Origin: a virus | Length of the DNA: 64,000 nt | IMG/VR virus record: IMGVR_UViG_3300017963_000020 | Location: 1-64,000 of that record | Direction: 5' to 3' (one strand) | Shown: positions 1 to 64,000 of the stretch, piece after piece | Position numbering within the stretch: position 1 is the first letter of the stretch | How the letters are laid out: the number at the start of each line of letters is the position of its first letter | Notes under the pieces: model-generated | What the model saw: only the letters and a program-made list of their open reading frames with translations | The model's database searches: none | What the model was told of the DNA's origin: nothing | Program-made: the position numbers and the translations under genes

Positions 1-1698
1 CCTGAGGCGCATCTTGCCTTCTCGGTATGTCCAATTCCCCAAGACGTTACTCTTTGCCCCTTGAATCTTTGCATAATGCAATTCAATCGAACGAATATTG
101 TTGAAGAATTGTGGAGGCAATTCACGAAGAACGTCGCGGACCTTCTTGATTTCTTTTGTAACTTCCGCCTTCGTCATGTTCTCACGGACCTTCGGCGTTG
201 TCCTGATCGTGACTTTTGTCGCCGGATGAACCGTGGATTCTGCCGTCTTATTTGCCTGAGCCTTCTCAAGAGCTGCGTCCAATGTCTTATTCGTGGCTGG
301 AGGCTTCGGTGGAGGCGGAGCCACAAGAGGCTTCTTCAATATCTTGACGGGCTTTTCTGTCTTCGTCTTGCCCTTCGTCTTCGTCTTAATAACAGGCTTC
401 CCGTTCTTAGTCGTTCCCGTTCCTGTTACTCCAGTCAGGATTCCGGTTCCAACATTGAAGAACGTCTGTCCTGGACCTAATGTGCTTCCGGCCAGCTGTT
501 CTGTCCATTCCTGCGTCCTGACGTCATCCTCATCAATAACAGTCGTCGTACGACAGTTCGCATGATATGGAGGCAGGACTGGCGGATTGGCGTTCTCCGG
601 AGCCATGTCCTGAATTTCTCTTGACGTCTGTTGCGTCTTCGCCCCTGTAGAAGTGAAGTCGCCTTTTGTTCCTGAGAATGTAGTGTCGGGAACGTACATC
701 CGTTCACCTGCCGGATCAAGATAATACAGAGCGTTCTTTCCTGCCTCTGCCCTATCCTGATCCAATGCAAGCCAAGGACGTAGAGCCTTGAATTGATCAA
801 CCTGTGCTTCGCTCCCTGGAATTCCGAATGTCGTTATATCCTTGACGATCTTACGGGCGATTTCTACTTCGAATATCCTGCCGTCCATTGACTCACAGAT
901 CTCTGTCGTCCGTTCGTCCATGACTGCGAATATTTCGTACCGTCTTATTCTTGCCTCTACAAAGGCATTGACCTCGCTGAACGTCCTTGCCCTATTCACG
1001 ACGTCGTTCGCGAGAACCTTGTAATACATATCGCCACGAGGAGGAAGCTGTTGGGATAGTTCGTTTCTCAATTTAATATCAAGAGCGCGTCTCGGCAGTC
1101 CCCTTTCTACATTGTCTGCGACGACCTTGTTTACTGTATCGATCATCGTCTTGTCGTATGTACCGGATATGAAGAAATTGTTTTGATTATTTAGAACATC
1201 AAGTACTCGCTGATCAACCCTTGTAATCCCAGCAGATACAGCTCGGTTGAATTGCTCAACAGATTGCGCGACTACATTCTGCGTCGCCTTCCACTGAGTC
1301 TCTACAATACTTTGGATATCTCCTTTGACTTGCTTCGCAACCTCTGAACCGAGCGCACGACGAAGCGAGCGGTGAAGGTTATTCAACGCCTTCTTATCCA
1401 CGACCATATCGCCGTCTACGATATTGATTCCACTATTAACGAACCGAGTTATGGCTGGACCGCCTTTGACGTTCTTATCTATCTGTCGGGCAAGAGCATC
1501 CCGCATAGATTTGAACGCACGAACTTCAAGCGAACCAGGATCGTCAGGTCCTGTCCCTACGAATATACCGAAGACCTCTTTTTTGCGGACCAGAATCGTA
1601 GGACCGACCAGCATCTTGAGCGAATCCGCTACAAGATCACGGGCGACTAATAGCTGTCCGCGAGGGACTCCGCTGAATGGATTAGAGTTCGATGTCAT
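1..1698 (-). CDS. Minor head / head-morphogenesis protein (Mu gpF / SPP1 gp7-like), 3' end beyond window
   Basis: The frame is open from an ATG at 1698 (overlapping the portal stop by 17 bases) to the window edge, at least 566 codons. Around residues 251-275 it reads YEIFAVMDERTTEICESMDG and near 375-385 PPYHANCRTTT. This spacing of a TxxxC...G segment and a P-x-H-x-x-C-R segment is typical of the Mu F/SPP1 gp7 domain of proteins that sit with the portal inside the procapsid. The position just downstream of the portal supports this. A Pro/Lys/Thr-rich linker follows (about residues 415-480) before a further domain that runs off the window. The truncation is an edge effect. Confidence 0.8.
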   Translation of the reverse strand, partial: MTSNSNPFSGVPRGQLLVARDLVADSLKMLVGPTILVRKKEVFGIFVGTGPDDPGSLEVRAFKSMRDALARQIDKNVKGGPAITRFVNSGINIVDGDMVVDKKALNNLHRSLRRALGSEVAKQVKGDIQSIVETQWKATQNVVAQSVEQFNRAVSAGITRVDQRVLDVLNNQNNFFISGTYDKTMIDTVNKVVADNVERGLPRRALDIKLRNELSQQLPPRGDMYYKVLANDVVNRARTFSEVNAFVEARIRRYEIFAVMDERTTEICESMDGRIFEVEIARKIVKDITTFGIPGSEAQVDQFKALRPWLALDQDRAEAGKNALYYLDPAGERMYVPDTTFSGTKGDFTSTGAKTQQTSREIQDMAPENANPPVLPPYHANCRTTTVIDEDDVRTQEWTEQLAGSTLGPGQTFFNVGTGILTGVTGTGTTKNGKPVIKTKTKGKTKTEKPVKILKKPLVAPPPPKPPATNKTLDAALEKAQANKTAESTVHPATKVTIRTTPKVRENMTKAEVTKEIKKVRDVLRELPPQFFNNIRSIELHYAKIQGAKSNVLGNWTYREGKMRLR

Positions 1699-3280
1699 CT
1701 TCCAGTTCGGCTCTGTCGTCCAAAGCCTCTTCGATCATGTCGTGCATCTTCATCAGGTCCGTTATGAGCGACGAGCCTTCGGCACGATCGGCGGGGACCT
1801 TGAGCTGTTGCATGGCGAGCATCAGGGGCATATCAGCCCACGACTGACGATACCTTGGCTTGCCCAAGAATTCCCTGACGTCATTCGGCGTCACGCCTCC
1901 GGTCCGTTCCAATTTCTTAAAGAGGGCAGCTTTGCCTTCCGTATCCACAGTTCGAGGACGGTTCAGTCTCAACATGACCTTGTCCACACCGAGAGCTGGA
2001 ATGATGGTCTTGTTGAGCGTGAATTCCAAGTCCTTGATATCCGGTTCGAATGTCTGGTCCAAGGTGATTGACCGTCCGACGTTCATGGATGCCCGAGTCG
2101 CGTCCTTAGAAAAGAAGACCGGATGGATGCCGAATGCCTCGGCAATCTCGTTATCATTCCTGTCTTGGTATTTCAAATATCCGGCCTCTTCCGACACGCC
2201 GACCGTGAGTTTGTGGAAGTCGATTTTCACGTCTTCCTTCTCGGTCATCGTACCTTCGCGTTTCCCTGCCTGGACAATCATGACGCGACCCTGATTGCCC
2301 TGACCCTTTCCTTTCCTATCGAGGAAAGCCTTGATGTCATCTCGGCTATCCTTGGACAAACGGTATGGACCTTGAACCACGATCGCCAATCGTGGCGTCG
2401 CATCGTTCTCGAAGAAAGCTGCGTTCCGCTCCGAAGCGAAACGGTTTCCCGCGATGGCTGGTCCGGTTGATAGGTGCCGAGGAATACCGTAGGACGTGAC
2501 CCGAAAACCTTCGATCAGGAAATGGATCAATTCCCTTGCATGGTACTTCGGCTCCAGCGGACCCTTCCGTTTGTCATGCTCTTTGCCGTCCCTGCTATCG
2601 ATCAGGCGTTCGTCGCCGAATTCTTTGTAGTGGACATATTGACCCTGAGGATTCCTTGCGACGTATCCGCCCTCTTTCTTGATGCGAACGGTATGCCCGA
2701 CAACCCTGTCAAGCGTTTTCGGCCTTCCTGCGACCTGTCCTTGTGTACTGGCGAGAGCGCGGAAGACCGACATATAGCCGTTCCCGACGTCTTCCCTGTC
2801 GGCCACGACTGTGACGAGAATCTTGGTGAACGACTTCTTCCTGTTACAGCTCTCCAAGAATTCCTCGACGATTTCCCTTTCAGCGTCGATCTCGTCTTGC
2901 AGCTGGTCGATCGCCTTTCTCTCTTCGTCCGTGAGCTCCTTGCGCGACCTGGAAATCTTCCTGTCGTACTTGAGCTTCGGAACGACTTCCCATCCGTGCC
3001 CAGCTGCATTCATCGCACGGATATTGATGCAGGAAGAAAGCCTCGTCGAGAACTCAGGGGCGATCGCCCAATCCTCGATATTGAACGGAGGCTCTTCGAC
3101 GTTTGATCCGGCATATTCCACGAAGGCCAAGGTTGGAACGACGGTCACTTCCAGTCGGGACCTTGATCCGTCCCGCTTTTCGATCGGCGTCGAACCTTCC
3201 ATTATCACTTCCAAGGCTCCAGCATCACCTTCGCCTTGAGCGGAACGCCGGATGCGTTCTTTTAGCTTTGGTCCAGCCAT
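1682..3280 (-). CDS. Phage portal protein
   Basis: A 532-residue protein of the size expected for portal subunits, the dodecameric ring through which DNA enters and leaves the capsid. The central region has ELIHFLIEGFRVTSYGIPRH (about 250-270) and later AEAFGIHPVFFSKDATRASM (about 390-410), both characteristic of the PBSX/P2 gpQ-type portal family; the C-terminus is acidic and Met/Leu rich. It is flanked by an ASCH-like gene upstream and a minor head gene downstream. The terminase lies about 24 kb upstream, with the whole fibre module in between, which is an unusual layout. Confidence 0.85.
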   Translation of the reverse strand: MAGPKLKERIRRSAQGEGDAGALEVIMEGSTPIEKRDGSRSRLEVTVVPTLAFVEYAGSNVEEPPFNIEDWAIAPEFSTRLSSCINIRAMNAAGHGWEVVPKLKYDRKISRSRKELTDEERKAIDQLQDEIDAEREIVEEFLESCNRKKSFTKILVTVVADREDVGNGYMSVFRALASTQGQVAGRPKTLDRVVGHTVRIKKEGGYVARNPQGQYVHYKEFGDERLIDSRDGKEHDKRKGPLEPKYHARELIHFLIEGFRVTSYGIPRHLSTGPAIAGNRFASERNAAFFENDATPRLAIVVQGPYRLSKDSRDDIKAFLDRKGKGQGNQGRVMIVQAGKREGTMTEKEDVKIDFHKLTVGVSEEAGYLKYQDRNDNEIAEAFGIHPVFFSKDATRASMNVGRSITLDQTFEPDIKDLEFTLNKTIIPALGVDKVMLRLNRPRTVDTEGKAALFKKLERTGGVTPNDVREFLGKPRYRQSWADMPLMLAMQQLKVPADRAEGSSLITDLMKMHDMIEEALDDRAELEDDIEL

Positions 3281-4050
3281 CAGTCACCTTCCTGCAGCTT
3301 CTTTTTGAATCTTTCCAGGATGCCTCCGGGTTCGTTGTCTTTCTTGATTCTCTTGACCGACTCAGGTTGCGTCACGACCTCGCGATTTCCCATTTGCTCC
3401 CGCCATTTGTTCAGCTTCCCCTTGAAGCCTTTGTCTACAGACTTCCGCTCCAGCGGAGCGTTCTGCCTTTCCTGAGGATTGATCGGGCCGGGAACAGAGT
3501 CGTCACAGTCAAGCCGAGCAAGGACGACGTCGTCAACAGACGGGTCGTCAACATGGGAAACGATATCGCCGAGCCTGACTGCGTCGGGATGGGTCACTTC
3601 TTCCGCCCTTCCGCGATCGATGACCCTGATATCCCTGTACTCAGTATCCGATGGTTCGCTGGCCGTTTCTTCCTTCATGACCACCGAAGCCTCCTTCGCG
3701 AAGACTTGCGGTCCATCAGGGTATTCGGCATCCAGAGGCGGAATGTAGCTTTCGAGTAGATGGATCGAATAGTAATAGAGATTCCGCTTGCCTTTCCACC
3801 ATCGTTTCCGCTCCTCATCGGAGATCTGATGGCGACGCCTCATGGATTCGAATTGCTTGATTGTGATTTTCTTTGGGGAACTGAATGCGATCCTTGCCCA
3901 TGCCTTTCCGCCTTCGACCACGAAGACTTCTTCCCCGACATATTTCTTTAATGACTCCGACTTGACGAAGACCGTTTTCTTGCCCTCTGCGACGAGCTGT
4001 GCATGAGGGGCGACCAGAATCAACCCTGGGAGCTTAATTGTTTCCGGCAT
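3280..4050 (-). CDS. ASCH/PUA-like domain protein upstream of portal
   Basis: Start chosen at ATG 4050 (256 aa) because GGAGAG precedes it and the longer frame would run deep into the next gene. Residues 8-60 read LILVAPHAQLVAEGKKTVFV followed by a 'G-E-E-V-F-V-V' segment, which resembles the G-x-KT-V core of ASCH domains (beta-barrel modules that bind RNA or nucleotides). The C-terminal half is charged, Pro-rich and probably disordered. It shares one base with the portal start, so the two are likely translationally coupled. Function is unknown; the domain call is from pattern only. Confidence 0.5.
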   Translation of the reverse strand: MPETIKLPGLILVAPHAQLVAEGKKTVFVKSESLKKYVGEEVFVVEGGKAWARIAFSSPKKITIKQFESMRRRHQISDEERKRWWKGKRNLYYYSIHLLESYIPPLDAEYPDGPQVFAKEASVVMKEETASEPSDTEYRDIRVIDRGRAEEVTHPDAVRLGDIVSHVDDPSVDDVVLARLDCDDSVPGPINPQERQNAPLERKSVDKGFKGKLNKWREQMGNREVVTQPESVKRIKKDNEPGGILERFKKKLQEGD

Positions 4051-4363
4051 CGTTCTCTCCTCCCTTAATCTCTTCGCGAACTGCGACGGTTGCGAACTTC
4101 TGCGCGTTCTGACACAAGAACGAATGGAAGTCCGCCATGGAGATTCCGTCCGGGATACGCTCGCACTTCTTAACGATCGAAATCCAGAAGGCGAGCGAGC
4201 CGTAGGAAATTTCATCGTTCCCTTTTTCTTCGAGTTTCTTGAGGACCTCGAGAGCGTTCGCCATGTCAACCATCTTGCTTTCCACTCCCTGATCCTCGAT
4301 CGGCGTATCGTTCTGTTCTTCCGCCATCATTTGATCCTCATTTTGTGTTTGCAGAATGGACAC
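4034..4363 (-). CDS. Hypothetical protein, 109 aa
   Basis: A mixed-charge, mostly helical 109-residue protein with an acidic N-terminus (residues 1-30) and a compact middle with SLAFWISIVKKC. It overlaps both neighbours (17 and 37 bases), as is usual in this operon. No family recognised. Its position two genes before the portal suggests a structural or assembly role, but that is inference. Confidence 0.6.
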   Translation of the reverse strand: MSILQTQNEDQMMAEEQNDTPIEDQGVESKMVDMANALEVLKKLEEKGNDEISYGSLAFWISIVKKCERIPDGISMADFHSFLCQNAQKFATVAVREEIKGGENDAGNN

Positions 4364-4446
4364 TCAATCCATTTCGCCCCGTCAGGAATGAATGCCCCGA
4401 ACTTTCCTCCGCACTTTTTACACTGAATCTGTTCTGTGTGAGCCAT
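4327..4446 (-). CDS. Zinc-ribbon miniprotein, 39 aa
   Basis: The start at 4446 gives a 39-residue protein with two CxxC knuckles (CKKCGG and CPFCKH) separated by 17 residues, a treble-clef or zinc-ribbon pattern. It is one of many such miniproteins in this phage. The upstream SD (GGAAGG) lies inside the preceding gene. Confidence 0.6.
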   Translation of the reverse strand: MAHTEQIQCKKCGGKFGAFIPDGAKWIECPFCKHKMRIK

Positions 4447-4615
4447 CGTTCTTTTCCTTCCTCGCGTCTTGCTTTCTATCGAGCATCTCTGAAAAGGAAA
4501 ACCGTCCACATCGGCATTCGTATTTCCCCTGGAAATATAAATAACGGCATCCACAATCCTTGCATTTCGGTCCCCTCAGGATCGTGGGTCTATCACGATC
4601 AGGACGTATGGTCAT
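4418..4615 (-). CDS. Zinc-ribbon miniprotein, 65 aa
   Basis: Residues 17-36 carry CKDCGC and CRCG, two short Cys knuckles that suggest one bound zinc. The C-terminal tail is charged. It overlaps the next zinc-ribbon gene by 29 bases. Function unknown. Confidence 0.55.
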   Translation of the reverse strand: MTIRPDRDRPTILRGPKCKDCGCRYLYFQGKYECRCGRFSFSEMLDRKQDARKEKNDGSHRTDSV

Positions 4616-4934
4616 GTTCAGCGTTTCCTATGTTAGGATAGACGGTGAACTCATCCTTGTCCGAATGCCATTTCCCGCTCGGCTTCACGACGTAGGCTTG
4701 CCATTCCCAGTCGCCGACCTGAGAAAGGAATCCTTCCTCTGCCGTATAGATTAGCTTTCCATCATCGCCGGATATTTCGAACAGCTCGGCATCTTTTTCA
4801 ATGACCGAACCGTCGGGTAAAAGGAATTCGAGAATCTTGACGGTCGCATCGCCAAGAGGCAGAGGTTGCGGACCGTCCATTATCTGCATAATGAATTCGG
4901 TTCCCACGTCGAATTGATGTATTCTTGAAGGCAT
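4599..4934 (-). CDS. Probable small structural protein with Ig/BppU-like beta fold
   Basis: A 111-residue, beta-rich protein. The pattern 'GDATVKILEFLLPDGSVIEK...DGKLIYTAEEG..' followed by 'GDWEWQAYVVKPSGKWHSD' resembles the N-terminal domain of baseplate upper proteins (BppU-like) or small Ig-like tail proteins. It lies directly downstream of the fibre module, which fits. The family call is tentative. Confidence 0.45.
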   Translation of the reverse strand: MPSRIHQFDVGTEFIMQIMDGPQPLPLGDATVKILEFLLPDGSVIEKDAELFEISGDDGKLIYTAEEGFLSQVGDWEWQAYVVKPSGKWHSDKDEFTVYPNIGNAEHDHTS

Positions 4935-4936
4935 AT

Positions 4937-5122
4937 TTAATCCCTCGCGACCTGCCTGATTACTTCAACCTTCCGGACGACCTGCACGACAACCTCGTAT
5001 CGGCGGACGACATGGGACTGACGCTCTACGGATCGGGTCACGAAGACGTATCCGTTCTCACGGACTTTCGGTTCCCCATAAAGACCGCCTCCGTAGACGT
5101 CAGTCCCATATTGCCTCGCCAT
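4937..5122 (-). CDS. Hypothetical protein, 61 aa
   Basis: Gly/Tyr-rich N-terminus (YGTDVYGGGLYGEP) followed by a Val/Arg-rich strand-forming C-terminal half. Small structural proteins of tails often look like this, but no family is recognised. It is packed 3 bases from each neighbour. Confidence 0.5.
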   Translation of the reverse strand: MARQYGTDVYGGGLYGEPKVRENGYVFVTRSVERQSHVVRRYEVVVQVVRKVEVIRQVARD

Positions 5123-5125
5123 CGG

Positions 5126-5518
5126 TTATTCCTCTTCGCCGTTGACCACGACCATTCCGGCCAAGAACTTGATCGCCTGTTCTGCCGTCACGACGTCTTC
5201 CGGAATCTCGATTCCCTTGCCGACGCAGAACCCGAAGATCCAGGTTCGGAGCGACTCTCCGGCCATCACTGACCGATCCTTGAGCCCTTTGACCTGAACG
5301 GGCAGATTCCTGACCTGTTGATCGGTGAGCGGAGTCGAGATGTTGAAAGCGAGCGCGATCTGCTGAAGCGTCCCCAGATAGATCGCATTCCTTTCCTCAG
5401 CCTCGGCCGCTCTCTTCTCCCTGCCGATCGTGTCCCTGATTAGCAGGTTGAATTCCTCACTGAGACCTGACTCCTTGGCTTTTTCCTTGACCTCCGCAAG
5501 CTTTTCTTCCGTGAGCAT
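5126..5518 (-). CDS. Hypothetical helical protein, 130 aa
   Basis: ATG 5518 is preferred because AAAGGGGA lies 7 bases upstream. The N-terminal 50 residues are rich in Lys and Glu and likely helical (a tail or chaperone-like protein); the rest is mixed alpha/beta with an acidic C-terminus. No family recognised. Confidence 0.55.
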   Translation of the reverse strand: MLTEEKLAEVKEKAKESGLSEEFNLLIRDTIGREKRAAEAEERNAIYLGTLQQIALAFNISTPLTDQQVRNLPVQVKGLKDRSVMAGESLRTWIFGFCVGKGIEIPEDVVTAEQAIKFLAGMVVVNGEEE

Positions 5519-5553
5519 CTTTGGTCCCCTTTCATCAATAGGGATGGCTGATT

Positions 5554-5579
5554 GGGGAGGCCTCACCAGAGGCCTCCCC
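5554..5579 (-). terminator. Strong hairpin, likely terminator after fibre gene
   Basis: An 11-bp perfect stem (GGGGAGGCCTC / GAGGCCTCCCC) with a 4-base loop lies between the stop of the fibre gene and the next start. The tract after it on the minus strand is AATCAGCC, not a clean U-run, so termination may be partial. Confidence 0.55.
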
Positions 5580-5596
5580 TTTCAACCTTTGATCTG

Positions 5597-6871
5597 TTAG
5601 AGCAGGGGTCCCATCCCGACAGCGTATCCCTGATCCTTCGCCGCGTTCAAGAAGCAGACGAAGATCTCGCCGAGCAGACCGATGGCGATTCCCCAGTCCT
5701 CGCCTCCCCATGCAGCTGCGAGTTCTGCCGTTGTCGGCAGACCGCTCGGATCGGCCGAAGTCACGATCGGTCCCAGATGATCGATCTCGGTCAGGGCTCC
5801 GGTCAGGCTCGTATGCTCGATCAGCGTCAGGTGATAGGCTTCGTCCGCGCCGATGTCGCCTCCCTGAATTCCGGTCGAGGAATTGTGAGCCTGGACTGCA
5901 GCTTGGATGATCGCCCATGTCTGGAGGACGGCATTGTAGACGATGATCGCATAGGCTTTGTATGCCTGTGAATTGTCGATCGTCACCTGCCATCCGTCCG
6001 AAGGCGTCTCGAACGAATAGACGCCGAGACCGTCTGCCGTTCCGATTTCCGCTTCGTGGTTCAGGAAGCTTCCAGCTGCCGAACCGTCGCCGACCGTGCC
6101 GATGACCACGAACCGAGTGTTCGCAGGAACCTCTCCGCCTGAACCTTGAACGACACGATTCCAGCCGGAACCGTTCCACTGAGCGATGTCGCCATCGGCA
6201 GGGGAATCCGGCGTATTCAGATAGACCGCTCCTGCTCCTCCCCATCCGACGACGACCCATGCCTCTCCGTTCTCCGTCGGAGTCGGTGTCCCGACGCCTC
6301 CCTGATCCGCATCGTCTTTGACCTTCCAGACCTCGACAGGATTCTGCACGAGACGAGACGAGCTGAACGTGTCGTCAACGTATTGTTTCGTCGTGAGGTC
6401 GCCCGTATCCACGGGAGTTGCGCCTTTGATTCGGCCGTCCGATTCTCGTTGCGCGACCGTGTCTCCCGTCGCTGCCTTTGCGAACGGGATTGCAGCTGCC
6501 GTTCCGCCCGAGTTCTTGCCGAACAGGGTTGACGCCAGAAGGATGCCGAGATTGTGATTCGAGCCTTCGATCGTGTGCGGATTCGGCGATGCACCGATGG
6601 AGGCCGGAGATACCGGATCTGCCCCTGCCGTCGCGTGACTGGAAGCGTGAGTCGTCGGCGTCTGCGGATCGGCCAGGAGTCCCGACAGACCTGCGACGCT
6701 GATCTCGTCTCCTCCGCCATTCTGGTGACTGGAAGCGTGACTCGATGGCGTTCTCGGCGACGATGCGTCGTCCAATGTCGCGTCTGAAATCAGCGCATTG
6801 AGCGCGGATAGGGTTGCGACTCCATGATCGTCTGCACTCCCAAGACCATGAACTTTCCTGTGAGCAGTCAT
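5597..6871 (-). CDS. Tail-fibre protein with His/Gly-rich repeats
   Basis: A 424-residue protein. Residues 45-105 contain two repeats of the form HASSH-x2-GGxD-x5-GLSGLLAxPQTP, the same repeat as in the fibre gene at 7724-8998. Such Gly- and Asp-rich segments with H-x-x-H are common in trimeric tail fibres, where they form shafts or metal-binding sites. The segment KQYVDDTFSSS near 165 resembles the T-K-x-Y-V-D element common at fibre domain boundaries. The C-terminal half is beta-rich and hydrophobic and is probably the receptor-binding part. Receptor unknown. Confidence 0.7.
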   Translation of the reverse strand: MTAHRKVHGLGSADDHGVATLSALNALISDATLDDASSPRTPSSHASSHQNGGGDEISVAGLSGLLADPQTPTTHASSHATAGADPVSPASIGASPNPHTIEGSNHNLGILLASTLFGKNSGGTAAAIPFAKAATGDTVAQRESDGRIKGATPVDTGDLTTKQYVDDTFSSSRLVQNPVEVWKVKDDADQGGVGTPTPTENGEAWVVVGWGGAGAVYLNTPDSPADGDIAQWNGSGWNRVVQGSGGEVPANTRFVVIGTVGDGSAAGSFLNHEAEIGTADGLGVYSFETPSDGWQVTIDNSQAYKAYAIIVYNAVLQTWAIIQAAVQAHNSSTGIQGGDIGADEAYHLTLIEHTSLTGALTEIDHLGPIVTSADPSGLPTTAELAAAWGGEDWGIAIGLLGEIFVCFLNAAKDQGYAVGMGPLL

Positions 6872-6886
6872 ACTCGGTTCCTCCTT

Positions 6887-7423
6887 TTATACGGCAGTCA
6901 TTTCGACTGCCTTGATTACGTTTCCACGGTTTCGAACGAAGTACATCGCATCTCCATCATCTGTGTCGATCCAGAATGCGAACGCTCCGTTGGGAACTTG
7001 CAAAGGCGTCGGAGGTTCTGGCTGTTCAAAGCTCCCAACATAAGGCACGAATCCACCGCCTCCTTCAATGAATTCGATCCCGGACTCTGATGTATTGACA
7101 GCGAGAAGCTTCCCGCTTTGACCAGAGAATGAATTCGGCGTGTCAAGTAATCCAAGAAAGGTATTAACGAGGGCCGAATTAACCTGTATCCAAATTGCTC
7201 CGTTGAAGAACTCGTAAGTATTTCGAGAGATATTGAACCCGATTGGATATCTATCAGATGGGTCTACTGGCTCCGGCCTATGATCGTCGTCAACCCAGAA
7301 TCTATTGACACGCTGAGTGAGAACCTGGATTTGCCTATCTTGCCGATTCTGATGTTCGGCAAGGTAGAAATCATGGTCGTCTTCGTAATTCGGTACTTCA
7401 TAAGGCCATTCAAGGACACTCAT
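6887..7423 (-). CDS. Short fibre-like protein sharing an N-terminal adaptor
   Basis: A 178-residue protein. Residues 1-82 align by eye with residues 1-82 of the 7724-8998 fibre: shared elements are a DDH-rich start, Q-x-Q-x-L-T, W-x-DD-x-x-RP, YP-x-GxN-x-x-R-x-x-YE and G-x-x-W-x-Q. This is best explained as a common virion-attachment adaptor. The C-terminal domain (GAFAFWIDTDDGDAMYFVR) is typical of short phage structural proteins. It may be an accessory fibre or a truncated paralogue. Confidence 0.6.
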   Translation of the reverse strand: MSVLEWPYEVPNYEDDHDFYLAEHQNRQDRQIQVLTQRVNRFWVDDDHRPEPVDPSDRYPIGFNISRNTYEFFNGAIWIQVNSALVNTFLGLLDTPNSFSGQSGKLLAVNTSESGIEFIEGGGGFVPYVGSFEQPEPPTPLQVPNGAFAFWIDTDDGDAMYFVRNRGNVIKAVEMTAV

Positions 7424-7454
7424 ATCAACCTCAGCGAATTATGAAGGGTCCTTG

Positions 7455-7706
7455 TTAGGCGTTCGCCTTGTGTTCGTTGACCTTCTGCGTGAGAACAGCC
7501 TGTTCTCCGCTATCCAATTCCTCCTCAAAAATGATATCGCAACTGTCCTCGTCACAAACGACGCGGAAATGTTTCCCAGGGAATGCAGGTTCCACTTCTT
7601 TCGCGAGGTAGATCTGTTTCCCTTCACCGTCAACCCTGTTCGGGTTGTCGATGTCGTACGCTCCTTCAGGAAGGAGTTCGCGAGTGTATGAATAAGGAAA
7701 AGGCAT
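7455..7706 (-). CDS. Hypothetical protein, 83 aa
   Basis: A compact acidic protein with one CDEDSC pair and mixed beta content, lying between two fibre genes. No family recognised. It may be a fibre-assembly or small virion protein; only its position supports that. Confidence 0.5.
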   Translation of the reverse strand: MPFPYSYTRELLPEGAYDIDNPNRVDGEGKQIYLAKEVEPAFPGKHFRVVCDEDSCDIIFEEELDSGEQAVLTQKVNEHKANA

Positions 7707-7723
7707 CGGACCTCCTTCGATTC

Positions 7724-8998
7724 TTAATTGTACTCAAGCTCGATGTTCAGATAGTAGATAGAACCGCCGATTGAATTGTGGTCAACCTCAATTCCACAAT
7801 GGTCGCCAGCTGTGATTCCTGTGAAGACTCCAGATATATCAAGTTCGTATAGCCTGTTCGATTCGGCAGATAGATCATAGGTCGTCGTCGTGTCTGTTTC
7901 TGCATGAGTATTATAGAGTTCCCCGTGCTGTGCATAGTTTGTAAAAAGATCGATGTCCTTGCCCGTTCCAGCAGCTGCAGGACTGACGATACCGATTATC
8001 TTTAGACTGACAAGCGAATTGAAATCGTCCGGGATATAGAAAGAGAAATATCCTTGTGCGTTCGATCCAATTTCGGCGACAGCATAATTTCCATAATTAT
8101 TCGTTCTTCTTCCAAGTGCAAAGACCATCTTCTTCGGCGATACGATTGGAGTCCCAAGAATTTGACCGCTCGGACTCGTATACAAAGCCTCGTTCGGATT
8201 CAGGGCACCGAAGACCCAATTGACGCCTCCTGCATCCTGGAACCTTGTGACGAGCGCATTGATTACATCCGTGATTAGAAACGCATCTGTTCCGCCGACA
8301 ACGTGAGTATTCTTGTGCGGAAGGGGAGTCTGTGCATTCCCGAGAAGCCCGAGCAGACCAGAGACGCTCATTTGGTCTGCTCCGCCCGATTCGTGGCTGG
8401 ATGCGTGAGCTGCAGGAAGGAGCTCGCCATTTACTGGACGAGTATGGTGAGCAGCTGAAATCCCGGCATGAGTCGCGATAGCTGCATTTCTATTCGCTGG
8501 AGTATCCGCGCCGATTCCAGCTGGTGTTACAGGATCGCTTCCGCCTTCATGCGTTGATGCGTGAGACGCCGGAGTCTGTGGAGTCGCAAGCAATCCACTC
8601 ATCCCAGCTAAGCTGAGTTCGTCTCCCCCTCCAGACTCGTGCGATGTCTTATGGGCAGATGGTGGATATGGTCCTGCCGGAAGGTATGCAGGGGGAATCA
8701 ACGCGGAACCGTCCAAAGGACAGTATCCACTCGCAGCTCCCTTTCTTGCCGTGATCTCGAACTGAACCCAAGCTGATCCGGTCCAATATTCGTACGACGT
8801 CCTCGCGACGTTATATCCAAGAGGATACGGATTATCTACCGTCGGCGTCGGTCTACCAGCATCGTCAGCCCATTTCCCTCCACGAGCTGCCGTCAGAGCC
8901 TTCAGCTGCTCTTCTTGTTTGTTATGGTCATCGTCCTCGACGATGTCTACATCGTTCGTGACGATCTTTTCAGAGTAGGGATACTGAACTCCGGCCAT
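7724..8998 (-). CDS. Tail-fibre protein with adaptor and His/Gly-rich repeats
   Basis: A 424-residue protein. Residues 1-82 form an adaptor shared with the 6887-7423 gene. About residues 110-245 hold three repeats of the HxxSHESGGxD-x-x-S-x-x-G-x-x-GLL-x-x-x-QTP type found in the 5597-6871 fibre, and the last 170 residues form a beta-rich tip (ends YYLNIELEYN). The same length and repeat type as the 5597 gene, but with a different tip, point to duplication followed by divergence of host-range domains. Confidence 0.7.
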   Translation of the reverse strand: MAGVQYPYSEKIVTNDVDIVEDDDHNKQEEQLKALTAARGGKWADDAGRPTPTVDNPYPLGYNVARTSYEYWTGSAWVQFEITARKGAASGYCPLDGSALIPPAYLPAGPYPPSAHKTSHESGGGDELSLAGMSGLLATPQTPASHASTHEGGSDPVTPAGIGADTPANRNAAIATHAGISAAHHTRPVNGELLPAAHASSHESGGADQMSVSGLLGLLGNAQTPLPHKNTHVVGGTDAFLITDVINALVTRFQDAGGVNWVFGALNPNEALYTSPSGQILGTPIVSPKKMVFALGRRTNNYGNYAVAEIGSNAQGYFSFYIPDDFNSLVSLKIIGIVSPAAAGTGKDIDLFTNYAQHGELYNTHAETDTTTTYDLSAESNRLYELDISGVFTGITAGDHCGIEVDHNSIGGSIYYLNIELEYN

Positions 8999-9030
8999 GA
9001 CACGTCTCCTAGCTCAGATCAGTGAGCGTC

Positions 9031-9477
9031 CTATTTCTTGGGGTCGGCGTAGACACGAACGATGAAATTGCCTCCGCCTCCATGCGGAGTCAGGGTCACG
9101 AACAGGAGGCCGTTCTTGGCCGTCGTTTCTTCGGAAACCCATTCCTTCAGGTTCAGTCCAGTATCCACGGGCATCGCGACGCCTGAAGCTGAAGCGACGA
9201 TCTCGACCCCTGTCGCGCCGGACTTCACGCCGATCGCCCAGTCCAGGGTCGTGGCCGTCCCCGATTGTTTTTCGATCACGATCCGCCGGAGCAAAGCTGC
9301 GAACAGCCTCTCGTCGCCCGTGACCCATCGTTCCCAGGGAATTGATTCCTCTTTCGGGACGCCGTCCGACAGGCTTTGGAACTGAGCTGAACCCGACTTC
9401 GCCATGACGATTCGGTTGGAGTACAGAGCATCGTCGTACTCCAAGTCCATCGTCGGCTTGTGAGCGTTCTCGGTCAT
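9031..9477 (-). CDS. Probable virion structural protein, 148 aa
   Basis: A beta-rich protein with an Ala/Gly/Val-rich centre (residues 75-105) and a C-terminal strand segment FVTLTPHGGGGNFIVRVYAD. The composition fits a small tail or decoration protein. It overlaps the upstream gene by 4 bases. No named family recognised. Confidence 0.5.
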   Translation of the reverse strand: MTENAHKPTMDLEYDDALYSNRIVMAKSGSAQFQSLSDGVPKEESIPWERWVTGDERLFAALLRRIVIEKQSGTATTLDWAIGVKSGATGVEIVASASGVAMPVDTGLNLKEWVSEETTAKNGLLFVTLTPHGGGGNFIVRVYADPKK

Positions 9478-9824
9478 CGGTCTCCCTCCTGTTCTTTCGC
9501 AAGGACAGATTCGGCGAACAGAGTCGTACGACGAATCTCCTGGAAGCCTTTCGCTGGATCATTCTTGTACTTTTCGCAGAGCCTTGCGACTTCTGCATAG
9601 AATGATTCTATGCCCTCAGGGACACGTTGAATCACAGCATATTTTCCACTCGCGTCGATTCCGAAGCGAATCATTTTCTGTAGGCCAGCAAGACCGACGA
9701 ACGCCCGAATGCTGTCCGCCCCTAAATTAACGCCTTGATATGAAACCCTTCCGTTTATTTGGTCGAATATGACTCGATCTTTGCCGTCAGGTTGAACATT
9801 CTTATTCTTCTTCTTTCCCATCAT
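9474..9824 (-). CDS. Hypothetical protein, 116 aa
   Basis: A Lys-rich N-terminal tail (MMGKKKNKN) is followed by a mixed alpha/beta domain. The stop overlaps the next start by 4 bases. No family recognised; it belongs to the fibre/spike operon by position. Confidence 0.5.
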   Translation of the reverse strand: MMGKKKNKNVQPDGKDRVIFDQINGRVSYQGVNLGADSIRAFVGLAGLQKMIRFGIDASGKYAVIQRVPEGIESFYAEVARLCEKYKNDPAKGFQEIRRTTLFAESVLAKEQEGDR

Positions 9825-9852
9825 TCCACTCCATGCCGTCTGGCTTTGTGGA

Positions 9853-10026
9853 TTAGGCTAACGCTTTGATTTCGTCAGCCTGTCCAGTCGTGATGATGCC
9901 GTCGGAAGCGAGGCCGTCTGCCGTTTCTGCGACGGTCAAGCCAGCTAGATCGTTCTGCTGAAAGATTTTCAACAGATTTTCGCCACCGACCTGAATGGCC
10001 TTTGCACTTACTTGAGGAGAGATCAT
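9853..10026 (-). CDS. Hypothetical helical protein, 57 aa
   Basis: The start at ATG 10026 overlaps the upstream stop (TAATG), a coupling arrangement. The protein is a short helical polypeptide with alternating Ala/Leu/Ile. No family recognised. Confidence 0.5.
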   Translation of the reverse strand: MISPQVSAKAIQVGGENLLKIFQQNDLAGLTVAETADGLASDGIITTGQADEIKALA

Positions 10027-11504
10027 TAGTAAGCCCTCACAAGCTGCGTCGGATCGGTGACGGGCAGGCCTCCCCACAGAGTCGCACCTAACGCTCCAGG
10101 CTTGATGTCACCGCTCGTTCCTGTCAAAGTATTCGTTCCGGACGTTTCAAGGAAGGCTCCGTTCTCGAGCCGAATTCCATATCCACCGTTCCCCGTGCCG
10201 ATGATGTCCGTAACACGAAGGAATGATTTGACGACCTTGATCGCATCCGATACACTTGACCCGATATCGTCTGCCCAGGACTGAGCGTGTTTGACGTGTT
10301 CGATCCGCATTGGATTCGGTATATTCCTTATGACATTTTCGAACAAAAATAGGTCCATCAAATATTCAAATCGCATAGTGACGCCGTCAATTATGCTTCC
10401 GGTCAATGAACATTGTCCGCAATTCGTATATCTGATTTCTTCGTTTCGAAATTCATTATCAAAGATGCTCGCGGAAACTACCCTTGAAAGCGACAAATCA
10501 AGAACATCCCCGTAGAAAATGTTCCTGAACAGAGCTATTGATTCAGCTGCAGACAAAGACCAGAAAGCAAACCCTGTATTCGGGCCGAAGATTGCACTAT
10601 TCGACATCCTGAAATAATTTGTTCGCGAAGATTGTGGAAGGGCTTTATTTGTAAACAACATATTTCTGACGGCCACATCTGCAAGGCATGAATCCAAAAT
10701 GAGAGCCCAGCCGAATCCGCCGAATCCACCGCCATCCATATGGAAATTCTGAATGCTGATATCTTCGTTATTGAACGAACGATCCGTTGTCTGCAAGCCA
10801 ATGAGTTCCAATGGTCCGAACCCGAACCTGCCTGGATCGCCGTTCGCATCAAATAGCGTCTTGCGATCGTGTACTTCAAATTCCGTGGTATTGTCAGGCG
10901 GAGTTCCAAACGAACCTGTCCGCATAATTTCAATTCGTGTCGTAGTATTGTCCCTGATCAAATATGTATTTCCGGCAAGCGTTCCTCCGGTCAATACCAG
11001 AAGTTCGCCCTTCATTTCGCTTGCAGTCCAATCAGGCTCACCTGTCGGCTTGTCGATATACCACCGACCGCCTCCGCTTGCGACGCCTTCGTTCACCCCT
11101 GTCGTCAATGTTTTTTTGCCCGTCGTACCGATCAGCTTGAACATCGGGTCCGTAGATTTGTCGCTTGTAAATACGACATTCCCTTCCAATGTCAACGGGT
11201 CAAGAGTCCCTTCTTTGAAATTGACGGTCGTACGATGCTTGATAAACATCGGCAGGATTTCCGCGAGGCGAGCGCAAGTGCGAATCGGACGCGACTCCGA
11301 TTGCCCATCTGCGGAGTCAGAACCGTTGACCGGATCAACCCACAGATTCAGCTCGGCTGTCGTCTCCCTTGCATTCGTGCGGTCAATCACCTCCTCGTTG
11401 ATCAAGGTGGCGAGATCACGCTGACGGTTCTCGACTGCACCACGATCCGGGACCGCGAGCCTGTCACCGTCCGCGAAATAATCAGCCGGAAGTCTTTCCA
11501 ACAT
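10026..11504 (-). CDS. Tailspike-like protein, right-handed beta-helix
   Basis: A 492-residue protein. Residues 3-40 form an anchor (RLPADYFADGDRLAV...) nearly repeated at the start of the 14160-15260 gene. From about residue 60 it has the 'VDPVNGSDSADGQ' and 'IRTCARLAEIL' pattern seen at the entry of pectate-lyase-like beta-helices, followed by many short N/G/S-rich turns (for example FHMDGGGFGGFGWAL) characteristic of beta-helix rungs. Such spikes bind and often cut surface polysaccharide. No catalytic residues can be assigned by eye. Confidence 0.7.
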   Translation of the reverse strand: MLERLPADYFADGDRLAVPDRGAVENRQRDLATLINEEVIDRTNARETTAELNLWVDPVNGSDSADGQSESRPIRTCARLAEILPMFIKHRTTVNFKEGTLDPLTLEGNVVFTSDKSTDPMFKLIGTTGKKTLTTGVNEGVASGGGRWYIDKPTGEPDWTASEMKGELLVLTGGTLAGNTYLIRDNTTTRIEIMRTGSFGTPPDNTTEFEVHDRKTLFDANGDPGRFGFGPLELIGLQTTDRSFNNEDISIQNFHMDGGGFGGFGWALILDSCLADVAVRNMLFTNKALPQSSRTNYFRMSNSAIFGPNTGFAFWSLSAAESIALFRNIFYGDVLDLSLSRVVSASIFDNEFRNEEIRYTNCGQCSLTGSIIDGVTMRFEYLMDLFLFENVIRNIPNPMRIEHVKHAQSWADDIGSSVSDAIKVVKSFLRVTDIIGTGNGGYGIRLENGAFLETSGTNTLTGTSGDIKPGALGATLWGGLPVTDPTQLVRAY

Positions 11505-11537
11505 CGTACGACCCTCAATTCAAAGCTGGCTGTTGAC

Positions 11538-12251
11538 CTATTTCTGGTCCGGGGAATTGGTCACGGGAGTGGACCAGAAATCCAGGAAGTCCACGGGATG
11601 ATCGTGCTCTTCGGCCTTCGTGGTCTGCCCGTAGATGCGCCATCCGCTCTCGTCGCCCTTCGTGAGCGGGATGCTGAACGAATGCTTGTGAGCATGGAGC
11701 GTCGCGTTGACCGTCTTGGTGAAATCGGTCTCGGGCTTTTCCTTCTCTTGCTGGCCGAGCTTCCAATAGACCGCGTTCTCCATGGTCTCGCCTTCGAAAA
11801 CCTTGACGATCTTGTCGCCGACCTTCTTGTCCACGATCGTCCCGTGTCCCATGTGGACGTGACCGTCGCCATCTCCGGTGACGAAGTTGAGCGTTCGCTT
11901 GGCGACTGCGTGAACCTTCGCTCCCTTCTTCGCCTTGAGGAATTCGGAAAGCATGATCTTCTCGCCCCTCGAGAATTTCATTTCCTTTTCCAGGATCGGA
12001 AGGACTTCCTTCATGTCCGGGAAGATGTACGACTTGTTGATGTATTTCCAGTCCCGCTTGTCTCCCTTGCCGAACTCGGCCTCCATGGAGATACGGAGAA
12101 TGACGCCGTTCTCTGCCTGTTCGATGTTGATCCGCTTCTCCATGAGTTTCCCTTCCATGTCCTGCTTCGCGAGCAGGGAAAGGGATCCCTTGAAGCTCTT
12201 TTTGATTTCTTCGTCGCCCGTGATCTTGTCCTCGAAGTCCTTGAGTCCCAT
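11538..12251 (-). CDS. Hypothetical protein, 237 aa, His-rich C-terminus
   Basis: Begins MGLKDFEDKITGDEEIKKSF with a very good SD (AAAGGAGG). The second half is rich in His (HVHMGHG, LHAHKHSF, EEHDHPVDF), suggesting metal binding or a structural role. It sits between the spike operon and a GIY-YIG gene. No family recognised. It is long and well behaved in codon use, so it is certainly a real gene. Confidence 0.6.
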   Translation of the reverse strand: MGLKDFEDKITGDEEIKKSFKGSLSLLAKQDMEGKLMEKRINIEQAENGVILRISMEAEFGKGDKRDWKYINKSYIFPDMKEVLPILEKEMKFSRGEKIMLSEFLKAKKGAKVHAVAKRTLNFVTGDGDGHVHMGHGTIVDKKVGDKIVKVFEGETMENAVYWKLGQQEKEKPETDFTKTVNATLHAHKHSFSIPLTKGDESGWRIYGQTTKAEEHDHPVDFLDFWSTPVTNSPDQK

Positions 12252-12264
12252 TGAAATCCTCCTT

Positions 12265-12495
12265 TCATCCGCGCTCTATTGACCGTTCCTTCCAGTCCAG
12301 AGCCTTCTTGCCGTCTTCGGTGAACGAAAAACAGTCCCCGCCATGAGCGAGGATGAAACCTTCGGCCATAAGCCATTCGGACCATCGCCAGACACGAGTC
12401 GCAGTCAGCGGATCAAGCCGAAGCGACGGCAGAGCGAGGCGCACGACTTCTTCTGCTGTGTATTTGCCGTCGTACCTTGCCCTCTCTTCCGCCAT
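12265..12495 (-). CDS. Hypothetical winged-helix-like protein, 76 aa
   Basis: ATG 12495 is preferred to longer starts because the upstream part overlaps the zinc-ribbon gene. The pattern [13 protein letters not shown]...TRVWRWSEWLMAEGFI...DGKKAL resembles a small winged helix (helix-turn-helix followed by a beta-wing). This is a pattern impression, not a firm family call. Confidence 0.45.
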   Translation of the reverse strand: MAEERARYDGKYTAEEVVRLALPSLRLDPLTATRVWRWSEWLMAEGFILAHGGDCFSFTEDGKKALDWKERSIERG

Positions 12496-12652
12496 TGAAA
12501 CCACCGAGTAGAGTCCTAAATCGCCTCGCTCCACAATGATCGCAAGTGTAGAACAGTCGCAAACCCAAAGACGTCGTCGTGTCATTGATGGAGCGCGACG
12601 TCCATCGCGTTATCCTTCCGCATTCAAAACACCATTCGCCCATGATCAGCAT
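12413..12652 (-). CDS. Zinc-ribbon protein with basic tail, 79 aa
   Basis: CFECG near residue 9 and CDHCG near residue 37 form a zinc ribbon; the last 30 residues are Arg-rich. It overlaps the following gene by 83 bases, so its true C-terminus is less certain than its zinc core. Confidence 0.45.
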
Positions 12653-12930
12653 GACTGAACACCGAACGTCTTGAAGAAAACGACCTTGTCCTTTTTCTTT
12701 TTGGCTTTGACCATTCTTTCGAATGTAGCAGCTCCAGACCGCGTCATGTTCTGCCTGATAGCAACGAGATGAACTGGAGATCTGCCTCTGGTATATTTTG
12801 CCCCTTTGCCCTCATTATGCTGTTTCAGTCTCCTTCCCATGTCGTTCGTGATTCCGCAATAATACGTCCCGTCTGCACAGAGCAGAAGATAGCAGGACCA
12901 ATCGGTATTCTCTTTTCGTTTCTTTGTCAT
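12646..12930 (-). CDS. GIY-YIG nuclease-like protein (YhbQ/UPF0213 type)
   Basis: A 94-residue single-domain protein with [19 protein letters not shown] (the GIY-YIG core), the Arg of GRRLKQHN, the [15 protein letters not shown] segment typical of the YhbQ/UPF0213 branch, and the Glu of ATFERMVK. These are the conserved positions of the fold. The small stand-alone members are structure-specific or repair nucleases, or uncharacterised. It is free-standing rather than fused to an intron or intein, so homing is not implied. Confidence 0.75.
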
Positions 12931-13238
12931 GGTGTATTAAGCCTCCGCGCTCGGGCGGACTTGGTCGCGCCCGAGGCGGAAGATGGCTCTTTAATTCAGG
13001 TCCCGTGGGATGCCCGACTGTAGAAGTTCATTCCTGCTTCAAATCAAAGATGCTCCCGCGATGGGGAGTGAGGTTCACTAAAGAAATCCGCTCGTATAGA
13101 ATCTCAGGCCAGACTCATCGCTCTGCGTTAGGGGTCCTCTGTGGCTCCGGTCGCCGGATGCAGTCGGGCGACAAATGAGGAGCATGACCTCTCTCCAGGA
13201 GATCGGGACAAAGCCCGACAGCAGCTCGAGCAGAATGA
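12931..13238 (-). other. Non-coding stretch with hairpins between speD-like and GIY-YIG genes
   Basis: About 300 bases with no convincing gene. A strong hairpin (CTCGGGCG at 12950-12957 with CGCCCGAG at 12968-12975, extended by TCCGC/GCGGA) sits just before the GIY-YIG start. A second small hairpin (TCGGG/CCCGA, 13201-13216) follows the speD-like stop. A 55-codon frame starts at an ATG overlapping the speD-like stop (ATGCTGA) but has no SD. It could hold a structured RNA or termination signals. Confidence 0.4.
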
Positions 13239-13592
13239 TCAGCATGGAAATCGGCCAGTCTCGTCTTGGAAAACGACTTCGCCGTTGACCCTGTCAAGTA
13301 TGAATTGCATCGCGTTCTCCGCCTTCGCTCGTTCTCCACAAGTGAAAGCGTTCAACGCGAGCTTCCCTCCCTCGGTGTAGTAATGTGCAGTCAAGTGAGA
13401 TTCGTCAAGCAAGATTGCGACCGTGAAGCCAGGAGGCGAGCCATTCTCGCCGAGGTCTACTGCGACTTCACCGACGACTGTCGCTCCGGCGAATCTAGCT
13501 GCCTCCTTCAAGAGGCTTTTCGCCCTGACCGCATTCGCGATGAACGGTGATTTCGCGCCGATTAAATCAACCCGAATCTCCTTTCCCCTCAT
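13239..13592 (-). CDS. speD: S-adenosylmethionine decarboxylase (SpeD) family protein
   Basis: The start at ATG 13592 gives 117 residues, the size of the short prokaryotic proenzyme. ESHLTAHYYTEGG contains the self-cleavage Ser after Glu and the processing His; NAFTCGERA holds the catalytic Cys, and GATVVGE lies before them. In this family the chain cuts itself at Glu-Ser to make a pyruvoyl group that decarboxylates S-adenosylmethionine for spermidine synthesis. Some phage-encoded homologues are known to act on arginine or ornithine instead, and the substrate cannot be told here. No spermidine synthase is visible nearby. It lies beside groES in a structural operon. Confidence 0.8.
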   Translation of the reverse strand: MRGKEIRVDLIGAKSPFIANAVRAKSLLKEAARFAGATVVGEVAVDLGENGSPPGFTVAILLDESHLTAHYYTEGGKLALNAFTCGERAKAENAMQFILDRVNGEVVFQDETGRFPC

Positions 13593-13608
13593 CGCCTGTC
13601 TCCTCATG

Positions 13609-13902
13609 TCACTCCAGGACCATGAAGACGTCGTGGTGACTGATGACGAGGAGGTCTTCGCCGTTGATCTGCACGTCCACGCCTCCCATCGGGGCGAACA
13701 GAATGTAGTCGCCCTTCTGAACCTTCGGCGCATCAGGCGACCAGCTTTCCTCCTGAGGCAATCCAGCCTCCACGACGGTCCCTTCGTTCAATGTTTTCTT
13801 GGACACGTCCGGAATGACGATCCCGCCTTCCGTGACCTTGTCCGGATCTTTTCGCCTGACCAGGATCCTTCCCGGCATCATCTTGACCGACTTGCGTTCC
13901 AT
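13609..13902 (-). CDS. groES: GroES-like co-chaperonin
   Basis: ATG 13902, with AAAGGAGAA upstream, gives exactly 97 residues, the normal GroES length. The pattern 'MMPGRILVRRKDPDKVTEGGIVIP' (shown in part), a mobile-loop region, 'NEGTVVEAG', 'VQKGDYILFAPMGGVDV' and 'EDLLVISHHDVFMVLE' follows the GroES fold from end to end. It probably pairs with host GroEL to fold a phage protein, as T4 gp31 does for its capsid protein. No groEL is seen in the window. Confidence 0.85.
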   Translation of the reverse strand: MERKSVKMMPGRILVRRKDPDKVTEGGIVIPDVSKKTLNEGTVVEAGLPQEESWSPDAPKVQKGDYILFAPMGGVDVQINGEDLLVISHHDVFMVLE

Positions 13903-13942
13903 GACGTTCTCCTTTCCTTGCTCTCTGGCCTTGGAAACGTGT

Positions 13943-14146
13943 TTATTCCGCGATCGCGTCCAGCACGACCTCGCATTGTGCTCGGATATCTGCATCCGAG
14001 TGACCTGTTTTCCAGCCTTCCAATATGGTCACGACGTCCGCTTCCGTTCCGCCATCTCTGGCCGTGATGATTGAATCCTTGTCTGCCTGTTCCAGCATCC
14101 GGAACAGCAGATAGAAGTCCATGGTTTCAGCGAGAGGCTTCGCCAT
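13943..14146 (-). CDS. Hypothetical protein, 67 aa
   Basis: The start at 14146 is set by AAAAGGAGGAAGGG. A small, acidic, all-helical protein. No family recognised. It lies between the second spike gene and groES. Confidence 0.55.
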   Translation of the reverse strand: MAKPLAETMDFYLLFRMLEQADKDSIITARDGGTEADVVTILEGWKTGHSDADIRAQCEVVLDAIAE

Positions 14147-14159
14147 CCCTTCCTCCTTT

Positions 14160-15260
14160 TTAGACCCAGATGGATCCGTTGAACATCTTGAAAGCGTATG
14201 CCGTCCGGTCCTTCCATGCTGATCCGGTCGGCGGTCTTGCAGGGGCGACCAGACTGCCGAACGTCGGTGCTCCACCATGCCTCGCGAGGTCGGTGATACC
14301 GATGTCCAGCGAATTGAACGGGGCGACGTCGTCTATACGAACGCCTCCCCATTCCACATGAGCACTCTCCGCGTTCACGAACAGCCTCGTGTCGGTCGTT
14401 GGACCAAGGTTGAAGTTCGCGATGTCCACTCCGAACAGCTCGAACCTTGCCCCTGTATCTACAGCATCAATGAGCGAAAATGGCTGGAAGAAATTGACGA
14501 GGTGAATTGTGATATTGTGCAAGTAGACGAGGCAATTTCTTACCTTCATCCACTGATTCGGGAACAGAAATATGGGCTGATTCTGGACGTAGACCGCTCC
14601 CTTGACTGCACTCGGTGAGTCGTCCTGGTCGTTGATCCAGAATTGACCGTTGTTTGAATAGACGTTATTGAAATGTACGATGCAACCCTCAGATCCATGG
14701 GTCCGGATAATCGAACCGTCAGGAGGCTGTCCCTGATGGAAATGAGAGTCCTTCATGAAGATCAGGTTGTTTGACTTGCCGTATATTCTTCCTTCATGTA
14801 CGAGGCCGATGAGGGAGAAGATGGTTCTGTCCCTATCGTCGGCGACCTGAAGATCGAAATCGCCAATGATCCTCGGCAGAGCTGTTCCGCCCGGAGATGG
14901 TCTGCCGTTGACGTTGTTATATAGTCCAGATGACCGAATGAAAACGTGTCTCTTCGGAAGCGTCAGGCCTCCGCTCGGTAGAAGGAAATCGCGGTCCGAC
15001 CTCGGATCGATCGTGATGACGATTGCCTGATCCGCCGTCAAGTCAGCGTCTGCCTGTTCAATCGCGTCTTCGATGGAATCGTACGAACCTTCACGGTCCT
15101 CGTCCACGTGATACGGCAGACCTTGCTCCACTCCACGTCCACGGTTCAGTAGATCGGAAAGCGAATCCCGAGCTTCCTGAACCGGACCAAGCGAGCGGAC
15201 GGCAATACGATCGCCGTCGGCGAAGTAATCCAGGGGCAGACGAGCAAGCGGAAACGTCAT
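14160..15260 (-). CDS. Second tailspike-like beta-helix protein
   Basis: A 366-residue protein whose first 40 residues (PLARLPLDYFADGDRIAV...) match the anchor of the 10026-11504 spike. The body shows pectate-lyase-like features: 'YDSIEDAIEQADADL', 'PKRHVFIRSSG' and many short N/D-rich turns (for example VYSNNGQFWIND). The C-terminus ends with a short W-x-D motif block (GSAWKDRTAYAFKMFNGSIW). Two spikes with one anchor and different bodies suggest alternate or paired receptor-binding proteins. Confidence 0.65.
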   Translation of the reverse strand: MTFPLARLPLDYFADGDRIAVRSLGPVQEARDSLSDLLNRGRGVEQGLPYHVDEDREGSYDSIEDAIEQADADLTADQAIVITIDPRSDRDFLLPSGGLTLPKRHVFIRSSGLYNNVNGRPSPGGTALPRIIGDFDLQVADDRDRTIFSLIGLVHEGRIYGKSNNLIFMKDSHFHQGQPPDGSIIRTHGSEGCIVHFNNVYSNNGQFWINDQDDSPSAVKGAVYVQNQPIFLFPNQWMKVRNCLVYLHNITIHLVNFFQPFSLIDAVDTGARFELFGVDIANFNLGPTTDTRLFVNAESAHVEWGGVRIDDVAPFNSLDIGITDLARHGGAPTFGSLVAPARPPTGSAWKDRTAYAFKMFNGSIWV

Positions 15261-15263
15261 GGC

Positions 15264-15452
15264 TTATCCCTCTTCTAACTCTTGATTGATCTGGAGTTCG
15301 TTTTCTTCAATGTACTTTGCGACGCTCGGCCATTCGTCCAGCCATTTCTGGTCACGGAGCCAGTCGAGATAGGATGCCGGGACATCCCTCATTTCCTTGC
15401 CCTTGTGCTTCCCAAAGGGCATCGGGTCAGAATCTTTTAATGCTTCGACCAT
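15264..15452 (-). CDS. DUF3820-like protein, 62 aa
   Basis: The segment MPFGKHKGKEMRDVPASYLD followed by WLRDQ matches the short DUF3820 family (also annotated as putative quorum-sensing-regulated factor), whose core is PFGKxKGxx-x-VPxxYLxWL. It is common in phages and often near replication or nuclease genes. Function not established. Confidence 0.7.
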   Translation of the reverse strand: MVEALKDSDPMPFGKHKGKEMRDVPASYLDWLRDQKWLDEWPSVAKYIEENELQINQELEEG

Positions 15453-15459
15453 CGCTCCC

Positions 15460-15642
15460 TCAGATGCTCGTGGTTTTGATCCGCTGGATACAGGGTTTGC
15501 ACAGATGGTTCTCGCCCATCCTGATGTCCTCCGGGCTCGGCAAGAGCTCGATCCTGTTCTGATGCGTGATCCTGTACGCGACCAGATTGTTTTCCTTCTG
15601 GTTCGACTTGCAGAGATTGCAAGTGTAGATCGTTTCTTTCAT
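15460..15642 (-). CDS. Zinc-ribbon miniprotein, 60 aa
   Basis: ATG 15642 follows AAGGAGAA. CNLCK near residue 8 and CKPCI near residue 50 give one four-Cys zinc site. Function unknown. Confidence 0.6.
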   Translation of the reverse strand: MKETIYTCNLCKSNQKENNLVAYRITHQNRIELLPSPEDIRMGENHLCKPCIQRIKTTSI

Positions 15643-15668
15643 AGCAGGTTCTCCTTCTGGAGGTCGGC

Positions 15669-16016
15669 TCACTTGTCCTTCTTTTCCTTGACCTTGTCCT
15701 CGGCGACTCCCTGATCCTTGCGATTCTGCTCAGCGACCGCGTCCCGTTTCACCTTTTCCGCAGCTTCCTTCGTGGCCTTGCGGAGCAGAGCCTCCTTGAA
15801 GGCGATCGTGCGTTCCTTCGGATGGATCGTGCCTTCCGGGATCGTTGGGACATACTGATCGACCTTTTTCTTCTTGCCGAGGCAGTATCCGCAGACGCCA
15901 TCCTCCTCCTCGGAATCCTTGATCACGTGTCCGCGCCCGAACGGATTGGGCATCTCGAGGGGCGATCCACATTTCTTGCAAGATCGCTTCGGCTTCGGTA
16001 CCGGAGTCGTCTGCAT
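15669..16016 (-). CDS. Zinc-ribbon protein with Lys-rich C-terminus, 115 aa
   Basis: ATG 16016 follows TAGGAGAAA. CKKCGSP (residues 14-20) and CGYCLG (residues 42-47) form a ribbon. From about residue 80 the chain is rich in Lys, Glu and Ala, likely a charged helix. No family recognised. Confidence 0.55.
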   Translation of the reverse strand: MQTTPVPKPKRSCKKCGSPLEMPNPFGRGHVIKDSEEEDGVCGYCLGKKKKVDQYVPTIPEGTIHPKERTIAFKEALLRKATKEAAEKVKRDAVAEQNRKDQGVAEDKVKEKKDK

Positions 16017-16026
16017 GATCTTTCTC

Positions 16027-16464
16027 CTACCATTCAATCGTCGCCGTTGAATCTGTGACGCGAATCCGAGTTACCCTGCTACCGATCAAAACGCATCCGT
16101 TTTCGACGGTGATCGATTCTCCTGTCCGCATCGCATCGGCGACGATGGATGCAAGTTCCCGAAGGGCATGATCCTGCCTTGCCCTTTCAGCCATCTCGCT
16201 GATCTCTGCGATTACCTTTTCAAAGTCGCAGTCGAATCCGCGATCGCTATACAAACCAATCCGACGCATCATTCGTTCTTGGGCAGCTTGCGCTTCCCAT
16301 TCGTTCCTGAGCGCGAAATTGGACTGGAAGACCTGCTCTTGGAATTTAACCTTGCGCCGACGTTCCTGTCGTTCCGCTGAACGCCGGAACTTATTCTGCT
16401 TCCGCATGATCTTGTTCTTGCGACGCTGATCATGCCGGATCTTGCCTGGATGGATGCGTTTCAT
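16027..16464 (-). CDS. Hypothetical basic/helical protein, 145 aa
   Basis: The first 45 residues are strongly basic (KIRHDQRRKNKI..), then a long helix, then a small beta C-terminus. The pattern suggests nucleic-acid binding, but no family is recognised. It overlaps the upstream stop by 4 bases. Confidence 0.5.
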   Translation of the reverse strand: MKRIHPGKIRHDQRRKNKIMRKQNKFRRSAERQERRRKVKFQEQVFQSNFALRNEWEAQAAQERMMRRIGLYSDRGFDCDFEKVIAEISEMAERARQDHALRELASIVADAMRTGESITVENGCVLIGSRVTRIRVTDSTATIEW

Positions 16465-17000
16465 GAGCCTGTCTCCGCCCGGAACGATGCTCTATTTTCG
16501 TTCTCGCAGAACGCCTTCGCAGCTTCCAGGTCGGTGAATCGTATCTTCTCGTAGAACGGGAGCATGAGTTCCGGGTCGTTTGCGAGATACAGCTGGCCGT
16601 GATCGTCCTTGCGGATTCTCCAACAGAACCCTTCCTCATAGTAAGAACAGGCGACCAGCTGATCTCTCACGTGACCTTCGACGTTCTTCGGGCTCCATTT
16701 CGTTTCTTCCCATACGAGCGGGAAATATTCTGGTCCTTCAGATTTGGCTGAACCGATATTGCCTCCAGCCTCAAGTATCTGGCGTCGTAGACCCTTGATC
16801 CTGACTCGTATTTCCTTCATTATCTTTGCCTGAGCATCGAAGGAGACGCTTCGGCTTTTATATAGAGCCTCTTCTTTTGCAAGATCGCTCTTGAGGTCGC
16901 AGACCTTGCATCGAACCATCTGATCATGGTCCATATATATTTCGTGGTCCTGGAGTTCTTTTCCGCAGTCGTCGCACGTCGCAATCTTGATTCCCATCAC
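16461..17000 (-). CDS. Zinc-finger protein, 179 aa
   Basis: CDDCG (residue 9) and CKVCD (residue 31) give an N-terminal zinc ribbon, followed by a coiled-coil-like segment (about 38-75) and a C-terminal domain with Trp- and Phe-rich strands. It resembles the DksA/TraR layout only loosely (a coiled coil beside a zinc ribbon, but in the reverse order). Function unknown. Confidence 0.5.
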   Translation of the reverse strand: MMGIKIATCDDCGKELQDHEIYMDHDQMVRCKVCDLKSDLAKEEALYKSRSVSFDAQAKIMKEIRVRIKGLRRQILEAGGNIGSAKSEGPEYFPLVWEETKWSPKNVEGHVRDQLVACSYYEEGFCWRIRKDDHGQLYLANDPELMLPFYEKIRFTDLEAAKAFCENENRASFRAETGS

Positions 17001-17185
17001 TTTCTCCTTTCATTCCAAGCCATCAGGCTATCTGGCGGTCTCCGCCATACCGACCAGACGAGAGGTCGGCTCAATTGCCCTATCGTGTCCCAGATGCGGA
17101 ATATGATCTGTCTCCATCGAGGCAGACTGTAGAACCAGAGGCCGAGTCCGCCCGTATAGATTGGCCGTCCGTTCATTTCCGCCAT
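16997..17185 (-). CDS. Hypothetical Trp-rich protein, 62 aa
   Basis: Short, basic and Trp-rich (6 Trp), overlapping its upstream gene by 13 bases. It may associate with membranes through an aromatic face, but there is no clear transmembrane segment. No family recognised. Confidence 0.4.
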   Translation of the reverse strand: MAEMNGRPIYTGGLGLWFYSLPRWRQIIFRIWDTIGQLSRPLVWSVWRRPPDSLMAWNERRK

Positions 17186-17436
17186 CCCCTACCCTGTATC
17201 TCTATGAGCTGCCCCTTTATCGGATCGTCCCAGACGATGACTTGCGTTATATTCTCGAGAATGACCTTGCCCTCGTTTACTTGCTGAATCATGTAGGCCA
17301 TGAGCTGGAGTTTATATACGTTCTGACCTCTTAGTTTCGTTTCTGCTTCGTCAGGTGAAAGCGGGACGAGTGCATCGAATTCCCGCACGAGTGCAGGACC
17401 GCTCATGCTGTATTTCATTTGTCTTTGTTTCGGCAT
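17173..17436 (-). CDS. Hypothetical protein, 87 aa
   Basis: Mixed alpha/beta protein with a predicted helix QNVYKLQLMAYMIQQVNEGK. No family recognised. Confidence 0.5.
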   Translation of the reverse strand: MPKQRQMKYSMSGPALVREFDALVPLSPDEAETKLRGQNVYKLQLMAYMIQQVNEGKVILENITQVIVWDDPIKGQLIEIQGRGWRK

Positions 17437-17440
17437 GAGC

Positions 17441-17680
17441 CTATCCCCACGAATGCTCGGTCGCCTTCCAGGTTATCTTCTCACCCCAGCAATGAAAGAA
17501 CTGAGTGAAGACCAGTTTGCCGACCGCCTCGGCGTCTTCCTTTCTTGCGAACCGAATTGCCCGATCGAACAGATCGAACGACCAGCATCCATCGCAGACT
17601 CGCAAGGCGACATTGAGGCTGTTCCCTGATTCGGCGAACCGCTCTATGAGCCATCCTGTTTCTATATTTTCTTCAGGCAT
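17441..17680 (-). CDS. Hypothetical protein, 79 aa
   Basis: Mixed alpha/beta protein with three Cys and four Trp. It is in the early-like cluster of small genes. No family recognised. Confidence 0.5.
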   Translation of the reverse strand: MPEENIETGWLIERFAESGNSLNVALRVCDGCWSFDLFDRAIRFARKEDAEAVGKLVFTQFFHCWGEKITWKATEHSWG

Positions 17681-17689
17681 TCTATCCCT

Positions 17690-17878
17690 CTACACGAGCG
17701 ACGATATGGTTTCCCTCTGGCCTTCCTTTGGCGAATCATCCTGATCTAATACCTTGAGACATCTCTTGCAGGTGACCGAACCCTTGATCCCTGTGATTCT
17801 GGATGCCCTTATCCCGCAAATCGTATTCTGTCCATTTGTCTGTTTGCCGATCCGGAATTGAAAATGTACTTTCGGCAT
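17690..17878 (-). CDS. Zinc-binding miniprotein, 62 aa
   Basis: One CKRC knuckle near residue 37 with an upstream Cys near 21, so it may be a partial ribbon. No family recognised. Confidence 0.45.
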   Translation of the reverse strand: MPKVHFQFRIGKQTNGQNTICGIRASRITGIKGSVTCKRCLKVLDQDDSPKEGQRETISSLV

Positions 17879-17890
17879 ATAAGGGGTTCC

Positions 17891-18259
17891 CTATTTCTTG
17901 ATCTCGTCGAAGTCTTTCCAGATATCGGCTTCGTCCTTATACCATCGGCTGAAGTTATCCCCGACCACGATGAACCATCCCAGCTTGAGATCGTGGCGGA
18001 CGACCTCGGCCTTTTCATCCGGCCAGTCCTGTAGATGCTCTTTCGGTTGCAGAACAAGGCCGACATGAATCTGCGTGTTCGGTGGATCCTCGTATGCACA
18101 GGGAGCGCACATTCGCGCAAGTTTGTCTCCCACGAATTGCTTCCCGCATTGATGACATCTGTTGAGATACCATCCTGGAGCCCATGGACCCTTCTGATCC
18201 CTGATGTCCCGCTCGAAGAGGATGCACTTTCTTTCGCCGACGGTTTCGATATTGTCCAT
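17891..18259 (-). CDS. Zinc-ribbon protein, 122 aa
   Basis: CHQCG (about 35) and CAPCA (about 51) form a ribbon inside a 122-residue protein with a beta-rich C-terminal half. No family recognised. Confidence 0.55.
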   Translation of the reverse strand: MDNIETVGERKCILFERDIRDQKGPWAPGWYLNRCHQCGKQFVGDKLARMCAPCAYEDPPNTQIHVGLVLQPKEHLQDWPDEKAEVVRHDLKLGWFIVVGDNFSRWYKDEADIWKDFDEIKK

Positions 18260-18262
18260 GAT

Positions 18263-18487
18263 TTATTCCTCTCCAAGATCGATCATAGAATCGATCTCCA
18301 GGTTGAGCCTTTCCAGTTCCATATCTAATTCGGCGACTCGTGCAAGGGTCGCTGATTTATTCTCTTCGGTCATCCCCGTATTTAACTCATCCAGTTCCCA
18401 TTTGATTTCCGCGAGCCTTTGTTGAATCGCGTCTTTCCTTGCTTCCCAGTCTTCCGCCGAAAGCCCTGACGATGCTGAATCGTTCAT
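18263..18487 (-). CDS. Short coiled-coil protein, 74 aa
   Basis: From about residue 10 the sequence is a regular heptad-like chain of Leu with Glu/Lys (RLAEIKWELDELN..., LDMELERLNLEIDSM), a coiled coil. ATG 18487 follows AGAGGAAC; a GTG at 18610 in the same frame would add 41 residues. It is the first gene after a likely promoter at 18668. Confidence 0.5.
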   Translation of the reverse strand: MNDSASSGLSAEDWEARKDAIQQRLAEIKWELDELNTGMTEENKSATLARVAELDMELERLNLEIDSMIDLGEE

Positions 18488-18667
18488 GGCTGTTCCTCTC
18501 TGCCTGAACGGGTTTCCGCCCGATGCTGACTGCCTCATGAACCGCTCTACGACGCCCATCGGTAGACTCCATCCCTGGGAGGACGATCTGAAGGTATTCT
18601 CCGCTTTCACGATGCCCGTTCATCCGTTTCCCCGAAAATGACTCAGGGTGAGGCGAAATTCTGTGCT

Positions 18668-18697
18668 ATTATAAAGTATGAGAATCCACTTTCTTAA
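18668..18697 (-). promoter_or_regulatory. Sigma-70-like promoter
   Basis: On the minus strand a perfect TATAAT (18668-18673) has TTAAGA 18 bases upstream, in an A/T-rich segment between genes. It would start transcription near 18661 toward the coiled-coil gene and the genes after it. This is the clearest host-type promoter in the window. Confidence 0.55.
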
Positions 18698-18715
18698 AAA
18701 AACGAAAACCTTTTT

Positions 18716-19015
18716 TCATAAACTTAATTTTATTCCTAATGATCTTAATATCCTCGCCATTCTTCCCAGTTTCGCCCGTGCTCGGTTTTCGTCCCCTGTC
18801 CTCATGATGGTACTCTCCCCCTTCCTGGCGTCGCCCCTGCAAGCCATTAGACCGACTGTACGAGACGCCAGCATGACGTCTCCTGGCGATTGTACCCTTC
18901 CCCCCTGTATAGGGTAGGGGTTTCCGACCCTTTCATCCGTATATCGTTCATGGTGAAGGATTTCCATGAGTATATCGCCCCGTTTCATCCCTACGGACGA
19001 GCCTACGGATAGCAC
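18716..19015 (-). CDS. Doubtful small protein, up to 99 aa
   Basis: An open frame of 99 codons with weak SD signals and unusual composition. The region also contains hairpins and poly-T tracts. It may be a gene starting at 18988 or simply non-coding sequence. Confidence 0.25.
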   Translation of the reverse strand: MLSVGSSVGMKRGDILMEILHHERYTDERVGNPYPIQGGRVQSPGDVMLASRTVGLMACRGDARKGESTIMRTGDENRARAKLGRMARILRSLGIKLSL

Positions 19016-19036
19016 GGGCAGAACCGACCCTGCCCG
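19015..19036 (-). terminator. Hairpin, possible terminator
   Basis: A 7-bp stem (CGGGCAG / CTGCCCG) with an 8-base loop lies after the small genes at 19136-19928. No U-run follows on the minus strand. The stretch 19037-19135 shows nothing else. Confidence 0.35.
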
Positions 19037-19135
19037 GAGGAGGAAGGGTCAGCGGAGAGGGCAAGCTAGGTTTCTACCCTCATACCCTGACTCGCCTCTC
19101 TCTGCCCCTGACTCTATGACGTTCGTATGAGATGC

Positions 19136-19273
19136 CTATGATTCTTGCTGTTGATTGGTATTGCCTTCCTGTGTCTTTGATTCCTTTGCACGTTTCAGAT
19201 AGGCCTCTATCTTCCTTTGTATATCTTTCGGGTTGAGTTCAAGCGTTATTAGCATTCGTTTTCTTTTCGGCAT
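19136..19273 (-). CDS. Basic miniprotein, 45 aa
   Basis: A 45-codon gene starting MPKRKRMLITLELNPKDIQ with AAAGGA 8 bases upstream and 4 bases after the previous stop. Charged and helical, with a Gln-rich end. Its tight spacing in a run of small genes supports it. No family recognised. Confidence 0.5.
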   Translation of the reverse strand: MPKRKRMLITLELNPKDIQRKIEAYLKRAKESKTQEGNTNQQQES

Positions 19274-19277
19274 ATCT

Positions 19278-19457
19278 TTATTCCTTTGCATGGTTGAGCG
19301 GATGCGTTTTCTTTTTCTGTGTACTGAGTAGGATTACGCTTCCTGATTCCCTTGCACGTTTCAAGGCTTCTGTTGATGCCAGATATATTCTTTCCCAGTC
19401 TATGCTTCCTGTCAGCGGATCGAGTTCTTTCGGTGGTAGCGAATATGATTTACTCAT
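19278..19457 (-). CDS. Hypothetical protein, 59 aa
   Basis: A 59-codon gene starting MSKSYSLPPKELDPLTG with AAAGGAAAG upstream. Contains WERIYLASTEALKRARESG, a likely helix similar in feel to the next gene (AYLKRAKES), so the two may be related. No family recognised. Confidence 0.5.
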   Translation of the reverse strand: MSKSYSLPPKELDPLTGSIDWERIYLASTEALKRARESGSVILLSTQKKKTHPLNHAKE

Positions 19458-19469
19458 GGCTTTCCTTTC

Positions 19470-19697
19470 CTATGCTGGTATCAGTTCTGCTATGTCTTCC
19501 AAGAACGCCTGATCAATTGTTCCTTCTGCTAATATCCTTTCCCTCGGTTCATACGGCAGAGTCATATCGGCGAACATATTTAATCTATTCGGCCCGAAGG
19601 TTCTTTTCACCTGATGCTTCCCGACGTATATGATGTCGCCTTTCTTTAGTATGCTCGTATCTTTAATCACTCTCCACTTCTGTCCTGGCTCTACCAT
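19470..19697 (-). CDS. Hypothetical beta-rich protein, 75 aa
   Basis: Begins MVEPGQKWRVIKDTSILKKG and continues with a 'DIIYVGKHQVKRTF' strand pair, resembling a small SH3-like barrel. No firm family. Confidence 0.5.
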   Translation of the reverse strand: MVEPGQKWRVIKDTSILKKGDIIYVGKHQVKRTFGPNRLNMFADMTLPYEPRERILAEGTIDQAFLEDIAELIPA

Positions 19698-19709
19698 CTT
19701 CTTCCTCCC

Positions 19710-19928
19710 TTATCGTGGACAGGCAGTAAATAAAACGCTCCTCCCTTTCTCGAACAGCCTGTCGGATAGTTCCTTGATCGTAATATCCGGGCTCTCCTGT
19801 AGTAATCCCTTGATATATTCCGCATCTTGGCCGAATAACAATACGAGCCTTCTATCGTGCATATACTCACGCTCCTCGGCGACTTTGGTGTTCTTTACTG
19901 CGACGCTCCACGGGATATGTTTCCGCAT
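19710..19928 (-). CDS. Hypothetical protein, 72 aa
   Basis: The C-terminal half (SPDITIKELSDRLFEKG) looks like a short helix-turn-helix. SD AGGAGGAAT is present. Function unknown. Confidence 0.5.
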   Translation of the reverse strand: MRKHIPWSVAVKNTKVAEEREYMHDRRLVLLFGQDAEYIKGLLQESPDITIKELSDRLFEKGRSVLFTACPR

Positions 19929-19943
19929 CCTATTCCTCCTCCT

Positions 19944-20201
19944 CTACCATTCATTTTCCTCCTGCACTTTCTTTCCCTTTCTGGGCATGAATGCCGGGTT
20001 CATGTGCAAAGGAAACGGGAACTTGAATAGAGTATCTGCTATATCTTCAATCGGCTTCTTTCTGTCGCCCTTGCTCAACGTGATTAGGACGTGTTCGTTC
20101 CCATGCAGCTTCATCCCTATATTATCGTTTCGGTGTAGCAGTATTTCAATCGGCCTATCCTCAGGCAGATCGATTGTCTTATCGTCCCATTTAATTATCA
20201 T
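19944..20201 (-). CDS. Hypothetical protein, 85 aa
   Basis: ATG 20201 follows GTAGGAGATAAAAGG. Beta-rich N-terminal half, basic C-terminus with 'FMPRKGKKVQEENEW'. No family recognised. Confidence 0.5.
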   Translation of the reverse strand: MIIKWDDKTIDLPEDRPIEILLHRNDNIGMKLHGNEHVLITLSKGDRKKPIEDIADTLFKFPFPLHMNPAFMPRKGKKVQEENEW

Positions 20202-20205
20202 CCTT

Positions 20206-20451
20206 TTATCTCCTACCGAATCCGCCATCGAACATCTGGTCAAACATATCCATCGGGCCTTCCCTGCTCTTTCCCGCTTCCTTGAACGCACGAGCTGCCT
20301 CGTGCATATCCTGGGAAGCCTTGAACCCCTGATCGTATATCTGTTTCAGTAGCTTCTTCAGGTTCCCTGCCTTGAATGTAATCTCTGCGTCGGGATTGTT
20401 TATCTTTTTATTCTTGTTCGCCAGAGCGTTCCATGCGTCCTCGAATGTCAT
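20206..20451 (-). CDS. Hypothetical protein, 81 aa
   Basis: ATG 20451 is set by GAGGAGG five bases upstream. Helical, with a Met/Gly/Phe-rich C-terminus (MDMFDQMFDGGFGRR) that resembles flexible tips of DNA-binding phage proteins. It overlaps the upstream gene by 44 bases. Confidence 0.5.
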   Translation of the reverse strand: MTFEDAWNALANKNKKINNPDAEITFKAGNLKKLLKQIYDQGFKASQDMHEAARAFKEAGKSREGPMDMFDQMFDGGFGRR

Positions 20452-20914
20452 CGTCTCCTCCTCGCTCTCTTGCGACATGGTCGGGCAGCTTTTCCCATCC
20501 ATGCTCTTCGGTGTAGACGTATGCAATATCTTCAGCCTTTACGAAGACTGAATCGTGGTCTTCTGCTTGATCAGGTAGATCGCTGAGCGTTTCTACTGGC
20601 TCAAGGATCCTGAATAATGGTGGAAGGTATTCGTTATCTATTTCAGCCTGTATTGGATCGTCCTTAAACCGGACTTCATTTCGCTCTACGAATACCCTGA
20701 TATCCACGTCCAGCTGTACGAGTGCAAGGCGGAGCATTGAACTGAGTCCTGAGTACTCGCCAGACAGATCGTTTAATAGGGAGCGAAGGGTAGGGCATTC
20801 AACCCTCTCCTTTATCTCCCTCAGCCCGTCATGGAATTCCTGCCTTGCTTGCATCACGCTTCGGTGACTATTAGCAAGAGCGCGAGCCATCTTTATTCTT
20901 TCAGCCTTGTCCAT
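20408..20914 (-). CDS. Hypothetical helical protein, 168 aa
   Basis: An alpha-helical, acidic protein without recognisable motifs. It is one of the larger proteins in the 15-24 kb block. No family recognised. Confidence 0.5.
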   Translation of the reverse strand: MDKAERIKMARALANSHRSVMQARQEFHDGLREIKERVECPTLRSLLNDLSGEYSGLSSMLRLALVQLDVDIRVFVERNEVRFKDDPIQAEIDNEYLPPLFRILEPVETLSDLPDQAEDHDSVFVKAEDIAYVYTEEHGWEKLPDHVARERGGDDDIRGRMERSGEQE

Positions 20915-21146
20915 GGTTCCTGCTCCAGACTATACGACGCCTTTCCGTTCCTGGGATACGTTCGCTTATCAGGACCAGTTCGCCATCGAATATCTCTAAC
21001 GCTTTCAGGACACTTTTCTTTGTAGGGACTGGGACGTTATGCTCGTCCAGTATCTTATCGGCTTCCTCAACCTTTGTTTCCTTACCTATCACGCGATATT
21101 CTTTGTAGTGTACTCGGTTCCCTTCCCGCCATTCTTCTCTCGGCAT
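20901..21146 (-). CDS. Hypothetical protein, 81 aa
   Basis: Charged alpha/beta protein; it overlaps the next start by 14 bases. No family recognised. Confidence 0.5.
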   Translation of the reverse strand: MPREEWREGNRVHYKEYRVIGKETKVEEADKILDEHNVPVPTKKSVLKALEIFDGELVLISERIPGTERRRIVWSRNHGQG

Positions 21147-21147
21147 A

Positions 21148-21342
21148 TCAGGCCTCCTTGGAATCGGGAGGGTCGTCTACCATGAGGTTATTAGTAGAGG
21201 GTCGCCTACTATGGGGATATTGAAAGTGGACGCTCCACTTGCTTTCCTCTTTGTCTATTCTGCTGATCCACACGAAGAACCAGATCAGATAGACAACGAC
21301 GACGGCTCCATATATGAGCGCAAGTATTTCATCGGTCTTCAT
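21148..21342 (-). CDS. Single-pass membrane protein, 64 aa
   Basis: Residues 7-28 are a clear transmembrane helix (LALIYGAVVVVYLIWFFVWI), with a short acidic N-terminus and a charged, Pro-rich C-terminal tail. The inside/outside charge pattern suggests N-out, C-in. It could be a superinfection-exclusion or accessory lysis protein, but the function is not shown. Confidence 0.55.
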   Translation of the reverse strand: MKTDEILALIYGAVVVVYLIWFFVWISRIDKEESKWSVHFQYPHSRRPSTNNLMVDDPPDSKEA

Positions 21343-21712
21343 TCGGTATCTTTACCATTCCGCGCACGACTCTGATCTTCATCGCCGTACACTTGAGCCG
21401 ATCGGCATTCGCCTGAAGCGAAGTCAGGGCGATATCGTTTGTGCTTCTGGGCATGATCATTGTCATTTCCGGTCCTGGCTGTCCAGGGAAGACCAATAGA
21501 GCACCGAACGCTCCATCCTCGGGCAGATGATTCCCATGATTCATGTAGAACACGATCGCCATCAGTTTCTTGCAGTCTTCATAGGTCAGCAAGGTTTCAG
21601 GGATCGCATACGCTGAACCGTCTGGGAGATCTGGCTTTTCTCCCATCTCTTTGTTCGGTGTTCTGTATATTTGCTGTTCCGCGAAGTTGAACAGTATCAC
21701 TTCCACTTTCAT
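21329..21712 (-). CDS. Hypothetical protein, 127 aa
   Basis: Compact alpha/beta protein with a GALLVFPGQPGPEMTMIMPR segment. No family recognised. Confidence 0.5.
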   Translation of the reverse strand: MKVEVILFNFAEQQIYRTPNKEMGEKPDLPDGSAYAIPETLLTYEDCKKLMAIVFYMNHGNHLPEDGAFGALLVFPGQPGPEMTMIMPRSTNDIALTSLQANADRLKCTAMKIRVVRGMVKIPNEDR

Positions 21713-22107
21713 ATCAGCCTCCTGACTTTCGGTGTATTCTTCTTCGGTTCTATTATCGTCTGCCCGTTCGCGAGCAGATCAAAAGGCGAAATGTAGTAGA
21801 GCCCTTTCTTATAATCTGCATAATCAACCGATCTCTTTTGCAGATATACCTTCACGAACGAAGGACACGCTGAACGGTATTCGATATAGAACGCTTTCCT
21901 TGAACCCTGCCTCCATATCGTACTCCTCGGTATATGCAATGAACCCTTGACGATGTTTTCAGGGCCGAACTCTATGTATGGTCCTCGGTCGCCTATAACG
22001 ATACGAATATAGCCTGTCGCGATATGCTTTCCATCTCTTGTTTCAAACCGCATGAGCGGTCGCCCTTCCATCGGTATCCTCAGTCGTTCTTCGTATGACT
22101 GGCTCAT
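21709..22107 (-). CDS. Hypothetical beta-rich protein, 132 aa
   Basis: Beta-strand-rich with several basic patches. It overlaps both neighbours by 4 bases. No family recognised. Confidence 0.5.
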   Translation of the reverse strand: MSQSYEERLRIPMEGRPLMRFETRDGKHIATGYIRIVIGDRGPYIEFGPENIVKGSLHIPRSTIWRQGSRKAFYIEYRSACPSFVKVYLQKRSVDYADYKKGLYYISPFDLLANGQTIIEPKKNTPKVRRLI

Positions 22108-22292
22108 CTCAGCCTCCTGATGCCGTTCTTATCCCAGACGAGCGTCCATCCCTGAGCGACCATCTGGGCAATATATGAATCGGTCGCGTCCTGATTGCAG
22201 TTCGTACAGAACTTAGAATAGAACGTACGATGCCTCTTGCACTTTCTGCAGAACAGGCAGATTCCGTTCTTGTCGAATGTCTTTGGGTCCAT
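22104..22292 (-). CDS. Zinc-ribbon miniprotein, 62 aa
   Basis: CLFCRKCK and CTNCN provide five Cys for one ribbon, with KHRT in between. The leader has AATATATTC followed by GAGGAAGAG before the ATG, the same arrangement as the genes starting at 22993 and 23997. Confidence 0.6.
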   Translation of the reverse strand: MDPKTFDKNGICLFCRKCKRHRTFYSKFCTNCNQDATDSYIAQMVAQGWTLVWDKNGIRRLR

Positions 22293-22560
22293 CTCTCTTC
22301 CTCGAATATATTATCGGCCGAGCCGACCAGGAAGTCGCTCGGCCATGTCGCACGGAGTTTCCTTGGCCTGAACGTCGCCAGTTCTTCGTCTTGTTCTGTA
22401 GACATCGCTTCCAGGCTTCTTGCAGTACAATCAGCCCAGAGTCCAGAAGGACGCTAGCGCATATCTCACCTCCTTTCCACTTCGTATAGGGTTCAAATGT
22501 CTTGGTCTTGGCGAGGCGATTGCTTGGACCCTTTACTTTGAATTCATGCGATCCTGGCAA
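22213..22560 (-). CDS. Uncertain protein, TTG start, up to 115 aa
   Basis: The first about 65 residues (KGPSNRLAKTKTFEPYTKWK) look coding, but the rest overlaps a second frame (22109-22405, beginning MSTEQDEELATF) whose first 45 residues also look protein-like. Only one of the two can be fully real, or there is a frameshift near 22400. A perfect SD (AAAGGAGGTGA, 22466-22476) in this interval leads to an ATG-CGC-TAG minigene. Confidence 0.35.
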   Translation of the reverse strand: MPGSHEFKVKGPSNRLAKTKTFEPYTKWKGGEICASVLLDSGLIVLQEAWKRCLQNKTKNWRRSGQGNSVRHGRATSWSARPIIYSRKRDGPKDIRQERNLPVLQKVQEASYVLF

Positions 22561-22579
22561 TTCTTGGTTCGGCCTCGCC

Positions 22580-22993
22580 TCAGTTCCTTGGCCTGATCAT
22601 TTTGCTTTTCGTTTCACCTGCTATTGTCTGCACGATGGTGAACCCTGCCGATAGCAAGTTCTTCCTGAGCGTCCTGACCTTTTCCGTTTTGAATATGTCT
22701 TTGTTCTTGCCGATGAACTGGATCGCGGAACGAATGCCTTCAATATCATTCCTCAGCCTCACCATGACGCCGAGTCTGTCTGGCCTTCGTTTGCCTTTCT
22801 TGTCCACGAATAGGTTCCTGAACTTCCACAGACAGTTGAACCCTTGACAAACATCCGGCCTATCCTGGTAGATGGAACAGCCATCGTCCGACAGATGTTT
22901 GCAAGGTTCATTTTCTGCCTTGTTCAGTTCTGGTATCGCCAGGAAAGTACAGCACTCCTGACACGAACCGCAATTCCTCAGTTCGCTATCCAT
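22580..22993 (-). CDS. YkgJ-like Cys-cluster protein, 137 aa
   Basis: Residues 8-15 read CGSCQECC, followed by 'PCKHLSDDGCSIYQDRPDVC' and 'FNCLW'. This CxxCxxCC plus C-x8-C-x8-C pattern is the signature of the YkgJ family (putative zinc- or iron-chelating domain, PF03692). The biochemical role is not settled. The leader carries AATATATTCGGAGAA before the ATG. Confidence 0.75.
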   Translation of the reverse strand: MDSELRNCGSCQECCTFLAIPELNKAENEPCKHLSDDGCSIYQDRPDVCQGFNCLWKFRNLFVDKKGKRRPDRLGVMVRLRNDIEGIRSAIQFIGKNKDIFKTEKVRTLRKNLLSAGFTIVQTIAGETKSKMIRPRN

Positions 22994-23018
22994 GATTCGT
23001 TCTCCGAATATATTCTAA

Positions 23019-23047
23019 GTCCCGGAGGTCCAGACTACCTCCGGGAC
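23019..23047 (-). terminator. Terminator-like hairpin downstream of tmRNA
   Basis: An 11-bp perfect stem (GTCCCGGAGGT / ACCTCCGGGAC) with a 7-base loop lies 74 bases past the tmRNA 3' end, followed on the minus strand by TTAGAATATATTC. It probably ends the tmRNA precursor. Confidence 0.6.
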
Positions 23048-23120
23048 CAGAAGAAGGGGCTTCGGTCGCTTTCGGATGAGGAGCACTCTACCTATCGGCG
23101 ACCTCCACTCCAGGGCGAAT

Positions 23121-23486
23121 GGAGTCGGTGGGAATCGAACCCACGTCCAGCTCAGGGATCCATGGTCCATCTACGATCGTAGTCGGTTCTTTTCAGCTAC
23201 CGACAGCCTATCCCGTTCTTTCCACGAGCAAGTCAACCCGAGTTAGGGTCGGTGGGATTTAACCGACCTGAGTTCCTAACGGCGGTTCATCCAAGGCCGG
23301 AACGCTCCTCGGTGAACCGGAATGGTCAAGCGACCATTCTGGCGGTCATCGCCTCGCCAAAAGAGGCGGGACGAGCGACCTGTCGCTTTTCATTGGCGAT
23401 TGAATTTGATTGTTCGCTCCTTGACGCGGAAGCATACGGATCGCAGGATTCACTTCACCTCTGCCTGTCGAGCCCTTTACGACCCC
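23121..23486 (-). ncRNA. ssrA: Transfer-messenger RNA (tmRNA)
   Basis: A 366-base one-piece tmRNA. The 5' end reads GGGGTCGTAAAGGGCTCGAC followed by AGG, the tmRNA-specific D-loop signature. The 3' end reads GGACGTGGGTTCGATTCCCA and ends CGACTCC, so the acceptor stem pairs GGGGTCG with CGACTCC (one G-U) and the T-arm is GTGGG/CCCAC around TTCGATT. CCA is not encoded. The best tag frame resumes at GCC (23397) after TCAATC: 23 codons, ANEKRQVA... ending TARMVA, with the TGA at 23326-23328 on a hairpin (GAATGGTC/GACCATTC), as in helix 5 of bacterial tmRNAs. A second frame beginning GCG-AAC-AAT is possible. tmRNA rescues stalled ribosomes; a phage copy could retune tagging. Confidence 0.88.
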
Positions 23487-23488
23487 TT

Positions 23489-23515
23489 CTTATAGCCGTC
23501 TCTTGATATCGTCAA
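23489..23515 (-). promoter_or_regulatory. Possible tmRNA promoter
   Basis: TTGACG (23510-23515) and TATAAG (23489-23494) on the minus strand, 15 bases apart (short spacing), lie just before the mature tmRNA 5' end and inside the end of the upstream gene. Both hexamers are close to sigma-70 consensus. Confidence 0.4.
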
Positions 23516-23801
23516 GGTCAAGTTCGCCTCGTGCCCTCTTCTTAGCTGCCTGTCTCTTGCTGATTCCAAGAACACGAGCAATATCAGCGTTCGTTATGCC
23601 GTCCTTCATGCTGTTACTTGCAGAGCTGGACGGCCGAGGCTTATTCCTCGCCTCATATATTTCCTTCCTGAGTTTGCACTCGTGGAACTCCGCGCATCCT
23701 TTGCACGGATTCCCGTTTTGATATTCCCAAATCCCCCGGAAGATCTCGTACATATCCTTCGCGAGGTTGCATCCCTTAGATCGGTAATCCTCCGGTCTCA
23801 T
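23490..23801 (-). CDS. Cys-cluster / helix-turn-helix protein, 103 aa
   Basis: ATG 23801 follows GGGGAAGG. The middle contains a CKGCAEFHEC cluster (about 33-42), and the C-terminus (KDGITNADIARVLGISKRQA) is a typical helix-turn-helix with a basic recognition helix. It may be a small metal-dependent transcription factor. Its stop is 4 bases from the tmRNA 5' end. Confidence 0.55.
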   Translation of the reverse strand: MRPEDYRSKGCNLAKDMYEIFRGIWEYQNGNPCKGCAEFHECKLRKEIYEARNKPRPSSSASNSMKDGITNADIARVLGISKRQAAKKRARGELDLDDIKRRL

Positions 23802-23997
23802 TGGCCTTCCCCTTAATAGCATCAAGAATGCAATCTACGAACTCTTCGTTGCTGATTATCTGCCTGAGTTCTTGTGTTGATTCCCAGCGAAGGTAGAGTC
23901 GCTTCTCGCCAGAGCAGAAGAAGCATATTCTCCCGTCACGCTTTCCAGTTCCGTTACAGACGGGACAATCCTTGATCGCCCATGCCTTCTCCTTCAT
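23776..23997 (-). CDS. DnaJ-type zinc-finger miniprotein, 73 aa
   Basis: CPVCNGTGKRDGRICFFCSG is the CxxCxGxG...CxxCxG zinc-centre pattern of DnaJ. No J-domain is present. The C-terminal 45 residues are helical. It could be a chaperone- or nucleic-acid-associated ribbon. The leader has TATATTCGGAGGA. Confidence 0.6.
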   Translation of the reverse strand: MKEKAWAIKDCPVCNGTGKRDGRICFFCSGEKRLYLRWESTQELRQIISNEEFVDCILDAIKGKANETGGLPI

Positions 23998-24020
23998 ATC
24001 GTCCTCCGAATATATCAGGG

Positions 24021-24055
24021 GTCCTGCCCTCCGGCAAAAAGAGCAGGACCTCTAT
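24021..24055 (-). terminator. Hairpin in gap before DnaJ-finger gene
   Basis: An 8-bp stem (GGTCCTGC / GCAGGACC) with a long loop lies in the 147-base gap between 23997 and 24145. It is followed on the minus strand by the TATATTC leader of the next gene. Nothing else is seen in the gap. Confidence 0.35.
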
Positions 24056-24144
24056 CGAAGAAAGGAGTCCGGTTCGTTTATGTTCAGGTCGCCCTTCAGC
24101 GGTCGGGACCTCATGTCCACGGTCGATCCAGGCGACCCCTTTGA

Positions 24145-24381
24145 TTATCTACTTGTATTCTGCCATTCACCCTTCTCGCCTTGCTCAGGATTGGCGTTCG
24201 CATCCTTGGCGAGCTTGTCAACGAGTTCTATATCTCTTCCTCTGCAAGTGACCCTGACAGTATTGTCGTTCCATACTCTTGGAAAAAAGTATGGATCGAT
24301 CGCGACTATAAAGTCAACGGAATGCACGACCTTCTCAAAGACGAAGGTCTTAGAATAATTGGCGTCCTTTTCTATTTTCAT
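24145..24381 (-). CDS. Hypothetical protein, 78 aa
   Basis: ATG 24381 follows AAGGAGGAGAT. Beta-rich with an acidic, Asn/Glu-rich tail. It overlaps the stop of the DUF488-like gene by 32 bases and so probably belongs to the radical SAM operon. Confidence 0.5.
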   Translation of the reverse strand: MKIEKDANYSKTFVFEKVVHSVDFIVAIDPYFFPRVWNDNTVRVTCRGRDIELVDKLAKDANANPEQGEKGEWQNTSR

Positions 24382-24826
24382 ATCTCCTCCTTCGCTTCCT
24401 GGGATCGAACAGAGGATGACGATGCTTGAAGATCGAGTGCTGGAACCTATCGGCGTCAACGAATACTAAGATGTCCGGCCTATGCTTCCGGATTGTATTT
24501 CCAAGGAGTATGGTATGACACATGATCGTATCGTATCCCTTGAGTCTTTGCTGTTCGATCGTACACCAGCAGACGAGCGTCATGTCTTGCTTCGGCGAAA
24601 GCGAATCCAGCCAATTCAGTATCGCTTCCTTCCTGGTCTGGAGTACTGCCTTATAGAGCCTTCGGTATTCTCGATGATCGTAGAACCCTTTGATCTTGTG
24701 TCCAAACTGATCTATCGGCGCGAGGAACCGGAGCTCAGGCAAATGATGTCCACGAGGTTGCCATCTTGCTACAGAGAACGCCGGAATGCCGTCAGGCCTC
24801 TTATTGAACGAACTGAGTACGATCAT
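24350..24826 (-). CDS. DUF488-like protein, 158 aa
   Basis: Begins MIVLSSFNKRPDGIPAFSVA with 'YDHREYRRLYKAVLQTRKEA..LNWLDSL' and then 'DMTLVCWCTIEQQ...CHTILLGNTIRK', which matches the DUF488 layout (a conserved C-(W/Y)-C or C-x-C before a CHR-like HTxL helix). Family function is not established. It is coupled (4-base overlap) to the upstream radical SAM gene, suggesting a joint pathway. Confidence 0.55.
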   Translation of the reverse strand: MIVLSSFNKRPDGIPAFSVARWQPRGHHLPELRFLAPIDQFGHKIKGFYDHREYRRLYKAVLQTRKEAILNWLDSLSPKQDMTLVCWCTIEQQRLKGYDTIMCHTILLGNTIRKHRPDILVFVDADRFQHSIFKHRHPLFDPRKRRRRYENRKGRQLF

Positions 24827-26295
24827 ACGAGTCTGGACTTGATGTCCTTCCTATTATCGTAGGGAACATATTCGTAGACGATGTCTTTGTTCTCGTCCAC
24901 GTGATGAGGCCTGAGTATCCCTTCGAAATAATAATAAGGAGCACGAGCGTGATTGGGATTGTTCCACTTATTCCTGAGCGTGTCTCCCCATGTCTGGTCA
25001 CGTCTGCGCCGATGGTTCGCCGCACAGGAAAAATTGATCATCGTTCCTGCCTTGACGACTCTTGCCCAATCAGGGCAGACCTCGTCGAAGGTTAGCAGGA
25101 CAGGACGCTCGCCCTTCTCATATCGCTTCCGAGCTCGCACGACTTGCGAACAGCAATTATGACGATCGGTCTTTCCCCAGATAGGATCATCGTCTGGGAA
25201 CCCGCAACAGCATTCCGTATCACCGAACTCCTTGAAGTGTGGATCGGAGACACAGAAGGCCATCCCGAGCTCGTGACACTTCTCCCGGATCGCCATCGTC
25301 ATGTCATATTTCCATGCTCGGTTCCTGCGGATGCACGTCCCGAACGACAGGCTGTCCTCGATATAATCCCGCACAAGGTTCGGGTCACGAGCTGCACGAG
25401 CGATCAGTTGATACTGTGCTCTCTGCCTTGCGTTCGCTCCCCGCTCGAAGAATATAAATTCGAATGAGATTGACTCGCATCCAGCTTCCCTACACTTCTC
25501 CAGATGGACTGCCCATCCCTTCGGCTCTCCCGGCCATTGATCGCTGACTCCTGGAATGAATGGCCGGAATCTGATGCCGACACGATGGCCGTCTTTGTGC
25601 AAAGCCTTCATCGCTTTGTAACGGGTCGTCGCGTCAGGTGCTCCAAGATCCACCCTCGTGAGCAGCTTGTCATTCGCGCTGATGAAGGAGAAATTGAACC
25701 AGAACCGATCCGAGCCCCTGAATGCCTTCAGATACTTGGGTTTCAAAAGGCATTCCGCTCCCTTCGTGGACACGCGAGTCGGGACATTGTATTTTCGAAG
25801 TATCTTTGCGAACTTCAAACCCCATCCCGTGAGCTCTTCCAGCTTGTCGAATGGTTCGCCGAGTGCTCCCCATTGAATCGGCTGTCCCATATCCAAGAGC
25901 GGATAGACAGCACGAGCGTATTCGTTGTCGGCGTCTCTTGCGAACAGCCTCTCCAAAGCACGAAGGCTCGTTTGCCTGTATAATCCATGCTTGTCCACAG
26001 CTTCTTTCATGATGCCCGTATTTCTTGACGGGTCACGAACGAACGAGTTCGAGAAGCAATATAGACACGCGAACGAGCATCCCGAATGGGAATCAATCGC
26101 GATGGGCATCGCGCAATCCATCGCATCGGCCGTGAACCTCATGCCCGGATAGTTCTGCGATATCTCTTCGGGAAGTGATTCCTTCAGGAATGCTTTCGCA
26201 TCCTTCTGCAGAGCTGCGCATCGTGTACCGTCACAGGCTTGACACGCCTCACAGATACTTGCCTGTCCTGTCTTATCTTTTGTCTTCGTCTTCAT
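24823..26295 (-). CDS. Radical SAM protein (spore-photoproduct-lyase-like)
   Basis: A 490-residue protein. Near residue 73 it has CSFACLYCFSNSF, a CX3CX2C motif that binds the [4Fe-4S] cluster used with S-adenosylmethionine. An N-terminal CEACQACDGTRC cluster (about 16-27) and a C-terminal ECCCGFPDDDP...NCCSQ cluster (about 360-385) suggest auxiliary clusters or zinc. Overall it resembles the SplB/Rv2578c-like DNA-repair branch, but the extra Cys sets it apart. The substrate could be DNA, tRNA or protein. It is coupled to a DUF488-like gene downstream and overlaps a small Lys-rich gene upstream. Confidence 0.7.
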   Translation of the reverse strand: MKTKTKDKTGQASICEACQACDGTRCAALQKDAKAFLKESLPEEISQNYPGMRFTADAMDCAMPIAIDSHSGCSFACLYCFSNSFVRDPSRNTGIMKEAVDKHGLYRQTSLRALERLFARDADNEYARAVYPLLDMGQPIQWGALGEPFDKLEELTGWGLKFAKILRKYNVPTRVSTKGAECLLKPKYLKAFRGSDRFWFNFSFISANDKLLTRVDLGAPDATTRYKAMKALHKDGHRVGIRFRPFIPGVSDQWPGEPKGWAVHLEKCREAGCESISFEFIFFERGANARQRAQYQLIARAARDPNLVRDYIEDSLSFGTCIRRNRAWKYDMTMAIREKCHELGMAFCVSDPHFKEFGDTECCCGFPDDDPIWGKTDRHNCCSQVVRARKRYEKGERPVLLTFDEVCPDWARVVKAGTMINFSCAANHRRRRDQTWGDTLRNKWNNPNHARAPYYYFEGILRPHHVDENKDIVYEYVPYDNRKDIKSRLV

Positions 26296-26588
26296 TTCTT
26301 CTTCCCTCCCGTCATGCTCCGCTTCTTCAGGTACCGACGAGCCATCTTTACCAGCAGACTCGTTCTCGGCTCCCTCTTCTTCCCGCCGAATGCCCGGATA
26401 ACGATCTGCAAGTCTTTCTCGCTGTCGAAGTAGAAGACGAGCTGAGGTCGTACTCCATGGTTCGTTCGGCCTTTGATCTGCGGAGGAGCTGGGATGGTAT
26501 AGCTTTTCTTTGGCCGTTCGAATAGGCTCTTGAGTGACTGCTCCACCGATTCCTCTTTCTTCTTTTTCTTTTTCTTCTTTTCACTCAT
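26292..26588 (-). CDS. Lys-rich small protein, 98 aa
   Basis: The N-terminus is a poly-Lys run (EKKKKKKKKEE); the middle has a strand-rich 'RPQLVFYFDSEKDLQIVIRA' segment, which resembles a ParB/RelE-size fold, and the C-terminus is basic. It overlaps the radical SAM start by 4 bases. No family recognised. Confidence 0.5.
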   Translation of the reverse strand: MSEKKKKKKKKEESVEQSLKSLFERPKKSYTIPAPPQIKGRTNHGVRPQLVFYFDSEKDLQIVIRAFGGKKREPRTSLLVKMARRYLKKRSMTGGKKK

Positions 26589-26622
26589 CTGCTTATCTCC
26601 TGCCTGTCTTGGCGAATGTAGT

Positions 26623-27048
26623 CTACGCCGAAAGTGGATTGACCATCAGGTCGCCGAACAAGATCTTCTTCATGCGCTCTATTTCAAGTGCATGGAACTC
26701 TTCGTGTCTTTTGAGCTTTGCAAGCTTCGTCGGCCTCTTGACCGCGCGACCGCTCTGCATGGCTCTACGACAGCGTTCGAGCTGCTTCCTTTCCCTTCCA
26801 AGGTATCTCTGATATCTGTAGAACTCCCTGGATCGTTTCGTGTCGTTGAAGATTCCGATCTTCAGTTCGCGCTCCCTCCGCCTGAATTGCCTTGCCTTGA
26901 CAACGTCTCGAGCCATCAACCTTTCGATCTCTGCACGGTTGCGCTCTTGCTTGTCCTGGCTCATAACGGAAAGAGCCTTGTTCCAGAACCTCCTGATGAT
27001 GGAAACCTTCCTTGTGATCGGTGGTTTAATTTCCTTCGTCGCCTTCAT
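26623..27048 (-). CDS. Very basic helical protein, 141 aa
   Basis: ATG 27048 follows ACAGGAGGAC. More than a quarter of residues are Arg or Lys, with few acidic patches. The predicted helices suggest RNA or DNA binding. No family recognised. Confidence 0.5.
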   Translation of the reverse strand: MKATKEIKPPITRKVSIIRRFWNKALSVMSQDKQERNRAEIERLMARDVVKARQFRRRERELKIGIFNDTKRSREFYRYQRYLGRERKQLERCRRAMQSGRAVKRPTKLAKLKRHEEFHALEIERMKKILFGDLMVNPLSA

Positions 27049-27304
27049 GTCGTCCTCCTGTATCTTCTTTGAGTTGAACCTTGACTTGCGATATGTTGAT
27101 AAAGACGACCTCGTCCAAATTGATGAACGAGATCTCCTGGTCCCCGACTTCCCGCATGACATCGGGGTCTGTCAATGCCTTCCGCAATGACTTGGAGTCA
27201 TCTGCAAGATAGAACTCGTTGAGCCCTCCCCGCAACGATGCTCCTGACTTGAAATGTACGACTGCCTCTGCGAGTATCGTGTGCATCTTTTTAGTCTTTG
27301 ACAT
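27026..27304 (-). CDS. Hypothetical protein, 92 aa
   Basis: Alpha/beta protein with a beta pair (EISFINLDEVVFINISQVKV) and a charged C-terminus. It starts at the terminase stop (1-base overlap). No family recognised. Confidence 0.5.
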   Translation of the reverse strand: MSKTKKMHTILAEAVVHFKSGASLRGGLNEFYLADDSKSLRKALTDPDVMREVGDQEISFINLDEVVFINISQVKVQLKEDTGGRHEGDEGN

Positions 27305-28974
27305 TAGAATATCTCCACTTCACTATCTTCTTTTTCCTTGGCCTTCAAGTCTGCCTCGGCAGCTTCCTTCTTGATGGCTCGGCCAAAGTGAAACATGAAA
27401 TCGAACCTGAGAGCTGCACAGAACAGAGCGTCAGGTCCGTGGTCGTCCTTCTTTACTGGCTTTCCCAATTCGTCCTTCTTATATCCAACGAGCTGTCTGT
27501 ATAGAATGCGATTCGGCTTGACGTTCAGGATGCGAATCTTTTCTGCGTTGATATATCTTTCCAGGTTTGCTATCCCGACCTTCTTATACTTATTGAACGC
27601 GACAGACTCGACAACGAATCCGGCCTTCCTCAAATACATAATCCCATAGGATTGCTCTGCATCTGCAAAGACCGTGAAGTCACCATGCCGAATCCTGATG
27701 CTCTTGAGCGTGTTCGCAATATAGTCAAGGTCCCTACCGACTGAGAAGTCAGACCATGGAACGAGCAGACGATCGTATCCCATGCAAGTAAGAACGATCG
27801 CACATTGTTTGGACGTTCCGAAGTCAATCCCGACTGACCGTTCGCACTCTTGCGGGATGACCATGCGATCGACGAGTGTCTTTCGCAGTTTGTTTGTCTT
27901 ATATACTTTCGCCTTCGTTTCAGGCCGAGCACATTCGAATTCTGTCCGCCAATTATGTCCTCTGATCTCCGCCTTCTTTTTGATCTTTAAGAGCTGGCCG
28001 AACGACATCCAGCCATCGGCCTTCCTCGCCTTGCCGTTACAGCCGAAGAACGAACGCTTGACGATGTTCCCGCTTTCGTCTTTCTTAATCTTACGACGCG
28101 TCAGCCGACACTTCTTACAATCAATATCTCTTTTGCATCTTTCCATACAATCGTAGACGTTCCACTTGTATCGCTTGAAGTCAAGCGACTCCGCGTGATC
28201 CCATGTCTCTGCGAAGAGGCCGATAGGCAAATGGAACGTTGATATATAAAGAATAATGAAGTCGTCTTGTGTAAGAACCGAGTTCGTCGCTTGCAATACG
28301 TTCTCGTCTTTGAACCGTTCCTTCTGACAGACTTCATCTGCGACCAGACCCTCGGGATGCTTGCCTCGTGCCTGATTCTGCGAGTTCGCAATACACTTGA
28401 GGCTGACCGCGTTCTTAAGGACCGTCTTCTGCTGGAGCGGTTCCCCTGCTAATAGTTTCTCCTTGACGATCGGTATGCAATTCCAGAACGTCGTGACGTA
28501 AGCATAGACCTCTTGAGCCTGTTCTTGCGATCCTGCAAGGTCTGAGAAGGATAGCCGTCTCCAGACCATGCAAAGGTAGATCGTGATCGCAGCTACAAGA
28601 GACTTCCCTCCGCCACGATTCGCCCAGACAATGATCGCCTGGACTGGTTCGCCCGTATCTGGATCTTCTCTTTGGAAGAACAGGTCAGCAATGACCTGAC
28701 AATGTTTTCTAATGAGACGAATGCGCTGACGCTCGCCTCGCTGAATGAAGAACAGGTTATCTTCGACGAACTCTTTTATTAGGTCTTCCTGACGTCGGTG
28801 GAACTTTGCGACAGCCTCGCCCTTCTTGCGTTCGATCCGGAAGTCAAAGACCTCTTCGTTCGGATCGAAGTTCCTGTCGCGATTAGTTTCCTCCCACGTC
28901 CGGCAGAGCTGACCCAAGACCGAACTCAGAGAGTTCTCGGAAGATTCGATTCTTAACTTTTTGTTCTGGGACAT
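27304..28974 (-). CDS. terL: Terminase large subunit
   Basis: A 556-residue motor protein that cuts and pumps phage DNA into procapsids. The Walker A motif is IIVWANRGGGKS (about 114-125) and Walker B is GLVADEV. The C-terminal RNase H-like nuclease has SVGIDFGTSKQC, FADAEQ and DDHGPDALFCA, giving the three acidic residues expected. Between the two domains it has an unusual Cys-rich insert (CMERCKRDIDCKKC...FFGC), probably a zinc-binding loop. It overlaps the small subunit by 92 bases. Confidence 0.9.
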   Translation of the reverse strand: MSQNKKLRIESSENSLSSVLGQLCRTWEETNRDRNFDPNEEVFDFRIERKKGEAVAKFHRRQEDLIKEFVEDNLFFIQRGERQRIRLIRKHCQVIADLFFQREDPDTGEPVQAIIVWANRGGGKSLVAAITIYLCMVWRRLSFSDLAGSQEQAQEVYAYVTTFWNCIPIVKEKLLAGEPLQQKTVLKNAVSLKCIANSQNQARGKHPEGLVADEVCQKERFKDENVLQATNSVLTQDDFIILYISTFHLPIGLFAETWDHAESLDFKRYKWNVYDCMERCKRDIDCKKCRLTRRKIKKDESGNIVKRSFFGCNGKARKADGWMSFGQLLKIKKKAEIRGHNWRTEFECARPETKAKVYKTNKLRKTLVDRMVIPQECERSVGIDFGTSKQCAIVLTCMGYDRLLVPWSDFSVGRDLDYIANTLKSIRIRHGDFTVFADAEQSYGIMYLRKAGFVVESVAFNKYKKVGIANLERYINAEKIRILNVKPNRILYRQLVGYKKDELGKPVKKDDHGPDALFCAALRFDFMFHFGRAIKKEAAEADLKAKEKEDSEVEIF

Positions 28975-29434
28975 TCTTATCGATCACATGAACGATGACT
29001 GAAATGGTTTGCTGAAGTACACCGATGGTGATGGTATGTTTTGAACCGTGCTCTATCTTATCCAGTCGCTCGATATCTTGTGAAATTGAATTGAGCAGCT
29101 GGCTTGCATTGTTGATCGTAGCGATATTCAGTTTCTTGTCCTTCTTTTTACGCTTAGAGAGTAGCTCGTCAAGCAAAGCCCGCTTCAGGGCAATATTCAC
29201 GCGGATATTGCAAAGGTTCGGGTCTTCGATATATTCGTCAACCTTTTCGGCTAGCTTCTGCCGTAGAACCTTTGAATGAAGGCCAGTTTTCGGAGGTCTT
29301 CCGCCAGGATTCTTTTTCGTCCCTGCTCCATGAACCTGACAGACCTCGAATCCTTCGACTGCCCATCGGTCGCATCTATCGCCCGTGGACTTCGATTTGG
29401 CCTTGCACTTCAATTTCCTTCGTTTTCTGGGCAT
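28883..29434 (-). CDS. Terminase small subunit-like protein with N-terminal zinc finger
   Basis: A 183-residue protein. Residues 9-41 have a C-x11-C...C-x2-H pattern (KCKAKSKSTGDRC ... CQVHGAGT), followed by a GGRPPKTGLHS motif found in many small terminase-like proteins. A central helical region (70-130) and a C-terminal part with a short beta strand follow. It precedes terL and likely recognises the packaging site. No experimental proof. Confidence 0.65.
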   Translation of the reverse strand: MPRKRRKLKCKAKSKSTGDRCDRWAVEGFEVCQVHGAGTKKNPGGRPPKTGLHSKVLRQKLAEKVDEYIEDPNLCNIRVNIALKRALLDELLSKRKKKDKKLNIATINNASQLLNSISQDIERLDKIEHGSKHTITIGVLQQTISVIVHVIDKNVPEQKVKNRIFRELSEFGLGSALPDVGGN

Positions 29435-29609
29435 GATCGTATCCTGCTCTTTCTGTGCTTCTACTTATATATACTTATAAAAGGCTTTTAATAATTAAAT
29501 ACTTGAGCCCCTACGCAATCGTCCCCACTATCCCTTCCGCAAGTATTTATAGCGCTAGCTTTACGGAGGCCGATTATGGGGAGACGTTTTTTAGATTTGC
29601 AATACAGAA
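29435..29609 (-). promoter_or_regulatory. A/T-rich control region before the terminase genes
   Basis: A 175-base gap with A/T-rich sequence. A perfect 10-bp inverted repeat (TAAATACTTG 29496-29505 and CAAGTATTTA 29540-29549) has a 34-base spacer, and TTTTATAAGTATATATAAG on the minus strand near 29465-29485 gives several -10-like sequences. A minus-strand TATAAATA (29544-29551) matches the T4 late -10 box, but this is a single match. It may be a promoter/operator or part of a packaging site. Confidence 0.4.
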
Positions 29610-29996
29610 TCAGGCGACGATTGCGCTGACGTTAATGATGACGGTTTCCATGCGATGTCCATACATTTCGGCATCCGCAGCTCTCTCCACTTTCCCCCTG
29701 AATTGTACGCTGTCAATGATATCTCCTTTTTCGTCGTTCCTGGTGATAATGAAGCTGCTCGCCTCTTCGATCGTATGCAGGATGCGCTCTCTCTTTTGCG
29801 GAGATACGCTTTTCATGCCGATAACGTATCCCCTGAAAAGACGCAGCTTCATCGCTCCCTGGGAAACGATCAAGGCAAGGCCGACTTCCTTGCCGTCTGC
29901 GGCGAAGATGAAGATATTATGCTCGTCCGTTCCACGGATAGCGTCCAGGTGAAGCGTACCGATCTCAAGTCCTTGCCTCAAAGTGATGGCGTCCAT
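29610..29996 (-). CDS. Hypothetical protein, 128 aa
   Basis: ATG 29996 follows GAGGAGACAG. A beta-rich protein with a central 'GKEVGLALIVSQGAMKL' segment. It is between dam and the terminase pair. No family recognised. Confidence 0.5.
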   Translation of the reverse strand: MDAITLRQGLEIGTLHLDAIRGTDEHNIFIFAADGKEVGLALIVSQGAMKLRLFRGYVIGMKSVSPQKRERILHTIEEASSFIITRNDEKGDIIDSVQFRGKVERAADAEMYGHRMETVIINVSAIVA

Positions 29997-30006
29997 GGCT
30001 GTCTCC

Positions 30007-30879
30007 TCAAACAAGTTTCGCAGTCCTTGAACGGATCTGCGTCAATGGCTTCTTGAAATTAAACCAAAGGACTTCCTTCCTGGTAGGAGCCTTCGCCCCT
30101 TCGGGCATCCCCCTCGTCCTTCCCGCTCTACTGCCGACCGCCGTTACTTCTACCTCTTCCCTGTTCCAATCCTTAAGAGCTTTGTCGTATAGCTTGCTTT
30201 CGTATCCTGATAATAGAATCTTGGATTCGCTCTGCCTTATAAGACCGAGCAGCTTCTTGTGATCCTTCTTTGTCATCTCGTGTTTATAAACATCATCGTT
30301 CGCCCTTGTGCTTCCAAGGTAAGGAGGATCAAGGTATATGAACGTCTCCGGCGAATTATATGTAGTCAATAAACGGTCGAACGATATATTCTCGAATTGA
30401 ACTGCACTCAACCTATCTCGAAGCTCTGGTAGAAGATCAACAGCCGAAAGGTATGCCCGAGGAGCCATACCACGACCGACAACGGAAAAGGACCATGACG
30501 TCATGACGGCAGAGAATGAAGACCTGAGCAAATAGAAATATATCGTTGCTCTGTTCGTCCTTGATAATCTGCTCCATGTCTCGCTTCTATATATCTTTAG
30601 ACAGCGATCGAACTCGTCTCTTGAGTAGGGCATCAGGGCGACACGCCTTGCGAACTCGTCGAACAGTCCTACGTTTCTAATGACCCGGAATAGGTTCACG
30701 ACATCCTTGTTAATATCGTTATAGACTTCAAGCCTTGATACGGAAGGGCCTTTGCGGATTAGCAGGTTTGCAGCTCCGCCGAAGCCTTCAACGAAGACCT
30801 CGTGCTCTGGTATGTAATCCAAAAGGAGGATGGAAAGCTTTTGCTTCCCTCCGTAATACTTAATCGGGTTTCTTTGCAT
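30007..30879 (-). CDS. dam: DNA N6-adenine methyltransferase (Dam, D12 class)
   Basis: A 290-residue protein of typical D12 length. KYYGGKQKL near the start is the SAM-binding Y/F-x-G-x-K element, LEVYNDINKDVVNL follows, and the catalytic IYLDPPYLGS is near 180. It probably methylates adenine in a short palindrome such as GATC, protecting phage DNA from host nucleases or marking replicated DNA. No partner restriction enzyme is nearby. Confidence 0.85.
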   Translation of the reverse strand: MQRNPIKYYGGKQKLSILLLDYIPEHEVFVEGFGGAANLLIRKGPSVSRLEVYNDINKDVVNLFRVIRNVGLFDEFARRVALMPYSRDEFDRCLKIYRSETWSRLSRTNRATIYFYLLRSSFSAVMTSWSFSVVGRGMAPRAYLSAVDLLPELRDRLSAVQFENISFDRLLTTYNSPETFIYLDPPYLGSTRANDDVYKHEMTKKDHKKLLGLIRQSESKILLSGYESKLYDKALKDWNREEVEVTAVGSRAGRTRGMPEGAKAPTRKEVLWFNFKKPLTQIRSRTAKLV

Positions 30880-30880
30880 A

Positions 30881-31801
30881 TCATCTATCCAAACGAATTG
30901 TCAATGCGTCTGCGAGTGCATCCCAGTTCCTATGTCTCATTTCCAAGCTACGGATCAACGTCACCATGACGTTCACTTCAACGATCCGCTTACCCTTGAA
31001 GCTTGCTACCAATCTCGAGAACGGTTTCTTAAAGCCATTCCCAAGCTCCGAAGGCTTCCTACATATCTTGACCAGTTTGAAAGCAAGGTTGACCGTCTTA
31101 ATATGTTTCCCGACTGCCCGTATATAAGGCTTCGCACTCGTATCGTCTAAGACATCCTTGAGCGTTGGATATCGCTTGACGATTTCTATTGCCCTCTTCT
31201 CGCCGATGCCAGGAACTCCAGGGATGTTGTCGCCCTTATCGCCCATCAATGATTTCGCCTTTATAAATTGGTTCGGCGTGATACCGTCATACATATCGGC
31301 GAACTCCCTCGTGTCTACCATCTGGTCATTGATAGGCCGGAACACAGACACAGAAGGGCGAACAAGCTGAAGAAGGTCTTTATCTGCAGATACAATTAGG
31401 ACCTCTTGTTCCTTTGCATAATAGGCCGACAAGATGCCCATCATGTCGTCGCCTTCTACTCCCTTCAAGACTGCCTGTCGCACGTTCAGCGTCTTGAAGA
31501 ATTTTCTGGCTTGACGCATCTGCACAAAGAGGTCCTTCCGTTCCTCTTTGGCTTCTTTCCGGTTCGCCTTGTATTCCGGGAACAGACCTTTCCTCAACGC
31601 TGAACCTTTCGTGCTGTCCCAGCATATAATCAGCCTGTCGTACTGGAATCTCTTATATAGGTTCTTGAACATCTGTAGCATCCCAGAGATGACAGATGTT
31701 TGGATTCCCGTAGACGTTGAAAGGCTCCTCGTCGCGTATGCTCGAAAGGCAAAGAAGTTCCCATCGATCAGAACGACCAGTTTTCTATTCTTCCTCGCCA
31801 T
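30881..31801 (-). CDS. 5'-3' exonuclease / flap endonuclease
   Basis: A 306-residue protein of the T4 RNase H / Pol I exonuclease-domain family. The N-terminus VVLIDGNFFAFRAY, CWDSTKGS, KGVEGDDMMG, IVSADKDLLQL and LMGDKGDNIPGVPGIGEKRA (the H3TH helix-hairpin region) give the full set of acidic metal ligands and DNA-binding elements. It should remove RNA primers and flaps for the DnaE polymerase encoded in the same cluster. Confidence 0.85.
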   Translation of the reverse strand: MARKNRKLVVLIDGNFFAFRAYATRSLSTSTGIQTSVISGMLQMFKNLYKRFQYDRLIICWDSTKGSALRKGLFPEYKANRKEAKEERKDLFVQMRQARKFFKTLNVRQAVLKGVEGDDMMGILSAYYAKEQEVLIVSADKDLLQLVRPSVSVFRPINDQMVDTREFADMYDGITPNQFIKAKSLMGDKGDNIPGVPGIGEKRAIEIVKRYPTLKDVLDDTSAKPYIRAVGKHIKTVNLAFKLVKICRKPSELGNGFKKPFSRLVASFKGKRIVEVNVMVTLIRSLEMRHRNWDALADALTIRLDR

Positions 31802-32399
31802 CGTCTTCCTCTTCCTCTTCGTCAGTCGTTTCCAGTTTCACCCTACCCTGTTCCTTCTTCTGCATCGTCCTCGGCTGAGATGGTCCCTGCGATCTTTGGA
31901 CGAACGTCCTGATCTCCTCAAGGTCAACGAACCTATCCGCCGAATTGACCAGCTCGATAGACGCCGATTCGAACTTGGATGAGACGGCCACGATTCGCTT
32001 TCCCTGAAGCCTGAGATACTCGACGGCGGGGACGAAGTCTCCATCGCCAGTCACAAGAATTGCAATATCCCAATTCTTTTTCGTCAGGAGTAGATCCATG
32101 ACCATCAGGATATCGGTATCGCCCTTGATGTTGACCTCCTTCCCGCCCTTCGTGATCCTTTGCTGTTCGCGTCGGCGCACAGTAAAGCCATGATTGAGCA
32201 GGAAGATGGCGAACGAACGCTTCCTCTGGTCTTCATCCCACGACGTATAATAGAACGCATTATAGAATTGAGCGTCTGCACAGAGAAGGTCCTTGAGCTT
32301 GATGAAGTCAATGGACCAGCCGAGCGCGGACAGGGTTCCATAGAGATTGTCGCCATCAATAAAGAGTGCGACACGCTCTCCGCTCTTTTGCATGAACAT
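31785..32399 (-). CDS. NYN/LabA-like PIN-fold protein
   Basis: ATG 32399 follows GAAAGGATAT (204 aa). RVALFIDGDNLYGTL near the start, KGDTDILMVMDLLL, VTGDGDFVPAVEYLRLQG and SADRFVDLEEI follow the LabA/DUF88 (NYN) pattern of PIN-like nucleases with several conserved Asp. The C-terminal tail is acidic (EEEEEDDGEEE). In bacteria and phages such proteins often cut RNA. The substrate is not known. Confidence 0.75.
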   Translation of the reverse strand: MFMQKSGERVALFIDGDNLYGTLSALGWSIDFIKLKDLLCADAQFYNAFYYTSWDEDQRKRSFAIFLLNHGFTVRRREQQRITKGGKEVNIKGDTDILMVMDLLLTKKNWDIAILVTGDGDFVPAVEYLRLQGKRIVAVSSKFESASIELVNSADRFVDLEEIRTFVQRSQGPSQPRTMQKKEQGRVKLETTDEEEEEDDGEEE

Positions 32400-32414
32400 C
32401 GTATATCCTTTCAA

Positions 32415-32897
32415 TTAACCTTCTATCCCAGCTAGATAAGCAAGGCAGAAGGCGTCCACGACGTTGTCTACTTTGCCTTTCGGCACTCGCCCGAACTTTG
32501 CACCAGATATTTTCTTTGCCCTCCTAATCATGTCTTCTTTTTTTGCATTCCCGTTTCCCGTTATTTGCTTCTTGAGTGTCTTTGGGTTGATTATTGAATA
32601 TTTGATTGCAGTCATTACAAAGAGACGCCTGATTGCCCATCCGAGTTCGCCGAGCTGCATCAATGACGTCGTCTTTGCTTTTCCAACATAAGCATATCCC
32701 TCCAAGACAGCATGATCAGGTCGGAATCTACCTATTAGTTCCTTGACCTCGTTCTCTATGTATATCAACCGTTCGTCACCCCTGAGTTTCCTTGGCTGGA
32801 TTAAACCATAATCCTTGAACTTGAATCGTTCGCCCTTGAATCGCAGGACTGCCCATCCTGACGCGACGAGGCTTTGGTCTATGCCGAGTATGATCAT
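32415..32897 (-). CDS. ruvC: RuvC-like Holliday-junction resolvase
   Basis: A 160-residue protein with MIILGIDQSLVASGWAV (catalytic D7), HAVLEGYAYVGKAKTTSLMQ (Glu), and KVDNVVDAFCLAYLAG (paired Asp). These are the acidic residues of the RNase H-fold RuvC active site. It overlaps the SbcC-like gene by 4 bases and should resolve recombination intermediates before packaging. Confidence 0.85.
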   Translation of the reverse strand: MIILGIDQSLVASGWAVLRFKGERFKFKDYGLIQPRKLRGDERLIYIENEVKELIGRFRPDHAVLEGYAYVGKAKTTSLMQLGELGWAIRRLFVMTAIKYSIINPKTLKKQITGNGNAKKEDMIRRAKKISGAKFGRVPKGKVDNVVDAFCLAYLAGIEG

Positions 32898-34918
32898 TGC
32901 TTTATCCTGCTCAAACCTTTTGTTCTCTTTACTACCACGACCTCTGGAACCTGCGTCTTCAGTTCCTTAAGATGGGAAATCGTCACGACGTTCTTGAATT
33001 TCTTTTGCAACGAACCCATCAGGTTGACGAGACGCTTTCTGGCCTTGCTATCCAGGGAGCTAAATACTTCGTCCATCAGCAAGACCTCACAGTCCATGCC
33101 GACAGACTCGGCAGCTAGCTCAGATATCCCAAGGCCGATCGCCAAGATGATGGTCTGCTTTTCACCGCCAGAGTACGAGGCGAAGTCTGCAATACCATCC
33201 GGCGACACAATAAGAATCTCGAGCTTGTTTTTGAATAGACCCTTCTTGGTTCGCGTCCCTGTCGTGAACTCGACACTAATCCCCTCGTCGGACAATAGAT
33301 CGAGATATCGGTTGATCTTGCTATTTAATACAGGGAGGACGTTCTCGACTATGACCTGCCGTATGCCTCCTGTCTTCGAGAACATTTCGAAAACGAATTG
33401 GGACAGCTTGTACTTCTCAGCCAGTCTATCCCGATGCTTCTCGAGGTCCTTGACCTGTGAAATAAGACGCTTCAGTTCCTTGATGTTCTTTTGCGTGTTC
33501 TTGAGTTCTGTTTCGCTTTCGCTCACGTTCCCTTTTGCTTTCAGGAGGCCTTCCTTTAGTCGCTCAAGACGTTCTTCGGAATACCCTTCCTCCTTTATCT
33601 CATCAAGGATTGCGGAATGCCTTTTGATTAGGACCTTCTTCTTTGCAATCCGTTCCTCAATTGATTCCACTTCGTCTTGGAGCTGGCCTTGTCTTCTTGC
33701 CTCCTTGAGCTTGTCCCATAGCACATCAGGATCAGGTTGTTTCTTTATTTGCGTTTCTTCTGCCTTCAATGCCTTCAATTCGCCTCGCTTCTTGTCTAGC
33801 TTGGATTTCACCTTGTCCCGCTTGCCTTCAGCCTTTTCAAGCCTGTCCTTCTGCTTCTCGGTCAGGGCATCCCGTGTCTCCTGGTCTATTGGCCTATCGC
33901 ACTCGGTACAATGTTTCTTCCTGCGAATATGGGCGATCTTATCACGGATGCGTCTACAGTCAGCCTTCGCCTCTATGTATTCCTCATTCACCTCCTGTTC
34001 TGCGGACGTCAGTTCGCCAATCTGGATTCGGATACCTTCAAGCGCATCTTCGGCCTCTTGCGCCTTCTTTATGTCCTGTTCGATTTTCTTTTCATCCATT
34101 GTTTTTCCAGAAGCCTTCTGCAACGACTTCTTCTGTGTAATCAAGGAACGCATCTCATCGGTATTATTTTCCACCATCGTCGCAGACTTGCTGAAGGCTT
34201 GTTCCATCCTATCCAGTTTATTTACCAGTTCCTTCAAGTCCCCGTATTTCGTTTCGGCCTCTTTCACAGACGCAATATGCTCGGCCTCTATCTGGCGCAT
34301 GATCTTGAGCTGCCTTCGCATCTCTATGATGTTCTTGATTTCGATCTCGGCGTCAAGCGATTCCATTTCGCTTTTGACATAGGACGCCTTCGACCGTGAT
34401 ACTTCGAAGCATCGTTCCAAGATTCCAAGCCCGAGGAAGTTCGTTAGCAGTTCAAGACGATCACCCGAACGTAAAGACACGACCTTCGCCAAGTCATGTT
34501 GACCGAACAGTACAGAGTTCCTGAACGCTTCAAAATCAAAGCCAATGGTTTCAATGATCCTGGCGTTCGTATCCTTTGTTCCCCTGCCCATTCGTTCGGT
34601 CGTCTCTACGTCTTCGAACGATACGGAACCAGACCCATCACGCTCCCTATAGCGTGTCACTTCGTATACCTTGCCGTCATGCTCGAATGTAAGCCGAGCG
34701 AAGCCCTTCTCTGCGCCTCGGCGGAGGATGCTTTTCTTGGTCGTCCCCCATCTCACAGTCTGCTCGAATAAAGCAAAACTGATCGCTTCGAAGATGGAAG
34801 ACTTCCCTGCACCATTAGGTCCGACGATTAGTGTTAGACAGCCATCGCCGAACCTGAAGATATTGTTTTCCTTTCCATACTTGAACAGATTATTGATTTC
34901 TATCTTTACTGGCTTCAT
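32894..34918 (-). CDS. sbcC: SbcC/Rad50-like ATPase (T4 gp46-like)
   Basis: ATG 34918 follows AAGGAGGTCC (674 aa). The N-terminus has the Walker A VGPNGAGKSSIFE (about 33-45). Two long coiled coils flank the zinc hook HCTECDRPI near the middle. The C-terminal half carries the ABC signature region (YSGGEKQTIILA) and Walker B VLLMDEVFSSLD. With the adjacent SbcD-like gene (29-base overlap) it forms the Mre11/Rad50 exonuclease that processes double-strand ends for RecA. Confidence 0.88.
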   Translation of the reverse strand: MKPVKIEINNLFKYGKENNIFRFGDGCLTLIVGPNGAGKSSIFEAISFALFEQTVRWGTTKKSILRRGAEKGFARLTFEHDGKVYEVTRYRERDGSGSVSFEDVETTERMGRGTKDTNARIIETIGFDFEAFRNSVLFGQHDLAKVVSLRSGDRLELLTNFLGLGILERCFEVSRSKASYVKSEMESLDAEIEIKNIIEMRRQLKIMRQIEAEHIASVKEAETKYGDLKELVNKLDRMEQAFSKSATMVENNTDEMRSLITQKKSLQKASGKTMDEKKIEQDIKKAQEAEDALEGIRIQIGELTSAEQEVNEEYIEAKADCRRIRDKIAHIRRKKHCTECDRPIDQETRDALTEKQKDRLEKAEGKRDKVKSKLDKKRGELKALKAEETQIKKQPDPDVLWDKLKEARRQGQLQDEVESIEERIAKKKVLIKRHSAILDEIKEEGYSEERLERLKEGLLKAKGNVSESETELKNTQKNIKELKRLISQVKDLEKHRDRLAEKYKLSQFVFEMFSKTGGIRQVIVENVLPVLNSKINRYLDLLSDEGISVEFTTGTRTKKGLFKNKLEILIVSPDGIADFASYSGGEKQTIILAIGLGISELAAESVGMDCEVLLMDEVFSSLDSKARKRLVNLMGSLQKKFKNVVTISHLKELKTQVPEVVVVKRTKGLSRIKQ

Positions 34919-35921
34919 CAAGGACCTCCTTCGCCATCGTAAGGAGCGTCCCACGATCATTCCCGCCAAATCGCTTGACATACCTCTTGACGTTCTGGGC
35001 AAGCGAATCCCTGAAGTTGATTTCCTTCGCCCTTCTTCGTGGTCTCGAGGCGACCTCCCAGCTTACCTTCACGACAGACCCATCCTTGGACTTGATCTTG
35101 TCCACAAGACCGCTGACGTTCATGTTGGGAAGGTCGGTCTTATTGCAACGAACGACGATCTTGTAGATAGCTCCCCTAACGAGCTTCCTATCAATGCCGT
35201 CGGTCGTGTATTCGATCTGGATTAGCCTACGGTTTTTGATCGGGACGCTACTCAGTTCACCGTCTTCGTAGAACAGAAACCGTTTCTCCTCATCACGCTC
35301 CCCGAAGTCCAAGTAATCAGGGCTTCCGCAGTAGTAGATATTCCCTCCCTTCTGCGGTTTATGAATGTGACCCAAGATAAAGAACCGAGCCCCGATATAC
35401 TTCCGCAATTGAGCCTTCGTTACGCCTCCAAGGAGGGCGAAGTTAGAAGGTCCGACTTTCACGCCCGAGATGGACAGATGGCCGAAGACGCATTCGTAGT
35501 CTCCACCATATTTCTTCAGCGTCCTCAGCGTATGCTTCGGGTCCTGAGCCATCCTGATATCGTATGGAATGACCAGGAAACGCTTCCCTCCCCTTGTGAA
35601 TCGGGATGGCTTGTCAACGACCCTGATTCGATCATCCGAGAATGGTTTCAGCGGGGACAATGCCGTCGTCTTCTTGCCGACATCGTGGTTCCCAGGAAAC
35701 ACAATCACCTCAAGGTCTGTTGACAGTTTTTTCAGCATACGATTAAAGCGAGCACGAATAGCATTCGAGACCATGAGATGATCGTATATGTCCCCGGCGA
35801 TGATCAGGAAGTCGGCCTTGTTTTCCACAGCGAACCGAAAGACCTGACCAATGATTTTGAACCTGTCTATCCCAGGGATAGTCTCCCCAAGATGCAGGTC
35901 TGCCGTCGCAACGAACTTCAT
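34890..35921 (-). CDS. sbcD: SbcD/Mre11-like nuclease (T4 gp47-like)
   Basis: A 343-residue calcineurin-like phosphoesterase. The metal-binding motifs are in order: FVATADLHLGE, IIAGDIYDHL, VFPGNHDVGK, FGHLSISG, and FILGHIHKPQ. A C-terminal helical region binds the partner ATPase. It is the nuclease half of the pair with the gene at 32894-34918. Confidence 0.88.
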   Translation of the reverse strand: MKFVATADLHLGETIPGIDRFKIIGQVFRFAVENKADFLIIAGDIYDHLMVSNAIRARFNRMLKKLSTDLEVIVFPGNHDVGKKTTALSPLKPFSDDRIRVVDKPSRFTRGGKRFLVIPYDIRMAQDPKHTLRTLKKYGGDYECVFGHLSISGVKVGPSNFALLGGVTKAQLRKYIGARFFILGHIHKPQKGGNIYYCGSPDYLDFGERDEEKRFLFYEDGELSSVPIKNRRLIQIEYTTDGIDRKLVRGAIYKIVVRCNKTDLPNMNVSGLVDKIKSKDGSVVKVSWEVASRPRRRAKEINFRDSLAQNVKRYVKRFGGNDRGTLLTMAKEVLDEASKDRNQ

Positions 35922-35950
35922 ATCGTTTTGCCCTTAAATATGAGTCGCGA

Positions 35951-37219
35951 TTAGACCGCGTCCAACATGAGGCCGATCATTGCCTCCAGCTCGCATCGCT
36001 TCTGCGTGTCCTTGGTCTTGCTCGCGACGGTCGCCAGAGCACAGATCACGCCGAGCATATCCCCGTCTCCTTTTTCTTCCGCGAAGATTTTCAGGGCTCG
36101 CTCGGAGATGCTCTTGGCGAACTTGTATTTCTGGCGCATCTTTTCCAGCCATCCCTCGGCCTTCTTGATGTCGCAGGGTTTGCCCGTCGCCTTTGTCAGC
36201 TGCTCGGAAGATGCCCGTGCGAAGTCGGCGATCTTTTCGTTGAGGGGATAAAGCCCCTTGATCAATTCCGCCTTCATGGTTTCCTTGTCCTTGCCAGTCA
36301 CCCTGAAGAACCGTTTCTTCTTCACGACAGGCATGACGGCGACCCCTCCCTTTTCACGCCAGATGCAGAAGTCCACCTTGACCGAATGGGTTCCCAGCTC
36401 GCTCGTCGTGACGTGGATGGCGGGGAAGAATCCCTTGTTCTTCTTGTCTTCCAGGAAGAGGGATTCGGCATCGGGGAGGATGAGCCTGAACTGCAACGAA
36501 TCGTCCGCGAGCGTCGCCCAGTCCAAGAGCACGTTCTCCGGAAGGATATGCTTGCGGAAGATTTTCAGAATCTCCATGTTCGTGAAGGAAACCTTTTCCG
36601 GGAACACGAATCCCCTGATGAAGTGTCCCTTGGTCTTCAGGGTCCACCGTTCGTCCTTCTCGGCGATGCCGAAGAACCAGTCGTAGACGGCCATCCGCAT
36701 ATCCGGTGACAGCCTCGCCATGAATTCCGCCGGGATCTTGAATCGGCTGTTGACCTGCCCGAATGCCGTCGGCGACATCTTGTACGGTTTCGTATCCTTG
36801 CCGATGAAGAGCTCGAGCTGTGGATCGGCCGTCGGAGCTGCCCTGAGGTTCCTTGCTTTTCCGTTCAGGTCTTTCTTGCCCTGATCGTCCTTCTTGACAG
36901 CCTTGATGATCGGCTCCAGCTCCTTGGTCTGCGGTTCGTCCGTCAGAGCCTTCGACTGAATGACCTCGGGCTCCTTCGGCTTCGGTTCCTCCTTCGGCTT
37001 CGGCTCCTCTTTTTCTTCTTCCTGCCTCGGCACGATTGTGAGGACGTTCTTGTTTGCCGTTCCTGCGGATTCCTGACCGGATTCCTGTTCGGAGTCGGCT
37101 TCGGGCTCCGGCTCGGGCTCCTGCCGTTCCTCGTTCACCTTGTCGATCTTCTTTGCTTTCTCCACCATCTCCGCGTCCCTTTTCTCCCTGTCCCTCTTCT
37201 TCTTGTTCTTCTTGGACAT
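35951..37219 (-). CDS. Large DUF932-like protein with charged N-terminus
   Basis: A 422-residue protein whose first 120 residues are a low-complexity Glu/Pro/Lys-rich region (EPEPEPEADSEQES and similar). The folded part has FIRGFVFPEKVSFTNMEIL, a set of strands, and IHVTTSELGTHSVKVDFCIW, which resemble the core of the DUF932 family found in phages and plasmids next to recombination genes. The position between recA and the Mre11/Rad50 pair supports a role in replication/recombination. The family call is from pattern only. Confidence 0.5.
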   Translation of the reverse strand: MSKKNKKKRDREKRDAEMVEKAKKIDKVNEERQEPEPEPEADSEQESGQESAGTANKNVLTIVPRQEEEKEEPKPKEEPKPKEPEVIQSKALTDEPQTKELEPIIKAVKKDDQGKKDLNGKARNLRAAPTADPQLELFIGKDTKPYKMSPTAFGQVNSRFKIPAEFMARLSPDMRMAVYDWFFGIAEKDERWTLKTKGHFIRGFVFPEKVSFTNMEILKIFRKHILPENVLLDWATLADDSLQFRLILPDAESLFLEDKKNKGFFPAIHVTTSELGTHSVKVDFCIWREKGGVAVMPVVKKKRFFRVTGKDKETMKAELIKGLYPLNEKIADFARASSEQLTKATGKPCDIKKAEGWLEKMRQKYKFAKSISERALKIFAEEKGDGDMLGVICALATVASKTKDTQKRCELEAMIGLMLDAV

Positions 37220-37231
37220 GACCAGACTCCT

Positions 37232-38353
37232 TTAAGAAAATTGTGACTGAATATATTGCCTCGTCGCCTGGAGAAGTTCTCGTTTGGCTTTCTTGTCTTG
37301 TCGGATGGCCTTCAAGAATCCCTTCTGGCCTTTTCCTTTCACATCGCCAAACGAAAACGACGACCCTTTCCTTTTGATTACTTTCCCCGATTTCGCCCAC
37401 AGAAACACTTCGGCAGCTTTGTTGATTCCCTTGCCGAAGGTGATGACGAACTTGCCCACGTTGAAGGGCGAACAAATCTTGGACTTGACGACCTTCGCAT
37501 AGGTGACATTCGCCACCGACCTCTTCTCCTTGACGTTCTTGACCTTTTCCTTTTCGGTTTTCCTTCGGCGGACCTCGATCCGAACAGATGCGTAGAACTT
37601 CAACGCCTTTCCGCCCGGAGTAGTCTTGCCCTTACTGAACCCACCGATCTTGTCGCGCTCCTGGTTGATGAAGACGACCAGGACCCCATTCTTATTCGCG
37701 ACAGCCACGATCTTCCGCATCGCCTTAGACATGAGCCGAGCTTGTGCAGCTACAGTGATGTCTTCCATTTCCCCGTCAAGTTCTGCCTTCGGGACGAGGG
37801 CAGCTACACTATCCACGACGATGCACTTGACCTTCTTGCTGAGGATTAGTTTCTGGACGATGCTTAGAGCCTGTTCCCCATAATCCGGCTGAGAGAACAG
37901 GAGTCCCTCCATATCAACGCCGATCAGGCCAGCATAATCGGGATCAAGAGCGTGTTCAACGTCAATGATCGCCCCGACGTTTCCTTGCCTTTGAGCGTTC
38001 GCCAAGATGTGGAGGGCGAGGGTAGTCTTGCCCGACGACTCAGGACCGTACAGTTCCACGACTCGGCCATAGGGCAGACCGCCTCCACCGAGCGCACAAT
38101 CCAAGGAGATTGATCCCGTGGAGACTCGGGGACCGGGTTCAACCTTCATGTCCCCGAACCTCATCAAGGAACCCTTCCCATATTTCTTTTCAATCCCCTG
38201 GATGACCGTTAGCAGGTTTTCATCACCAGCTGAGGTCGTCGTCCTCGTCTTCTTCGTCGTCGTCCCGTCTGCGCTTTTTCTTCTTCTTTTTCTTTCCTTT
38301 GTCTTTCCCTTTTTTCTTTTTCCTTTTTCTCGGACGCTCTTCTTCTTCTTCAT
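37232..38353 (-). CDS. recA: RecA recombinase with basic N-terminal extension
   Basis: The RecA core is complete: GKGSLMRFGD, Walker A LYGPESSGKTT, IDVEHALDPDYA, Walker B IVVDSVAALVPKAEL, the Gln-switch region AQARLMSKAMRKI, FINQERDKIGG and TTPGGKALKF. ATG 38353 has GGAGG nine bases upstream, but the start lies inside the acidic-tail gene, overlapping it by 131 bases in the +1 frame. The first about 45 residues are then a Lys/Arg-rich stretch. No ATG, GTG or TTG occurs between there and the normal RecA N-terminus, so this or a later ATG (which would delete the polymerisation helix) must be used. Confidence 0.85.
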   Translation of the reverse strand: MKKKKSVREKGKRKKGKTKERKRRRKSADGTTTKKTRTTTSAGDENLLTVIQGIEKKYGKGSLMRFGDMKVEPGPRVSTGSISLDCALGGGGLPYGRVVELYGPESSGKTTLALHILANAQRQGNVGAIIDVEHALDPDYAGLIGVDMEGLLFSQPDYGEQALSIVQKLILSKKVKCIVVDSVAALVPKAELDGEMEDITVAAQARLMSKAMRKIVAVANKNGVLVVFINQERDKIGGFSKGKTTPGGKALKFYASVRIEVRRRKTEKEKVKNVKEKRSVANVTYAKVVKSKICSPFNVGKFVITFGKGINKAAEVFLWAKSGKVIKRKGSSFSFGDVKGKGQKGFLKAIRQDKKAKRELLQATRQYIQSQFS

Positions 38354-38936
38354 CGTCCTCGTCCTCCTCGTCCTCTTCATCATCCTCATCGTCGTCATCG
38401 TCGTCTTCGTCGTCTTCGTCCTCGTCATCTTCGTCGTCATCGTCGTCTTCGTCATCCTCGTCTTCCTCGTCCTCCTCCTCTTCGTCGTCCTCCTCCTCTT
38501 CCTCCCGACGCTTCTTCTTCTTGCCCTTTTTCTTTTTCTTCTTCGGGCGTTCTTCCTCTTCGTCGTCGTCCTTCCGTTTCTTCTTGCCCTTGAAGATTTC
38601 GTCCACCTTGCACTTCGGTGAACCGTCGTCGTTGACCGCGTCGGTGTGGACGACCGAGATTCTGCACCGATCGCCGATGAGATCGCCGATGTCGAACTTG
38701 CCTTCCTTGAACTTCAAGTCGGGAATGAGCTTCTTCAGCCATCTTCCCAGCTTGTTTTTCGGACGAGCGTCCATCTGCGTCCAGGCAGTCAGAATCGTTC
38801 CCTTTTGTTTCCCCTTGATGATCTTGAATTTCCACCTTAGCTGTGGACCGTATTTCCCCTTGTCCTTTTCGATGTCCGTGATCTCTGCAAGGTAGATATC
38901 CTCCGGGATAGAGACTCCCTTGCTTTTCTTGGACAT
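38223..38936 (-). CDS. OB-fold ssDNA-binding-like protein with long acidic tail
   Basis: ATG 38936 gives 237 residues. Residues 10-110 look like an OB fold of a phage ssDNA-binding type: PEDIYLAEITDIEKDKGKYG followed by 'QLRWKFKIIKGKQKGTI', 'WTQMD', 'GDLIGDRCRISVVH'. The last about 115 residues are blocks of Asp/Glu and blocks of Lys/Arg, and the protein ends DEDDDLSW. An acidic tail with a terminal aromatic residue is a hallmark of SSB proteins (for example T7 gp2.5 and bacterial SSB) that recruit partners. It lies directly upstream of recA and downstream of the clamp genes. Triplet-repeat codons encode the acidic region. Confidence 0.6.
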   Translation of the reverse strand: MSKKSKGVSIPEDIYLAEITDIEKDKGKYGPQLRWKFKIIKGKQKGTILTAWTQMDARPKNKLGRWLKKLIPDLKFKEGKFDIGDLIGDRCRISVVHTDAVNDDGSPKCKVDEIFKGKKKRKDDDEEEERPKKKKKKGKKKKRREEEEEDDEEEEDEEDEDDEDDDDDEDDEDEDDEDDDDDDEDDEEDEEDEDDEEEEERPRKRKKKKGKDKGKKKKKKKRRRDDDEEDEDDDLSW

Positions 38937-38956
38937 CGGGATCCGAAGCCTCTTGG

Positions 38957-39250
38957 TCACGACTTGCCTCCTTTCTTCTTCTTCTTCTGGAGCTCTTTTG
39001 CTTCCGCAATGAATTCCTCTATGTCCTCGCCGACCAGGAGTCGGCATTCTTTCATGAGCTTCCTTGCCGTCTTCCTTACCTTCTCCCGGTTCTTTTTCGA
39101 ATCCGAGCTAAGGATTACAGGCTGGGACAGCCAAGTATGGAAGCGAACGGTATGGAATCCCTTGAGGAGCACGTTCTCCTCAAAACCCTTCTTGACGATA
39201 ACGACCCTTGGAATGAACTTTGTCAACGCTTTGATCAAGCTATCGAGCAT
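38957..39250 (-). CDS. Hypothetical protein, 97 aa
   Basis: Alpha/beta N-terminal half, then a helical C-terminus ending KKKKKGGKS. It lies between the clamp-loader and SSB-like genes, so a replication role is possible. No family recognised. Confidence 0.5.
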   Translation of the reverse strand: MLDSLIKALTKFIPRVVIVKKGFEENVLLKGFHTVRFHTWLSQPVILSSDSKKNREKVRKTARKLMKECRLLVGEDIEEFIAEAKELQKKKKKGGKS

Positions 39251-39251
39251 A

Positions 39252-40112
39252 TTATCCTCCCATCGCTTTCTTGATCTGTATGAACGCGGATATGAGCTGC
39301 AGGGTTTTGACGCAACCTAATCTAAATCGTGCATCACATTCGGCAAGGATAATCACGACCCTCTTGTTTCGTAGGCTCAGGGCTCCATCCACTAATAGTC
39401 TAAAGACATAGTCTGGATCTATCTTATGAACACGCTCTATGAACTCGCCGACGTCCATGGAATATATATCGTCGATCGGCTCTGCCTCAATTTCTAAACC
39501 GTTCTTGACTCCCTCAAGTATATTTAACATCTTTCGAGCATCGCCATTCGATTCCAGGATGACGACCTTGAGTTTGCTCAGGCTAATATCAATCTCCTCC
39601 TTGTTTCTAACATCGTCAGCCAATTTTCTTAGAGCCTTGTTTTTAATCGGCCTGAACTCGTACTCTGTGCATCTTGAAGCGATGGGGTCTATAATCTTCT
39701 CAGGATAATTGCAGGATAATATGAAACGACAATTCTTATACGACGTCTCCATCAGCCGACGAAGAGCGTGTTGAGCATCTTTGGTGATTGCGTCTGCTTC
39801 ATCAAGGAAAACAATCTTGAACCCGTGGAAGCTTTGCGTGTTCGCAAATTCCTTGACCCTATTTCGTATGACATCAATCCCCCTGTCGGAACTTGCATTG
39901 AGCTCAAGGAACGACCCCTTCCAATCTTCGCCGAAGAACTTCCTTGCGATAATGGTAGCAAGGGTCGTCTTTCCTGTTCCGGCAGGACCAGAGAACAGCA
40001 GATGCGGAATGATGCTGTTCTTCTTTATATACTTCGCGATCGGCTTGACGATATGGTCCTGCCCGATTACTTGTTTGAACAGCGTCGGCCTATATTTTTC
40101 TACGAACATCAT
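39252..40112 (-). CDS. Clamp-loader ATPase, RFC small-subunit type
   Basis: A 286-residue AAA+ protein. MFVEKYRPTLFKQVIGQ (the RFC box), GPAGTGKTTLA (Walker A, about 41-50), IVFLDEADAITKDAQHALRR (Walker B), LSCNYPEKII and SRCTEYEF (the arginine-finger SRC motif) are the signature of eukaryotic/archaeal RFC small subunits and T4 gp44, not of bacterial DnaX. The start pair ATGATG is ambiguous by one codon (40112 or 40109). It should load the clamp at 40661-41398. Confidence 0.88.
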   Translation of the reverse strand: MMFVEKYRPTLFKQVIGQDHIVKPIAKYIKKNSIIPHLLFSGPAGTGKTTLATIIARKFFGEDWKGSFLELNASSDRGIDVIRNRVKEFANTQSFHGFKIVFLDEADAITKDAQHALRRLMETSYKNCRFILSCNYPEKIIDPIASRCTEYEFRPIKNKALRKLADDVRNKEEIDISLSKLKVVILESNGDARKMLNILEGVKNGLEIEAEPIDDIYSMDVGEFIERVHKIDPDYVFRLLVDGALSLRNKRVVIILAECDARFRLGCVKTLQLISAFIQIKKAMGG

Positions 40113-40657
40113 TCCCCCTTCTTTTTGAAACGATAGTAGAACCGCATTCGCCAAGAATAGATCGGCTCGAAGTGTGAAATTAGCAGGTGAATGATCTTGG
40201 TATCCACGACGTATAGGTAACGGTCTATCGTGTTTAGCAGGTCGCGGTTCTCATCATCATCCTCTGCTATATTGCCCATCATCCATTTCAATAATACTTC
40301 CAAAGGAGGCTTCCATTTTTCCAGCTCTCTAAAGACACGATCCCTGTCTGTATCAGTGAATATAAGCTGGAGCAGATGGAATATGTTCAGAGTTCGTGTT
40401 CCGCCTGAATCTTCTATTTCATCTACAAGATTTTTCACCTTGTCGTATCTGTCATACGAATTAGTCCTCAAGTCCAGATCAACCTTGCACTCCTTTAGCA
40501 AAGCCTTGAGTTTTCGCATATCAAGGCGACCCTCGTCAATGTCAATCAAGAACCTGCCCTTGACGAGCTGTTGAGCCTTGAGTTTATTAACAGAGAGGGA
40601 GGACAGCGTGATGCTGTCCTCCCTTCTCTTTGTGTCGCCGATAAGGAGGCGAATCAT
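40109..40657 (-). CDS. Probable second clamp-loader subunit (gp62-like)
   Basis: A 182-residue helical protein with no ATPase motifs. It starts between the clamp and the RFC-like genes, the T4 gp45-gp44-gp62 neighbourhood. The segment LNIFHLLQLIFTDTDRDRVF followed by 'RELEKWKPPLEVLLKWMMGNI' resembles the collar helices of clamp-loader subunits (delta/RFC C-terminal). Function is inferred from position plus this pattern, so it is tentative. Confidence 0.45.
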   Translation of the reverse strand: MIRLLIGDTKRREDSITLSSLSVNKLKAQQLVKGRFLIDIDEGRLDMRKLKALLKECKVDLDLRTNSYDRYDKVKNLVDEIEDSGGTRTLNIFHLLQLIFTDTDRDRVFRELEKWKPPLEVLLKWMMGNIAEDDDENRDLLNTIDRYLYVVDTKIIHLLISHFEPIYSWRMRFYYRFKKKGE

Positions 40658-40660
40658 GGC

Positions 40661-41398
40661 CTATTCCTCCTTCGTCATGAGCAGATAGTAGGAGCGGAGG
40701 CCGTCCCCGAACCTGATCAGCATCGGAGGATTCTTTTCCAGGTAGATCTTCACCCGTCCTTCGACCGTTTTGAATATCTCCTTGATGCCGTGCCCGAACA
40801 TCACGGACATCCCTTTCTTCAGGTCGCTCTTGCTCGTGTCCAGCTTCGTCGTGAAGGAATTCTTCCCACGTTCGACCACGACCTTGACCATTTTCTTTTC
40901 GACGACGAAGATGTATGTATGCTCCCCGAGCAAGTCGGCGTCCCCTGTGATCTCCCTGAGCTGGCTTGCATCCGCGATGAAATTGTTCGTCTTGTATTGC
41001 AGCTTCAAAGTCGGCGTCACGACCTTGTTCTTTTTCACCTTGACAACGGAGGCCTTCTGGTAGGAGTCCACCGACTTCAATGCCGTCACTTCGAACCGAC
41101 CGATCTTTCTTCTTTGCCGGACGACCAGCTGTTTATCCGACGACGTGATTTTCACCATGCCGTCGAACCGAGAAAGGATCTGCCTGAAAACCTGGATATT
41201 ACCGATGATGAACTGTCCAGCCTCTTCGACCTTTGCCTCGCCGACTACATTGAAGTAGATCGCTCTCGCAGTATCCAGACCGCAAGACACGAGGTTCCCG
41301 TCTTCGGCGTCTACGACGCAGTCCAAGACAAGGCCATCGAGATTGACCTTGGACAGGAATGAACTGAACGCCTCCGCTTCCACTTTTATTTCGGCCAT
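40661..41398 (-). CDS. Sliding clamp, PCNA/gp45 type
   Basis: A 245-residue protein, the PCNA length (bacterial DnaN is about 370). The pattern of two similar beta-alpha-beta halves (residues 1-115 and 125-245), IGRFEVTALKS between them, and the basic residues expected on the inner ring surface fit a two-domain processivity clamp. It sits between the clamp-loader genes and DnaE. Identity is inferred from length, two-domain pattern and position; individual contact residues cannot be assigned. Confidence 0.7.
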   Translation of the reverse strand: MAEIKVEAEAFSSFLSKVNLDGLVLDCVVDAEDGNLVSCGLDTARAIYFNVVGEAKVEEAGQFIIGNIQVFRQILSRFDGMVKITSSDKQLVVRQRRKIGRFEVTALKSVDSYQKASVVKVKKNKVVTPTLKLQYKTNNFIADASQLREITGDADLLGEHTYIFVVEKKMVKVVVERGKNSFTTKLDTSKSDLKKGMSVMFGHGIKEIFKTVEGRVKIYLEKNPPMLIRFGDGLRSYYLLMTKEE

Positions 41399-41904
41399 TA
41401 TTTCGTCCTCCTATGTTCGGCTTCCAAACTCTTGTTCGCGTTCTCCAGAGCGTCCAACAGCTTGTTCACTCTGTGCATGACGTATTCGAAAACCCGAGCG
41501 AGCTCTGTGGCCTTCGCCTCGCGCATCCTGTGCTTCTTGCATCTCTTCTCGGCTTCAGCCTGGACCAGCTTGTCCGTGACTCGATCCACGTCTTCCATGC
41601 CGTTCAATCGTATATCAACCTCCTCTTCTGCGATCTTTGCCTTCCTGTTTCCGTATGCCTTGTTCAACCCTCCTTCTGCCCGTCCAGCCTGAACAGCAAG
41701 AAAGACGTTCATCGCAGCTAGATTGATTTGATCCCGGGATAGGATATCCTTTTTGAAAGCCGACACCATGTCGGCAATTCCCATCCCCTGATACTTGCCG
41801 ACAAGCTTCAGGATCTTTTTCAGGAACCTAAACTCGTTCGGTTTGTTTTGGAAATCTTCCCAATCGATTTCCACGGGTTTTATATCAGACCTCTTCTTCG
41901 GCAT
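41398..41904 (-). CDS. Hypothetical helical protein, 168 aa
   Basis: Predicted all-helical, with charged segments and a C-terminal coiled-coil-like part. It overlaps the clamp start by 1 base and the polymerase stop by 25. It may be a replisome accessory, but no family is recognised. Confidence 0.5.
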   Translation of the reverse strand: MPKKRSDIKPVEIDWEDFQNKPNEFRFLKKILKLVGKYQGMGIADMVSAFKKDILSRDQINLAAMNVFLAVQAGRAEGGLNKAYGNRKAKIAEEEVDIRLNGMEDVDRVTDKLVQAEAEKRCKKHRMREAKATELARVFEYVMHRVNKLLDALENANKSLEAEHRRTK

Positions 41905-44900
41905 GACTTATCCTCCATCAGCTCGCCGATCTTTTTTGTTATGTCAAAAACCTTGTCCTTTTCCGCATAGCACAAGATCCGATTCGTTCCCATGACTCTA
42001 CCATTGACAAATAGAATGTTGAACGGTTTAAGTATCGGCAGGAATTTCTCCTTCGCGCCTTTGTCGAAGTAGATGAACATATCGCCACGATGGTCCTGGA
42101 GCTTTACTACCATCGCGGACTTCCCTGACATTTTGATTTCTACGTTCAATATGATTCCAGATACATTGACACGTTCCCATCTATCGAATTTCTGTAGCTG
42201 TTGAGATGAGACGCAGTACCTTCCAAGCAAATATTCCTTCACAGGTTCAAAGAAGAACGGATGCAGAAGTATGAAACCGAATGCGTCTACCGAATCCTCT
42301 ACGAATGTTTTCTTCAGGGTAAATACTTGATCCTTCCGCACACTATTGAACGTTCGCTTGATGGTATTGCGGTCTGCGAAACAATCAAAGCATCCTGCCT
42401 GAATGAGTGCGACGACCTTGCCCTTGTGGACCTTCCCGCTGACCTTGTTCATGAAATCATTAAAAGAACTGAATGGCTGTTTCGACACGATCTCTTCGGC
42501 CGTCGGCCCCTTGATGCCTTTGATTTTGGATAGGCCGAAACGAATGCCCTTCTTTTCAATGCCGAACCCGATGCCCGACCTATTGATGTCCGGCCCGAAT
42601 ATCTTTAGTCCATACTGTCTTGCCTCGTTGATGTATCTATAAAGCTTATTCTTCTCAGATCCATGCTTCCTATCCTTTATCGTTCCTGTCGCTGTGTTAG
42701 AAAGGAGCGACACGAAGAATGGACCGGGATGATAGTTCTTCAAGAATAGAACCTGAAAGAATAGGTAAGCATACGAAACGGCATGACTCTTATTGAACGA
42801 GTACTGTGTAAATTCGCCAATGATATCCCAAAGCCTTTTCGCATCGTCGCGCCCGATACGTTCGGCGCATCTCTTCATGAACTCCTTCCTGAACTTCTTT
42901 GCCTTCCTTTTGCTGAATATTTTCTTTGCAGCTAGCTTCCTGATATTGTCTGCTTCTACCAGCGAATACCCTGCTATCTTGTGCAACAGACGCATCACCT
43001 GTTCCTGATACACAAGAACGCCCCTTGTTTCTTTCAATGCCTTTTCAATCTCGTCGTTCTCTATTCCCATTCCTTCATGATTATGGAACCGCTCTACTGC
43101 TCCACTCGCCAAAGGACCAGGACGGTTGATAGCATTCAAGGCAGCTATTTCGTAGAAGGTTCTTGGCTTAACCTTGCGAAGTAGCTTAGTCGCCGAATCA
43201 GTTTCAAACTGGAATCCGCCCGTCGTATTGCCCTTTCGAGCCTGATTCAGCAGCTTCTCGTCTGTCAAGTCAAGATCCCAGATCGATTCAGTATGGTCTT
43301 CGCCCTCGTGTTCCTTGACCAAATCCAAAGCATCGCTGATAATGGAACAAGTATTCAGGCCAAGGATATCAAATTTAATAAGCCCAATCTCTGTCAGCTC
43401 CCTGCCTTTGAACCCTTCTGAATATGCAGATACGATATCGCCTTTGACACGCTGAAGCGGAGCAAACTTATAGACAGGCTTCGGGGCAATGATTAAACCG
43501 CAAGGATGCACTCCTGCATTCCTAATCATTGTCGCGACTCGTCTTGCTACCCTGATCTCCTTCTTATGTTCATCCCAGAAATCTAATAGCAATCCAGACA
43601 GGTCTTTCCGTGCATCCTTCAACGAGCCAGTCCTATAGACTGCCGATGCGATTTCATTTATTGGTCGCTGAGGAAGCTTGAATACCCTACCGACATCCTT
43701 GAGAGCACCGACCTGACCGAACGTGCCGAAAGAAATAACCCGAGCGACTTTATTGTGTCCATACTTGTCTGCGATATAGGCCAAGACCCTGTCCCGTTTG
43801 TTTGCATCAAAGTCAAGGTCAATATCCGGCATATCTACTCGGCTCTCGTTCAGGAATCGCTCGAAGATCAATCCATGTTTGATGGGATCGATTTTCGTAA
43901 TCCCCAAAACAAAAGAAGCCAGAGACCCGGCGACCGAGCCTCTGGCTGGACCGACAAAGATGTCGTTCTGTCTACACCATGACACGAGGTCCTTGACGAT
44001 TAGGAAATAGTCGTGGAACCCGAGCTTGGATATAATCTTCAGTTCCTTTTTCAATCTCCGCTCGTATATTGGCGTCTTCTTATAGAAATGGAACTGTTTG
44101 AATTCATGCTTGACCATCCGCTTGAATTCTGAATGGGACATTCCCATATCAGGCAAGTGAAATGAACCTGTCGGTATTTCAAGGTCGCATTTATCAGACA
44201 CTTCCTTCGTTGATCTAATTAGACGTTTGAATTCTGCCTTCGTATAATTAAATCCGAACTCGCTCGCTTTCTGCCAGAGCTCTTTCCCAGTCATTAAATA
44301 CAGAGACCGAGCCTTATATGCGACCTCCTTCAAGCGATCGACATTCTTCTTGTCCCTTACGAGTAGGACGAAGTCTTGTATTTGTATATCCTCAGGATGA
44401 ACATAGTGTGCATCCAGGGTCGGCAATACTTTCACGCCGACCTCTTCTGCTACAGATACGAGCATAGCGTTGACGGGCTTCTGTCCTGCTATTTCGTTGA
44501 ACTGGATTTCAATATAGAAATCATTTCCGAATCTATCCTTCCATTTTTCGGCCTCGTGTCTAGCTTGTTTTCGGCCTCGTGTCTTTGCAATGATTCCTCC
44601 CATGCAAGCCGAAGACACTATGAGGCCTTCTCCATGCTCGAATATCTTCTCTGTCGTCGTCCTTGGCCTATAATAAAATCCATTGACATAGGCTTCAGAC
44701 ACGATCTTTAGCAGGTTCAGATATCCTTTGTAATTCTTGGCGAGAAGGACGACGTGCCGATATTGTTCCTTCCTGCTCTTTGAATCGTCAACGTATGCTT
44801 CAACGCCGACGATAGGGTTGATTCCTGCCCTCTTGCACTCAAGATAGAATTCAAGCGATCCTGCGAGCGTACCGTGGTCCGTGATCGCAAGGGAAGGCAT

Positions 44901-44993
44901 ATCAAGGTCGGCAGCTCTCTTGACCAGAGGCTTGATCTGAGCGCAACCATCCAGGAGTGAGTAGTGAGTATGTTGATGCAGATTCACGAACAT
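41880..44993 (-). CDS. dnaE: DNA polymerase III alpha subunit (DnaE family)
   Basis: A 1037-residue C-family polymerase. The N-terminal PHP domain has FVNLHQHTHYSLLDG, LAITDHGTL and the VEAYVDD element. The palm has the catalytic MPDIDLDFDANKRDRVLAY (about 388-405) and IKFDILGLNTCSII (third Asp, about 540). A helix-hairpin-helix follows, and a C-terminal OB-fold segment (VSGIILNVEIKMSGKSAMVV) is present near 940. It is shorter than the 1160-residue E. coli enzyme, mainly at the C-terminus (no obvious tau-binding domain). The phage therefore encodes its own replicative polymerase, used with a non-bacterial clamp. Confidence 0.92.
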   Translation of the reverse strand: MFVNLHQHTHYSLLDGCAQIKPLVKRAADLDMPSLAITDHGTLAGSLEFYLECKRAGINPIVGVEAYVDDSKSRKEQYRHVVLLAKNYKGYLNLLKIVSEAYVNGFYYRPRTTTEKIFEHGEGLIVSSACMGGIIAKTRGRKQARHEAEKWKDRFGNDFYIEIQFNEIAGQKPVNAMLVSVAEEVGVKVLPTLDAHYVHPEDIQIQDFVLLVRDKKNVDRLKEVAYKARSLYLMTGKELWQKASEFGFNYTKAEFKRLIRSTKEVSDKCDLEIPTGSFHLPDMGMSHSEFKRMVKHEFKQFHFYKKTPIYERRLKKELKIISKLGFHDYFLIVKDLVSWCRQNDIFVGPARGSVAGSLASFVLGITKIDPIKHGLIFERFLNESRVDMPDIDLDFDANKRDRVLAYIADKYGHNKVARVISFGTFGQVGALKDVGRVFKLPQRPINEIASAVYRTGSLKDARKDLSGLLLDFWDEHKKEIRVARRVATMIRNAGVHPCGLIIAPKPVYKFAPLQRVKGDIVSAYSEGFKGRELTEIGLIKFDILGLNTCSIISDALDLVKEHEGEDHTESIWDLDLTDEKLLNQARKGNTTGGFQFETDSATKLLRKVKPRTFYEIAALNAINRPGPLASGAVERFHNHEGMGIENDEIEKALKETRGVLVYQEQVMRLLHKIAGYSLVEADNIRKLAAKKIFSKRKAKKFRKEFMKRCAERIGRDDAKRLWDIIGEFTQYSFNKSHAVSYAYLFFQVLFLKNYHPGPFFVSLLSNTATGTIKDRKHGSEKNKLYRYINEARQYGLKIFGPDINRSGIGFGIEKKGIRFGLSKIKGIKGPTAEEIVSKQPFSSFNDFMNKVSGKVHKGKVVALIQAGCFDCFADRNTIKRTFNSVRKDQVFTLKKTFVEDSVDAFGFILLHPFFFEPVKEYLLGRYCVSSQQLQKFDRWERVNVSGIILNVEIKMSGKSAMVVKLQDHRGDMFIYFDKGAKEKFLPILKPFNILFVNGRVMGTNRILCYAEKDKVFDITKKIGELMEDKSCRRRGLI

Positions 44994-44996
44994 AAT

Positions 44997-45188
44997 TTAT
45001 TCCTTGATCAACCCTCGCTTCGCGAATGCTCCGCGAACTCTGGGCAGCTTTTCAACGGGGACTGCGACGATATAGCAATAGTCGTCGAACGTGTCGTGGA
45101 TTATAGCTTTGGAAATGATGCAGTCCAGAGGGATGAGTATATACGTTTCCGGATCGATGATGAATACTTCTGTCCAAGCCAATTCCAT
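44997..45188 (-). CDS. Hypothetical protein, 63 aa
   Basis: A short acidic and hydrophobic protein with a beta-rich middle. It precedes dnaE by 3 bases. No family recognised. Confidence 0.5.
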   Translation of the reverse strand: MELAWTEVFIIDPETYILIPLDCIISKAIIHDTFDDYCYIVAVPVEKLPRVRGAFAKRGLIKE

Positions 45189-45203
45189 CCTCCGCCTCCT
45201 TCC

Positions 45204-45686
45204 TTACAGAAGCCTTCTGGGTTTCTTCTTGCCTTTATCCTTATTCTTTTTCTTCTTGCCTTTATAGACAGCTTTGCCCGTCTTGAAATCGAAGTCTTTG
45301 TAGTTCTGTTCGTAGAACTGCAAAGTAAATCCAGCCTCTATCGCAGCTCTACGATCATGCGATAGGGAATAGAAGTATGACGACCGAACTTTGCCCTTCC
45401 TTGATATCTTCTGCTTCGGCTCCTTCACCAATCTCTGGACGATCGGTATTATATTTCCGACGCTCATGCTTTCCCCTGCGACTAACGTCTCCATCCGCTT
45501 CCCACCGAGCGCGACGAATAGGTTGAACCGACACCGATTGCACAAGAGCCAGTGAAAGCGATACGTCTCGCTAACGAATTCAATCCGCCAGAGTATCCTC
45601 CCGGCCTTCTTGCCGTATGAACAGAGAACACAATGAAGGTTCTCGTCTCCCTTGCTGATTGCCTCCTTTGTTATTTCAATCGGCAT
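45204..45686 (-). CDS. Zinc-binding protein with Lys-rich tail, 160 aa
   Basis: ATG 45686 opens MPIEITKEAISKGDENLHC. CVLC (about 19-22) and CNRC (about 48-51) form a zinc ribbon; a Lys/Arg tail (KKKKNKDKGKKKPRRLL) ends the chain. No family recognised. Confidence 0.5.
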   Translation of the reverse strand: MPIEITKEAISKGDENLHCVLCSYGKKAGRILWRIEFVSETYRFHWLLCNRCRFNLFVALGGKRMETLVAGESMSVGNIIPIVQRLVKEPKQKISRKGKVRSSYFYSLSHDRRAAIEAGFTLQFYEQNYKDFDFKTGKAVYKGKKKKNKDKGKKKPRRLL

Positions 45687-45957
45687 CACGCTCTCCCTTC
45701 TTTGCGAGGAAGGATGCGAACGCCTTTGAATTGAAGGCGAACGAATATCCATCCAATGTCGCGATCTCGAACCAGAGCGGAGGCGAGAGTCGTTTGTCAT
45801 AGACCGCTCTTGCGATCCTGAGATACTTGCCGAGATAGCAACCGACGAGGTCCTGTCCGATCTTCTTGGCTTGCCGTTTATTCCCCTTCATCTTTTTCCA
45901 TTTTGCTTTCGCTTTCTTGAAATCCTCAAGCGTCAGCGTCCTTCCTTGCTTCGCCAT
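45676..45957 (-). CDS. Basic helical protein, 93 aa
   Basis: ATG 45957 follows ATATTGAAAGGAAGAA, a member of the repeated leader family. Lys-rich first half, mixed second half. No family recognised. Confidence 0.5.
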   Translation of the reverse strand: MAKQGRTLTLEDFKKAKAKWKKMKGNKRQAKKIGQDLVGCYLGKYLRIARAVYDKRLSPPLWFEIATLDGYSFAFNSKAFASFLAKKGERDAD

Positions 45958-46183
45958 TGTTCTTCCTTTCAATATCGGCCGAATGTATTTTCCTGGCGAT
46001 CAGTTTGATTGCCTCCTCTTCATCTTGGTTCTTGATCACGTCAATGATCTCGTTCAAGTCCTCCAGATAAATGTAATGACGATGCTTTGGCTGTTCGCCT
46101 CTCGCAATGATGTCCACTTCGTCCAGGGATATCCGCTTGAAGATGTTCGGATATTCCCGAACCAGATCGATCGAGCTAGCCAT
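45926..46183 (-). CDS. Hypothetical protein, 85 aa
   Basis: ATG 46183 follows AAAAGGAGGCG. Alpha/beta, acidic, with a short helix-turn-helix-like start. It overlaps the sigma-like gene by 8 bases. No family recognised. Confidence 0.5.
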   Translation of the reverse strand: MASSIDLVREYPNIFKRISLDEVDIIARGEQPKHRHYIYLEDLNEIIDVIKNQDEEEAIKLIARKIHSADIERKNNGEARKDADA

Positions 46184-46808
46184 CGCTCGCCTCCTTTTCG
46201 ACAAGCATTTTCAGAAAGGAATAGATGGATCGGGACTTCCTATACAGGCTCATAGCTGAGATTCCCATTTCTTTTGCAAGATGTTTCAGAGGCGAGTTCG
46301 GGTCCCGATACATTTTCCAGTAGATGCTCCACGATTCCTTCGTCAACCGTTCCTTGAACAGGTCAAGGAAATCCCCGACAAGGATTTCATTGAAGATGTC
46401 CTGCCCTCCGGGAATCTCGTCCAGTCCTACGGTATTCAACACTTCCCATTCCGTGAACGTGATGACAGGGATTCCAGCAGGGTCGCTCACCTTCCGCATT
46501 ATTTCCTTGACCATCGTACGGAACTTATTCGTTACAGCAATCCGGACGAGCGTCTTGAAGCCCGATACTTCGGGGTCGTATGCTGGGATGACCTTCATTG
46601 AGACATGGATGTAGGCATCCTGCATCAGGTCTTCTATGGTTCGGTCATGGAATAGATGCGCGAACCTATTCGCCACGAACCGAACCGTTGGATAGATTTC
46701 GTGGTAGATACGGGCGAAGGTTCTTTGCTTCCCCCGTTCCTGGTAGCGAAGGACAGCTCTATCCAGAGCAGTCGTCTTCCGCCTCCCCTTCTTCTTCTTT
46801 TCAGCCAT
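46176..46808 (-). CDS. RNA polymerase sigma-70-family factor
   Basis: ATG 46808 follows GGGAGGAGTG (210 aa). Region 2 is evident (IEDLMQDAYIHVSMKVIPAYDPEVSGFKTL, shown in part as LMQDAYIHVSMK; the D-L-x-Q-x-A-Y pattern and a following -10-binding helix). A C-terminal segment (LKHLAKEMGISAMSLYRKSR) is a helix-turn-helix of the region-4 type. Phage-encoded sigma factors of this size (such as T4 gp55) direct late transcription. The basic N-terminus is an extension. It is a candidate for recognising the repeated CATATT leader, by inference only. Confidence 0.65.
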   Translation of the reverse strand: MAEKKKKGRRKTTALDRAVLRYQERGKQRTFARIYHEIYPTVRFVANRFAHLFHDRTIEDLMQDAYIHVSMKVIPAYDPEVSGFKTLVRIAVTNKFRTMVKEIMRKVSDPAGIPVITFTEWEVLNTVGLDEIPGGQDIFNEILVGDFLDLFKERLTKESWSIYWKMYRDPNSPLKHLAKEMGISAMSLYRKSRSIYSFLKMLVEKEASDG

Positions 46809-46812
46809 CGGT

Positions 46813-47442
46813 TCACTCCTCCCATCCGAAAATATAGTCATCACGGAATCTGATTCCGTAGTAAGCAAAGAAGGCAGCTACTTTCTTTCTTCTCCGATTT
46901 AGATATCGCCGATAATGCTTGGACGATTTCTCATTCGGTGTTAGCCTCGCCCTCTTGCTTCTTTTCTTGTAGAACCTATCGCAGACGCGACAGTCCTGTA
47001 TATGTTCTGAATATGTTTTGATCTTTGGAACCTTCAGGCAGGGTATTTTTCCACTCTTACCCTTTCTGACTGCCTTTATCCTTGAATCATGCTTCTTGAG
47101 TATTTGGTTTGTCCTGTATAGACGACAAGCTGGCCTATCAAGGAATAGGTTGATGCAAGTATCGAGGTCGCCGAAGAACTTGCATGACCAGCATCTGTAG
47201 ATCGCCTCCGGTCCTTTACGCTCATACGACTTGCCCTTCTTCTTCGTTCCTTCTTTAGCTGCATCGTGACGGGCGAAGACAAGGGATATGGTCGCTGTGA
47301 GCCTGAGGCAATCGCGCTCCATCTCTTCAACGATTCTTTTGGCCGTCGTTAAAGACCTGGAGTTCCCATGCGATAGGAGGAGTTCTACTGTGTATGCTTG
47401 AGCGGATAGGCGAGTCGCCTTTTGAAATATGTTCCGCTTCAT
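46813..47442 (-). CDS. Cys-rich basic protein, 209 aa
   Basis: Three Cys groups (CWSCKFFGDLDTC, CRLYR, CRVCDRFY) and many Lys/Arg suggest a zinc-binding nucleic-acid protein. Adjacent to the sigma-like gene (4-base gap). No family recognised. Confidence 0.5.
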   Translation of the reverse strand: MKRNIFQKATRLSAQAYTVELLLSHGNSRSLTTAKRIVEEMERDCLRLTATISLVFARHDAAKEGTKKKGKSYERKGPEAIYRCWSCKFFGDLDTCINLFLDRPACRLYRTNQILKKHDSRIKAVRKGKSGKIPCLKVPKIKTYSEHIQDCRVCDRFYKKRSKRARLTPNEKSSKHYRRYLNRRRKKVAAFFAYYGIRFRDDYIFGWEE

Positions 47443-47459
47443 GTCGTCCTCTCTATATT

Positions 47460-47813
47460 CTATTTGTCGTCTTTCAGTTCCTCATCATATTGCGCTCGCC
47501 CCTTTGTTATCTCGATGTTCAGCTGCATGGCGATCGGCGCGATCGGATATTTCTTGCGGAACTTTTTCCAGACCTTGAGCTGCTCGATATAGTACCATCC
47601 ATTCCAGTAGGCCAGTCCAGCAGCTTCCCCTTTCTTCATGACTGCATCCGGGTCGTAGAAATCCCTGCCCTTCTTTCTCTTCGATGGTATGACGACATGA
47701 TTGGTATAGATGAAATGAGCTTGCTTCAGGTTCTTTGCCTTGATCATTGCAGCTGTCGTTCCCTGCAATGATGGCGCAAGGCAGAAGAACGTCTTTAATT
47801 TCTCTTCGGACAT
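47460..47813 (-). CDS. Hypothetical protein, 117 aa
   Basis: ATG 47813 follows the leader CATATTGAAAGG. An alpha/beta protein with a central aromatic-rich region (GLAYWNGWYYIEQLKVWKK). No family recognised. Confidence 0.5.
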   Translation of the reverse strand: MSEEKLKTFFCLAPSLQGTTAAMIKAKNLKQAHFIYTNHVVIPSKRKKGRDFYDPDAVMKKGEAAGLAYWNGWYYIEQLKVWKKFRKKYPIAPIAMQLNIEITKGRAQYDEELKDDK

Positions 47814-47840
47814 GGTATGACCTTTCAATATGAGCCTTCG

Positions 47841-47994
47841 TTAATTCCTGGAGCACTCCGGGCAATCCGTTTCGTCGCATCCGCAGATTCCCATCTCCCT
47901 CGGGCAATCATCCCAGTCATCCTCCTCCACGAGCTTGACGGCCTCTGCTCTGCTGATCCTGGGGGAACCATTTCTCGAATCGGTGTACGACCAT
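47841..47994 (-). pseudogene. Small Cys-rich gene with apparent 1-base frameshift
   Basis: The ATG at 47994 has the expected leader (ATATTTCAAGGAGCC), but its frame stops after 25 codons, while a second frame downstream reads AEAVKLVEEDDWDDCPREMG followed by ICGCDETDCPECSRN. Removing one base from a run of five C (plus-strand G at 47961-47965) joins them into a 50-residue protein with five Cys. This is either a sequence error at the homopolymer, a decayed gene, or a programmed shift. Confidence 0.5.
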
Positions 47995-48070
47995 TTCTGG
48001 CTCCTTGAAATATGAATGGAATATATTCCCGTCGCTCTGCTCCGAACCCTGCTAATGAAGAGCCCGGAGC

Positions 48071-48091
48071 GGAGCGACGGGAAGTCGCTCC
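48071..48091 (-). terminator. Hairpin in gap before Cys-rich gene
   Basis: An 8-bp stem (GGAGCGAC / GTCGCTCC) with a 5-base loop lies in the gap 47995-48161; nothing else but A/T-rich leader sequence is seen there. Confidence 0.4.
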
Positions 48092-48161
48092 GCATGGGTC
48101 GGATCGCCAGCTGGTATCTGGGCGAACCCGATGAGAGGGTTTGAATTGGCCGGAAGGACGA

Positions 48162-48725
48162 TTAGAAATCGTCGTCGTCGTCTTCCTCCTCCTCCTCCTC
48201 TTCGTCGTCGTCGTCGCCGTCCTCGTCTTCGTCTTCCTCCTCCTCGAATTCGTCCTCGTCCTCCTCCTCGTCCTCCTCGTCTTCGTCCTCGTCCTTGGCC
48301 TTCTTCTTCTTGCCCTTCCCCTTGCCCTTCTTCTTGTCGTCCTTCTTGCCCTTCTTGCCCTTCTTGCCCTTCTTGGACTTCTTCTTGGACTTCTCCTCCT
48401 CCTCTTCCTCCTCCTCTTCCTCGTCGTCCTCGAATTCGTCTTCCTCGGGCTCTTCCTCGCGGGACTTCTTGCCCTTCTTGCCCTTCTTGGACTTCTTCTT
48501 CTTGCGTCCCTTGCCGGATTCCTCGCGGAGCTCCTTGACCTTCTGGTCGATCTCCTGTTTCAAGGCGTGGACCGCCTTCTTGAGCTCCAGGAGCACGTTC
48601 TTGAGCGTCCGGCCGACCTTCAGCTTGCCCTCCAGGATCTCGGGGATTTCGCCCTCGACGTAGACCGCCGTGTTCTTGATCCGCTCCGCCGCCTTGATCA
48701 TGGTGTTTTTCTTTTCCTTACCCAT
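48162..48725 (-). CDS. Lys/acidic low-complexity protein ending in DDDDDF
   Basis: A 187-residue protein. The first 70 residues are a normal helical domain (MIKAAERIKNTAVYVEGEI..), then alternating Lys-rich and Glu/Asp-rich blocks to an acidic C-terminus ending DDDDDF. The acidic tail with a terminal Phe recalls SSB/gp2.5 tails. Strong SD GAGGAG. It may bind DNA or protein in the phage nucleoid or act at the replisome; no family is recognised. Confidence 0.55.
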   Translation of the reverse strand: MGKEKKNTMIKAAERIKNTAVYVEGEIPEILEGKLKVGRTLKNVLLELKKAVHALKQEIDQKVKELREESGKGRKKKKSKKGKKGKKSREEEPEEDEFEDDEEEEEEEEEEKSKKKSKKGKKGKKGKKDDKKKGKGKGKKKKAKDEDEDEEDEEEDEDEFEEEEDEDEDGDDDDEEEEEEEDDDDDF

Positions 48726-48800
48726 CGTCTGGATCTCCTCAATTAAGGGTTGAAAGAATTGGGTTTGAATGTTCCTGAAGATTCCGCGTCGTGAAGGGGT

Positions 48801-49181
48801 CTACTTGCCCTTCTTCTTTTTCTTTTTCTTGCCGTCGGTGTCCTTGACCTTGCCCTTGCTCTTCTTGGCCTTCTTCTTCTTGGGCGTCTCGTCGTCGGAC
48901 TCCTTCTTCTTCCGCTTCCGCTTCTTCTTCTTCGGCTTCTCGTCGGCCTCTTCGTCGTCGCCGTTCTTCGTGGAGCCCGGAACGAGCAGCTCCTGGATGA
49001 AGAGGAAGTCCTTTCCGGCCTTCGCCAGCTTGGTCAGCTCCTTGGTGAAATCCCTGGACAGGACGCCTTCCAGCTCCGACAGCTTGGCGAGTGCCTCGAC
49101 GAACTTCGTGTTCCCCCGCGTGATCCTGGTGATGATCTGCTTTTTCATCTTGCCTTTCTTTTTCTTCTTCTTCCGAGCCAT
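48801..49181 (-). CDS. Lys-rich protein, 126 aa
   Basis: Poly-Lys start (MARKKKKKKGKMKK), a folded middle with VEALAKLSELEGVLSRDFTK, and a Lys-rich tail (KKKKKKKGK). Histone-H1-like in composition. Probably nucleic-acid or membrane binding; no family recognised. Confidence 0.55.
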   Translation of the reverse strand: MARKKKKKKGKMKKQIITRITRGNTKFVEALAKLSELEGVLSRDFTKELTKLAKAGKDFLFIQELLVPGSTKNGDDEEADEKPKKKKRKRKKKESDDETPKKKKAKKSKGKVKDTDGKKKKKKKGK

Positions 49182-49235
49182 CTGGCTGTCTCCTAACAGA
49201 GTTTGAAAGAATTGGTTTGAAAATCACCTGCCGGA

Positions 49236-49562
49236 TTACTCCTTGCCCTTTTTCTTCTTCTTCCCTCCTTTCTTGTTCTTGGGTCCCTTCGTTCCGTGCT
49301 CGTGGAAGTAATCCTCCATCCAGGGGATGACGGTCTTGCGGAACGAACGGCCGATCCACTTCACTTCCTCGTAGGAAAGGCGTCCCAGCTTCGCGGGCTT
49401 CCACTCCTCGCTGTCTTCGCTGTTCCGCCTCTGCCTCACAACCTGGATCTTGACCTCACCGCCGTCGTAGGAATAGGCCATGATCCTGACCCGAGTCAGA
49501 CCGAATGTTTTCTTGGGGAACTTCTGCAGTAGCTTGTCCTTCTCTGCTGAGTATCCCGCCAT
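49236..49562 (-). CDS. PC4-like (p15) domain candidate with basic tail, 108 aa
   Basis: ATG 49562 with leader TATATTTTGGAGGG. The middle has KIQVVRQRRNSEDSEEWKPA then 'KLGRLSYEEVKWIGR', similar in layout to PC4/YdbC ssDNA-binding proteins (beta-beta-W-x-P-x-x-G-x-x-L-x-x-E-E). The C-terminus is Lys-rich. Tentative. Confidence 0.4.
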   Translation of the reverse strand: MAGYSAEKDKLLQKFPKKTFGLTRVRIMAYSYDGGEVKIQVVRQRRNSEDSEEWKPAKLGRLSYEEVKWIGRSFRKTVIPWMEDYFHEHGTKGPKNKKGGKKKKKGKE

Positions 49563-49603
49563 GATTGAACCCTCCAAAATATATCCTTGACGAAATTGCC
49601 TTT

Positions 49604-49849
49604 CTACCATTCGATCCGGACAGGACAGCCCGGAATCACGTCGGTCATCCAGTTTTGATTTCCGCAGCTATCGCAAGTCATGAGGATGCCCAAGACAGGA
49701 GCGTCATTCATGTCGTGCAGAAAGACGTTCCCGCAAGAGCATTGAACAATCACCAAGAGCGTCCCGAACTTGCGATAGGCGTTGAGCACAGTCCACTTCC
49801 CAGGAATCAGTCCTTTGAATGTCCTCGGCATCGGTCTCGGCTTCGCCAT
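49604..49849 (-). CDS. Zinc-ribbon protein, 81 aa
   Basis: ATG 49849 with leader CATATTGGAATGG. CSCG (about 37) and CDSCG (about 59) give a ribbon. Possible SH3-like strands before it. No family recognised. Confidence 0.55.
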   Translation of the reverse strand: MAKPRPMPRTFKGLIPGKWTVLNAYRKFGTLLVIVQCSCGNVFLHDMNDAPVLGILMTCDSCGNQNWMTDVIPGCPVRIEW

Positions 49850-50205
49850 CGGTATCCATTCCAATATGGTCGCTGAATATGGTCTGGCTTTGCTGGCCTA
49901 ATAGGACGGGCAGGGGTTTCACCTGCCCGTTCCTATGGTTCTCCCCCTGTAGGGTCGTCGTGGGTCGTCCTGGCTTCGCCTGTAAGCCGATTTGTCCCCC
50001 TTTCCCTCCCTATGGGACCCCTATACCTTTATATTCGCCCCTGCGACGATTTGTGGCCTTTGGTCCCCCCTTTTGCCCCTATATCCTCCCCCTGCGAGCC
50101 CGTATTGCCCCTGTAGGCCGATTTCGCCCCTATTTTGTCCCTATGGTCCTCCCCCTGCCCTTGAATCGGCTTACGGGGCGATTTTGGGGTCCTGGCGTCC
50201 CCCTG
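49850..50205 (-). repeat. G-rich intergenic tract with inverted-repeat flanks
   Basis: A 350-base gap with no gene. The minus strand has more than ten runs of four to six G spaced by about 10-25 bases, including AGGGGGAGGATATAGGGGCA, so its RNA could form G-quadruplexes. GTAAGCCGATT (49982-49992) and AATCGGCTTAC (50164-50174) are perfect inverted copies enclosing 171 bases, with a near copy GTAGGCCGATT at 50112. A terminator-like hairpin (ACGGGCAGG/CCTGCCCGT, 49906-49930) follows. It may be a structured RNA or an origin-like element. Confidence 0.5.
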
Positions 50206-50682
50206 CTAACAGGCATCCCCAGACGTAAGCCAATCGGTCCCGCAGAGAGGACACTTGCCGACGGTATTGCAGTCGGGGCAGAGCGGAGCGTTACAGGCAG
50301 GACAGGCATCCTCCCCAAAGAACCGCTCATTGCATCGCTGACAAGTATGGAGATCCAGGCAGGGTCGCTCTATGTTCCCATCGTCTGCAGGAGCATGAGC
50401 GTGACAGTAGTCGCGTCCCACGAAGGCAAGGTTCTCGCATCCCTCCACATGACACTCCCTGTTCTTGTGCATCGTGCAGTCCGGGCTCTTGCAGTATCCA
50501 TCCTCCCCGTCGGCTTCCTTCCCGCATCCGTTGACGCAGAGCGGGATCGCCTTGCCCTTGAACAGCTGCTCAGCCTTCCGTACGATGTCCTGACCGCCCA
50601 TCGGTCGCAAGGTCTTCCCGCCTCTTTCGGGGTGATCGCCGTTCCATCCTTCCGGGATAATGTAATCTGGCTTCCTTTCCAT
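50206..50682 (-). CDS. Multi-zinc-knuckle protein, 158 aa
   Basis: ATG 50682 with leader CATATTGAAAGG. From residue 49 it has more than ten Cys/His pairs (CVNGCGKEADGEDGYC, CHVEGCENLAF, CQRCNERFFGEDACPAC, CPDCNTVGKCPLCG), enough for three or four zinc sites. It may bind RNA or act as a scaffold. No family recognised. Confidence 0.6.
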   Translation of the reverse strand: MERKPDYIIPEGWNGDHPERGGKTLRPMGGQDIVRKAEQLFKGKAIPLCVNGCGKEADGEDGYCKSPDCTMHKNRECHVEGCENLAFVGRDYCHAHAPADDGNIERPCLDLHTCQRCNERFFGEDACPACNAPLCPDCNTVGKCPLCGTDWLTSGDAC

Positions 50683-50710
50683 GTCTTTCCCTTTCAATAT
50701 GGGTTTGAAT

Positions 50711-51031
50711 TTACCTTTTGAATACCTTGACATTCTCGAGCTTGCAGCTGAAGGACGACCATCGCCCCTCGGTGAACCCGTCGTCCTTGCTGATGCCCCT
50801 CTTGCGGATGTTGATTCGGTAGGGCACGAGGAGATCCTTGGCCTTCCTGCCCGTCTCTTCTGCCTTCAGAGACGCATCCAATTTCCTATTGACTCTGTCT
50901 TCCCTGGAACACGATGCGGTCATCTCCAAGACCGAATCCTGATCCGCCGGATAGCAGGAATCGTACCGAAGCATATCGGTCGGGAAGGCCATCTTGGTCA
51001 CGACCGTCGCCTCATGAATCCAAATCACCAT
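50711..51031 (-). CDS. Hypothetical protein, 106 aa
   Basis: ATG 51031 with leader CATATTAGGAGG. Beta-rich second half; the middle is charged and helical. No family recognised. Confidence 0.5.
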   Translation of the reverse strand: MVIWIHEATVVTKMAFPTDMLRYDSCYPADQDSVLEMTASCSREDRVNRKLDASLKAEETGRKAKDLLVPYRINIRKRGISKDDGFTEGRWSSFSCKLENVKVFKR

Positions 51032-51077
51032 GTCTGTCCTCCTAATATGGTCTCGAATGTGTTCGGGTCAACGGCAA

Positions 51078-51177
51078 GAGGGCCGAAGGCATCGGCCCTC
51101 CAGTCGGCAACCGAAACGATCGGTTGTCGAAACCATATTGAAAGGCTGATGGCTCCGGCAGGTTTTCACCTGCCGGA
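51078..51177 (-). terminator. Three tandem hairpins
   Basis: In the gap 51032-51188 three stems follow each other: GAGGGCCGA/TCGGCCCTC (51078-51100), CGGCAACCGA/TCGGTTGTCG (51105-51129), and TCCGGCAGG/CCTGCCGGA (51154-51177), the last with the UGAAAA loop shared with other hairpins here. They probably end transcription of the gene at 51189. A plus-strand copy of the leader (ATATTGAAAGG near 51137) lies between them. Confidence 0.5.
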
Positions 51178-51188
51178 ACCGATGATGA

Positions 51189-51404
51189 TCAGGACTGAAG
51201 GTATTCCCTATCCTTCTTGCAGAAGAGGTCGTAGACCTCGGTTTCGGTCAGGCCGACCAGCTCGTCCTCGGTGAAGGACAGCTCGTCGTCGTAGAAGGAG
51301 AACATGAAACAGGAATCCCATCCCTCGCAGATGCAGACGAACCTTCTTTTGTATTCCTTGACTCCCTTGTCAATTACTTTGATGACCTTCGTTTCCTTGC
51401 TCAT
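51189..51404 (-). CDS. Hypothetical acidic protein, 71 aa
   Basis: ATG 51404 with leader ATATTGTGGAGG. An alpha/beta protein with Cys/Phe-rich centre (FVCICEGWDSCFMFSF). No family recognised. Confidence 0.5.
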   Translation of the reverse strand: MSKETKVIKVIDKGVKEYKRRFVCICEGWDSCFMFSFYDDELSFTEDELVGLTETEVYDLFCKKDREYLQS

Positions 51405-51428
51405 GGTATCCTCCACAATATCGGCTGT

Positions 51429-51761
51429 CTATTTCTTCTTGGTCTTTTCCTTCGCGATGCGGTCCAGCTCGAGCTCGGCGATACGGTCCTGGTCCTTTTT
51501 GCATTCCGAACAATATCTGCGGATTGGAGGAGCGGAAGGGTTGACGAGCTCAGCGTAGATGGTCGTTCCGCATCCCTCGCAGCTGGAGAGCGGAACAGCC
51601 TTCGGATGATGGCTCACGAAGGCCTCCATACTAATTCCGATCCCCGCTCCAATCTGTTTCCCATCTGCACTCAAGGTCATGTATCCCCAGTCGTAGAACT
51701 CGAAATACTTAACCTCCTTGATAATCCCGTCGTGATCCTTTGCGATTCTCGCTTTGACCAT
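51429..51761 (-). CDS. Zinc-ribbon protein with charged tail, 110 aa
   Basis: ATG 51761 with leader TATATTCTGGAGGG. Beta-rich N-terminus; CEGCG and CSECK near 60-85 form a ribbon; the C-terminus is Lys/Glu-rich. No family recognised. Confidence 0.55.
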   Translation of the reverse strand: MVKARIAKDHDGIIKEVKYFEFYDWGYMTLSADGKQIGAGIGISMEAFVSHHPKAVPLSSCEGCGTTIYAELVNPSAPPIRRYCSECKKDQDRIAELELDRIAKEKTKKK

Positions 51762-51811
51762 GTTTCAACCCTCCAGAATATATGCTGAATTGATTTCCTT
51801 TTAACTAATAA

Positions 51812-51838
51812 CCTCGGCAGGGGTTTCACCTGCCGAGG
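51812..51838 (-). terminator. Hairpin with UGAAA loop
   Basis: A 10-bp stem (CCTCGGCAGG/CCTGCCGAGG) with the loop TGAAACC (minus strand) lies in the gap 51762-51858, following the gene at 51859, and is followed by TTATTAGTT. It belongs to the hairpin family also seen at 49906, 51154 and 52968. Confidence 0.5.
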
Positions 51839-51858
51839 CTGATTGTTTCCCGCCATGA

Positions 51859-52119
51859 TTAACCCGAGGTCGTGGTATCCAGAACCGAAGGCTTCGGCCG
51901 ATGCCTTCTGGGGACGGGCTTCCCGGAATCCAGCCTGTCCCTGAGCGATCTCTTGTACCAATTCGGCATCTTGCCCGGACCCCAGTTCTTGCCGTTCCTT
52001 TTGATCTTCTTCCTCTTGTTCCGATGGCTTCGGTGTCCTGGCTGTCTGCCGTTCGTGCATCCTGCCCTCGTTCCGCCCTTCGTGCAGTTCTTCACGCCTG
52101 ACAAGCTGCTCCCATTCAT
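51859..52119 (-). CDS. Arg/Lys-rich protein, 86 aa
   Basis: ATG 52119 after ATATTTGAAAGGATG. Nearly a third of residues are Arg, Lys or His, with two Cys near the start; the centre reads RSHRNKRKKIKRNGKNWGPG. Probably nucleic-acid binding. No family recognised. Confidence 0.5.
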   Translation of the reverse strand: MNGSSLSGVKNCTKGGTRAGCTNGRQPGHRSHRNKRKKIKRNGKNWGPGKMPNWYKRSLRDRLDSGKPVPRRHRPKPSVLDTTTSG

Positions 52120-52142
52120 GCCGTCATCCTTTCAAATATGGT

Positions 52143-52448
52143 TTAATCGTCTCCGAGTTCCACTTCGTGCTTCACACCGAATACCGTGGACGGGAACGCG
52201 CACATGGAAAGGAGGCCGACGTTCATTTCCGAAATGCACCGACCACAAAGGTTCAGGGGTTTCGCGCTCTTCCTGAACGCTTCGAAGGTCACTTTGAATA
52301 CGACGTCGTGAAGTCCATGGGTCGATCCGGCGTCCGGCATCTCAACGCCATCCTTGTTCTTCCTCTTGCAGAGTTTGCACTTTGTATTCTTGCCCGGATT
52401 CCTTTCGATGCTGAGTCCCGATCCGGCGTGATGTCCTGTGCAGATCAT
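52143..52448 (-). CDS. Zinc-ribbon protein, 101 aa
   Basis: ATG 52448 with leader ATATTTGAAAGGATA. CKLCKRK (about 24) and CGRCI (about 68) form one site; the C-terminal part is hydrophobic and acidic. No family recognised. Confidence 0.5.
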   Translation of the reverse strand: MICTGHHAGSGLSIERNPGKNTKCKLCKRKNKDGVEMPDAGSTHGLHDVVFKVTFEAFRKSAKPLNLCGRCISEMNVGLLSMCAFPSTVFGVKHEVELGDD

Positions 52449-52477
52449 GTCGGTATCCTTTCAAATATGGTTTGAAT

Positions 52478-52921
52478 TTACTTGCTGTCTTCCTTGATCC
52501 AGAAGGCCGGATATTTCGACGCGATGTTGAGCGACTGCCTGATGGTCTTGTATCCGTAGCATTCCGGGCATCGCTTGAAGTGGAATCCTTGCTTGTATCC
52601 GTTCAAGACCAGTTCCGCTCCGGTCCGCGAATGGAACTTGGCTCCGCACGAAGAGCACTCGTGATTCATGTAGGACGTGAAACCCTGCAGCTTCGCGCTC
52701 GGGCAAGCCTCCTGTTCGGGATCGACCGTGAAGACCTTCTTGGCTTTCCCGGTCATGAAGATGCAGACGTTGTCCATGCCGATATAATCGCACATGATGC
52801 AAGTCGGCTGTTCCAGGATATCCAGGTTTCCTTTCATGTAGATCGTGTTGAGGAACTCCTTGACCTGCCCCTCCTCGGCCTTGCATTCCCGTTCCCATTC
52901 GGCCAGTTTCTTTTCGTCCAT
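52478..52921 (-). CDS. Protein with two zinc sites, 147 aa
   Basis: ATG 52921 with leader CATATTGAAAGGGC. CIMC (about 41), CSSCGAKFH (about 89) and CPECYG (about 118) give at least one ribbon plus extra Cys. No family recognised. Confidence 0.55.
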   Translation of the reverse strand: MDEKKLAEWERECKAEEGQVKEFLNTIYMKGNLDILEQPTCIMCDYIGMDNVCIFMTGKAKKVFTVDPEQEACPSAKLQGFTSYMNHECSSCGAKFHSRTGAELVLNGYKQGFHFKRCPECYGYKTIRQSLNIASKYPAFWIKEDSK

Positions 52922-52967
52922 GGTATGCCCTTTCAATATGGTCTGAATGATTGCCTTTAACTAATGA

Positions 52968-52994
52968 AGCGTCGGGGGATTTCACCCCGACGCT
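52968..52994 (-). terminator. Hairpin with UGAAA loop
   Basis: A 10-bp stem (AGCGTCGGGG/CCCCGACGCT) with the minus-strand loop TGAAATC lies after the gene at 53020 and is followed by TCATTAGTTAAAGG, the same tail as the 51812 hairpin. Confidence 0.5.
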
Positions 52995-53019
52995 CCGATT
53001 GGGAAGGAGTGAACCGACT

Positions 53020-53253
53020 TTATTCTACGACGTGCTCTTTGACGTCGTCCAGGTTCCTGGAGTAGATCGCTTCCAGAGCGATGATGCAGAGGTCGCACAC
53101 GAATTCGGTACCGACCTGACCGCCCGAAGGACCGATGATCTTTACCCTTGCATATTCATCGTCCTCCTGCGGAACGTTCCCGCAGATCGTGCAAGTCGGG
53201 GTCGCAACCCCTTCCTGAACCTCCACGATATCGATCTTGATTCGCTTCTTCAT
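53020..53253 (-). CDS. Zinc-ribbon protein, 77 aa
   Basis: ATG 53253 with leader ATATTCGAGAGGATA. CTICG (about 21) and CDLCI (about 53) form a ribbon in an acidic alpha/beta protein. No family recognised. Confidence 0.55.
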   Translation of the reverse strand: MKKRIKIDIVEVQEGVATPTCTICGNVPQEDDEYARVKIIGPSGGQVGTEFVCDLCIIALEAIYSRNLDDVKEHVVE

Positions 53254-53277
53254 GGTATCCTCTCGAATATGGTTTGT

Positions 53278-53499
53278 CTATGTCAGCTGGTCTTGGAAAA
53301 TCCGCTTCGCCTCTTTCACCCGTTCCCGCATCGTTCTCAGGTTGTCAGCCTCGGTGCAATAGAACTCTTTCCTTTCACACCATCTGTATTTCCGCTCCTC
53401 GATTGCGTCCAGGAGCTTTTCCAGGAGATCGTTGATGTTCCTTCGGGATCGCATCGTTTCCAATTTCTTTTTCATGTGCGGAGTGAGCTTGCGTTCCAT
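53278..53499 (-). CDS. Helical basic protein, 73 aa
   Basis: ATG 53499 with leader CATATTTGAAAGGC. All-helical with a coiled-coil-like middle (NINDLLEKLLDAIEERKY). No family recognised. Confidence 0.5.
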   Translation of the reverse strand: MERKLTPHMKKKLETMRSRRNINDLLEKLLDAIEERKYRWCERKEFYCTEADNLRTMRERVKEAKRIFQDQLT

Positions 53500-53528
53500 C
53501 TGACTGCCTTTCAAATATGGTCTTCGGT

Positions 53529-53567
53529 ATCTGCTGGCTGGAATGCTGTTCTACTGCATGAGAGCCA
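53529..53567 (+). repeat. Left arm of inverted repeat flanking the Lys-rich gene
   Basis: This 39-base arm (starts ATCTGCTGGCTGGAATGCTG and ends ACTGCATGAGAGCCA) matches in inverted orientation the 36-base arm at 54483-54518, with two substitutions and a 3-base gap. The two arms enclose 915 bases including the complete gene 53608-54423. Confidence 0.7.
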
Positions 53568-53607
53568 CGATATTCACTTGCGTTCCCAGATCGGTGTTCC
53601 GTTCAGG

Positions 53608-54423
53608 TTAGTTCTCCACGATCTCCATGAGGCTGTTCGCCTCCAGGATGTCCGCCTCCAGCTGTTCCTTCCGCTTGCCGATGGCGTTCAGTTCCTTGTT
53701 CATGGAGCGGATGAGCTTCCCGATGGCCTTCTTGATCTGGGGGATGGACATGGACTTCTTCGCCTTGCGGTTCTTGCGGTTCTTCTTGGTCTTCTTGGAG
53801 GTCTTCTTGCTCTTGCCCTTCGGCATCTGCTCGGCGGTCGGGTAATCGTGGTCGGCCGTCAGCTTGATGTACTGCTCGGCCTCCCGGATGCCCTTGCCGT
53901 AGAGCTCGAAGAACTGATTGTAGACCTTGAAGAACGCCTTCTGCGCCTTGCTCCGCGCCTTGCCCTTCGCATTCAGGGCGACGTTCAAGGCCTCCAGGAC
54001 CTCGGCCTTCTTCGCCTTCTTGCCCGTCAGCTTCTTGTCGGCCTTCGGCTTGGACGCCTTCTTGCCCTTGGCCTTCTTCGGCGTGTCGTCCACGACCTTG
54101 ATCTTGACGGGGACCAGGAAGCGTTCCGCGTCGCGGATGGTCTTGCCGAACGTGTCGGTGTAGATTCCGTAGAGCTTCGCGACCTTCTTGCGGTTCTCCT
54201 CCTTGATCGCCTCCAGGATCTGCTTCCGCAGTCCCCGACGGCTCTGCGAAGGAGTCACTTCCTTGCCCTTCTTGCCCTTCTTCGTGGCCTTCTTGTTCTT
54301 CTTGCTGTCCTTGACCTTCTTGCCGGACTTCTTGGCTTTCTTGTTCTTCTTCGTGGTCTTCGTGGCCTTGGAATCCTTGATGGTCTGCATGAGGTCGTTG
54401 ATGGCCTTTTCGAGCTTCGTCAT
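53608..54423 (-). CDS. Lys-rich protein with two internal repeats, 271 aa
   Basis: A histone-like composition: Lys is the most abundant residue, with blocks such as KKTSKKTKKNRKNRKAKK. Two similar segments, VAKLYGIYTDTFGKTIRDAE (about 75-95) and FFKVYNQFFELYGKGIREAE (about 163-182), each end in an 'F/Y-G-K-x-I-R-x-A-E-x-(F/Y)' motif; the spacing suggests two copies of a small helical domain joined by Lys-rich linkers. A variant leader (CTATTTCAAAGGGCAAAG) and SD AGGAGA are present. It may compact DNA or bind RNA. It is flanked by a 36-39 base inverted repeat. Confidence 0.55.
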   Translation of the reverse strand: MTKLEKAINDLMQTIKDSKATKTTKKNKKAKKSGKKVKDSKKNKKATKKGKKGKEVTPSQSRRGLRKQILEAIKEENRKKVAKLYGIYTDTFGKTIRDAERFLVPVKIKVVDDTPKKAKGKKASKPKADKKLTGKKAKKAEVLEALNVALNAKGKARSKAQKAFFKVYNQFFELYGKGIREAEQYIKLTADHDYPTAEQMPKGKSKKTSKKTKKNRKNRKAKKSMSIPQIKKAIGKLIRSMNKELNAIGKRKEQLEADILEANSLMEIVEN

Positions 54424-54482
54424 GGTTGAATCTCCTGTTTATCTTTGCCCTTTGAAATAGGGCATGACTTGACTGACTGACT

Positions 54483-54518
54483 TGGCTCTCATGCAGGACA
54501 GCACTCCAGCCAGCAGAT
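54483..54518 (-). repeat. Right arm of inverted repeat flanking the Lys-rich gene
   Basis: On the minus strand it reads ATCTGCTGGCTGGAGTGCTG... to GAGAGCCA. It is the inverted partner of 53529-53567 and lies at the left edge of the structured non-coding region. Confidence 0.7.
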
Positions 54519-55415
54519 CGGCCGGAACCGATCTGTCTGGCGTCGTCAGGCTTCGCGTGTCCGCTACTCCGTTCTCTCCCCGATACCTATCCGCTTGATC
54601 AAGGGCGAGCTTGCTCATACTCCCTTGCCCCTATCGGTCGTCCCTTTGTTTGCCGACGTCCCGTTCAACCGGAGCATCCGGGGAACGCAAGGTTATTCGG
54701 CTTTCATTTATTGAACGCCGGATAGGGGAGAGCGAATGATATGGTTTCGGTCGGTGGATTAGTCCGACCCGATTTTTCCAGACACGTTTAAGGGGATGTC
54801 TGGTCCTCTCGGCTATTCCTTGAAATAGACTTCCGGGTTTTTGTTTCAAGTACGAGGCCCGGAGACCTCTGGGCGACGTGACATAACAGCACTCGCGTTC
54901 GTGCGTCTGCTCGTTTCCTTGTCTGCCTGTCTTTCGAGCTATGGTCGGGTCATCTCGCGTCCCTTGCGCTGATGCGCTTTCGAGCTTGGTCGGGACTGCA
55001 CTATCACCCGTGAATCAGGCAATCAAGGTTCGGTGGCTGACGCCTTCCGGCGAGCCTGACCTTTCGCCCCTTATGACGTTTCCGAGTTACTCCCCGCGAA
55101 GCCTTCTTGCGATCTCCCTCGGCAGAGGGTATTCGCGCTCAGGCTAAAGACCGGGACTGAACCCTGCGTCTTTCCTGCCTCGGCTCCGCAGCTTGCAGAG
55201 GAGCCTCCTGGCGATCAGCCTTTCACAGTTTCGTCCGTCCCCCCTTCTGCTGTCTCGCGACATGGAAGGAGCTAGGCGTCCACCCCTACTCCAGCCGATC
55301 GATCGGTCCAGGCTAACTCCCGTTCCGCTCGGTCTCGTATTTGTCAAAGATCAGTGTCGTGCTCTGCCGAGCACAGCTGAAGGGTCGGCCGTCAATGTTT
55401 TCGTCAGGCCGACCC
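54514..55415 (-). ncRNA. Large structured non-coding RNA candidate (about 900 nt)
   Basis: No gene with an SD or normal composition exists on either strand, yet the region is dense with exact complementary segments. A long-range 14-bp helix pairs 54574-54580 and 54587-54593 with 54719-54732. Inside it are 54662-54668/54711-54717, 54600-54605/54622-54627 and 54669-54673/54677-54681. Further hairpins: 54514-54521/54528-54535, 54749-54754/54764-54769, 54778-54784/54797-54803, 54819-54825/54844-54850, 55035-55056 (GGAA loop on the minus strand), 55095-55100/55132-55137 around 55116-55129, 55146-55151/55168-55173, 55182-55187/55200-55205, 55359-55364/55369-55374 and 55382-55390/55407-55415. The strand is inferred from the surrounding operon and the GNRA loop. 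It may be a giant 'ornate' RNA such as GOLLD or ROOL, or new. Confidence 0.5.
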
Positions 55416-55423
55416 GATTGTGT

Positions 55424-55612
55424 TTAGTCGTGCAGACAGGGTCCAAGGTAACGGTCCATGAAATTGGCGAGCTCCTCGGCTCCGTGAGTAATCAGGGCAT
55501 CCCTGAGCTTCTTGTTCTTCTGGTAGTGTTCCGCGTCATGCAAGGAACGGAGCACAGACTCCAGATCCTTCAGGGAGCCGAACAGAGCGTTGATCCTTTC
55601 TTCCCTTGTCAT
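55424..55612 (-). CDS. Hypothetical protein, 62 aa
   Basis: ATG 55612 with leader CATATTTGAAAGGC. A helical acidic protein (MTREERINALFGSLKDLESV...). It ends 9 bases before the structured region. No family recognised. Confidence 0.5.
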   Translation of the reverse strand: MTREERINALFGSLKDLESVLRSLHDAEHYQKNKKLRDALITHGAEELANFMDRYLGPCLHD

Positions 55613-55694
55613 GTCTTTGCCTTTCAAATATGGTCTCGAATGTTTTGCCTTGCTGATGGCCGGAGGAACGGGTCGGTCCCTCCGACCGATGGTG

Positions 55695-56141
55695 TTATTT
55701 GTGCTTCCGCGCCCACGATGCCCTCTTTGCGAGCTCCCTCCGTACGACGTCGATCTCTTTTGCAACCGCATCGGTCAAGGAGGCGGAAGCCTGAATGAAG
55801 GTCCGCTCGAGACTTGTCTTGCGTCTCCGGAGCCGAGCGACCGACCACGGACGATAGGCGGAAGGCTTCACGGTGAAGAACCTATCGCTTGCTTCCTTCT
55901 CCTCCAGGTTCCTTGCGATCGCCTGTCCTTTCGCGCTCCACTTACAGCAAGCGGAAACGTATCGGCCGGAGTGTTCGGGCGTGTCGGCGAAGGGCAATCC
56001 TTCGACGTGATACTGTCTGTTCGTGCCGAGCCCGTAGGGTCCGGACACGCTGACGTCGGCCAGCTCCTCCTTGAGAAATTCCTGCCTTGCTTCTTCCATG
56101 GTACGTTTGAACATCTCTCTGCAGAAGTCATGGTCGCTCAT
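55695..56141 (-). CDS. Hypothetical protein, 148 aa
   Basis: ATG 56141 with leader GTACTTGAAAGGCG. N-terminal helix, then a segment with GRYVSACCKWSAKGQAIARN (about 59-78) and a basic C-terminus (RRELAKRASWARKHK). No family recognised. Confidence 0.5.
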   Translation of the reverse strand: MSDHDFCREMFKRTMEEARQEFLKEELADVSVSGPYGLGTNRQYHVEGLPFADTPEHSGRYVSACCKWSAKGQAIARNLEEKEASDRFFTVKPSAYRPWSVARLRRRKTSLERTFIQASASLTDAVAKEIDVVRRELAKRASWARKHK

Positions 56142-56184
56142 GGTATCGCCTTTCAAGTACGGGTTTGAATGTCGGTCTCGAATG

Positions 56185-56286
56185 TTAGACGCCGAAGACT
56201 GCCTTGACTGCCTTGCGGAACCATCCCCATTTCATTTCCCGTTCCCTCTGCAAGTATCGCTTCCAGTTTTCAGTCGGTCCGGCCAT
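56185..56286 (-). CDS. Miniprotein, 33 aa
   Basis: ATG 56286 with leader ATATTGAAGGAGATACC. Only 33 residues (MAGPTENWKRYLQREREM then KWGWFRKAVKAVFGV), an amphipathic basic helix that could bind membrane or RNA. Its leader is the main reason to believe it is translated. Confidence 0.5.
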   Translation of the reverse strand: MAGPTENWKRYLQREREMKWGWFRKAVKAVFGV

Positions 56287-56324
56287 CGGTATCTCCTTCA
56301 ATATCGGTTCGAATGTTTTTGGTA

Positions 56325-56561
56325 TTAGTTCCGGGTCGGATTGCCCTTCGGCGTGAAACCCATCTCGCGGAGGAGTCGGTAGGCTTCCTTCGCGTCGTCC
56401 CATCTGCCCTCGGCTTCCAAGGCCAGAGCGAACGTCCAAAGCTTCCGCGCCTTGCCGATGGTCTTCAGTCTTTGCACGACCCTGTCTCCCATCGTACGGA
56501 TGCGGTTCAGTTCGTGCGCGAACATCCTGTCTGTCGGTTCTGCGAGTGCTGTGCGGTTCAT
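56325..56561 (-). CDS. Hypothetical protein, 78 aa
   Basis: ATG 56561 with a perfect leader (CATATTGAAAGGAGATACC). A helical protein with a tetratricopeptide-like A/L pattern (FALALEAEGRWDDAKEAYRL). It is the first gene after the candidate promoter at 56617. No named family. Confidence 0.5.
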   Translation of the reverse strand: MNRTALAEPTDRMFAHELNRIRTMGDRVVQRLKTIGKARKLWTFALALEAEGRWDDAKEAYRLLREMGFTPKGNPTRN

Positions 56562-56584
56562 GGTATCTCCTTTCAATATGGTCT
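56562..56584 (-). promoter_or_regulatory. Archetype of repeated leader: ACCATATTGAAAGGAGATACC
   Basis: On the minus strand ACCATATTGAAAGGAGATAC plus C precedes the ATG at 56561. Variants with the same CATATT-x0-1-GAAAGG core, at the same distance to the ATG and often preceded by CATTCRARAC, occur before about 18 other genes between 45.9 and 56.6 kb. It contains the SD and an upstream A/T motif. Whether it is a -10 box, a ribosome enhancer or a processing site is unknown. Confidence 0.6.
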
Positions 56585-56616
56585 TGCCTTTGTTTATGTC
56601 TTTGCCCTTCACCTAC

Positions 56617-56647
56617 AGTATACGGTATAACCTTATATATTCATCAA
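56617..56647 (-). promoter_or_regulatory. Possible promoter
   Basis: TTGATG (56642-56647) and TATACT (56617-56622) on the minus strand, 19 bases apart, in a markedly A/T-rich segment at the junction of the non-coding region and the small-gene block. Confidence 0.35.
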
Positions 56648-57085
56648 AAATTCCTGCTCGGCCTCCAAATTTCTGTCTTATAAGTCCTTGCCTTTGCAAG
56701 ACTTACCGAAACCACGAAAAAACCTGCGCGACCCTTGCCCGTTCCCCAAATCGGGAGAAATCGGCTGTTTTTGGCGATATCGTTTTTCGTGACTTATACG
56801 AATCATTCAGGGTTCAGTATTTTCGCTGAAACCGATAGGAATCGTCCCTACGGTTCCGTATTTCGGTGAATTCTGCAGAAAGTTAGGTTTCCTTAACTTC
56901 CGCAAGCCAAATCACCCTAAAGTCGTCGTTTTTAGAGAGAGACCGACCTTCCTTCGGCCATAAGGACTTATACGAACGTTTCTCTGTACGATGCAGAATT
57001 CGCGAGCTACAGCGAGAATCGCGTTCGGGTTAGGTATTAAAGGAGTTACGCGAAATCATCCTGGGCACGATGGAGCACGATGTTC
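56648..57085. other. A/T-rich non-coding region, candidate replication origin
   Basis: About 440 bases without a convincing gene, directly downstream of the primase gene. It contains a 12-base direct repeat GACTTATACGAA (56791-56802 and 56965-56976), a perfect 10-base inverted repeat GAATTCTGCA/TGCAGAATTC (56868-56877 and 56992-57001), and many short A/T tracts. The features are those of phage origins (iterons, unwinding element), but no known initiator box is recognised. Confidence 0.4.
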
Positions 57086-58129
57086 TCAAGACGATCGGCA
57101 CGACTCAGTAGAATAGGGTATTTTTCGGTCGTATTTAGCCGAGAATTGCTCCCGATTGCAGTCACAAGGGTCCTTCCCCTTCGGAAGCCTGATCCGATGC
57201 AGATCGGTCTCAGGGTATAGCAGCTCGGTCGCACGTTTCCATCCCTCATCTCCACCATCATCCGCGTCGTATGCTATGCAGACCGAATCGAAATGTTCTG
57301 CAAGGAGATCGGCTTGATCCTCTGTCATGCTGGTAGAAAACGTCGCGACGCAAGGATGGCCGAACTGAACGATCTTCAAGGCATCCCAGATTCCTTCTGC
57401 TACCACGACCTCACGACACGATCCTGCAAATATGTTCAGGCCGAATAGATACTTGCCTATCTTTGAACCCTTCGGAAACCATTTCTCAGAGTTATCTATC
57501 GGGTTCTGTGCAAAGAACGTCATCCATTCGCCGTGCTCATTCAGGATTGGAATTATGATCTGCAGTTCCCCGCGATAATATCCAAGGCCGATCTGGAAGT
57601 CCTGGATGATCCGTGCGAGCCCCTGCCGTTCGAACTTCCTTTTCTTATTCTTGATCATGTATTTTGCTATGAACTCTGGGTCTTCTATCATCGGCGGAAT
57701 GTAATGGCTTTCTTCGTCGTCATCGCCTTCGATCTTCGGCCCTTCAAGAAGCTGAGCCATCTCCCTGTCAAGGACTCCCTGGGAATAGATGCTTCCGCCG
57801 ACGCTGAATTCTTTAAGGATGCCGAGGGCATGGCTGAAGTCGCATCCTTCCATCAGCATTATGAAATCAACGATCGAACCCTTTCCGCATTTCCAGCACT
57901 TGTAGAATCCGTTCCACTTCGTTCCCTTCTCATCTACCATCCCGAACGACGGTTGATGATCCGGTCCTCCATGGCTGTCAAGGGGACACGATCCGTTGAT
58001 GTATCTGCCCGATCGCTGAAGGTTCCTGACCTTGTAATACTCCAGGATCCGTTCGATATCTGCGTTCTTCTTAAGGCTCTTAGCATAGTTTCGACGCTCT
58101 AGCTTTCTTCCTGCTACGTTTCTTTCCAT
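57086..58129 (-). CDS. DnaG-type primase
   Basis: Start at ATG 58129 (347 aa). The N-terminal CHC2-like zinc finger reads CPLDSHGGPDHQPSF...FYKCWKCGKGSI (about 43-85). The Toprim domain has EVVVAEGIWDALKI (Glu motif) and VCIAYDADDGGDEGWKRA (DxD motif). It lies two genes downstream of the helicase and overlaps the glycosylase gene by 50 bases. It is shorter than cellular DnaG and lacks the C-terminal helicase-binding domain, which is normal for phages. Confidence 0.85.
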   Translation of the reverse strand: MERNVAGRKLERRNYAKSLKKNADIERILEYYKVRNLQRSGRYINGSCPLDSHGGPDHQPSFGMVDEKGTKWNGFYKCWKCGKGSIVDFIMLMEGCDFSHALGILKEFSVGGSIYSQGVLDREMAQLLEGPKIEGDDDEESHYIPPMIEDPEFIAKYMIKNKKRKFERQGLARIIQDFQIGLGYYRGELQIIIPILNEHGEWMTFFAQNPIDNSEKWFPKGSKIGKYLFGLNIFAGSCREVVVAEGIWDALKIVQFGHPCVATFSTSMTEDQADLLAEHFDSVCIAYDADDGGDEGWKRATELLYPETDLHRIRLPKGKDPCDCNREQFSAKYDRKIPYSTESCRSS

Positions 58130-58706
58130 GGACACGATCTCCAATCCGCTTCCAATCTTCTTTCGCCATTTCTTTGAATTCAGGGTTCCTTCCTATCGCG
58201 GATGGATGGTACGAGACATAGATCAGCGATTCGAAGCTGTGTTCCCTATGCTTTCCCCATCCTCTGTTCGCCCTGATGCCTTCCACGTTCTTCAACGCGA
58301 ACAAGGCAGAGTTCCCCAGAACGATGATGAGCTTTGGCTGGATGATGGACAGGGTTTTCATCAGCCTTGGAGCACACCGAATGATCTCTTCTTCTGTCGG
58401 CTTATTGAATCCTCCATTAGGATTTCTTCCTGGATAACAAAGAACGGTATTCATGATGAACGTGTTATTCCGTTCAAGGCCAGCGATCTTGAGTAGCTTG
58501 TCAAGAATGGTTCCTGCCTTCCCAATGAACGGATCGCCTTCCATATCTTCTTCAGGTCCAGGAGCCTCTCCGAGGATGACGATGCGTTTATTACAGGCTC
58601 CGCGACCAAAGACCATACGATCTCTCGTGGTCGCGTTTCCGCAAAGCTCGCAACCCTTCATCCTGCTCTTTAGCTTCTTCAGCTCTCTAAGCTTAGAACG
58701 CTTCAA
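58080..58706 (-). CDS. Uracil-DNA glycosylase, family 4
   Basis: A 208-residue protein (TTG start with GGAAGGAGC). Motif 1 VILGEAPGPEEDMEGDPFIG then KAG, motif C YHPSA, and four Cys (CELC near 19, LC near 89, RC near 109) for the 4Fe-4S cluster are all characteristic of family-4 enzymes. It removes uracil from DNA and is often found in archaea, thermophiles and large phages. Here it sits with the helicase and primase. Confidence 0.85.
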   Translation of the reverse strand: MKRSKLRELKKLKSRMKGCELCGNATTRDRMVFGRGACNKRIVILGEAPGPEEDMEGDPFIGKAGTILDKLLKIAGLERNNTFIMNTVLCYPGRNPNGGFNKPTEEEIIRCAPRLMKTLSIIQPKLIIVLGNSALFALKNVEGIRANRGWGKHREHSFESLIYVSYHPSAIGRNPEFKEMAKEDWKRIGDRVHGKKRSRKKARASKLC

Positions 58707-58751
58707 AAGAGCTCCTTCCTGTTAGCTAGAGCTTCAGCTTGCTCTGAACGA

Positions 58752-58765
58752 AGCTAGCGCTAGCT
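58752..58765. repeat. 14-base palindrome AGCTAGCGCTAGCT
   Basis: A perfect palindrome in the gap 58707-58805 followed by another TAGCTAGCT. CTAGC-type palindromes recur in the window (for example 60909-60914 in a terminator loop). It could bind a dimeric regulator; nothing else is seen in the gap. Confidence 0.35.
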
Positions 58766-58805
58766 AGCTGAGTGAAGTGTCTACTTCCTACTGTCTATGA
58801 TTGCT

Positions 58806-58955
58806 TTAATCTATATCCATTATTACTGCTCGTAAGTATTCGATGTCAACCCATTCTGATTTCACTTCGATCATTCCGCATTGTTTACACTTGCGGACCA
58901 CGATGTCGCCGAAGTCATCTTCAAATAGAGTTTCGAATTCATCGTGCGGACACAT
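58806..58955 (-). CDS. Zinc-ribbon miniprotein, 49 aa
   Basis: Start ATG 58955 follows AAAGGAGAGG. MCPHDEFETLFEDDFGDIVV and then CKQCGM give an incomplete ribbon (C-P-H and C-x-x-C). Too short for most gene callers. No family recognised. Confidence 0.55.
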   Translation of the reverse strand: MCPHDEFETLFEDDFGDIVVRKCKQCGMIEVKSEWVDIEYLRAVIMDID

Positions 58956-58967
58956 CGGCCTCTCCTT

Positions 58968-59420
58968 TCATGCGAAACGGGTTTTGATTCTTTTCCCGGC
59001 GATTGCTTTCTTAAGGAATTCATTCCGCATATCGCCGTCAACGGTTGCGATATCTGGCTGTCCTCCTGGCGACATCATGTCTTCTACCAGTTTCTGGACG
59101 ATTGCCTCGTCGTCCATGCCTTCGTAATGAGCGCGAAGCCTTTCAGCCATGTTCGTATTCACAGCGAAACGTTCACGCTGAAACGCTTCTGCCTTCTCTC
59201 TGGTAAGGTCTACGAATATACGATCGCCGACGCTCGGAACATGGAAAGGGTCAATTCGATCTGTCTGCCAATCAAAATGAACTGATTCATTTCCGTTCTG
59301 ACTCAGCACGATAAAAGGCGTGACGCCGTCCCTTGAATTCCAAATGATTTCAACCTTGCCCGTTTCCCTGTCCCTATACTTCATCAAGGCGAATGCTTCT
59401 GCGTGATTATATTTGCCCAT
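58968..59420 (-). CDS. Hypothetical protein, 150 aa
   Basis: A protein with a beta-rich N-terminal part (YRDRETGKVEIIWNSRDGVT) and helices after residue 90. It lies directly downstream of the helicase (1-base gap). No family recognised. Confidence 0.5.
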   Translation of the reverse strand: MGKYNHAEAFALMKYRDRETGKVEIIWNSRDGVTPFIVLSQNGNESVHFDWQTDRIDPFHVPSVGDRIFVDLTREKAEAFQRERFAVNTNMAERLRAHYEGMDDEAIVQKLVEDMMSPGGQPDIATVDGDMRNEFLKKAIAGKRIKTRFA

Positions 59421-59421
59421 A

Positions 59422-60792
59422 TCAATCCTCTCCTTTCTTTCTCTTCTTTTTCTTTTTGCGTTTCATGCTCGGGTCATTCAGCCGGATCAACCCGAAGTTC
59501 GGTATGACCTCAATGAATTCTCGCGTCTTGCCTTCGCGAACCTTCATGAATTGAATCTTTGCCCGAGGAGGGTTCCGTAGTCTCATGGCCTTCGTTTGGA
59601 TAATCGCGAACAGGCAGTCGGCATTCTGGGATAGAGCCTGTTTAGAGATGGCGATATCGCGGATTTCCAGCTCTTCTTTGCCCTCGGCTTCGGGTTTGAG
59701 CTGTCCTGCGGAGACGATTGGGATGCGTCGTTTCAGGGCAAGGTTCTTCGTTTCCCGAACGACGATTGCTTGGGGTTGCCAATCAACGGAGAGCGAGTCG
59801 CGAGGAGTGTGAGAAGAGGGGACCATGTTTTGCATATAGTCTATGAATATGATATCGGGCTTGAACGCGATCTCTGTCAACTTGCTGTCAATAGCAGCTG
59901 ACGAGCATCCATCGTGCATCCCGATAATCTTTAGCCTGTTCTTCCGTAGCTCCTTAATAGACGTCTTCCATTTCTTTAGATCTATATCGCGCATCGTAGG
60001 AGGCTTCTTGAATTTATTATGCCGAACCCTGGAGATGCGCGAGTCCATGCGGAAGGCAGTCTGTTTCGCTGTCATCTCGTTCGTTACGAACGCGACTCTC
60101 CTGCCGAGTTCAACAGCCATGAAGACCGCCTGATCCTGCATACATATAGATTTCCCGCCCGAAGTCTGGGCGACGAATATGATCAGGTCTCCAGGATTGT
60201 ATCCTGCCGTCTGGTCGTCGAACCGACTATCAATTCCTGATTCAATGCCCCTTGCGAATTCTGGATTCAGTCGAGCCTTCTTTATGTACTTCAGTCGTTC
60301 CTTCCAGTCGCCTCGCAGATCAAGGACTTCCACTTCGTGCTGTTCCGTTGATCTGGCTTGCGCGATGCCGTCAGCCAGGAATTCGCGAACCATGAATGGG
60401 TTCCCGCTTTGCGTGAAGATATCTTTTGCGTTGATGAGGAGCTGCTGTATATGCCTTGAATGCTCGCACCGATTTAATTCTTCGACAAGATAGTCGGTCA
60501 TCTTGGCCGACACGTCCATCCCGCGAAGCCTTCTTACAAGCCGACGCAGCTTCTTTTTCGTCGGCGAGTCCTCTTCCGATTCGCTCACCTTCGTTAAAAG
60601 AATGTCGGCGTTGATCGGGGCGAAATACTTGTACTGATGGTCGCGGATAATAACGAATATCTTCCGCGTCATTTCGGAGGAGAAAGTATTTGCACTCAAC
60701 TTCTGTAGGATTTCTGTCTTGTTCAGCCGTCTGGATTTTAGCAAGAGCGCAAGGACTTCCTTCTCCTTTTCAACGTCACGATAATTGATCAT
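59422..60792 (-). CDS. dnaB: Replicative DNA helicase, DnaB family
   Basis: A 456-residue protein. An N-terminal helical domain (1-130) is followed by the RecA-like ATPase domain with FVAQTSGGKSI (Walker A, about 207-216), the TNEM region, DIIFIDYMQNM (Walker B, about 310) and VSAGQLKPEAEG. The length and order match hexameric helicases of phages. It starts the replication operon after the terminator at 60896. Confidence 0.9.
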   Translation of the reverse strand: MINYRDVEKEKEVLALLLKSRRLNKTEILQKLSANTFSSEMTRKIFVIIRDHQYKYFAPINADILLTKVSESEEDSPTKKKLRRLVRRLRGMDVSAKMTDYLVEELNRCEHSRHIQQLLINAKDIFTQSGNPFMVREFLADGIAQARSTEQHEVEVLDLRGDWKERLKYIKKARLNPEFARGIESGIDSRFDDQTAGYNPGDLIIFVAQTSGGKSICMQDQAVFMAVELGRRVAFVTNEMTAKQTAFRMDSRISRVRHNKFKKPPTMRDIDLKKWKTSIKELRKNRLKIIGMHDGCSSAAIDSKLTEIAFKPDIIFIDYMQNMVPSSHTPRDSLSVDWQPQAIVVRETKNLALKRRIPIVSAGQLKPEAEGKEELEIRDIAISKQALSQNADCLFAIIQTKAMRLRNPPRAKIQFMKVREGKTREFIEVIPNFGLIRLNDPSMKRKKKKKRKKGED

Positions 60793-60895
60793 TCTGCCGG
60801 ACTCCTTCCTTACTCCTTCTGTTTGCCGTCTATGAACATATACATATAGACGACATGGTAAATATCAAGCTCAAGTAGAAAATGAGTAGAAAATA
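60793..60895 (-). promoter_or_regulatory. Likely promoter region for the helicase operon
   Basis: Between terminator and helicase start the minus strand is A/T-rich, with TTGAGC/TTGATA elements and a repeated TATATGTATATG. A sigma-70-type promoter is likely, but no pair of hexamers has ideal spacing. Confidence 0.35.
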
Positions 60896-60928
60896 AAAGC
60901 CCGTCAAACGCTAGCGCCGACGGGCTTT
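60896..60928 (-). terminator. Intrinsic terminator
   Basis: A perfect 10-bp stem (AAAGCCCGTC 60896-60905 with GACGGGCTTT 60919-60928) followed on the minus strand by TTATTTTC. Its A/T-flanked stem makes it possibly bidirectional. It closes the lysis-like operon. Confidence 0.85.
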
Positions 60929-60972
60929 ACGACTGGAGTGCAGGGTTTCAGTCGCGCAGGAGGCCTCCGCGA

Positions 60973-61269
60973 TTACTTGTTCAGGTCGTATCGGTCCAGA
61001 TAACCCTTCAGGGTTTCCGTGACCTTCGCTCCTGAGGCCTTCGCTTCGATCAGTTCAGTCAGGCTCTTGGATGCAGCTTTGTTCTCGCCCTTGAACGTCT
61101 CGATGGAGTCGGCGATCACCCTGATGATTTCCTCGGCCTCCTGCTTCTGTTCCTTGTTGATCGTGCCTCGCCTGAGCAGGATGGTGAGGATGACCAGAAT
61201 GATCGGCACGAGCAGACCTACGATCGTTGCGATCGAATCCAGCGTTCCTTGCAAATCGGCCAGTATCAT
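60973..61269 (-). CDS. Small membrane protein, holin candidate
   Basis: A 98-residue protein with one strong N-terminal transmembrane segment (IVGLLVPIILVILTILLR, about 16-33) and a charged, helical, cytoplasmic C-terminal domain. The layout fits class-III or single-span holins. No endolysin is present in the window, so the lysis role is inferred. Confidence 0.5.
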   Translation of the reverse strand: MILADLQGTLDSIATIVGLLVPIILVILTILLRRGTINKEQKQEAEEIIRVIADSIETFKGENKAASKSLTELIEAKASGAKVTETLKGYLDRYDLNK

Positions 61270-61309
61270 GTCCCCTCCTTTTGCTTTCTCAGCGTCAAAG
61301 CGAAAGAAA

Positions 61310-61354
61310 AAGCCGAGGTTCGCCCCCGAATTTCAGGGGTGAATCCCTCGGCTT
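61310..61354 (-). terminator. Intrinsic terminator
   Basis: A 9-bp outer stem (AAGCCGAGG 61310-61318 with CCTCGGCTT 61346-61354) with an inner CCCC/GGGG hairpin, followed on the minus strand by TTTTTCTTT. It separates the genes at 61433 and 60973. Confidence 0.85.
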
Positions 61355-61432
61355 AGACGATCCCCGTTTCCCTTTTCCGTTAGGGTAGGGTTAAACGATA
61401 GGGAAAGGCCATTCCATGGAGGTTCCGGATTT

Positions 61433-61669
61433 TCAGGCCAGAATCTTGAAGATTCCCCATGCCTGTCGGATGATGGCTTTGGCCGTTTCCCTGTTCTGTT
61501 TCCGCGCCTTCAGGACGCTGATTGCCTTCTCCATGGTAGCGATTGCATCCTGGTCGGAGAAGGAGTTCTTGTCCACGTTCGGGTTCAGTCCCATCTGCGC
61601 GAAATAGTCCTTGGCCGAGGTGATGGTTTCTTCCGGGCTTTCTTCTTTCTTTTCTTCATCTCCCGCCAT
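61433..61669 (-). CDS. Hypothetical helical protein, 78 aa
   Basis: An acidic N-terminus followed by helices with Ala/Lys pattern. The start overlaps the lipoprotein stop by 1 base. No family recognised. Confidence 0.5.
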   Translation of the reverse strand: MAGDEEKKEESPEETITSAKDYFAQMGLNPNVDKNSFSDQDAIATMEKAISVLKARKQNRETAKAIIRQAWGIFKILA

Positions 61670-62088
61670 CAGTTTCCTCCCTTCAGTTTCTCGATGAACT
61701 CCAGTATTTCAGGAGTCGCCTTGTTCACGGTTTGAATTCCTGCCACGACTTCCTCGATTGTGAGTTTCTTGTCATGGACGAAGTCGTGGGCGAGGAGGCA
61801 GAACTTGCGATTGATCAGGCTTTGCTGTTTCAGGTTCGCCATCTGCTCTTCCACGTTCTGCAGGACTTCTTTCCTTGCTTCCTCTGTCATCTTGCCTTCG
61901 GCGACGAGCCGAGACGTGTCCTTGGAAATGAACTGGAAATAGTTCTTGGCGAGCGTGTCCACGTTGGAGTCCAGGTTCCCCGAGTTCTCGAGTGCGAGTT
62001 CCGTTGACCTGACGTAGCTTTCGGGCGGAGGGCATCCGACCAAGAACAGCGACAGGACGAGCAGGGTAACGAGTGCGAGGCTTCTCAT
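61669..62088 (-). CDS. Lipoprotein, spanin-like candidate
   Basis: A 139-residue protein with a signal peptide (MRSLALVTLLVLSLFLVGC) ending in a lipobox, LVGC at residues 16-19, so it should be lipidated by the host. The rest is helical. In phages, small lipoproteins next to holin-like genes are often outer-membrane spanins, but this one is longer than typical Rz1 and not Pro-rich, so the spanin idea is tentative. It implies a host with signal peptidase II. Confidence 0.55.
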   Translation of the reverse strand: MRSLALVTLLVLSLFLVGCPPPESYVRSTELALENSGNLDSNVDTLAKNYFQFISKDTSRLVAEGKMTEEARKEVLQNVEEQMANLKQQSLINRKFCLLAHDFVHDKKLTIEEVVAGIQTVNKATPEILEFIEKLKGGN

Positions 62089-62099
62089 GTCTTCTCTCC

Positions 62100-62519
62100 T
62101 TAAACGAGTTTCTTTTTGAAAGCTCCTGTATCCCGCATTCTCTTCGCGGTCACGGCGACCTCGATGCTTTCAACGATGTCAACGTCGTCGGGGCAATTCG
62201 ACCCTTCGCACTGAACCATATCAAAGGCAGTACTCTTGAGGAACTGCTCCCGTGGAACTTCTTCGCCGTTCATATTCAAAATGATTACGTTGACGTCCTC
62301 GAATACCTTGTTGATTTCGTATGGGAGCGTCGTGCAATTCAAGCCAGGAACGCTCGATCCACAGACAACGACAGCGACGTCCGTTGAGTGCATGACGCTC
62401 ATCGCCTCCTTTGGATCACGAACGAAAAGGACTTCCCATTCTTCCCCGCCTTCCCGCAGAACCTCCCTGATCCTTTTCATGTTTTCATCGGTGTCAATAA
62501 TTAGGATCTTGCTCTTCAT
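62100..62519 (-). CDS. Degenerate response-regulator receiver domain
   Basis: The 139-residue protein starts KILIIDTDENMKRIREVLRE, with the receiver-type acidic residues, and continues 'WEVLFVRDPKEAMSVMHSTD'. The next strand reads VAVVVCGSSVPG where the phosphoacceptor Asp is expected, so no phosphorylation site is visible. It may act as a phosphorylation-independent binding domain. It sits between the holin-like and lipoprotein genes. Confidence 0.55.
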   Translation of the reverse strand: MKSKILIIDTDENMKRIREVLREGGEEWEVLFVRDPKEAMSVMHSTDVAVVVCGSSVPGLNCTTLPYEINKVFEDVNVIILNMNGEEVPREQFLKSTAFDMVQCEGSNCPDDVDIVESIEVAVTAKRMRDTGAFKKKLV

Positions 62520-62522
62520 GGT

Positions 62523-62789
62523 CTAACCCCTCACGAGCAATTGAATGATCGTCCCGATTACGGAAACCCCTGTCGCGATCAGTCCGGCATAGATGGCGAC
62601 CTTTGCCTTAAGAACCGCGATCTCCGTGCATTGAGTGTTGACCTTCCGGGTTAATGCAGAAATTGATTCCTGCATTTTATTCGTATCAACGCGGAGATAC
62701 TTTAGATCGGTCTTGATCTCCGCCTTGAATTCCACGAACTTGTCGTGGTCGTTTCCTGTGCTCCTCGCGGAGCCATCGTCATTCGGCAT
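62523..62789 (-). CDS. Coiled-coil membrane protein (XhlA/hemolysin-like)
   Basis: Start ATG 62789 (88 aa). An N-terminal coiled coil followed by a C-terminal transmembrane helix (VAIYAGLIATGVSVIGTIIQ, about 65-84) is the XhlA layout found with phage holins. It suggests a second lysis-associated membrane protein next to the 60973 gene. Function inferred. Confidence 0.5.
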   Translation of the reverse strand: MPNDDGSARSTGNDHDKFVEFKAEIKTDLKYLRVDTNKMQESISALTRKVNTQCTEIAVLKAKVAIYAGLIATGVSVIGTIIQLLVRG

Positions 62790-62800
62790 ACCTTCACCTC

Positions 62801-64000
62801 TTACCAAGTCGGAGCAGACGATTCGAAGTCAGTCCATTCTTCGTATCCGTGAATGTCAATGTAGGCATTGTGATCGGTTCCCGATGCGACATGCCGATAG
62901 CCGATTTCCTGGACATTGTTCAAATCGACCCATCCAACCGAGTTATCCCAGAACAATGGTCCTGGAGATACTGCGAACGACGACGCTCTGAGTTTCCATT
63001 CCAGACCGAAACCTTCTGGTGGAGGCGGAGGCCAATTCGCAGGTTCATGGAGTCCTGGAATACCGAGTGAAGGAGCTGCCGGATTCGGTGGACGCAGAAG
63101 GAAGTCTTGCGTTCCGTTTCTGCCCTCAACCCAGCATTCTACATTGATTCGCATCGCTGTCGGAGGAACGCGAACCGAAATGAGCGCATCCTGCCATCCT
63201 GAGTCTCCGAACGTTCCATGACCGAATGCACGATGGCCGATTTCATATTCGACATGATTGCCGATCTTCCTGATCTGAATCAGTTCCCATCCCGTGTCGG
63301 AAAGGTTCCGCACAGCTGCGATGAATTTCCAGTATCTCCAGCCATTCCCAGGGAAATCGTATACCGAAGAATCCAAGAGTGGACCGACCGTCCATGGAGG
63401 CCTTGCCCAAGTCGAATAGACCAGAGCACGTTCTCCGCTTGCCTTGCCGATCAGATATACGAAATACCATGCGAATTGAGGACCGAGGCCGTGATTCGGA
63501 TCGTTGTCTCGCCTTCCCGGTCCTGGCGAAAGGTTCGGGAAATTCACGTCGAGTGGATAGGCGAGTGCAGTGACGAAGTCCAATCCATAGTCAGTATATG
63601 GACCGCTCCTCGCTCCTGTCTGGTAATCTCCTGCGAACATCCCACGGAATTGATGCAGACGATATGTTTGATATGGATCGGCATTCACAGGGTAGAAAAC
63701 CATGGAAGGCTCGGCAGCTAGCTTCGGCAAGGCGGGAGAGATTGCCGACGCCTTGAGTGTACCATCTTCGTTGAGCGAAACATCCAGCCTATCATCCAGC
63801 TCGCCTGTCGGGAATGCTCCACGGGCATTCAGCAGCTCAGTCTCGACAGCCGAAAGGTCCGTATTCAATGTCTCCATATCTCGTGTCGGAGCTGTCGTCC
63901 AAGAGGCTGTTCCTTTCGCCTCTTTGATCTCGGTCCTGACCTGATTCAGGTCGTCCTCCAGATCGCTGGGAACGCCGACGAAGTTATCATCGTAGACAGC
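62801..64000 (-). CDS. Fibre/receptor-binding-like virion protein, 5' part beyond window
   Basis: The frame runs open to the window edge, so the N-terminus is missing (399 codons visible). The middle is Gly/Pro/Trp-rich (WYFVYLIGKASGERALVYST and LPLRPPNPAAPSL-like segments), and the chain ends with a compact beta-rich tip (GYEEWTDFESSAPTW). Composition and helical start (DLEDDLNQVRTEIKEAKG) resemble tail-fibre proteins. It lies immediately upstream of the lysis genes. Confidence 0.55.
   Translation of the reverse strand, partial: AVYDDNFVGVPSDLEDDLNQVRTEIKEAKGTASWTTAPTRDMETLNTDLSAVETELLNARGAFPTGELDDRLDVSLNEDGTLKASAISPALPKLAAEPSMVFYPVNADPYQTYRLHQFRGMFAGDYQTGARSGPYTDYGLDFVTALAYPLDVNFPNLSPGPGRRDNDPNHGLGPQFAWYFVYLIGKASGERALVYSTWARPPWTVGPLLDSSVYDFPGNGWRYWKFIAAVRNLSDTGWELIQIRKIGNHVEYEIGHRAFGHGTFGDSGWQDALISVRVPPTAMRINVECWVEGRNGTQDFLLRPPNPAAPSLGIPGLHEPANWPPPPPEGFGLEWKLRASSFAVSPGPLFWDNSVGWVDLNNVQEIGYRHVASGTDHNAYIDIHGYEEWTDFESSAPTW

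Follow-up and report, generated by a model that had tools for sequence, protein, structure and literature searches.

Replication by DnaE with the beta clamp (bacteria) and by PolB or PolD with PCNA (archaea and eukaryotes) is regarded as the work of two separate packages. Phage T4 uses an operon-encoded set of PolB (gp43), a loader ATPase (gp44), a small non-ATPase partner (gp62) and a two-domain clamp (gp45). The haloviruses HCTV-1, HVTV-1 and HCTV-5 carry a virus-coded archaeal RFC/PCNA system, together with their own PolB and a full RFC-L, and have archaeal hosts. Another group of phages, infecting Streptomyces, Mycobacterium, Bacillus, Moorella and Saccharomonospora, encodes a C-family DnaE, and no RFC-type loader was found in the five isolated DnaE phages that were tested. 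RaK2-like jumbo phages and Atu_ph07 combine an RFC/gp44-type loader with pieces of Pol III alpha (PMC7824862, PMC6102473). In these jumbo phages, however, PolB is the main polymerase, and Pol III alpha is present in a minimal, split form.

Here we analysed a window of 64,000 nt (IMGVR_UViG_3300017963_000020, positions 1-64,000), which probably contains a tailed-phage replicase operon that joins a bacterial-type C-family DnaE to an archaeal/eukaryotic-type processivity system. The locus shares with archaeal RFC/PCNA the RFC boxes, the closest loader sequence, a predicted two-domain clamp of PCNA length and a match to the RFC-L lid and collar, but the RFC-L-like partner has no ATPase core and DnaE stands in the place of PolB or PolD. 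It shares with T4 a phage operon with an ATPase, a small non-ATPase partner and a predicted two-domain clamp. In contrast to T4, DnaE replaces PolB, the loader is only about 30% identical to gp44, and the clamp and the partner could not be aligned to gp45 and gp62 with the small profiles available. The haloviruses gave the best loader matches in the phage database (40%).

The genes run on the minus strand in the order dnaE, 168-aa gene, clamp, 182-aa gene, loader, 97-aa gene and acidic-tail gene (Table 1), and the positions given in a preliminary description of this DNA were all borne out. The 168-aa gene overlaps dnaE by 25 nt and the clamp gene by 1 nt, the junction between the 182-aa gene and the loader gene is ATGA, and strong GGAGG-like sites precede most of the starts. 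These tight junctions and ribosome-binding-like sites suggest that the operon genes are likely translated in the bacterial way and that their expression is coupled. The loader probably starts at the ATG at 40112, the TTG at 40154 being merely the longest ORF start. The last protein of the operon carries a very long Asp/Glu/Lys-rich tail ending in DLSW, and its ortholog in a related record (G001, see below) has a similar acidic tail ending in ELNW. The tail resembles the tip of bacterial SSB, and the protein may act as an SSB.

Table 1. Features of the 64,000-nt window discussed in the text.
Feature	Size	Position	Strand	Basis or remark
tmRNA gene		23117-23486	-	92.7 bits; long tag peptide of 23 residues
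5'-3' exonuclease gene		30881-31801		
Putative SSB-like protein		38223-38946	-	start approximate (ORF given as 38223-39047); phrog_3724, 4e-8
Conserved protein	97 aa	38957-39250	-	3' of the loader gene; G001 ortholog, 37%
RFC small-subunit-type clamp loader ATPase	286 aa	39252-~40112	-	NF001679, PDB, relatives, tree
Predicted RFC-L-like clamp-loader partner	182 aa	40109-40657	-	ortholog match to NF003229, hhalign
Predicted PCNA-type two-domain sliding clamp	245 aa	40661-41398	-	ortholog match, hhalign, Foldseek
Conserved protein, family unassigned	168 aa	41398-41904	-	overlaps the dnaE end; orthologs at the same place in relatives
C-family DNA polymerase III alpha (DnaE)	1037 aa	41880-44993	-	Pfam, PHROG, PDB, motif alignment
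Sigma factor		46176-46868	-	upstream of dnaE; phrog_1740, 3.6e-10; TIGR02937, 7e-8; orthologs in G001 and G002
Protein beside the sigma factor	209 aa	46813-47442	-	C-terminus YIFGWE(E/D) kept in all three relatives
DnaG-type primase		57086-58144	-	
Uracil-DNA glycosylase gene		58080-58706	-	
DnaB-type replicative helicase		59422-60792	-	

The polymerase had been called clearly C-family (DnaE/PHP), and Pfam, PHROGs, PDB and motif alignment all agreed with this. It matched PF07733 (6e-76), PF02811 (1e-45), PF17657 and PF14579 in Pfam, which cover the PHP, pol3_alpha, finger and HHH_6 domains together with a weak OB match, and it also matched phrog_405 (9e-277) and Taq alpha in the PDB (9e-158). 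The PHP, Pol3_alpha, finger and HhH domains follow each other in the C-family order, and the catalytic PD(I/F)D(L/V)DF and the third Asp are present. These comparisons firmly identify the 1037-aa protein as a complete C-family DnaE whose PHP domain is intact. The motif alignment shows the aspartates for nucleotidyl transfer and also the metal ligands of the PHP domain, several of the latter being missing from E. coli. With both sets of residues intact, self-proofreading by this DnaE is plausible. The protein terminates shortly past the OB domain, and nothing in it matches the C-terminal domain of E. coli DnaE.

The loader contains EKYRP and SRC, as the preliminary description had noted, as well as the Walker A sequence GPAGTGKT and DEAD, and its best scores were to RFC-S models. 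It scored 273.8 bits against the archaeal RFC small-subunit model NF001679, whose curated cut-off is 303 bits, and 138 bits against the best gamma/tau model. Consistently, archaeal RFC-S reached 224 bits in the PDB search (1.6e-65 for A. fulgidus RFC-S), compared with about 60 bits for T4 gp44 and gamma. The identity was up to 54% with archaeal RFC small subunits and about 30% with gp44. The best 80 of 345 genome relatives, with a top identity of 54%, were archaeal throughout, in a set collected through motifs including haloviral RFC and thus biased towards RFC. A tree that included archaeal sequences and those of T4 type placed both phage loaders beside RFC-S of Woesearchaeota/Nanoarchaeota with support of 97/94. 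A placement on the T4 side was not formally rejected by the AU test (p = 0.06), so the tree position is no proof of archaeal origin. On the scores and identities, the loader is of the RFC small-subunit type, a firm identity, and archaeal-like rather than T4-like. The RFC likeness first proposed for it therefore stands and is narrowed to archaeal RFC-S, which is nearer than T4 gp44.

The clamp was identified through its orthologs, by comparing profiles and from the fold, because the window protein itself has no significant clamp-family match in Pfam, NCBIfam or PHROGs; a single weak PHROG of unknown function was its only match. The G001 ortholog matched the archaeal PCNA model NF002219 with E=4.4e-4, far under the curated cut-off. 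When the three phage clamps were compared as a profile with 22 archaeal PCNAs by hhalign, the two were collinear from end to end over 204 columns (E=0.0012), and none of 200 shuffles scored as high, with a low hhalign probability of 20%. The AlphaFold model was poor (pLDDT 38); the 50 best PDB hits listed by Foldseek were all PCNA, a result that counts as no more than support, given that a model of low confidence may be misleading. VIA-align on the same poor model gave Z values up to 6.2 to rows including both PCNA and DnaN domains, and the PDB search with the clamp profile gave chance-level matches, none of them a clamp. Against T4 gp45 the hhalign probability was 1.1, with small profiles in a comparison in which gp45 also fails against haloviral PCNA.

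Two clamp domains, a length of about 245 aa and a full-length PCNA alignment are thus found, with weak E-values and a low-confidence model. A DnaN clamp has three domains, about 366 aa and DNA_pol3_beta, whereas this protein has 245 aa and PF00712 was not detected in any of the three records. Taken together, the comparisons support a PCNA-type clamp, an assignment that is good but not firm and weaker than those of DnaE and the loader. The clamp of PCNA length that was first suggested therefore gains support from the ortholog match, hhalign and Foldseek, and no likeness to DnaN speaks against it.

Searched by itself, the 182-aa protein gave no meaningful match to any family. Its G001 ortholog matched positions 175-278 of 413 of the RFC-L model NF003229 (E=1.1e-3), and the two-sequence profile aligned with 19 archaeal RFC-L by hhalign in the same region (E=1.2e-4), with none of 200 shuffles as high and a low hhalign probability of 55%. 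The AlphaFold model was again poor (pLDDT 36). No AAA match was found, and the length leaves no room for an AAA+ ATPase core; with lid and collar only, the protein is RFC-L-like and not RFC-L. These results support, less firmly than for DnaE and the loader, an RFC-large-subunit-like lid and collar. T4 gp62 is a loader partner likewise used without an ATPase core. In role, the 182-aa protein would be the counterpart of gp62, although its small profile gave no match to gp62 (hhalign probability 0.2). The profile check proposed for this protein thus returned a weak match to RFC-L and none to gp62.

How DnaE may contact this clamp was examined in the three related DnaEs. E. coli DnaE carries QADMF between the HhH and OB domains. 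The segment between GxFD and HP has 77 residues in E. coli and 43 in all three relatives, in which the loop has lost about 34 residues relative to E. coli and contains no such motif, and no conserved copy of the canonical beta-clamp-binding motif (Q..[LMI][FL]), which is typical of bacterial replicative DnaE and not required for C-family membership, was found between the two domains. Other phages, such as the Moorella and Bacillus phages, have a shortened DnaE too, so the shortening alone does not prove a change of clamp. No conserved PIP box was found in DnaE across the orthologs, and no convincing PIP or beta motif was conserved at the protein ends across all orthologs. QVFTLKKTF near residue 900, put forward earlier as a weak PIP-box-like candidate, has the wrong spacing for the consensus and reads KVLDTNKTF in the G001 ortholog, and was rejected. 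We infer that DnaE would contact the clamp through neither the canonical beta-binding motif nor a PIP box, although a non-canonical beta-binding motif may be present. The 168-aa protein could, speculatively, be an adaptor. It has orthologs at the same position (57% in G001, 47% in G002), no family with a meaningful E-value in Pfam, PHROG or NCBIfam, and no profile match to gp62, RegA, gp45, PCNA or RFC-L.

Two further contigs of the lineage, IMG/VR 3300031578_000010 (G001, 90 kb) and 3300031566_000077 (G002, 47 kb), were the only ones found in scans of viral contigs, and scans of genome contigs gave no clamp relative. G001 holds the whole module, but inserted genes split the clamp, partner and loader genes. 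The insertions (L001:8744-12416), named by eye, comprise two DNA methyltransferase-like genes, a PLP-enzyme-like gene and an acetyltransferase-like gene. G002 holds DnaE, the 168-aa protein and the clamp, after which the contig ends. Along most of their length the three genomes keep a collinear order, and recurrence in such genomes means that the arrangement is no assembly accident. The dnaE of G002 is fractured (L007:9995-14418), with an N-intein-like end at FNK|SHA, an HNH endonuclease ORF at 12471-13397 and a C-intein-like start at 13384, and resembles a split intein that harbours a homing gene (E=0.0012 for Intein_splicing, E=5e-9 for HNH). Shortly past the clamp, QueD-, QueE- and FolE-like genes (L007:15921-17387, named by eye from translations) suggest deazaguanine DNA modification in G002.

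Among 50,697 phage records, 1372 matched DnaE, 2693 matched RFC/gp44 and 4061 matched the joined query, leaving about four with both, an approximate figure as thresholds were scaled to query length. Phage G is one of the phages with DnaE and an RFC-like ATPase, and was dismissed as a precedent because its ATPase is annotated as RarA-like; Desulfovibrio phage 7757 and phiW-14 (both PolB) and a Nodularia phage (PolA) were also dismissed. No paper describing a phage DnaE with archaeal RFC/PCNA was found in the literature searched, which was not exhaustive. The DnaE and PCNA/RFC pairing thus appears to be absent from the annotated phage genomes searched, and to be rare and unrecorded in phage replisomes rather than ordinary. 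None of the three records matched PolA, PolB or DnaN; the records may be incomplete, and a second polymerase may lie outside them. The preliminary proposal that this phage joined two systems is partly supported, by the operon pairing, its rarity and the lack of a PolB, PolA or DnaN match, with a loader that is nearer to archaeal RFC-S than to T4.

The window also encodes a bacterial-type RecA. Together with the tmRNA, sigma factor, DnaB and DnaG, it points to a bacterial host, and an archaeal host was set aside on the same genes. The YIFGWE(E/D) tail of the 209-aa protein is a candidate clamp- or RNA-polymerase-binding tail.

The operon structure suggests that the parts of the module work together. 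The loader would be assembled from the RFC-S-type ATPase in four copies and the ATPase-less, RFC-L-like 182-aa subunit in one. With ATP it would open the PCNA-type ring, presumably a trimer, and close it on primed DNA behind the DnaB/DnaG fork. The clamp would then tether DnaE as its client. We consider it probable that a C-family replicase is held in this way by a PCNA-type ring and an archaeal-type RFC with an ATPase-less large subunit, through a contact that is neither beta-binding motif nor PIP box and possibly runs via the 168-aa protein.

This reading has to be weighed against a T4-type module (gp44/62/45) in which the polymerase alone was swapped for DnaE and the loader retained more ancestral RFC sequence. 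Phages have been documented to exchange their polymerase (PMC11348598), and the gene set is T4-like, with loader, clamp, small partner lacking ATPase as in gp62, SbcC/D-like nucleases, UvsX-like RecA and sigma factor; the T4-side placement of the loader also survived the AU test. We nevertheless find it unlikely, as the loader resembles archaeal RFC-S far more closely than gp44 and falls with archaea in the tree, and the clamp and 182-aa protein align, on small profiles, with archaeal PCNA and RFC-L and not with gp45 and gp62. The PCNA/RFC parts might instead serve another process, such as repair or late transcription with the nearby sigma factor, while DnaE works by itself or uses the host's beta clamp. 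T4 gp45 doubles as a late-transcription activator according to PMC2988020 and PMC7892883. The gene for a sigma factor is located upstream of dnaE, and DnaE has no detected clamp motif. Such a separate role seems rather improbable given the tight overlap from dnaE to the loader gene, and the shortened, motif-free loop of all three DnaEs speaks against the host beta clamp. That the 245-aa protein is no clamp at all would fit its lack of family matches apart from the weak PHROG, and its low AlphaFold confidence. It is very improbable in view of the ortholog PCNA match, the end-to-end alignment unmatched by any shuffle, the PCNA hits listed by Foldseek and the adjoining loader gene.

If the parts do work together, copying enzymes from two domains of life are combined in one machine. 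The polymerase and clamp could then be re-paired across the bacterial/archaeal-eukaryotic divide, and how freely the polymerase-clamp contact can evolve would be directly testable with a handful of purified proteins. The ATPase-less RFC-L-like subunit, if real, would be a second, T4-like solution for building a clamp loader.

Follow-up and report, generated by a model that had tools for sequence, protein, structure and literature searches.

Known start-associated elements

Cluster K mycobacteriophages carry Start-Associated Sequences (SAS) with a 13-bp consensus, GGGATAGGAGCCC, and about half of these have upstream of them an ESAS, a 17-bp inverted repeat in which SigA-like promoter hexamers lie (PMC11373665; PMC12699233). 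Two other systems act around the Shine-Dalgarno (SD) sequence: in E. coli, AU-rich enhancers located upstream of the SD cooperate with it (PMC2176067), and in phage T4 many early genes have unstructured AU-rich start regions to which the RegA protein binds, while RegB cuts in their SD (PMC3014915).

We analyzed a repeated leader in the virus record IMGVR_UViG_3300017963_000020 (88,133 bp), an uncultured phage whose DNA shows no relationship to known phages. The window, to which the coordinates refer, is the stretch of the first 64,000 nucleotides of this record, and the block considered here consists of the minus-strand gene starts between 45.9 and 56.6 kb.

The leaders and SAS share most of their layout: a short repeat in 11-19 copies per genome, with the SD inside but conservation extending beyond it, lies 3-9 nt 5' of the start codons of some of the non-structural genes, which belong to unrelated families, in one orientation with a rare inverted copy, and in both cases the function is unproven (PMC11373665; PMC12699233). 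The sequences differ, GGGATAGGAGCCC in SAS versus ACCATATT(T)GAAAGG..ATACC here, so that the SAS consensus itself is absent, and the extra conserved part of the leaders, unlike that of SAS, is AU-rich and lies upstream of the SD. At the leaders, no ESAS-like combination of a 17-bp inverted repeat and a promoter was found; only GC-rich hairpins followed by ATYAG precede some of them. The leader appears analogous to the cluster K SAS, with a different sequence.

The E. coli enhancers have in common with these leaders an AU-rich stretch directly 5' of the SD, a short spacer and weak structure (PMC2176067), but here many genes of the block are preceded by almost the same sequence, which is kept across phages. 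The T4 start regions controlled by RegA and RegB are likewise one sequence class common to many phage genes in non-structural regions (PMC3014915), although the SD here is mostly GAAAGG and not GGAG. No RegA or RegB homolog was found among the proteins tested.

The leader is concentrated in one block of small genes

An earlier note on this DNA had described a repeated leader before a block of small genes, and the counts bear this out. ATATT was found upstream of 18 of the 24 block genes and of 5 of the 108 genes elsewhere in the genome (Fisher p=5e-13); as for SAS, the repeat lies a few nucleotides from non-structural starts and extends beyond what an SD needs. The longer form CC.?ATATT occurred at 13/24 block starts and 0/108 in the rest of the genome (p=8e-12), and TACC immediately 5' of the ATG at 9/24 versus 1/108 (p=5e-7). 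The motifs AGGAG/GGAGG were not enriched in the block (12/24 versus 52/108 elsewhere). The upstream CATTCRARAC, said in the earlier note to precede the core often, is real, and "often" amounts to half of the block starts when scored as ATTCR (12/24, versus 16/108 elsewhere). The extended consensus is ATTCRARACC-ATATT(T)-GAAAGG-N-ATACC-ATG, of about 25 letters.

The exact core ATATTT?GAAAGG was detected at nine minus-strand sites of the 88-kb record, each at a gene start of the block, and at one plus-strand site, 51135; 300 simulations with an order-2 Markov model of the block gave a mean of 0.01 and a maximum of 1. In every leader ATATT starts 17-20 nt 5' of the ATG. The short set gap reported before was also found, but its 6-10 bases from core to ATG are better given as an SD-to-ATG distance of mostly 5-9 nt, with a mode of 7. 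The top 13 copies found by profile each adjoin a gene start on the coding strand. Where GAAAGG is lost, another SD (GGAGG, AGGAGG or AAGGAG) takes its place, as it would if the mRNA had to contain an SD.

An EM search for motifs de novo in all 134 start regions, a check of the kind that the earlier note had proposed, returned the SD alone at a width of 12 nt and gcccatattgnaaAGGaa at 18 nt. No paralogy was detected among the block genes.

Positions of the leader copies

All leaders are on the minus strand. The exact core is present in nine of those listed previously: at 56562-56590 (ACCATATTGAAAGGAGATACC-ATG; ORF 56325-56561), 55613-55643 (ORF 55424-55612), 53500-53526 (ORF 53278-53499), 52922-52950 (ORF 52478-52921), 52449-52480 (ORF 52143-52448), 52120-52145 (ORF 51859-52119), 50683-50711 (ORF 50206-50682), 47814-47841 (ORF 47460-47813) and 45958-45987 (ORF 45676-45957), the last lying within the 3' end of ORF 45926-46183.

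The other listed leaders are variants. Six are the following: 56287-56316 (ORF 56185-56286) reads GATATTGAAGGAG, with GAAGGAG; 56142-56172 (ORF 55695-56141) reads GTACTTGAAAGG, has its CATTCRARACC half doubled upstream and was not recovered by a leave-one-out profile; 53254-53278 (ORF 53020-53253) reads ATATTCGAGAGG / TTCGAGAGG; 51405-51432 (ORF 51189-51404) reads GATATTGTGGAGG / TTGTGGAGG; 51032-51060 (ORF 50711-51031) reads ATATTAGGAGG / TTAGGAGG; and 49850-49890 (ORF 49604-49849) reads TTGGAATGG, with a tandem half copy and two ATATT. Three are weaker: 51762-51793 (ORF 51429-51761; TATATTCTGGAGG), not recovered in the leave-one-out test, 49563-49592 (ORF 49236-49562; TATATTTTGGAGG), whose gene has a homolog without the leader in the related phage described below, and a possible leader at 47995-48026 of the short ORF 47917-47994, with two ATATT and a leave-one-out E of 40.

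The start at 54423, listed earlier as a further variant, does not hold as such: the leader is out of register, being a decayed copy, CCTATTTCAAAGGGCAAAGATAA, at about 54441-54462 (minus strand), and ORF 53608-54423 has its own GGAG Shine-Dalgarno nearer the start. An inverted copy lies at 51126-51145 on the plus strand (fold -87.7 kcal/mol, z -9.4). Within the minus-strand transcript this copy and the 51031 leader, with which it is paired, are complementary, and the predicted fold covers the SD of that leader.

GC-rich intergenic hairpins with a TGAAA-type loop were found on the minus strand at 49906-49930 (then TATTAG), 51151-51180 (then ATCAG), 51810-51840 and 52966-52996 (both then ATTAG), and a further GC-rich hairpin, followed by ATCAG, at 55658-55687. 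The downstream end of the block is formed by a gene for a phage RNA polymerase sigma factor (46176-46808, minus strand; phrog_1740, E 3.7e-10; Sigma70_r2 just under the cut-off). ATATT is found only at 27 nt from its start at 46808, which was not counted as a leader.

A leader hairpin of the form TTCRR...YYGAA was rejected: its arms look complementary, yet arms exchanged among leaders paired at least as well as the matched ones (fraction 0.53), and the pairing is absent from most minimum-energy folds. The conserved stem with compensatory changes of an RNA hairpin operator was not found at the leaders.

Conservation in a related phage

Alignment of DnaE identified one relative covering the block, IMGVR_UViG_3300031566_000077, with a DnaE 63% identical and collinear core genes. 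The same block is located there between the primase and the sigma factor/DnaE genes; most of its small genes differ, and the leader is the same. As with SAS in related phages, the repeat is thus kept, often before other gene families. Most block proteins had no homolog in the block of this relative, which, together with the lack of paralogy, indicates that common descent of the genes does not by itself explain the shared leader.

A profile built from the leaders of the relative's block was run against the genome of the window, and its best 8 matches were all gene starts, 7 in the block and 1 elsewhere (32399). Conversely, the best 3 matches of the profile of the window leaders in the relative were gene starts in its block. 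ATATT was the least conserved part of the core in the relative's leaders, GAAAGG and AAATAYC being the most conserved and the spacer being kept.

Capsid alignment gave three further relatives (G002-G004), none reaching any part of the block, and the ATATT-SD-ATG leader was not found in their sequence, which excludes the block. Single-protein searches with the sigma factor, DnaE and terminase found no relatives, nor did a search of genome contigs (genome_contigs). Exact motif searches of 2.9 million viral contigs matched 89 and 31 stretches, 89 being about the number expected by chance by our own estimate; the one double match was not 5' of start codons. The search in other phages suggested by the earlier note succeeded by profile in the relative's block, and the exact searches of the 2.9 million contigs turned up no further one carrying a leader array.

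Translation start, promoter or processing site

The leader is repeated, confined to the block, set at a fixed distance from the ATG, conserved in the relative and weakly structured by prediction. The region from -35 to +25 was predicted to fold with -6.2 kcal/mol for leaders versus -9.7 kcal/mol for other genes (p=1e-4), to which the lower GC of the leaders (40% versus 48%) contributes; the SD of the leaders was not predicted to be more open than that of other genes. An AU-rich, weakly structured stretch just 5' of the SD, as in the A/U-rich enhancers, is therefore present.

Judged from sequence, we favour, at somewhat better than even confidence, an extended start-associated translation-initiation module before each gene of the block, likely acting in the mRNA. 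Such a module would consist of an AU-rich, weakly structured RACC-ATATT, an SD, in most cases GAAAGG and in the rest a different purine SD, then some 7 nt of spacer that often read ATACC, and the ATG. The AU-rich enhancer and the SD would recruit the 30S subunit and could give every cistron of a polycistronic mRNA an efficient start of its own. Of the options listed in the earlier note, a translation enhancer fits best. We infer that the leader raises translation, acts without a dedicated factor and travels with incoming genes.

The leaders could instead be promoters of the phage sigma factor, with ATATT as the -10 element and a nearly leaderless transcript for each gene. The sigma factor is present in the block of both phages and the core resembles TATATT. 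However, a transcript beginning at about -6 to -9 would lack the SD, which is nevertheless present in every variant; in all leaders the SD coincides with or precedes the expected start, and does not lie downstream of a start some 7 nt after the -10. No -35-like element was found at the proper distance, sigma-70-type sites were without clear excess (11 versus 7.6 expected), and the spacing is fixed to the ATG even within an upstream gene (45957). The -10 box put forward earlier is disfavoured because the SD-like part sits at the would-be transcription start and ATATT is poorly kept in the relative, and we regard a promoter as very improbable. Since the leader is kept in the same place in a distant relative despite mostly different small genes, it is probably a translation-start module, a standard strong start rather than a promoter.

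RNase E-type sites have the consensus RN|WUU, which ATATT fits. An endonuclease cutting at ATATT would produce short mRNAs beginning just 5' of the SD; ATATT is AU-rich and weakly structured, and the GC-rich hairpins and ATYAG upstream of several leaders in both phages are placed as 3'-end protectors would be. We consider processing quite unlikely: the hairpins precede some leaders only, and the relative's leaders keep ATATT poorly.

A longer pairing with a 16S rRNA tail of unusual sequence, CCUUUCAAUAU, was rejected as a general explanation because the corresponding DNA, GATCACCTCCTTTCAATAT, occurred in only 11 stretches of 84,980 genomes.

Possible regulation of the block and exchange of its genes

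The claim that the leader is more than a plain SD stood up: it is found in one block only, it runs past the SD in both directions, and the relative retains it although most small genes there are unrelated. The same features, conserved beyond the needs of an SD, are what a site for a phage- or host-encoded RNA-binding regulator switching the whole block together would show, and T4 offers a precedent in the many start regions targeted by RegA and RegB (PMC3014915). Among the block proteins tested, however, no family match points to a regulator, and some leaders (51761, 49562) vary strongly in sequence, so that we hold this to be possible but unlikely. More specifically, the leader might be a tag for a phage-encoded translational switch, either an RNA-binding factor or a modified ribosome, by which all tagged genes are translated or shut off, an idea that we regard as doubtful.

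For a plain enhancer, such close agreement in sequence (CC, ATACC) from copy to copy would not be required. This sameness hints at a specific binder or at copying together with gene cassettes.

In the block of these two collinear phages, genes have turned over and the leaders have remained. Tandem halves (49849, 47994, 56141), the inverted copy (51126-51145) and the decayed copy (54462-54441) are present, and the homology of gene 46183 to the relative fades on reaching the left edge of the leader that precedes the inserted gene 45957. Together, the gene turnover and the tandem, inverted and decayed copies suggest that the leader may travel with cassettes. For the recombination seam of the earlier note, a repeat kept mainly as homology for cassette swaps, this evidence is circumstantial: homology need not hold a fixed ATG distance or SD-compatible substitutions, the relative is too distant for junction mapping, its sequence at 45957 is partly alignable with the leader, and the seam could be a consequence rather than a function. 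We thus view a seam function as highly unlikely.

Meaning for small-gene blocks of phages

SAS have been a long-standing puzzle from one mycobacteriophage group, and the leader described here is a second, independent case, from an uncultured phage lineage. It sets up a testable contrast, a start region that is simply strong as against a tag under regulation; if the switch were real, newly captured small genes would enter the regulon once their cassette had gained the tag at its left edge. The leader also provides a sequence handle for finding such small genes. A different sequence in the same layout, conserved across different small genes, suggests that phages repeatedly evolve a "start tag" for fast-changing blocks of small genes.

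Setting of the small-gene block

The window is bases 1-64000 of an 88,133-bp record whose first 123 bases are identical to the last 123, a pattern fitting a complete assembly, circular or terminally redundant. The minus strand carries essentially all genes. Comparison with 50,697 phage records gave no near match; its DnaE polymerase shares no more than about 35% identity with the DnaE of known phages. The block of small genes, named here by their start coordinates, is neighbored by a DnaB/UDG/DnaG-type primase group (57-61 kb) on one side and by a sigma factor gene (46176-46808), then DnaE (41880-44993), on the other. Elsewhere on the minus strand, proteins 6871, 7423 and 8998 have repeated domains in common (5597-8998), and ARAGORN predicted a phage-borne tmRNA with an unusual tag, ANEKRQVARPASFGEAMTARMVA (23120-23486), after which come a GC-rich hairpin, TTAG and a start region reading TATATTC-GGAG.

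A repeated leader before the block genes

Gene calling across the whole record placed 24 starts in the 45.9-56.6 kb region and 108 elsewhere. ATATT was found upstream of 18 of the 24 block starts and 5 of the 108 others (p=5e-13); the 18 include sigma gene 46808, whose sole ATATT lies at 27 nt; this one is not counted as a leader. CC.?ATATT preceded 13/24 block starts and none of the others, and TACC stood directly before ATG in 9/24 and 1/108, respectively; AGGAG/GGAGG was not enriched at the block starts relative to the 108 others. Nine exact copies of ATATT(T)GAAAGG lie on the coding strand (0.01 expected under a Markov model), and in all leaders ATATT begins 17-20 nt before ATG. The best 13 matches of a leader profile were block gene starts, the 14th being an inverted copy on the plus strand (51126-51145); the reversed genome gave a best E of only 3.6. 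Leave-one-out profiles recovered 13 of 18 leaders at E <= 0.5; leader 47813 was recovered less well (E 1.6), and those of 56141, 51761, 49562 and 47994 were very weak or missed. The repeated leader described in the earlier note is thus confirmed, except for gene 54423, which has a different Shine-Dalgarno sequence (SD), GGAG, with one decayed leader copy (54462-54441) further upstream.

The leader in related phages

A relative, IMGVR_UViG_3300031566_000077 (G001; 46,982 bp), was found by alignment of DnaE (63% identical). The two genomes are collinear over the span that runs from primase to structural genes, and the G001 block lies between primase and sigma/DnaE. Small genes of this block bear the same leader (examples CCCATATTTGAAAGGAAATAAAATG, ACTCATATTGGAAAGGAAATACCATG, CCCATATTGGAAAGGAAATATCATG and ATCCATATAGAAAGGAGATACCATG). 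With at most one mismatch, GAAAGGAAATANNATG occurs 11 times on the 47-kb contig, 10 times in the block and always on the coding strand; the reversed pattern gave no sites. The three best matches of the window profile on G001 were block gene starts (E 0.003-0.02), and the eight best matches of the G001 block profile on the window genome were all gene starts, seven in the block. Of all the evidence, the comparison with G001 speaks most strongly for a kept element and against an accident of one genome. Two further relatives, G002 and G003 (capsid 78%), and a third, short contig, G004 (capsid 83%), cover only structural modules; no ATATT-SD-ATG leaders were seen in them.

In L135, a stretch of the relative, two paralogous small genes of the block (1577-1759 and 4002-4183; 59% identical), each with its own leader, are by sequence a duplication of a leader gene. 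About 1.3 kb (L135 12208-13495) with intein-like ends, its ORF apparently broken at 12493, interrupts DnaE of the relative after FNK of its AYSFNK-SHA-like motif, a site at which DnaE inteins are known.

Hairpins and non-coding stretches

GC-rich intergenic hairpins (49906-49930, 51151-51180, 51810-51840, 52966-52996 and 55658-55687 in the window; about 2606-2637, 4979-5010 and 5290-5319 on the plus strand of L135) mark off sets of a few genes within the block. Common to both phages are a loop often containing GAAA and (T)AT(T/C)AG a few bases after; these hairpins may be terminators, processing sites or protein-binding sites.

Between leader genes, about 0.9 kb of the minus strand (54440-55400) has no convincing ORF. 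It opens with TGATCTTTGACAAA, resembling an rRNA boxA antitermination site, and has sequence islands in common with two segments of the relative (L135 about 720-1500 and about 3080-3330). An Rfam search of the stretch gave no match at E<1; it is a candidate large structured phage RNA. Also on the minus strand, non-coding 49935-50205 is dense in GGGG runs (AGGGGGAGGA...), possibly G-quadruplexes or an origin, and 48162-48725, 48801-49181 and 53608-54423 encode low-complexity proteins rich in lysine (KKGKKGKK), that of 48162-48725 with an acidic tail; similar proteins occur in the same order in the relative.

Gene turnover and cassette movement

Gene content of the block shows turnover between the window genome and G001: six window genes (49562, 48725, 47813, 47442, 46808 and 46183) have clear homologs in the G001 block, a few more have weak ones and the rest have none. 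Three leaders (56141, 49849 and 47994) contain tandem halves. The inverted copy faces the leader of gene 51031 and pairs with it in a 171-nt fold (51020-51190, minus strand; -87.7 kcal/mol, z -9.4), inside which the SD of 51031 would be hidden, a possible on/off switch. Gene 45957 has no counterpart in G001; its leader sits within the 3' end of gene 46183, whose homology to G001 fades at the onset of the leader. As the G001 sequence at this position, the DnaE start region, is partly alignable to the leader, this edge is only suggestive of a cassette junction. Movement of cassettes together with the leader is plausible and may be a by-product.

Mode of action

Where GAAAGG is lost, another SD is in place (AGGAGG at 51031, GGAGG at 51404, AAGGAG at 47994). 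Given this replacement and the ATG-locked position, the mRNA must contain the SD. A -10 box at ATATT, considered in the earlier note, would not allow this and is an unlikely reading. Best kept across both phages are the SD (GAAAGG), the TT preceding it and the C preceding ATG; ATATT is less well kept in G001 leaders. Predicted folding is weaker around leader starts (-6.2 kcal/mol) than around those of other genes (-9.7 kcal/mol; p=1e-4), a difference explained in part by lower GC. An apparent leader hairpin, TTCRR/YYGAA, failed an arm-swap test and was rejected.

From position, SD replacement, conservation pattern and weak folding, we therefore take the leader to be an extended translation-start module, in which an AU-rich stretch and the SD would act jointly; cooperation of AU-rich enhancer and SD is known in E. 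coli (PMC2176067). Of the roles that the earlier note proposed, translation enhancer fits best, as a putative function. The main alternative, recognition of the leader by a regulatory RNA-binding factor, has a precedent in T4 RegA/RegB (PMC3014915).

Beyond the case considered next, a search of the available literature found no other phage examples of such leaders, which is weak evidence of absence. The translation-start module can be compared with the Start-Associated Sequences (SAS) of cluster K mycobacteriophages, a role for which is still termed ill-defined in later work (PMC11373665). The leader does not match the SAS sequence, and no inverted repeat with promoter, as in the ESAS, was found at leaders; it is therefore not filed as an SAS member. 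Both, however, lie a few nt from the start, are conserved beyond the SD, keep a single orientation, rarely broken by an inverted copy, and precede non-structural genes of unrelated families. By this matching layout, the leader would work like an SAS element.

Follow-up and report, generated by a model that had tools for sequence, protein, structure and literature searches.

To our knowledge, only a few large structured RNAs of phages have been described, namely GOLLD and ROOL, and their functions are unresolved. Both form RNA-only cages, and GOLLD is often found near the tRNA genes of phages or prophages. GOLLD is a large (many members >800 nt), phage-borne, and structured RNA of unknown function that is divided into a conserved and a less conserved part, and ROOL is a large structured RNA of phages and prophages with no assigned function (PMC12286853).

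The DNA analyzed here (the window) corresponds to positions 1-64000 of an 88,133-bp IMG/VR virus record, and nearly all of its genes are on the minus strand. The region 54514-55415 is without a credible gene and is bounded by two minus-strand genes, one ending at 55424 and the other starting at 54423. The longest stretch of the window left uncovered in a rough ORF-cover test was 54430-55423 (994 bp), with 801-1681 as the runner-up, and the gene-free gap that an initial annotation had reported at this site was therefore borne out. The stretch 801-1681 (881 bp) is a second long one without a convincing gene. Homologous copies of the region were found in two distantly related uncultured phages, G001 (IMGVR_UViG_3300031566_000077) and G015 (IMGVR_UViG_3300031578_000010), which were obtained by a DnaE-alignment search. 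The element is homologous, non-coding, strand-consistent, and structurally conserved in the three phages, and a boxA-like site is found near the 5′ end of each copy. Here, we propose, with a probability of about 0.72, that it is a stand-alone large structured non-coding RNA of ~0.7-0.9 kb, representing a new family of the GOLLD/ROOL sort beside replication genes, whose synthesis would be Nus-assisted and which may serve as a scaffold in trans. The features of the locus are listed in Table 1.

Table 1. Features of the RNA locus and its neighborhood (window coordinates)
Feature	Position	Strand	Basis or remarks
Large structured non-coding RNA	54514..55415 (ends approximate, putative transcript)	−	Homologues at the corresponding place in G001 and G015; no conserved frame; no Rfam family
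Primase, uracil-DNA glycosylase, DnaB helicase (upstream context)	57086..60792	−	Pfam and PHROG matches; synteny with G001 and G015
5′ hairpin GGGTCGGCC-loop-GGCCGACCC	55382..55415	−	Loop shared with G001 copy B
boxA-like antitermination site TGATCTTTGACAA (13-mer)	55341..55353	−	No other exact match in the window
5′ domain downstream of boxA (approximate)	55152..55340	−	G001 copies A/B; window version more divergent, own pairs predicted
Conserved core: TTGAAnnAAAAA(n)CGGAAG, hairpin, GCCGnnAGGnC	54796..54868	−	12 pairs kept in three phages
Core hairpin 2, CTATTTCAAGGAATAG	54813..54828	−	CCATTTCAAGGAATGG in G001, CTAACCTATGGGTTAG in G015
3′ domain closed by long helix (54574-54593 with 54719-54732, 6-nt bulge)	54574..54732	−	Corresponding long-range helices in G001 and G015
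3′ hairpin CAGATCGG-TTCCGG-CCGATCTG	54514..54535	−	Sequence and fold; sequence not conserved
Lysine-rich basic protein gene (271 aa), directly downstream of the RNA	53608..54423	−	Homologues 2-3 kb downstream in G001 and G015, E ~1e-5

The copies were compared with known RNA families. With all 4227 models of Rfam 15, the window copy gave only one miRNA at E ≤ 10 (E 9.4, chance), and the G001 and G015 copies gave no significant match at E ≤ 5. The initial annotation had left it at GOLLD, ROOL, or a new RNA and had named an Rfam match to an ordinary element as an outcome contrary to its reading; an identity with GOLLD or ROOL was not supported, and no match to an ordinary element beyond chance was found. 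The window RNA shares with GOLLD (RF01998) the size class, the phage origin, the structured nature, and the combination of a conserved with a less conserved part. It differs in the missing model match and nearby tRNA, and in having its core in the middle to 3′ half and a boxA near the 5′ end. A tmRNA located 31 kb from the RNA was the only tRNA-like gene found in the window, and no tRNA gene was found in the stretches of the relatives examined. GOLLD membership was rejected on these grounds (covariance model not matched and tRNA neighborhood missing), and ROOL membership was rejected because its covariance model was not matched. ROOL (RF03087) is also a large structured RNA of phages, but the window RNA is larger, has no Rfam match, and lies beside replication genes instead of at a tRNA island. 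OLE, HEARO, and group I/II introns are likewise large structured bacterial or phage RNAs; their covariance models were not matched by any copy, and the window RNA is not inside a recognized interrupted gene. No nuclease or reverse transcriptase gene was recognized among the neighbors scanned. The boxA-led rRNA operons and boxA-led CRISPR arrays resemble this locus in that boxA stands near the 5′ end of a long untranslated RNA, but the window RNA is neither an rRNA nor a CRISPR array and is phage-encoded. By the covariance-model and context tests, the element is not GOLLD, ROOL, OLE, HEARO, or an intron. A catalogued large RNA, such as GOLLD or ROOL, that had diverged too far for recognition by the Rfam models would agree with the size class, the phage origin, and the complexity, but such a relationship is very improbable, given that three copies have no match beyond chance at relaxed thresholds and that no tRNA was found nearby. 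We therefore assign the RNA to a known kind, but to a new family within it, since the GOLLD/ROOL model match fails and the tRNA neighborhood is missing, and boxA distinguishes it. If unrelated to the known families, it would point to repeated evolution of such RNAs in phages. A literature search of incomplete coverage found no description of the window RNA.

The DnaE proteins of G001 and G015 are 63% and 62% identical, respectively, to that of the window phage. The gene order DnaB–uracil-DNA glycosylase–primase is kept in both, with the long non-coding stretch following within ~0.3 kb, and the primase-to-RNA distance in the window is ~1.7 kb, with a few small genes in it. The homologous copies are located at ~16970 to 16150 in G001 (copy A) and at ~71815 to 71125 in G015, and G001 has, at another site of this gene cluster, a partial copy of ~280 nt (copy B, 14540 to 14260). 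Pairwise, the three copies reach best blastn E values of 1e-7 to 1e-10, and the nhmmer similarity spans much of their length. The known set consists of only these three full copies and one partial copy. Blastn searches, in which all three copies were compared with annotated phages and the window copy also with plasmids, gave no matches or only short ones at chance level, and single-protein scans with DnaB and DnaE, for which rare peptides were picked as queries, gave at most one distant match. A scan with the motif TGACGAAAANATTGAC gave no additional homologue among the matches listed, and corrected motifs returned only G001 and G015 from IMG/VR. Nine motif matches in 84,980 genomes lacked the surrounding motif and were judged to be chance. 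A model of the core (R1) gave E values of ~1e-21 to 1e-23 on the three copies used to build it, and on 31 related virus records it was convincing in G001 and G015 only; the best other match (E 0.003) was inside the DnaE stretch of its genome, G002, and was rejected.

Two further observations concern the relatives. Several small proteins encoded in ~15300-11558 of G001 and ~71136-66795 of G015 are 88-97% identical, compared with ~50-60% for the flanking proteins, and this difference suggests a recent exchange of the gene cluster. The DnaE of G001 (L008 1001-5403) has an intein-like insertion after a conserved SFNKC and many in-frame stops further on.

As expected of a large structured non-coding RNA, the copies have no conserved protein-coding frame. 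Translated comparisons of the copies gave blocks of ≤46 residues scattered over frames and both strands, and the neighboring primase used as a control gave a 330-residue match. The frame across the core is stop-free for ~126 codons in the window and G001 copy A and for only 40 in G015. The window-A and window-G015 frame scores do not exceed those of shuffles, and a 22-residue stretch between A and G015, which does, is within the nucleotide-similar core. A conserved coding frame in relatives, which the initial annotation had regarded as speaking against an RNA, was thus not found. These data also bear on whether the region is a broken gene or intergenic DNA that has decayed or is free of constraint, its stems having formed by chance. 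The little conservation outside the core and the long stop-free frames in the window and G001 would agree with such an origin. However, the neighboring proteins are only ~50-65% identical across the phages, so unconstrained DNA should have lost all similarity, whereas the best-conserved RNA stretches are 69-82% identical with pairs kept. Together with the short G015 frame and the frame similarity within the range of shuffles, this makes decay the least probable of the explanations considered here.

Over the full length of 54514-55415, the minus strand folds more strongly (MFE z −5.8) than the plus strand (z −3.0), in line with the strand favored in the initial annotation. The full-length region was the most stable of 23 same-sized segments (z −4.5); the other 22 minus-strand segments, which are mostly coding, had a mean z of −1.65 (sd 1.46, lowest −3.9). 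In 200-nt windows, the minus-strand z of the region (−0.2 to −2.4) was no better than the genome background (minus-strand mean −0.8, sd 1.4). Stem length and 200-nt folding energy were dropped as proof of structure, being ordinary against shuffles or the genome background. Of the many stems that had been noticed by eye, the long helix is present, but the stems are not exceptional by themselves; they are weak evidence because local folding is ordinary, whereas the homologues are strong evidence. The long-range helix exists, although not as the uninterrupted 14-bp stem first described. It consists of two 7-8 bp halves (CTCTCCC and CTATCCG, pairing with CGGATAGGGGAGAG at 54719-54732), which are separated by the bulge. 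A strong long-range helix of different sequence is found at the corresponding place of the 3′ domain in all three copies (10 bp in G001 and 11 bp in G015). Its length or strength alone is not significant in the window copy or G001 copy A, and the best single long-range helix of the window 3′ part was equaled or bettered in 41/100 shuffles. GNRA hairpins numbered three on the sense and none on the antisense strand of the window copy, which is not significant, and seven (1.3 expected) and none, respectively, in the G015 copy. The 5′ hairpin loop GACGAAAAnATTGAC recurs in G001 copy B on a stem with compensatory changes (GCCCGGCC/GGCCGGGC), and this hairpin (55382-55415) may be part of the RNA or the end of the upstream gene. 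The most stable 200-nt fold of the window is at 51001-51200 on the minus strand (z −8.3), where strong GC-rich hairpins form an intergenic cluster that ends in the leader ATTCGAGACCATATTAGGAGG.

boxA is the signal by which bacteria transcribe ribosomal RNA without premature stops. The boxA-like site, which is absent from the initial observations, is the sole match to TGATCTTTGACAA in the window even when one mismatch is allowed; it is ~60 nt from the 5′ limit of the RNA and oriented as the RNA. Every copy has such a site near its 5′ end, exact in the window and G001 copy B, with one mismatch in G015, and degenerate in copy A (CGGTCTTTGATAA). In the form of copy B, the 5′ boxA module can also stand by itself. 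The same 13-mer is located 103 nt upstream of 16S in one bacterial sequence (L263) and between tRNA and 23S in another (L276). These positions are typical of ribosomal boxA, and hence the phage site is identical to the ribosomal-operon boxA of two bacterial genomes. In 198 genomes of one bacterial phylum, the 13-mer was found ~50 times, compared with 4 for the reversed control; most of its other bacterial occurrences are away from rRNA genes, and the 13-mer is therefore not proof of function by itself. It was not found in the eight bacterial genomes searched for it. The genomes G235 (L264) and G185 (L265) contain it 3 and 7 times, respectively, in similar GC-rich surroundings and not at rRNA genes. 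The gamma-proteobacterial boxA consensus is GYTCTTTAANA (PMC5725501). TGATCTTTGACAA differs at two positions from this consensus.

The core, comprising 74 aligned columns, is the most conserved part of the RNA and, ~500 nt 3′ to boxA, lies in its middle to 3′ half. Its pairs, which form three helices, are kept 12/12 in all three phages with four two-sided and two one-sided changes, and G-U variants occur among them. When the 3′ partners were shifted by 1-3 columns, pairing dropped from 100% to 25-58% and the two-sided changes to 0-1, and 5/500 column shuffles reached the observed value; the structure was named by eye from the same sequences, which favors it in the pair count. Three of the six pairs of core hairpin 2 have two-sided changes. 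RNAalifold on the same 74 columns preferred a partly different pairing for this hairpin, so its exact fold is not settled. In the 5′ domain, the G001 paralogues A and B have 67 shared pairs predicted by RNAalifold, with 15 two-sided changes and none broken, the structure being predicted from the same two sequences that were scored. A home-made simultaneous fold-and-align procedure was too unstable outside the core and was discarded as evidence. The initial annotation had made its reading depend on homologues with compensatory changes, and these were found in G001 and G015 (the core and the A/B paralogues). As in other large structured non-coding RNAs, pairs are thus kept through two-sided changes in homologues, here in few sequences, the covariation resting mainly on the 12 core pairs and one paralogue pair (A/B). 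The earlier reading as a giant structured minus-strand RNA is therefore supported by the compensatory homologues and the lack of a frame, but its GOLLD/ROOL identity is not. Alternatively, the hairpins may act at the DNA level, for example in a replication origin adjoining the primase gene, which would account for the proximity of the genes for primase, uracil-DNA glycosylase, and DnaB in each of the three phages. This is improbable, however, because there is no GC-skew switch in the window and the transcribed strand folds more strongly, and the G-U variants in the kept pairs, the sense-strand GNRA loops of G015, and the RNA-acting boxA point to RNA.

By analogy with rRNA, synthesis of the RNA probably uses the Nus antitermination of the host. 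When RNA polymerase transcribes boxA, NusB-S10 and other Nus factors would be loaded; the loaded polymerase would resist Rho on the long untranslated RNA, and the Nus factors would help the RNA fold while it is made, as on rRNA operons. The boxA at its head suggests how phages make long untranslated RNAs despite Rho, that is, by the rRNA route, and whether boxA precedes GOLLD and ROOL too becomes a direct question. The site near the 5′ end would also suit a cis-acting leader, in which boxA and the RNA load an antitermination complex for readthrough into downstream genes, as in phage put or EAR-type leaders. Same-strand genes indeed follow, and neither a promoter nor a terminator of the 54514-55415 RNA, including at its 3′ end, was recognized. 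We consider a leader unlikely, although it is the most plausible of the alternatives: the most conserved part is ~500 nt past boxA, beyond the need of a loading site, the known put and EAR elements are much shorter than the window RNA, and the three phages differ in the first gene downstream of the RNA. Since the genes right behind the RNA differ between phages, a scaffold in trans is preferred over a single-gene leader. The finished stand-alone RNA may serve as a large scaffold, either by itself or together with a basic phage protein (e.g., the downstream lysine-rich protein), and a large RNA or RNP scaffold is our leading guess for its role. More tentatively, the RNA could be a new giant phage RNA class that borrows host rRNA antitermination via its own boxA and, in the course of infection, builds a large particle of RNA or of RNA and protein, perhaps one that includes the lysine-rich protein.

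Both G001 and G015 encode homologues of the lysine-rich protein (53608-54423) within the same cluster of genes, and it is therefore a candidate partner of the RNA, no more. Its gene is flanked by an inverted repeat of ~37 bp, with arms 87% alike (53529-53567 and 54483-54518), one of which reaches the 3′ end of the RNA. The repeat might represent the end of a mobile element, a segment capable of inversion, or a stem for RNA processing. A leader resembling ATTCGAGACCATATTTGAAAGG recurs before several minus-strand start codons (e.g., 55613-55640) and is possibly a phage promoter or translation signal. The phage-encoded tmRNA of the window is at 23117-23486 on the minus strand, and a homologue of the adjoining gene (23825-23490) immediately follows the partial RNA copy B in G001.
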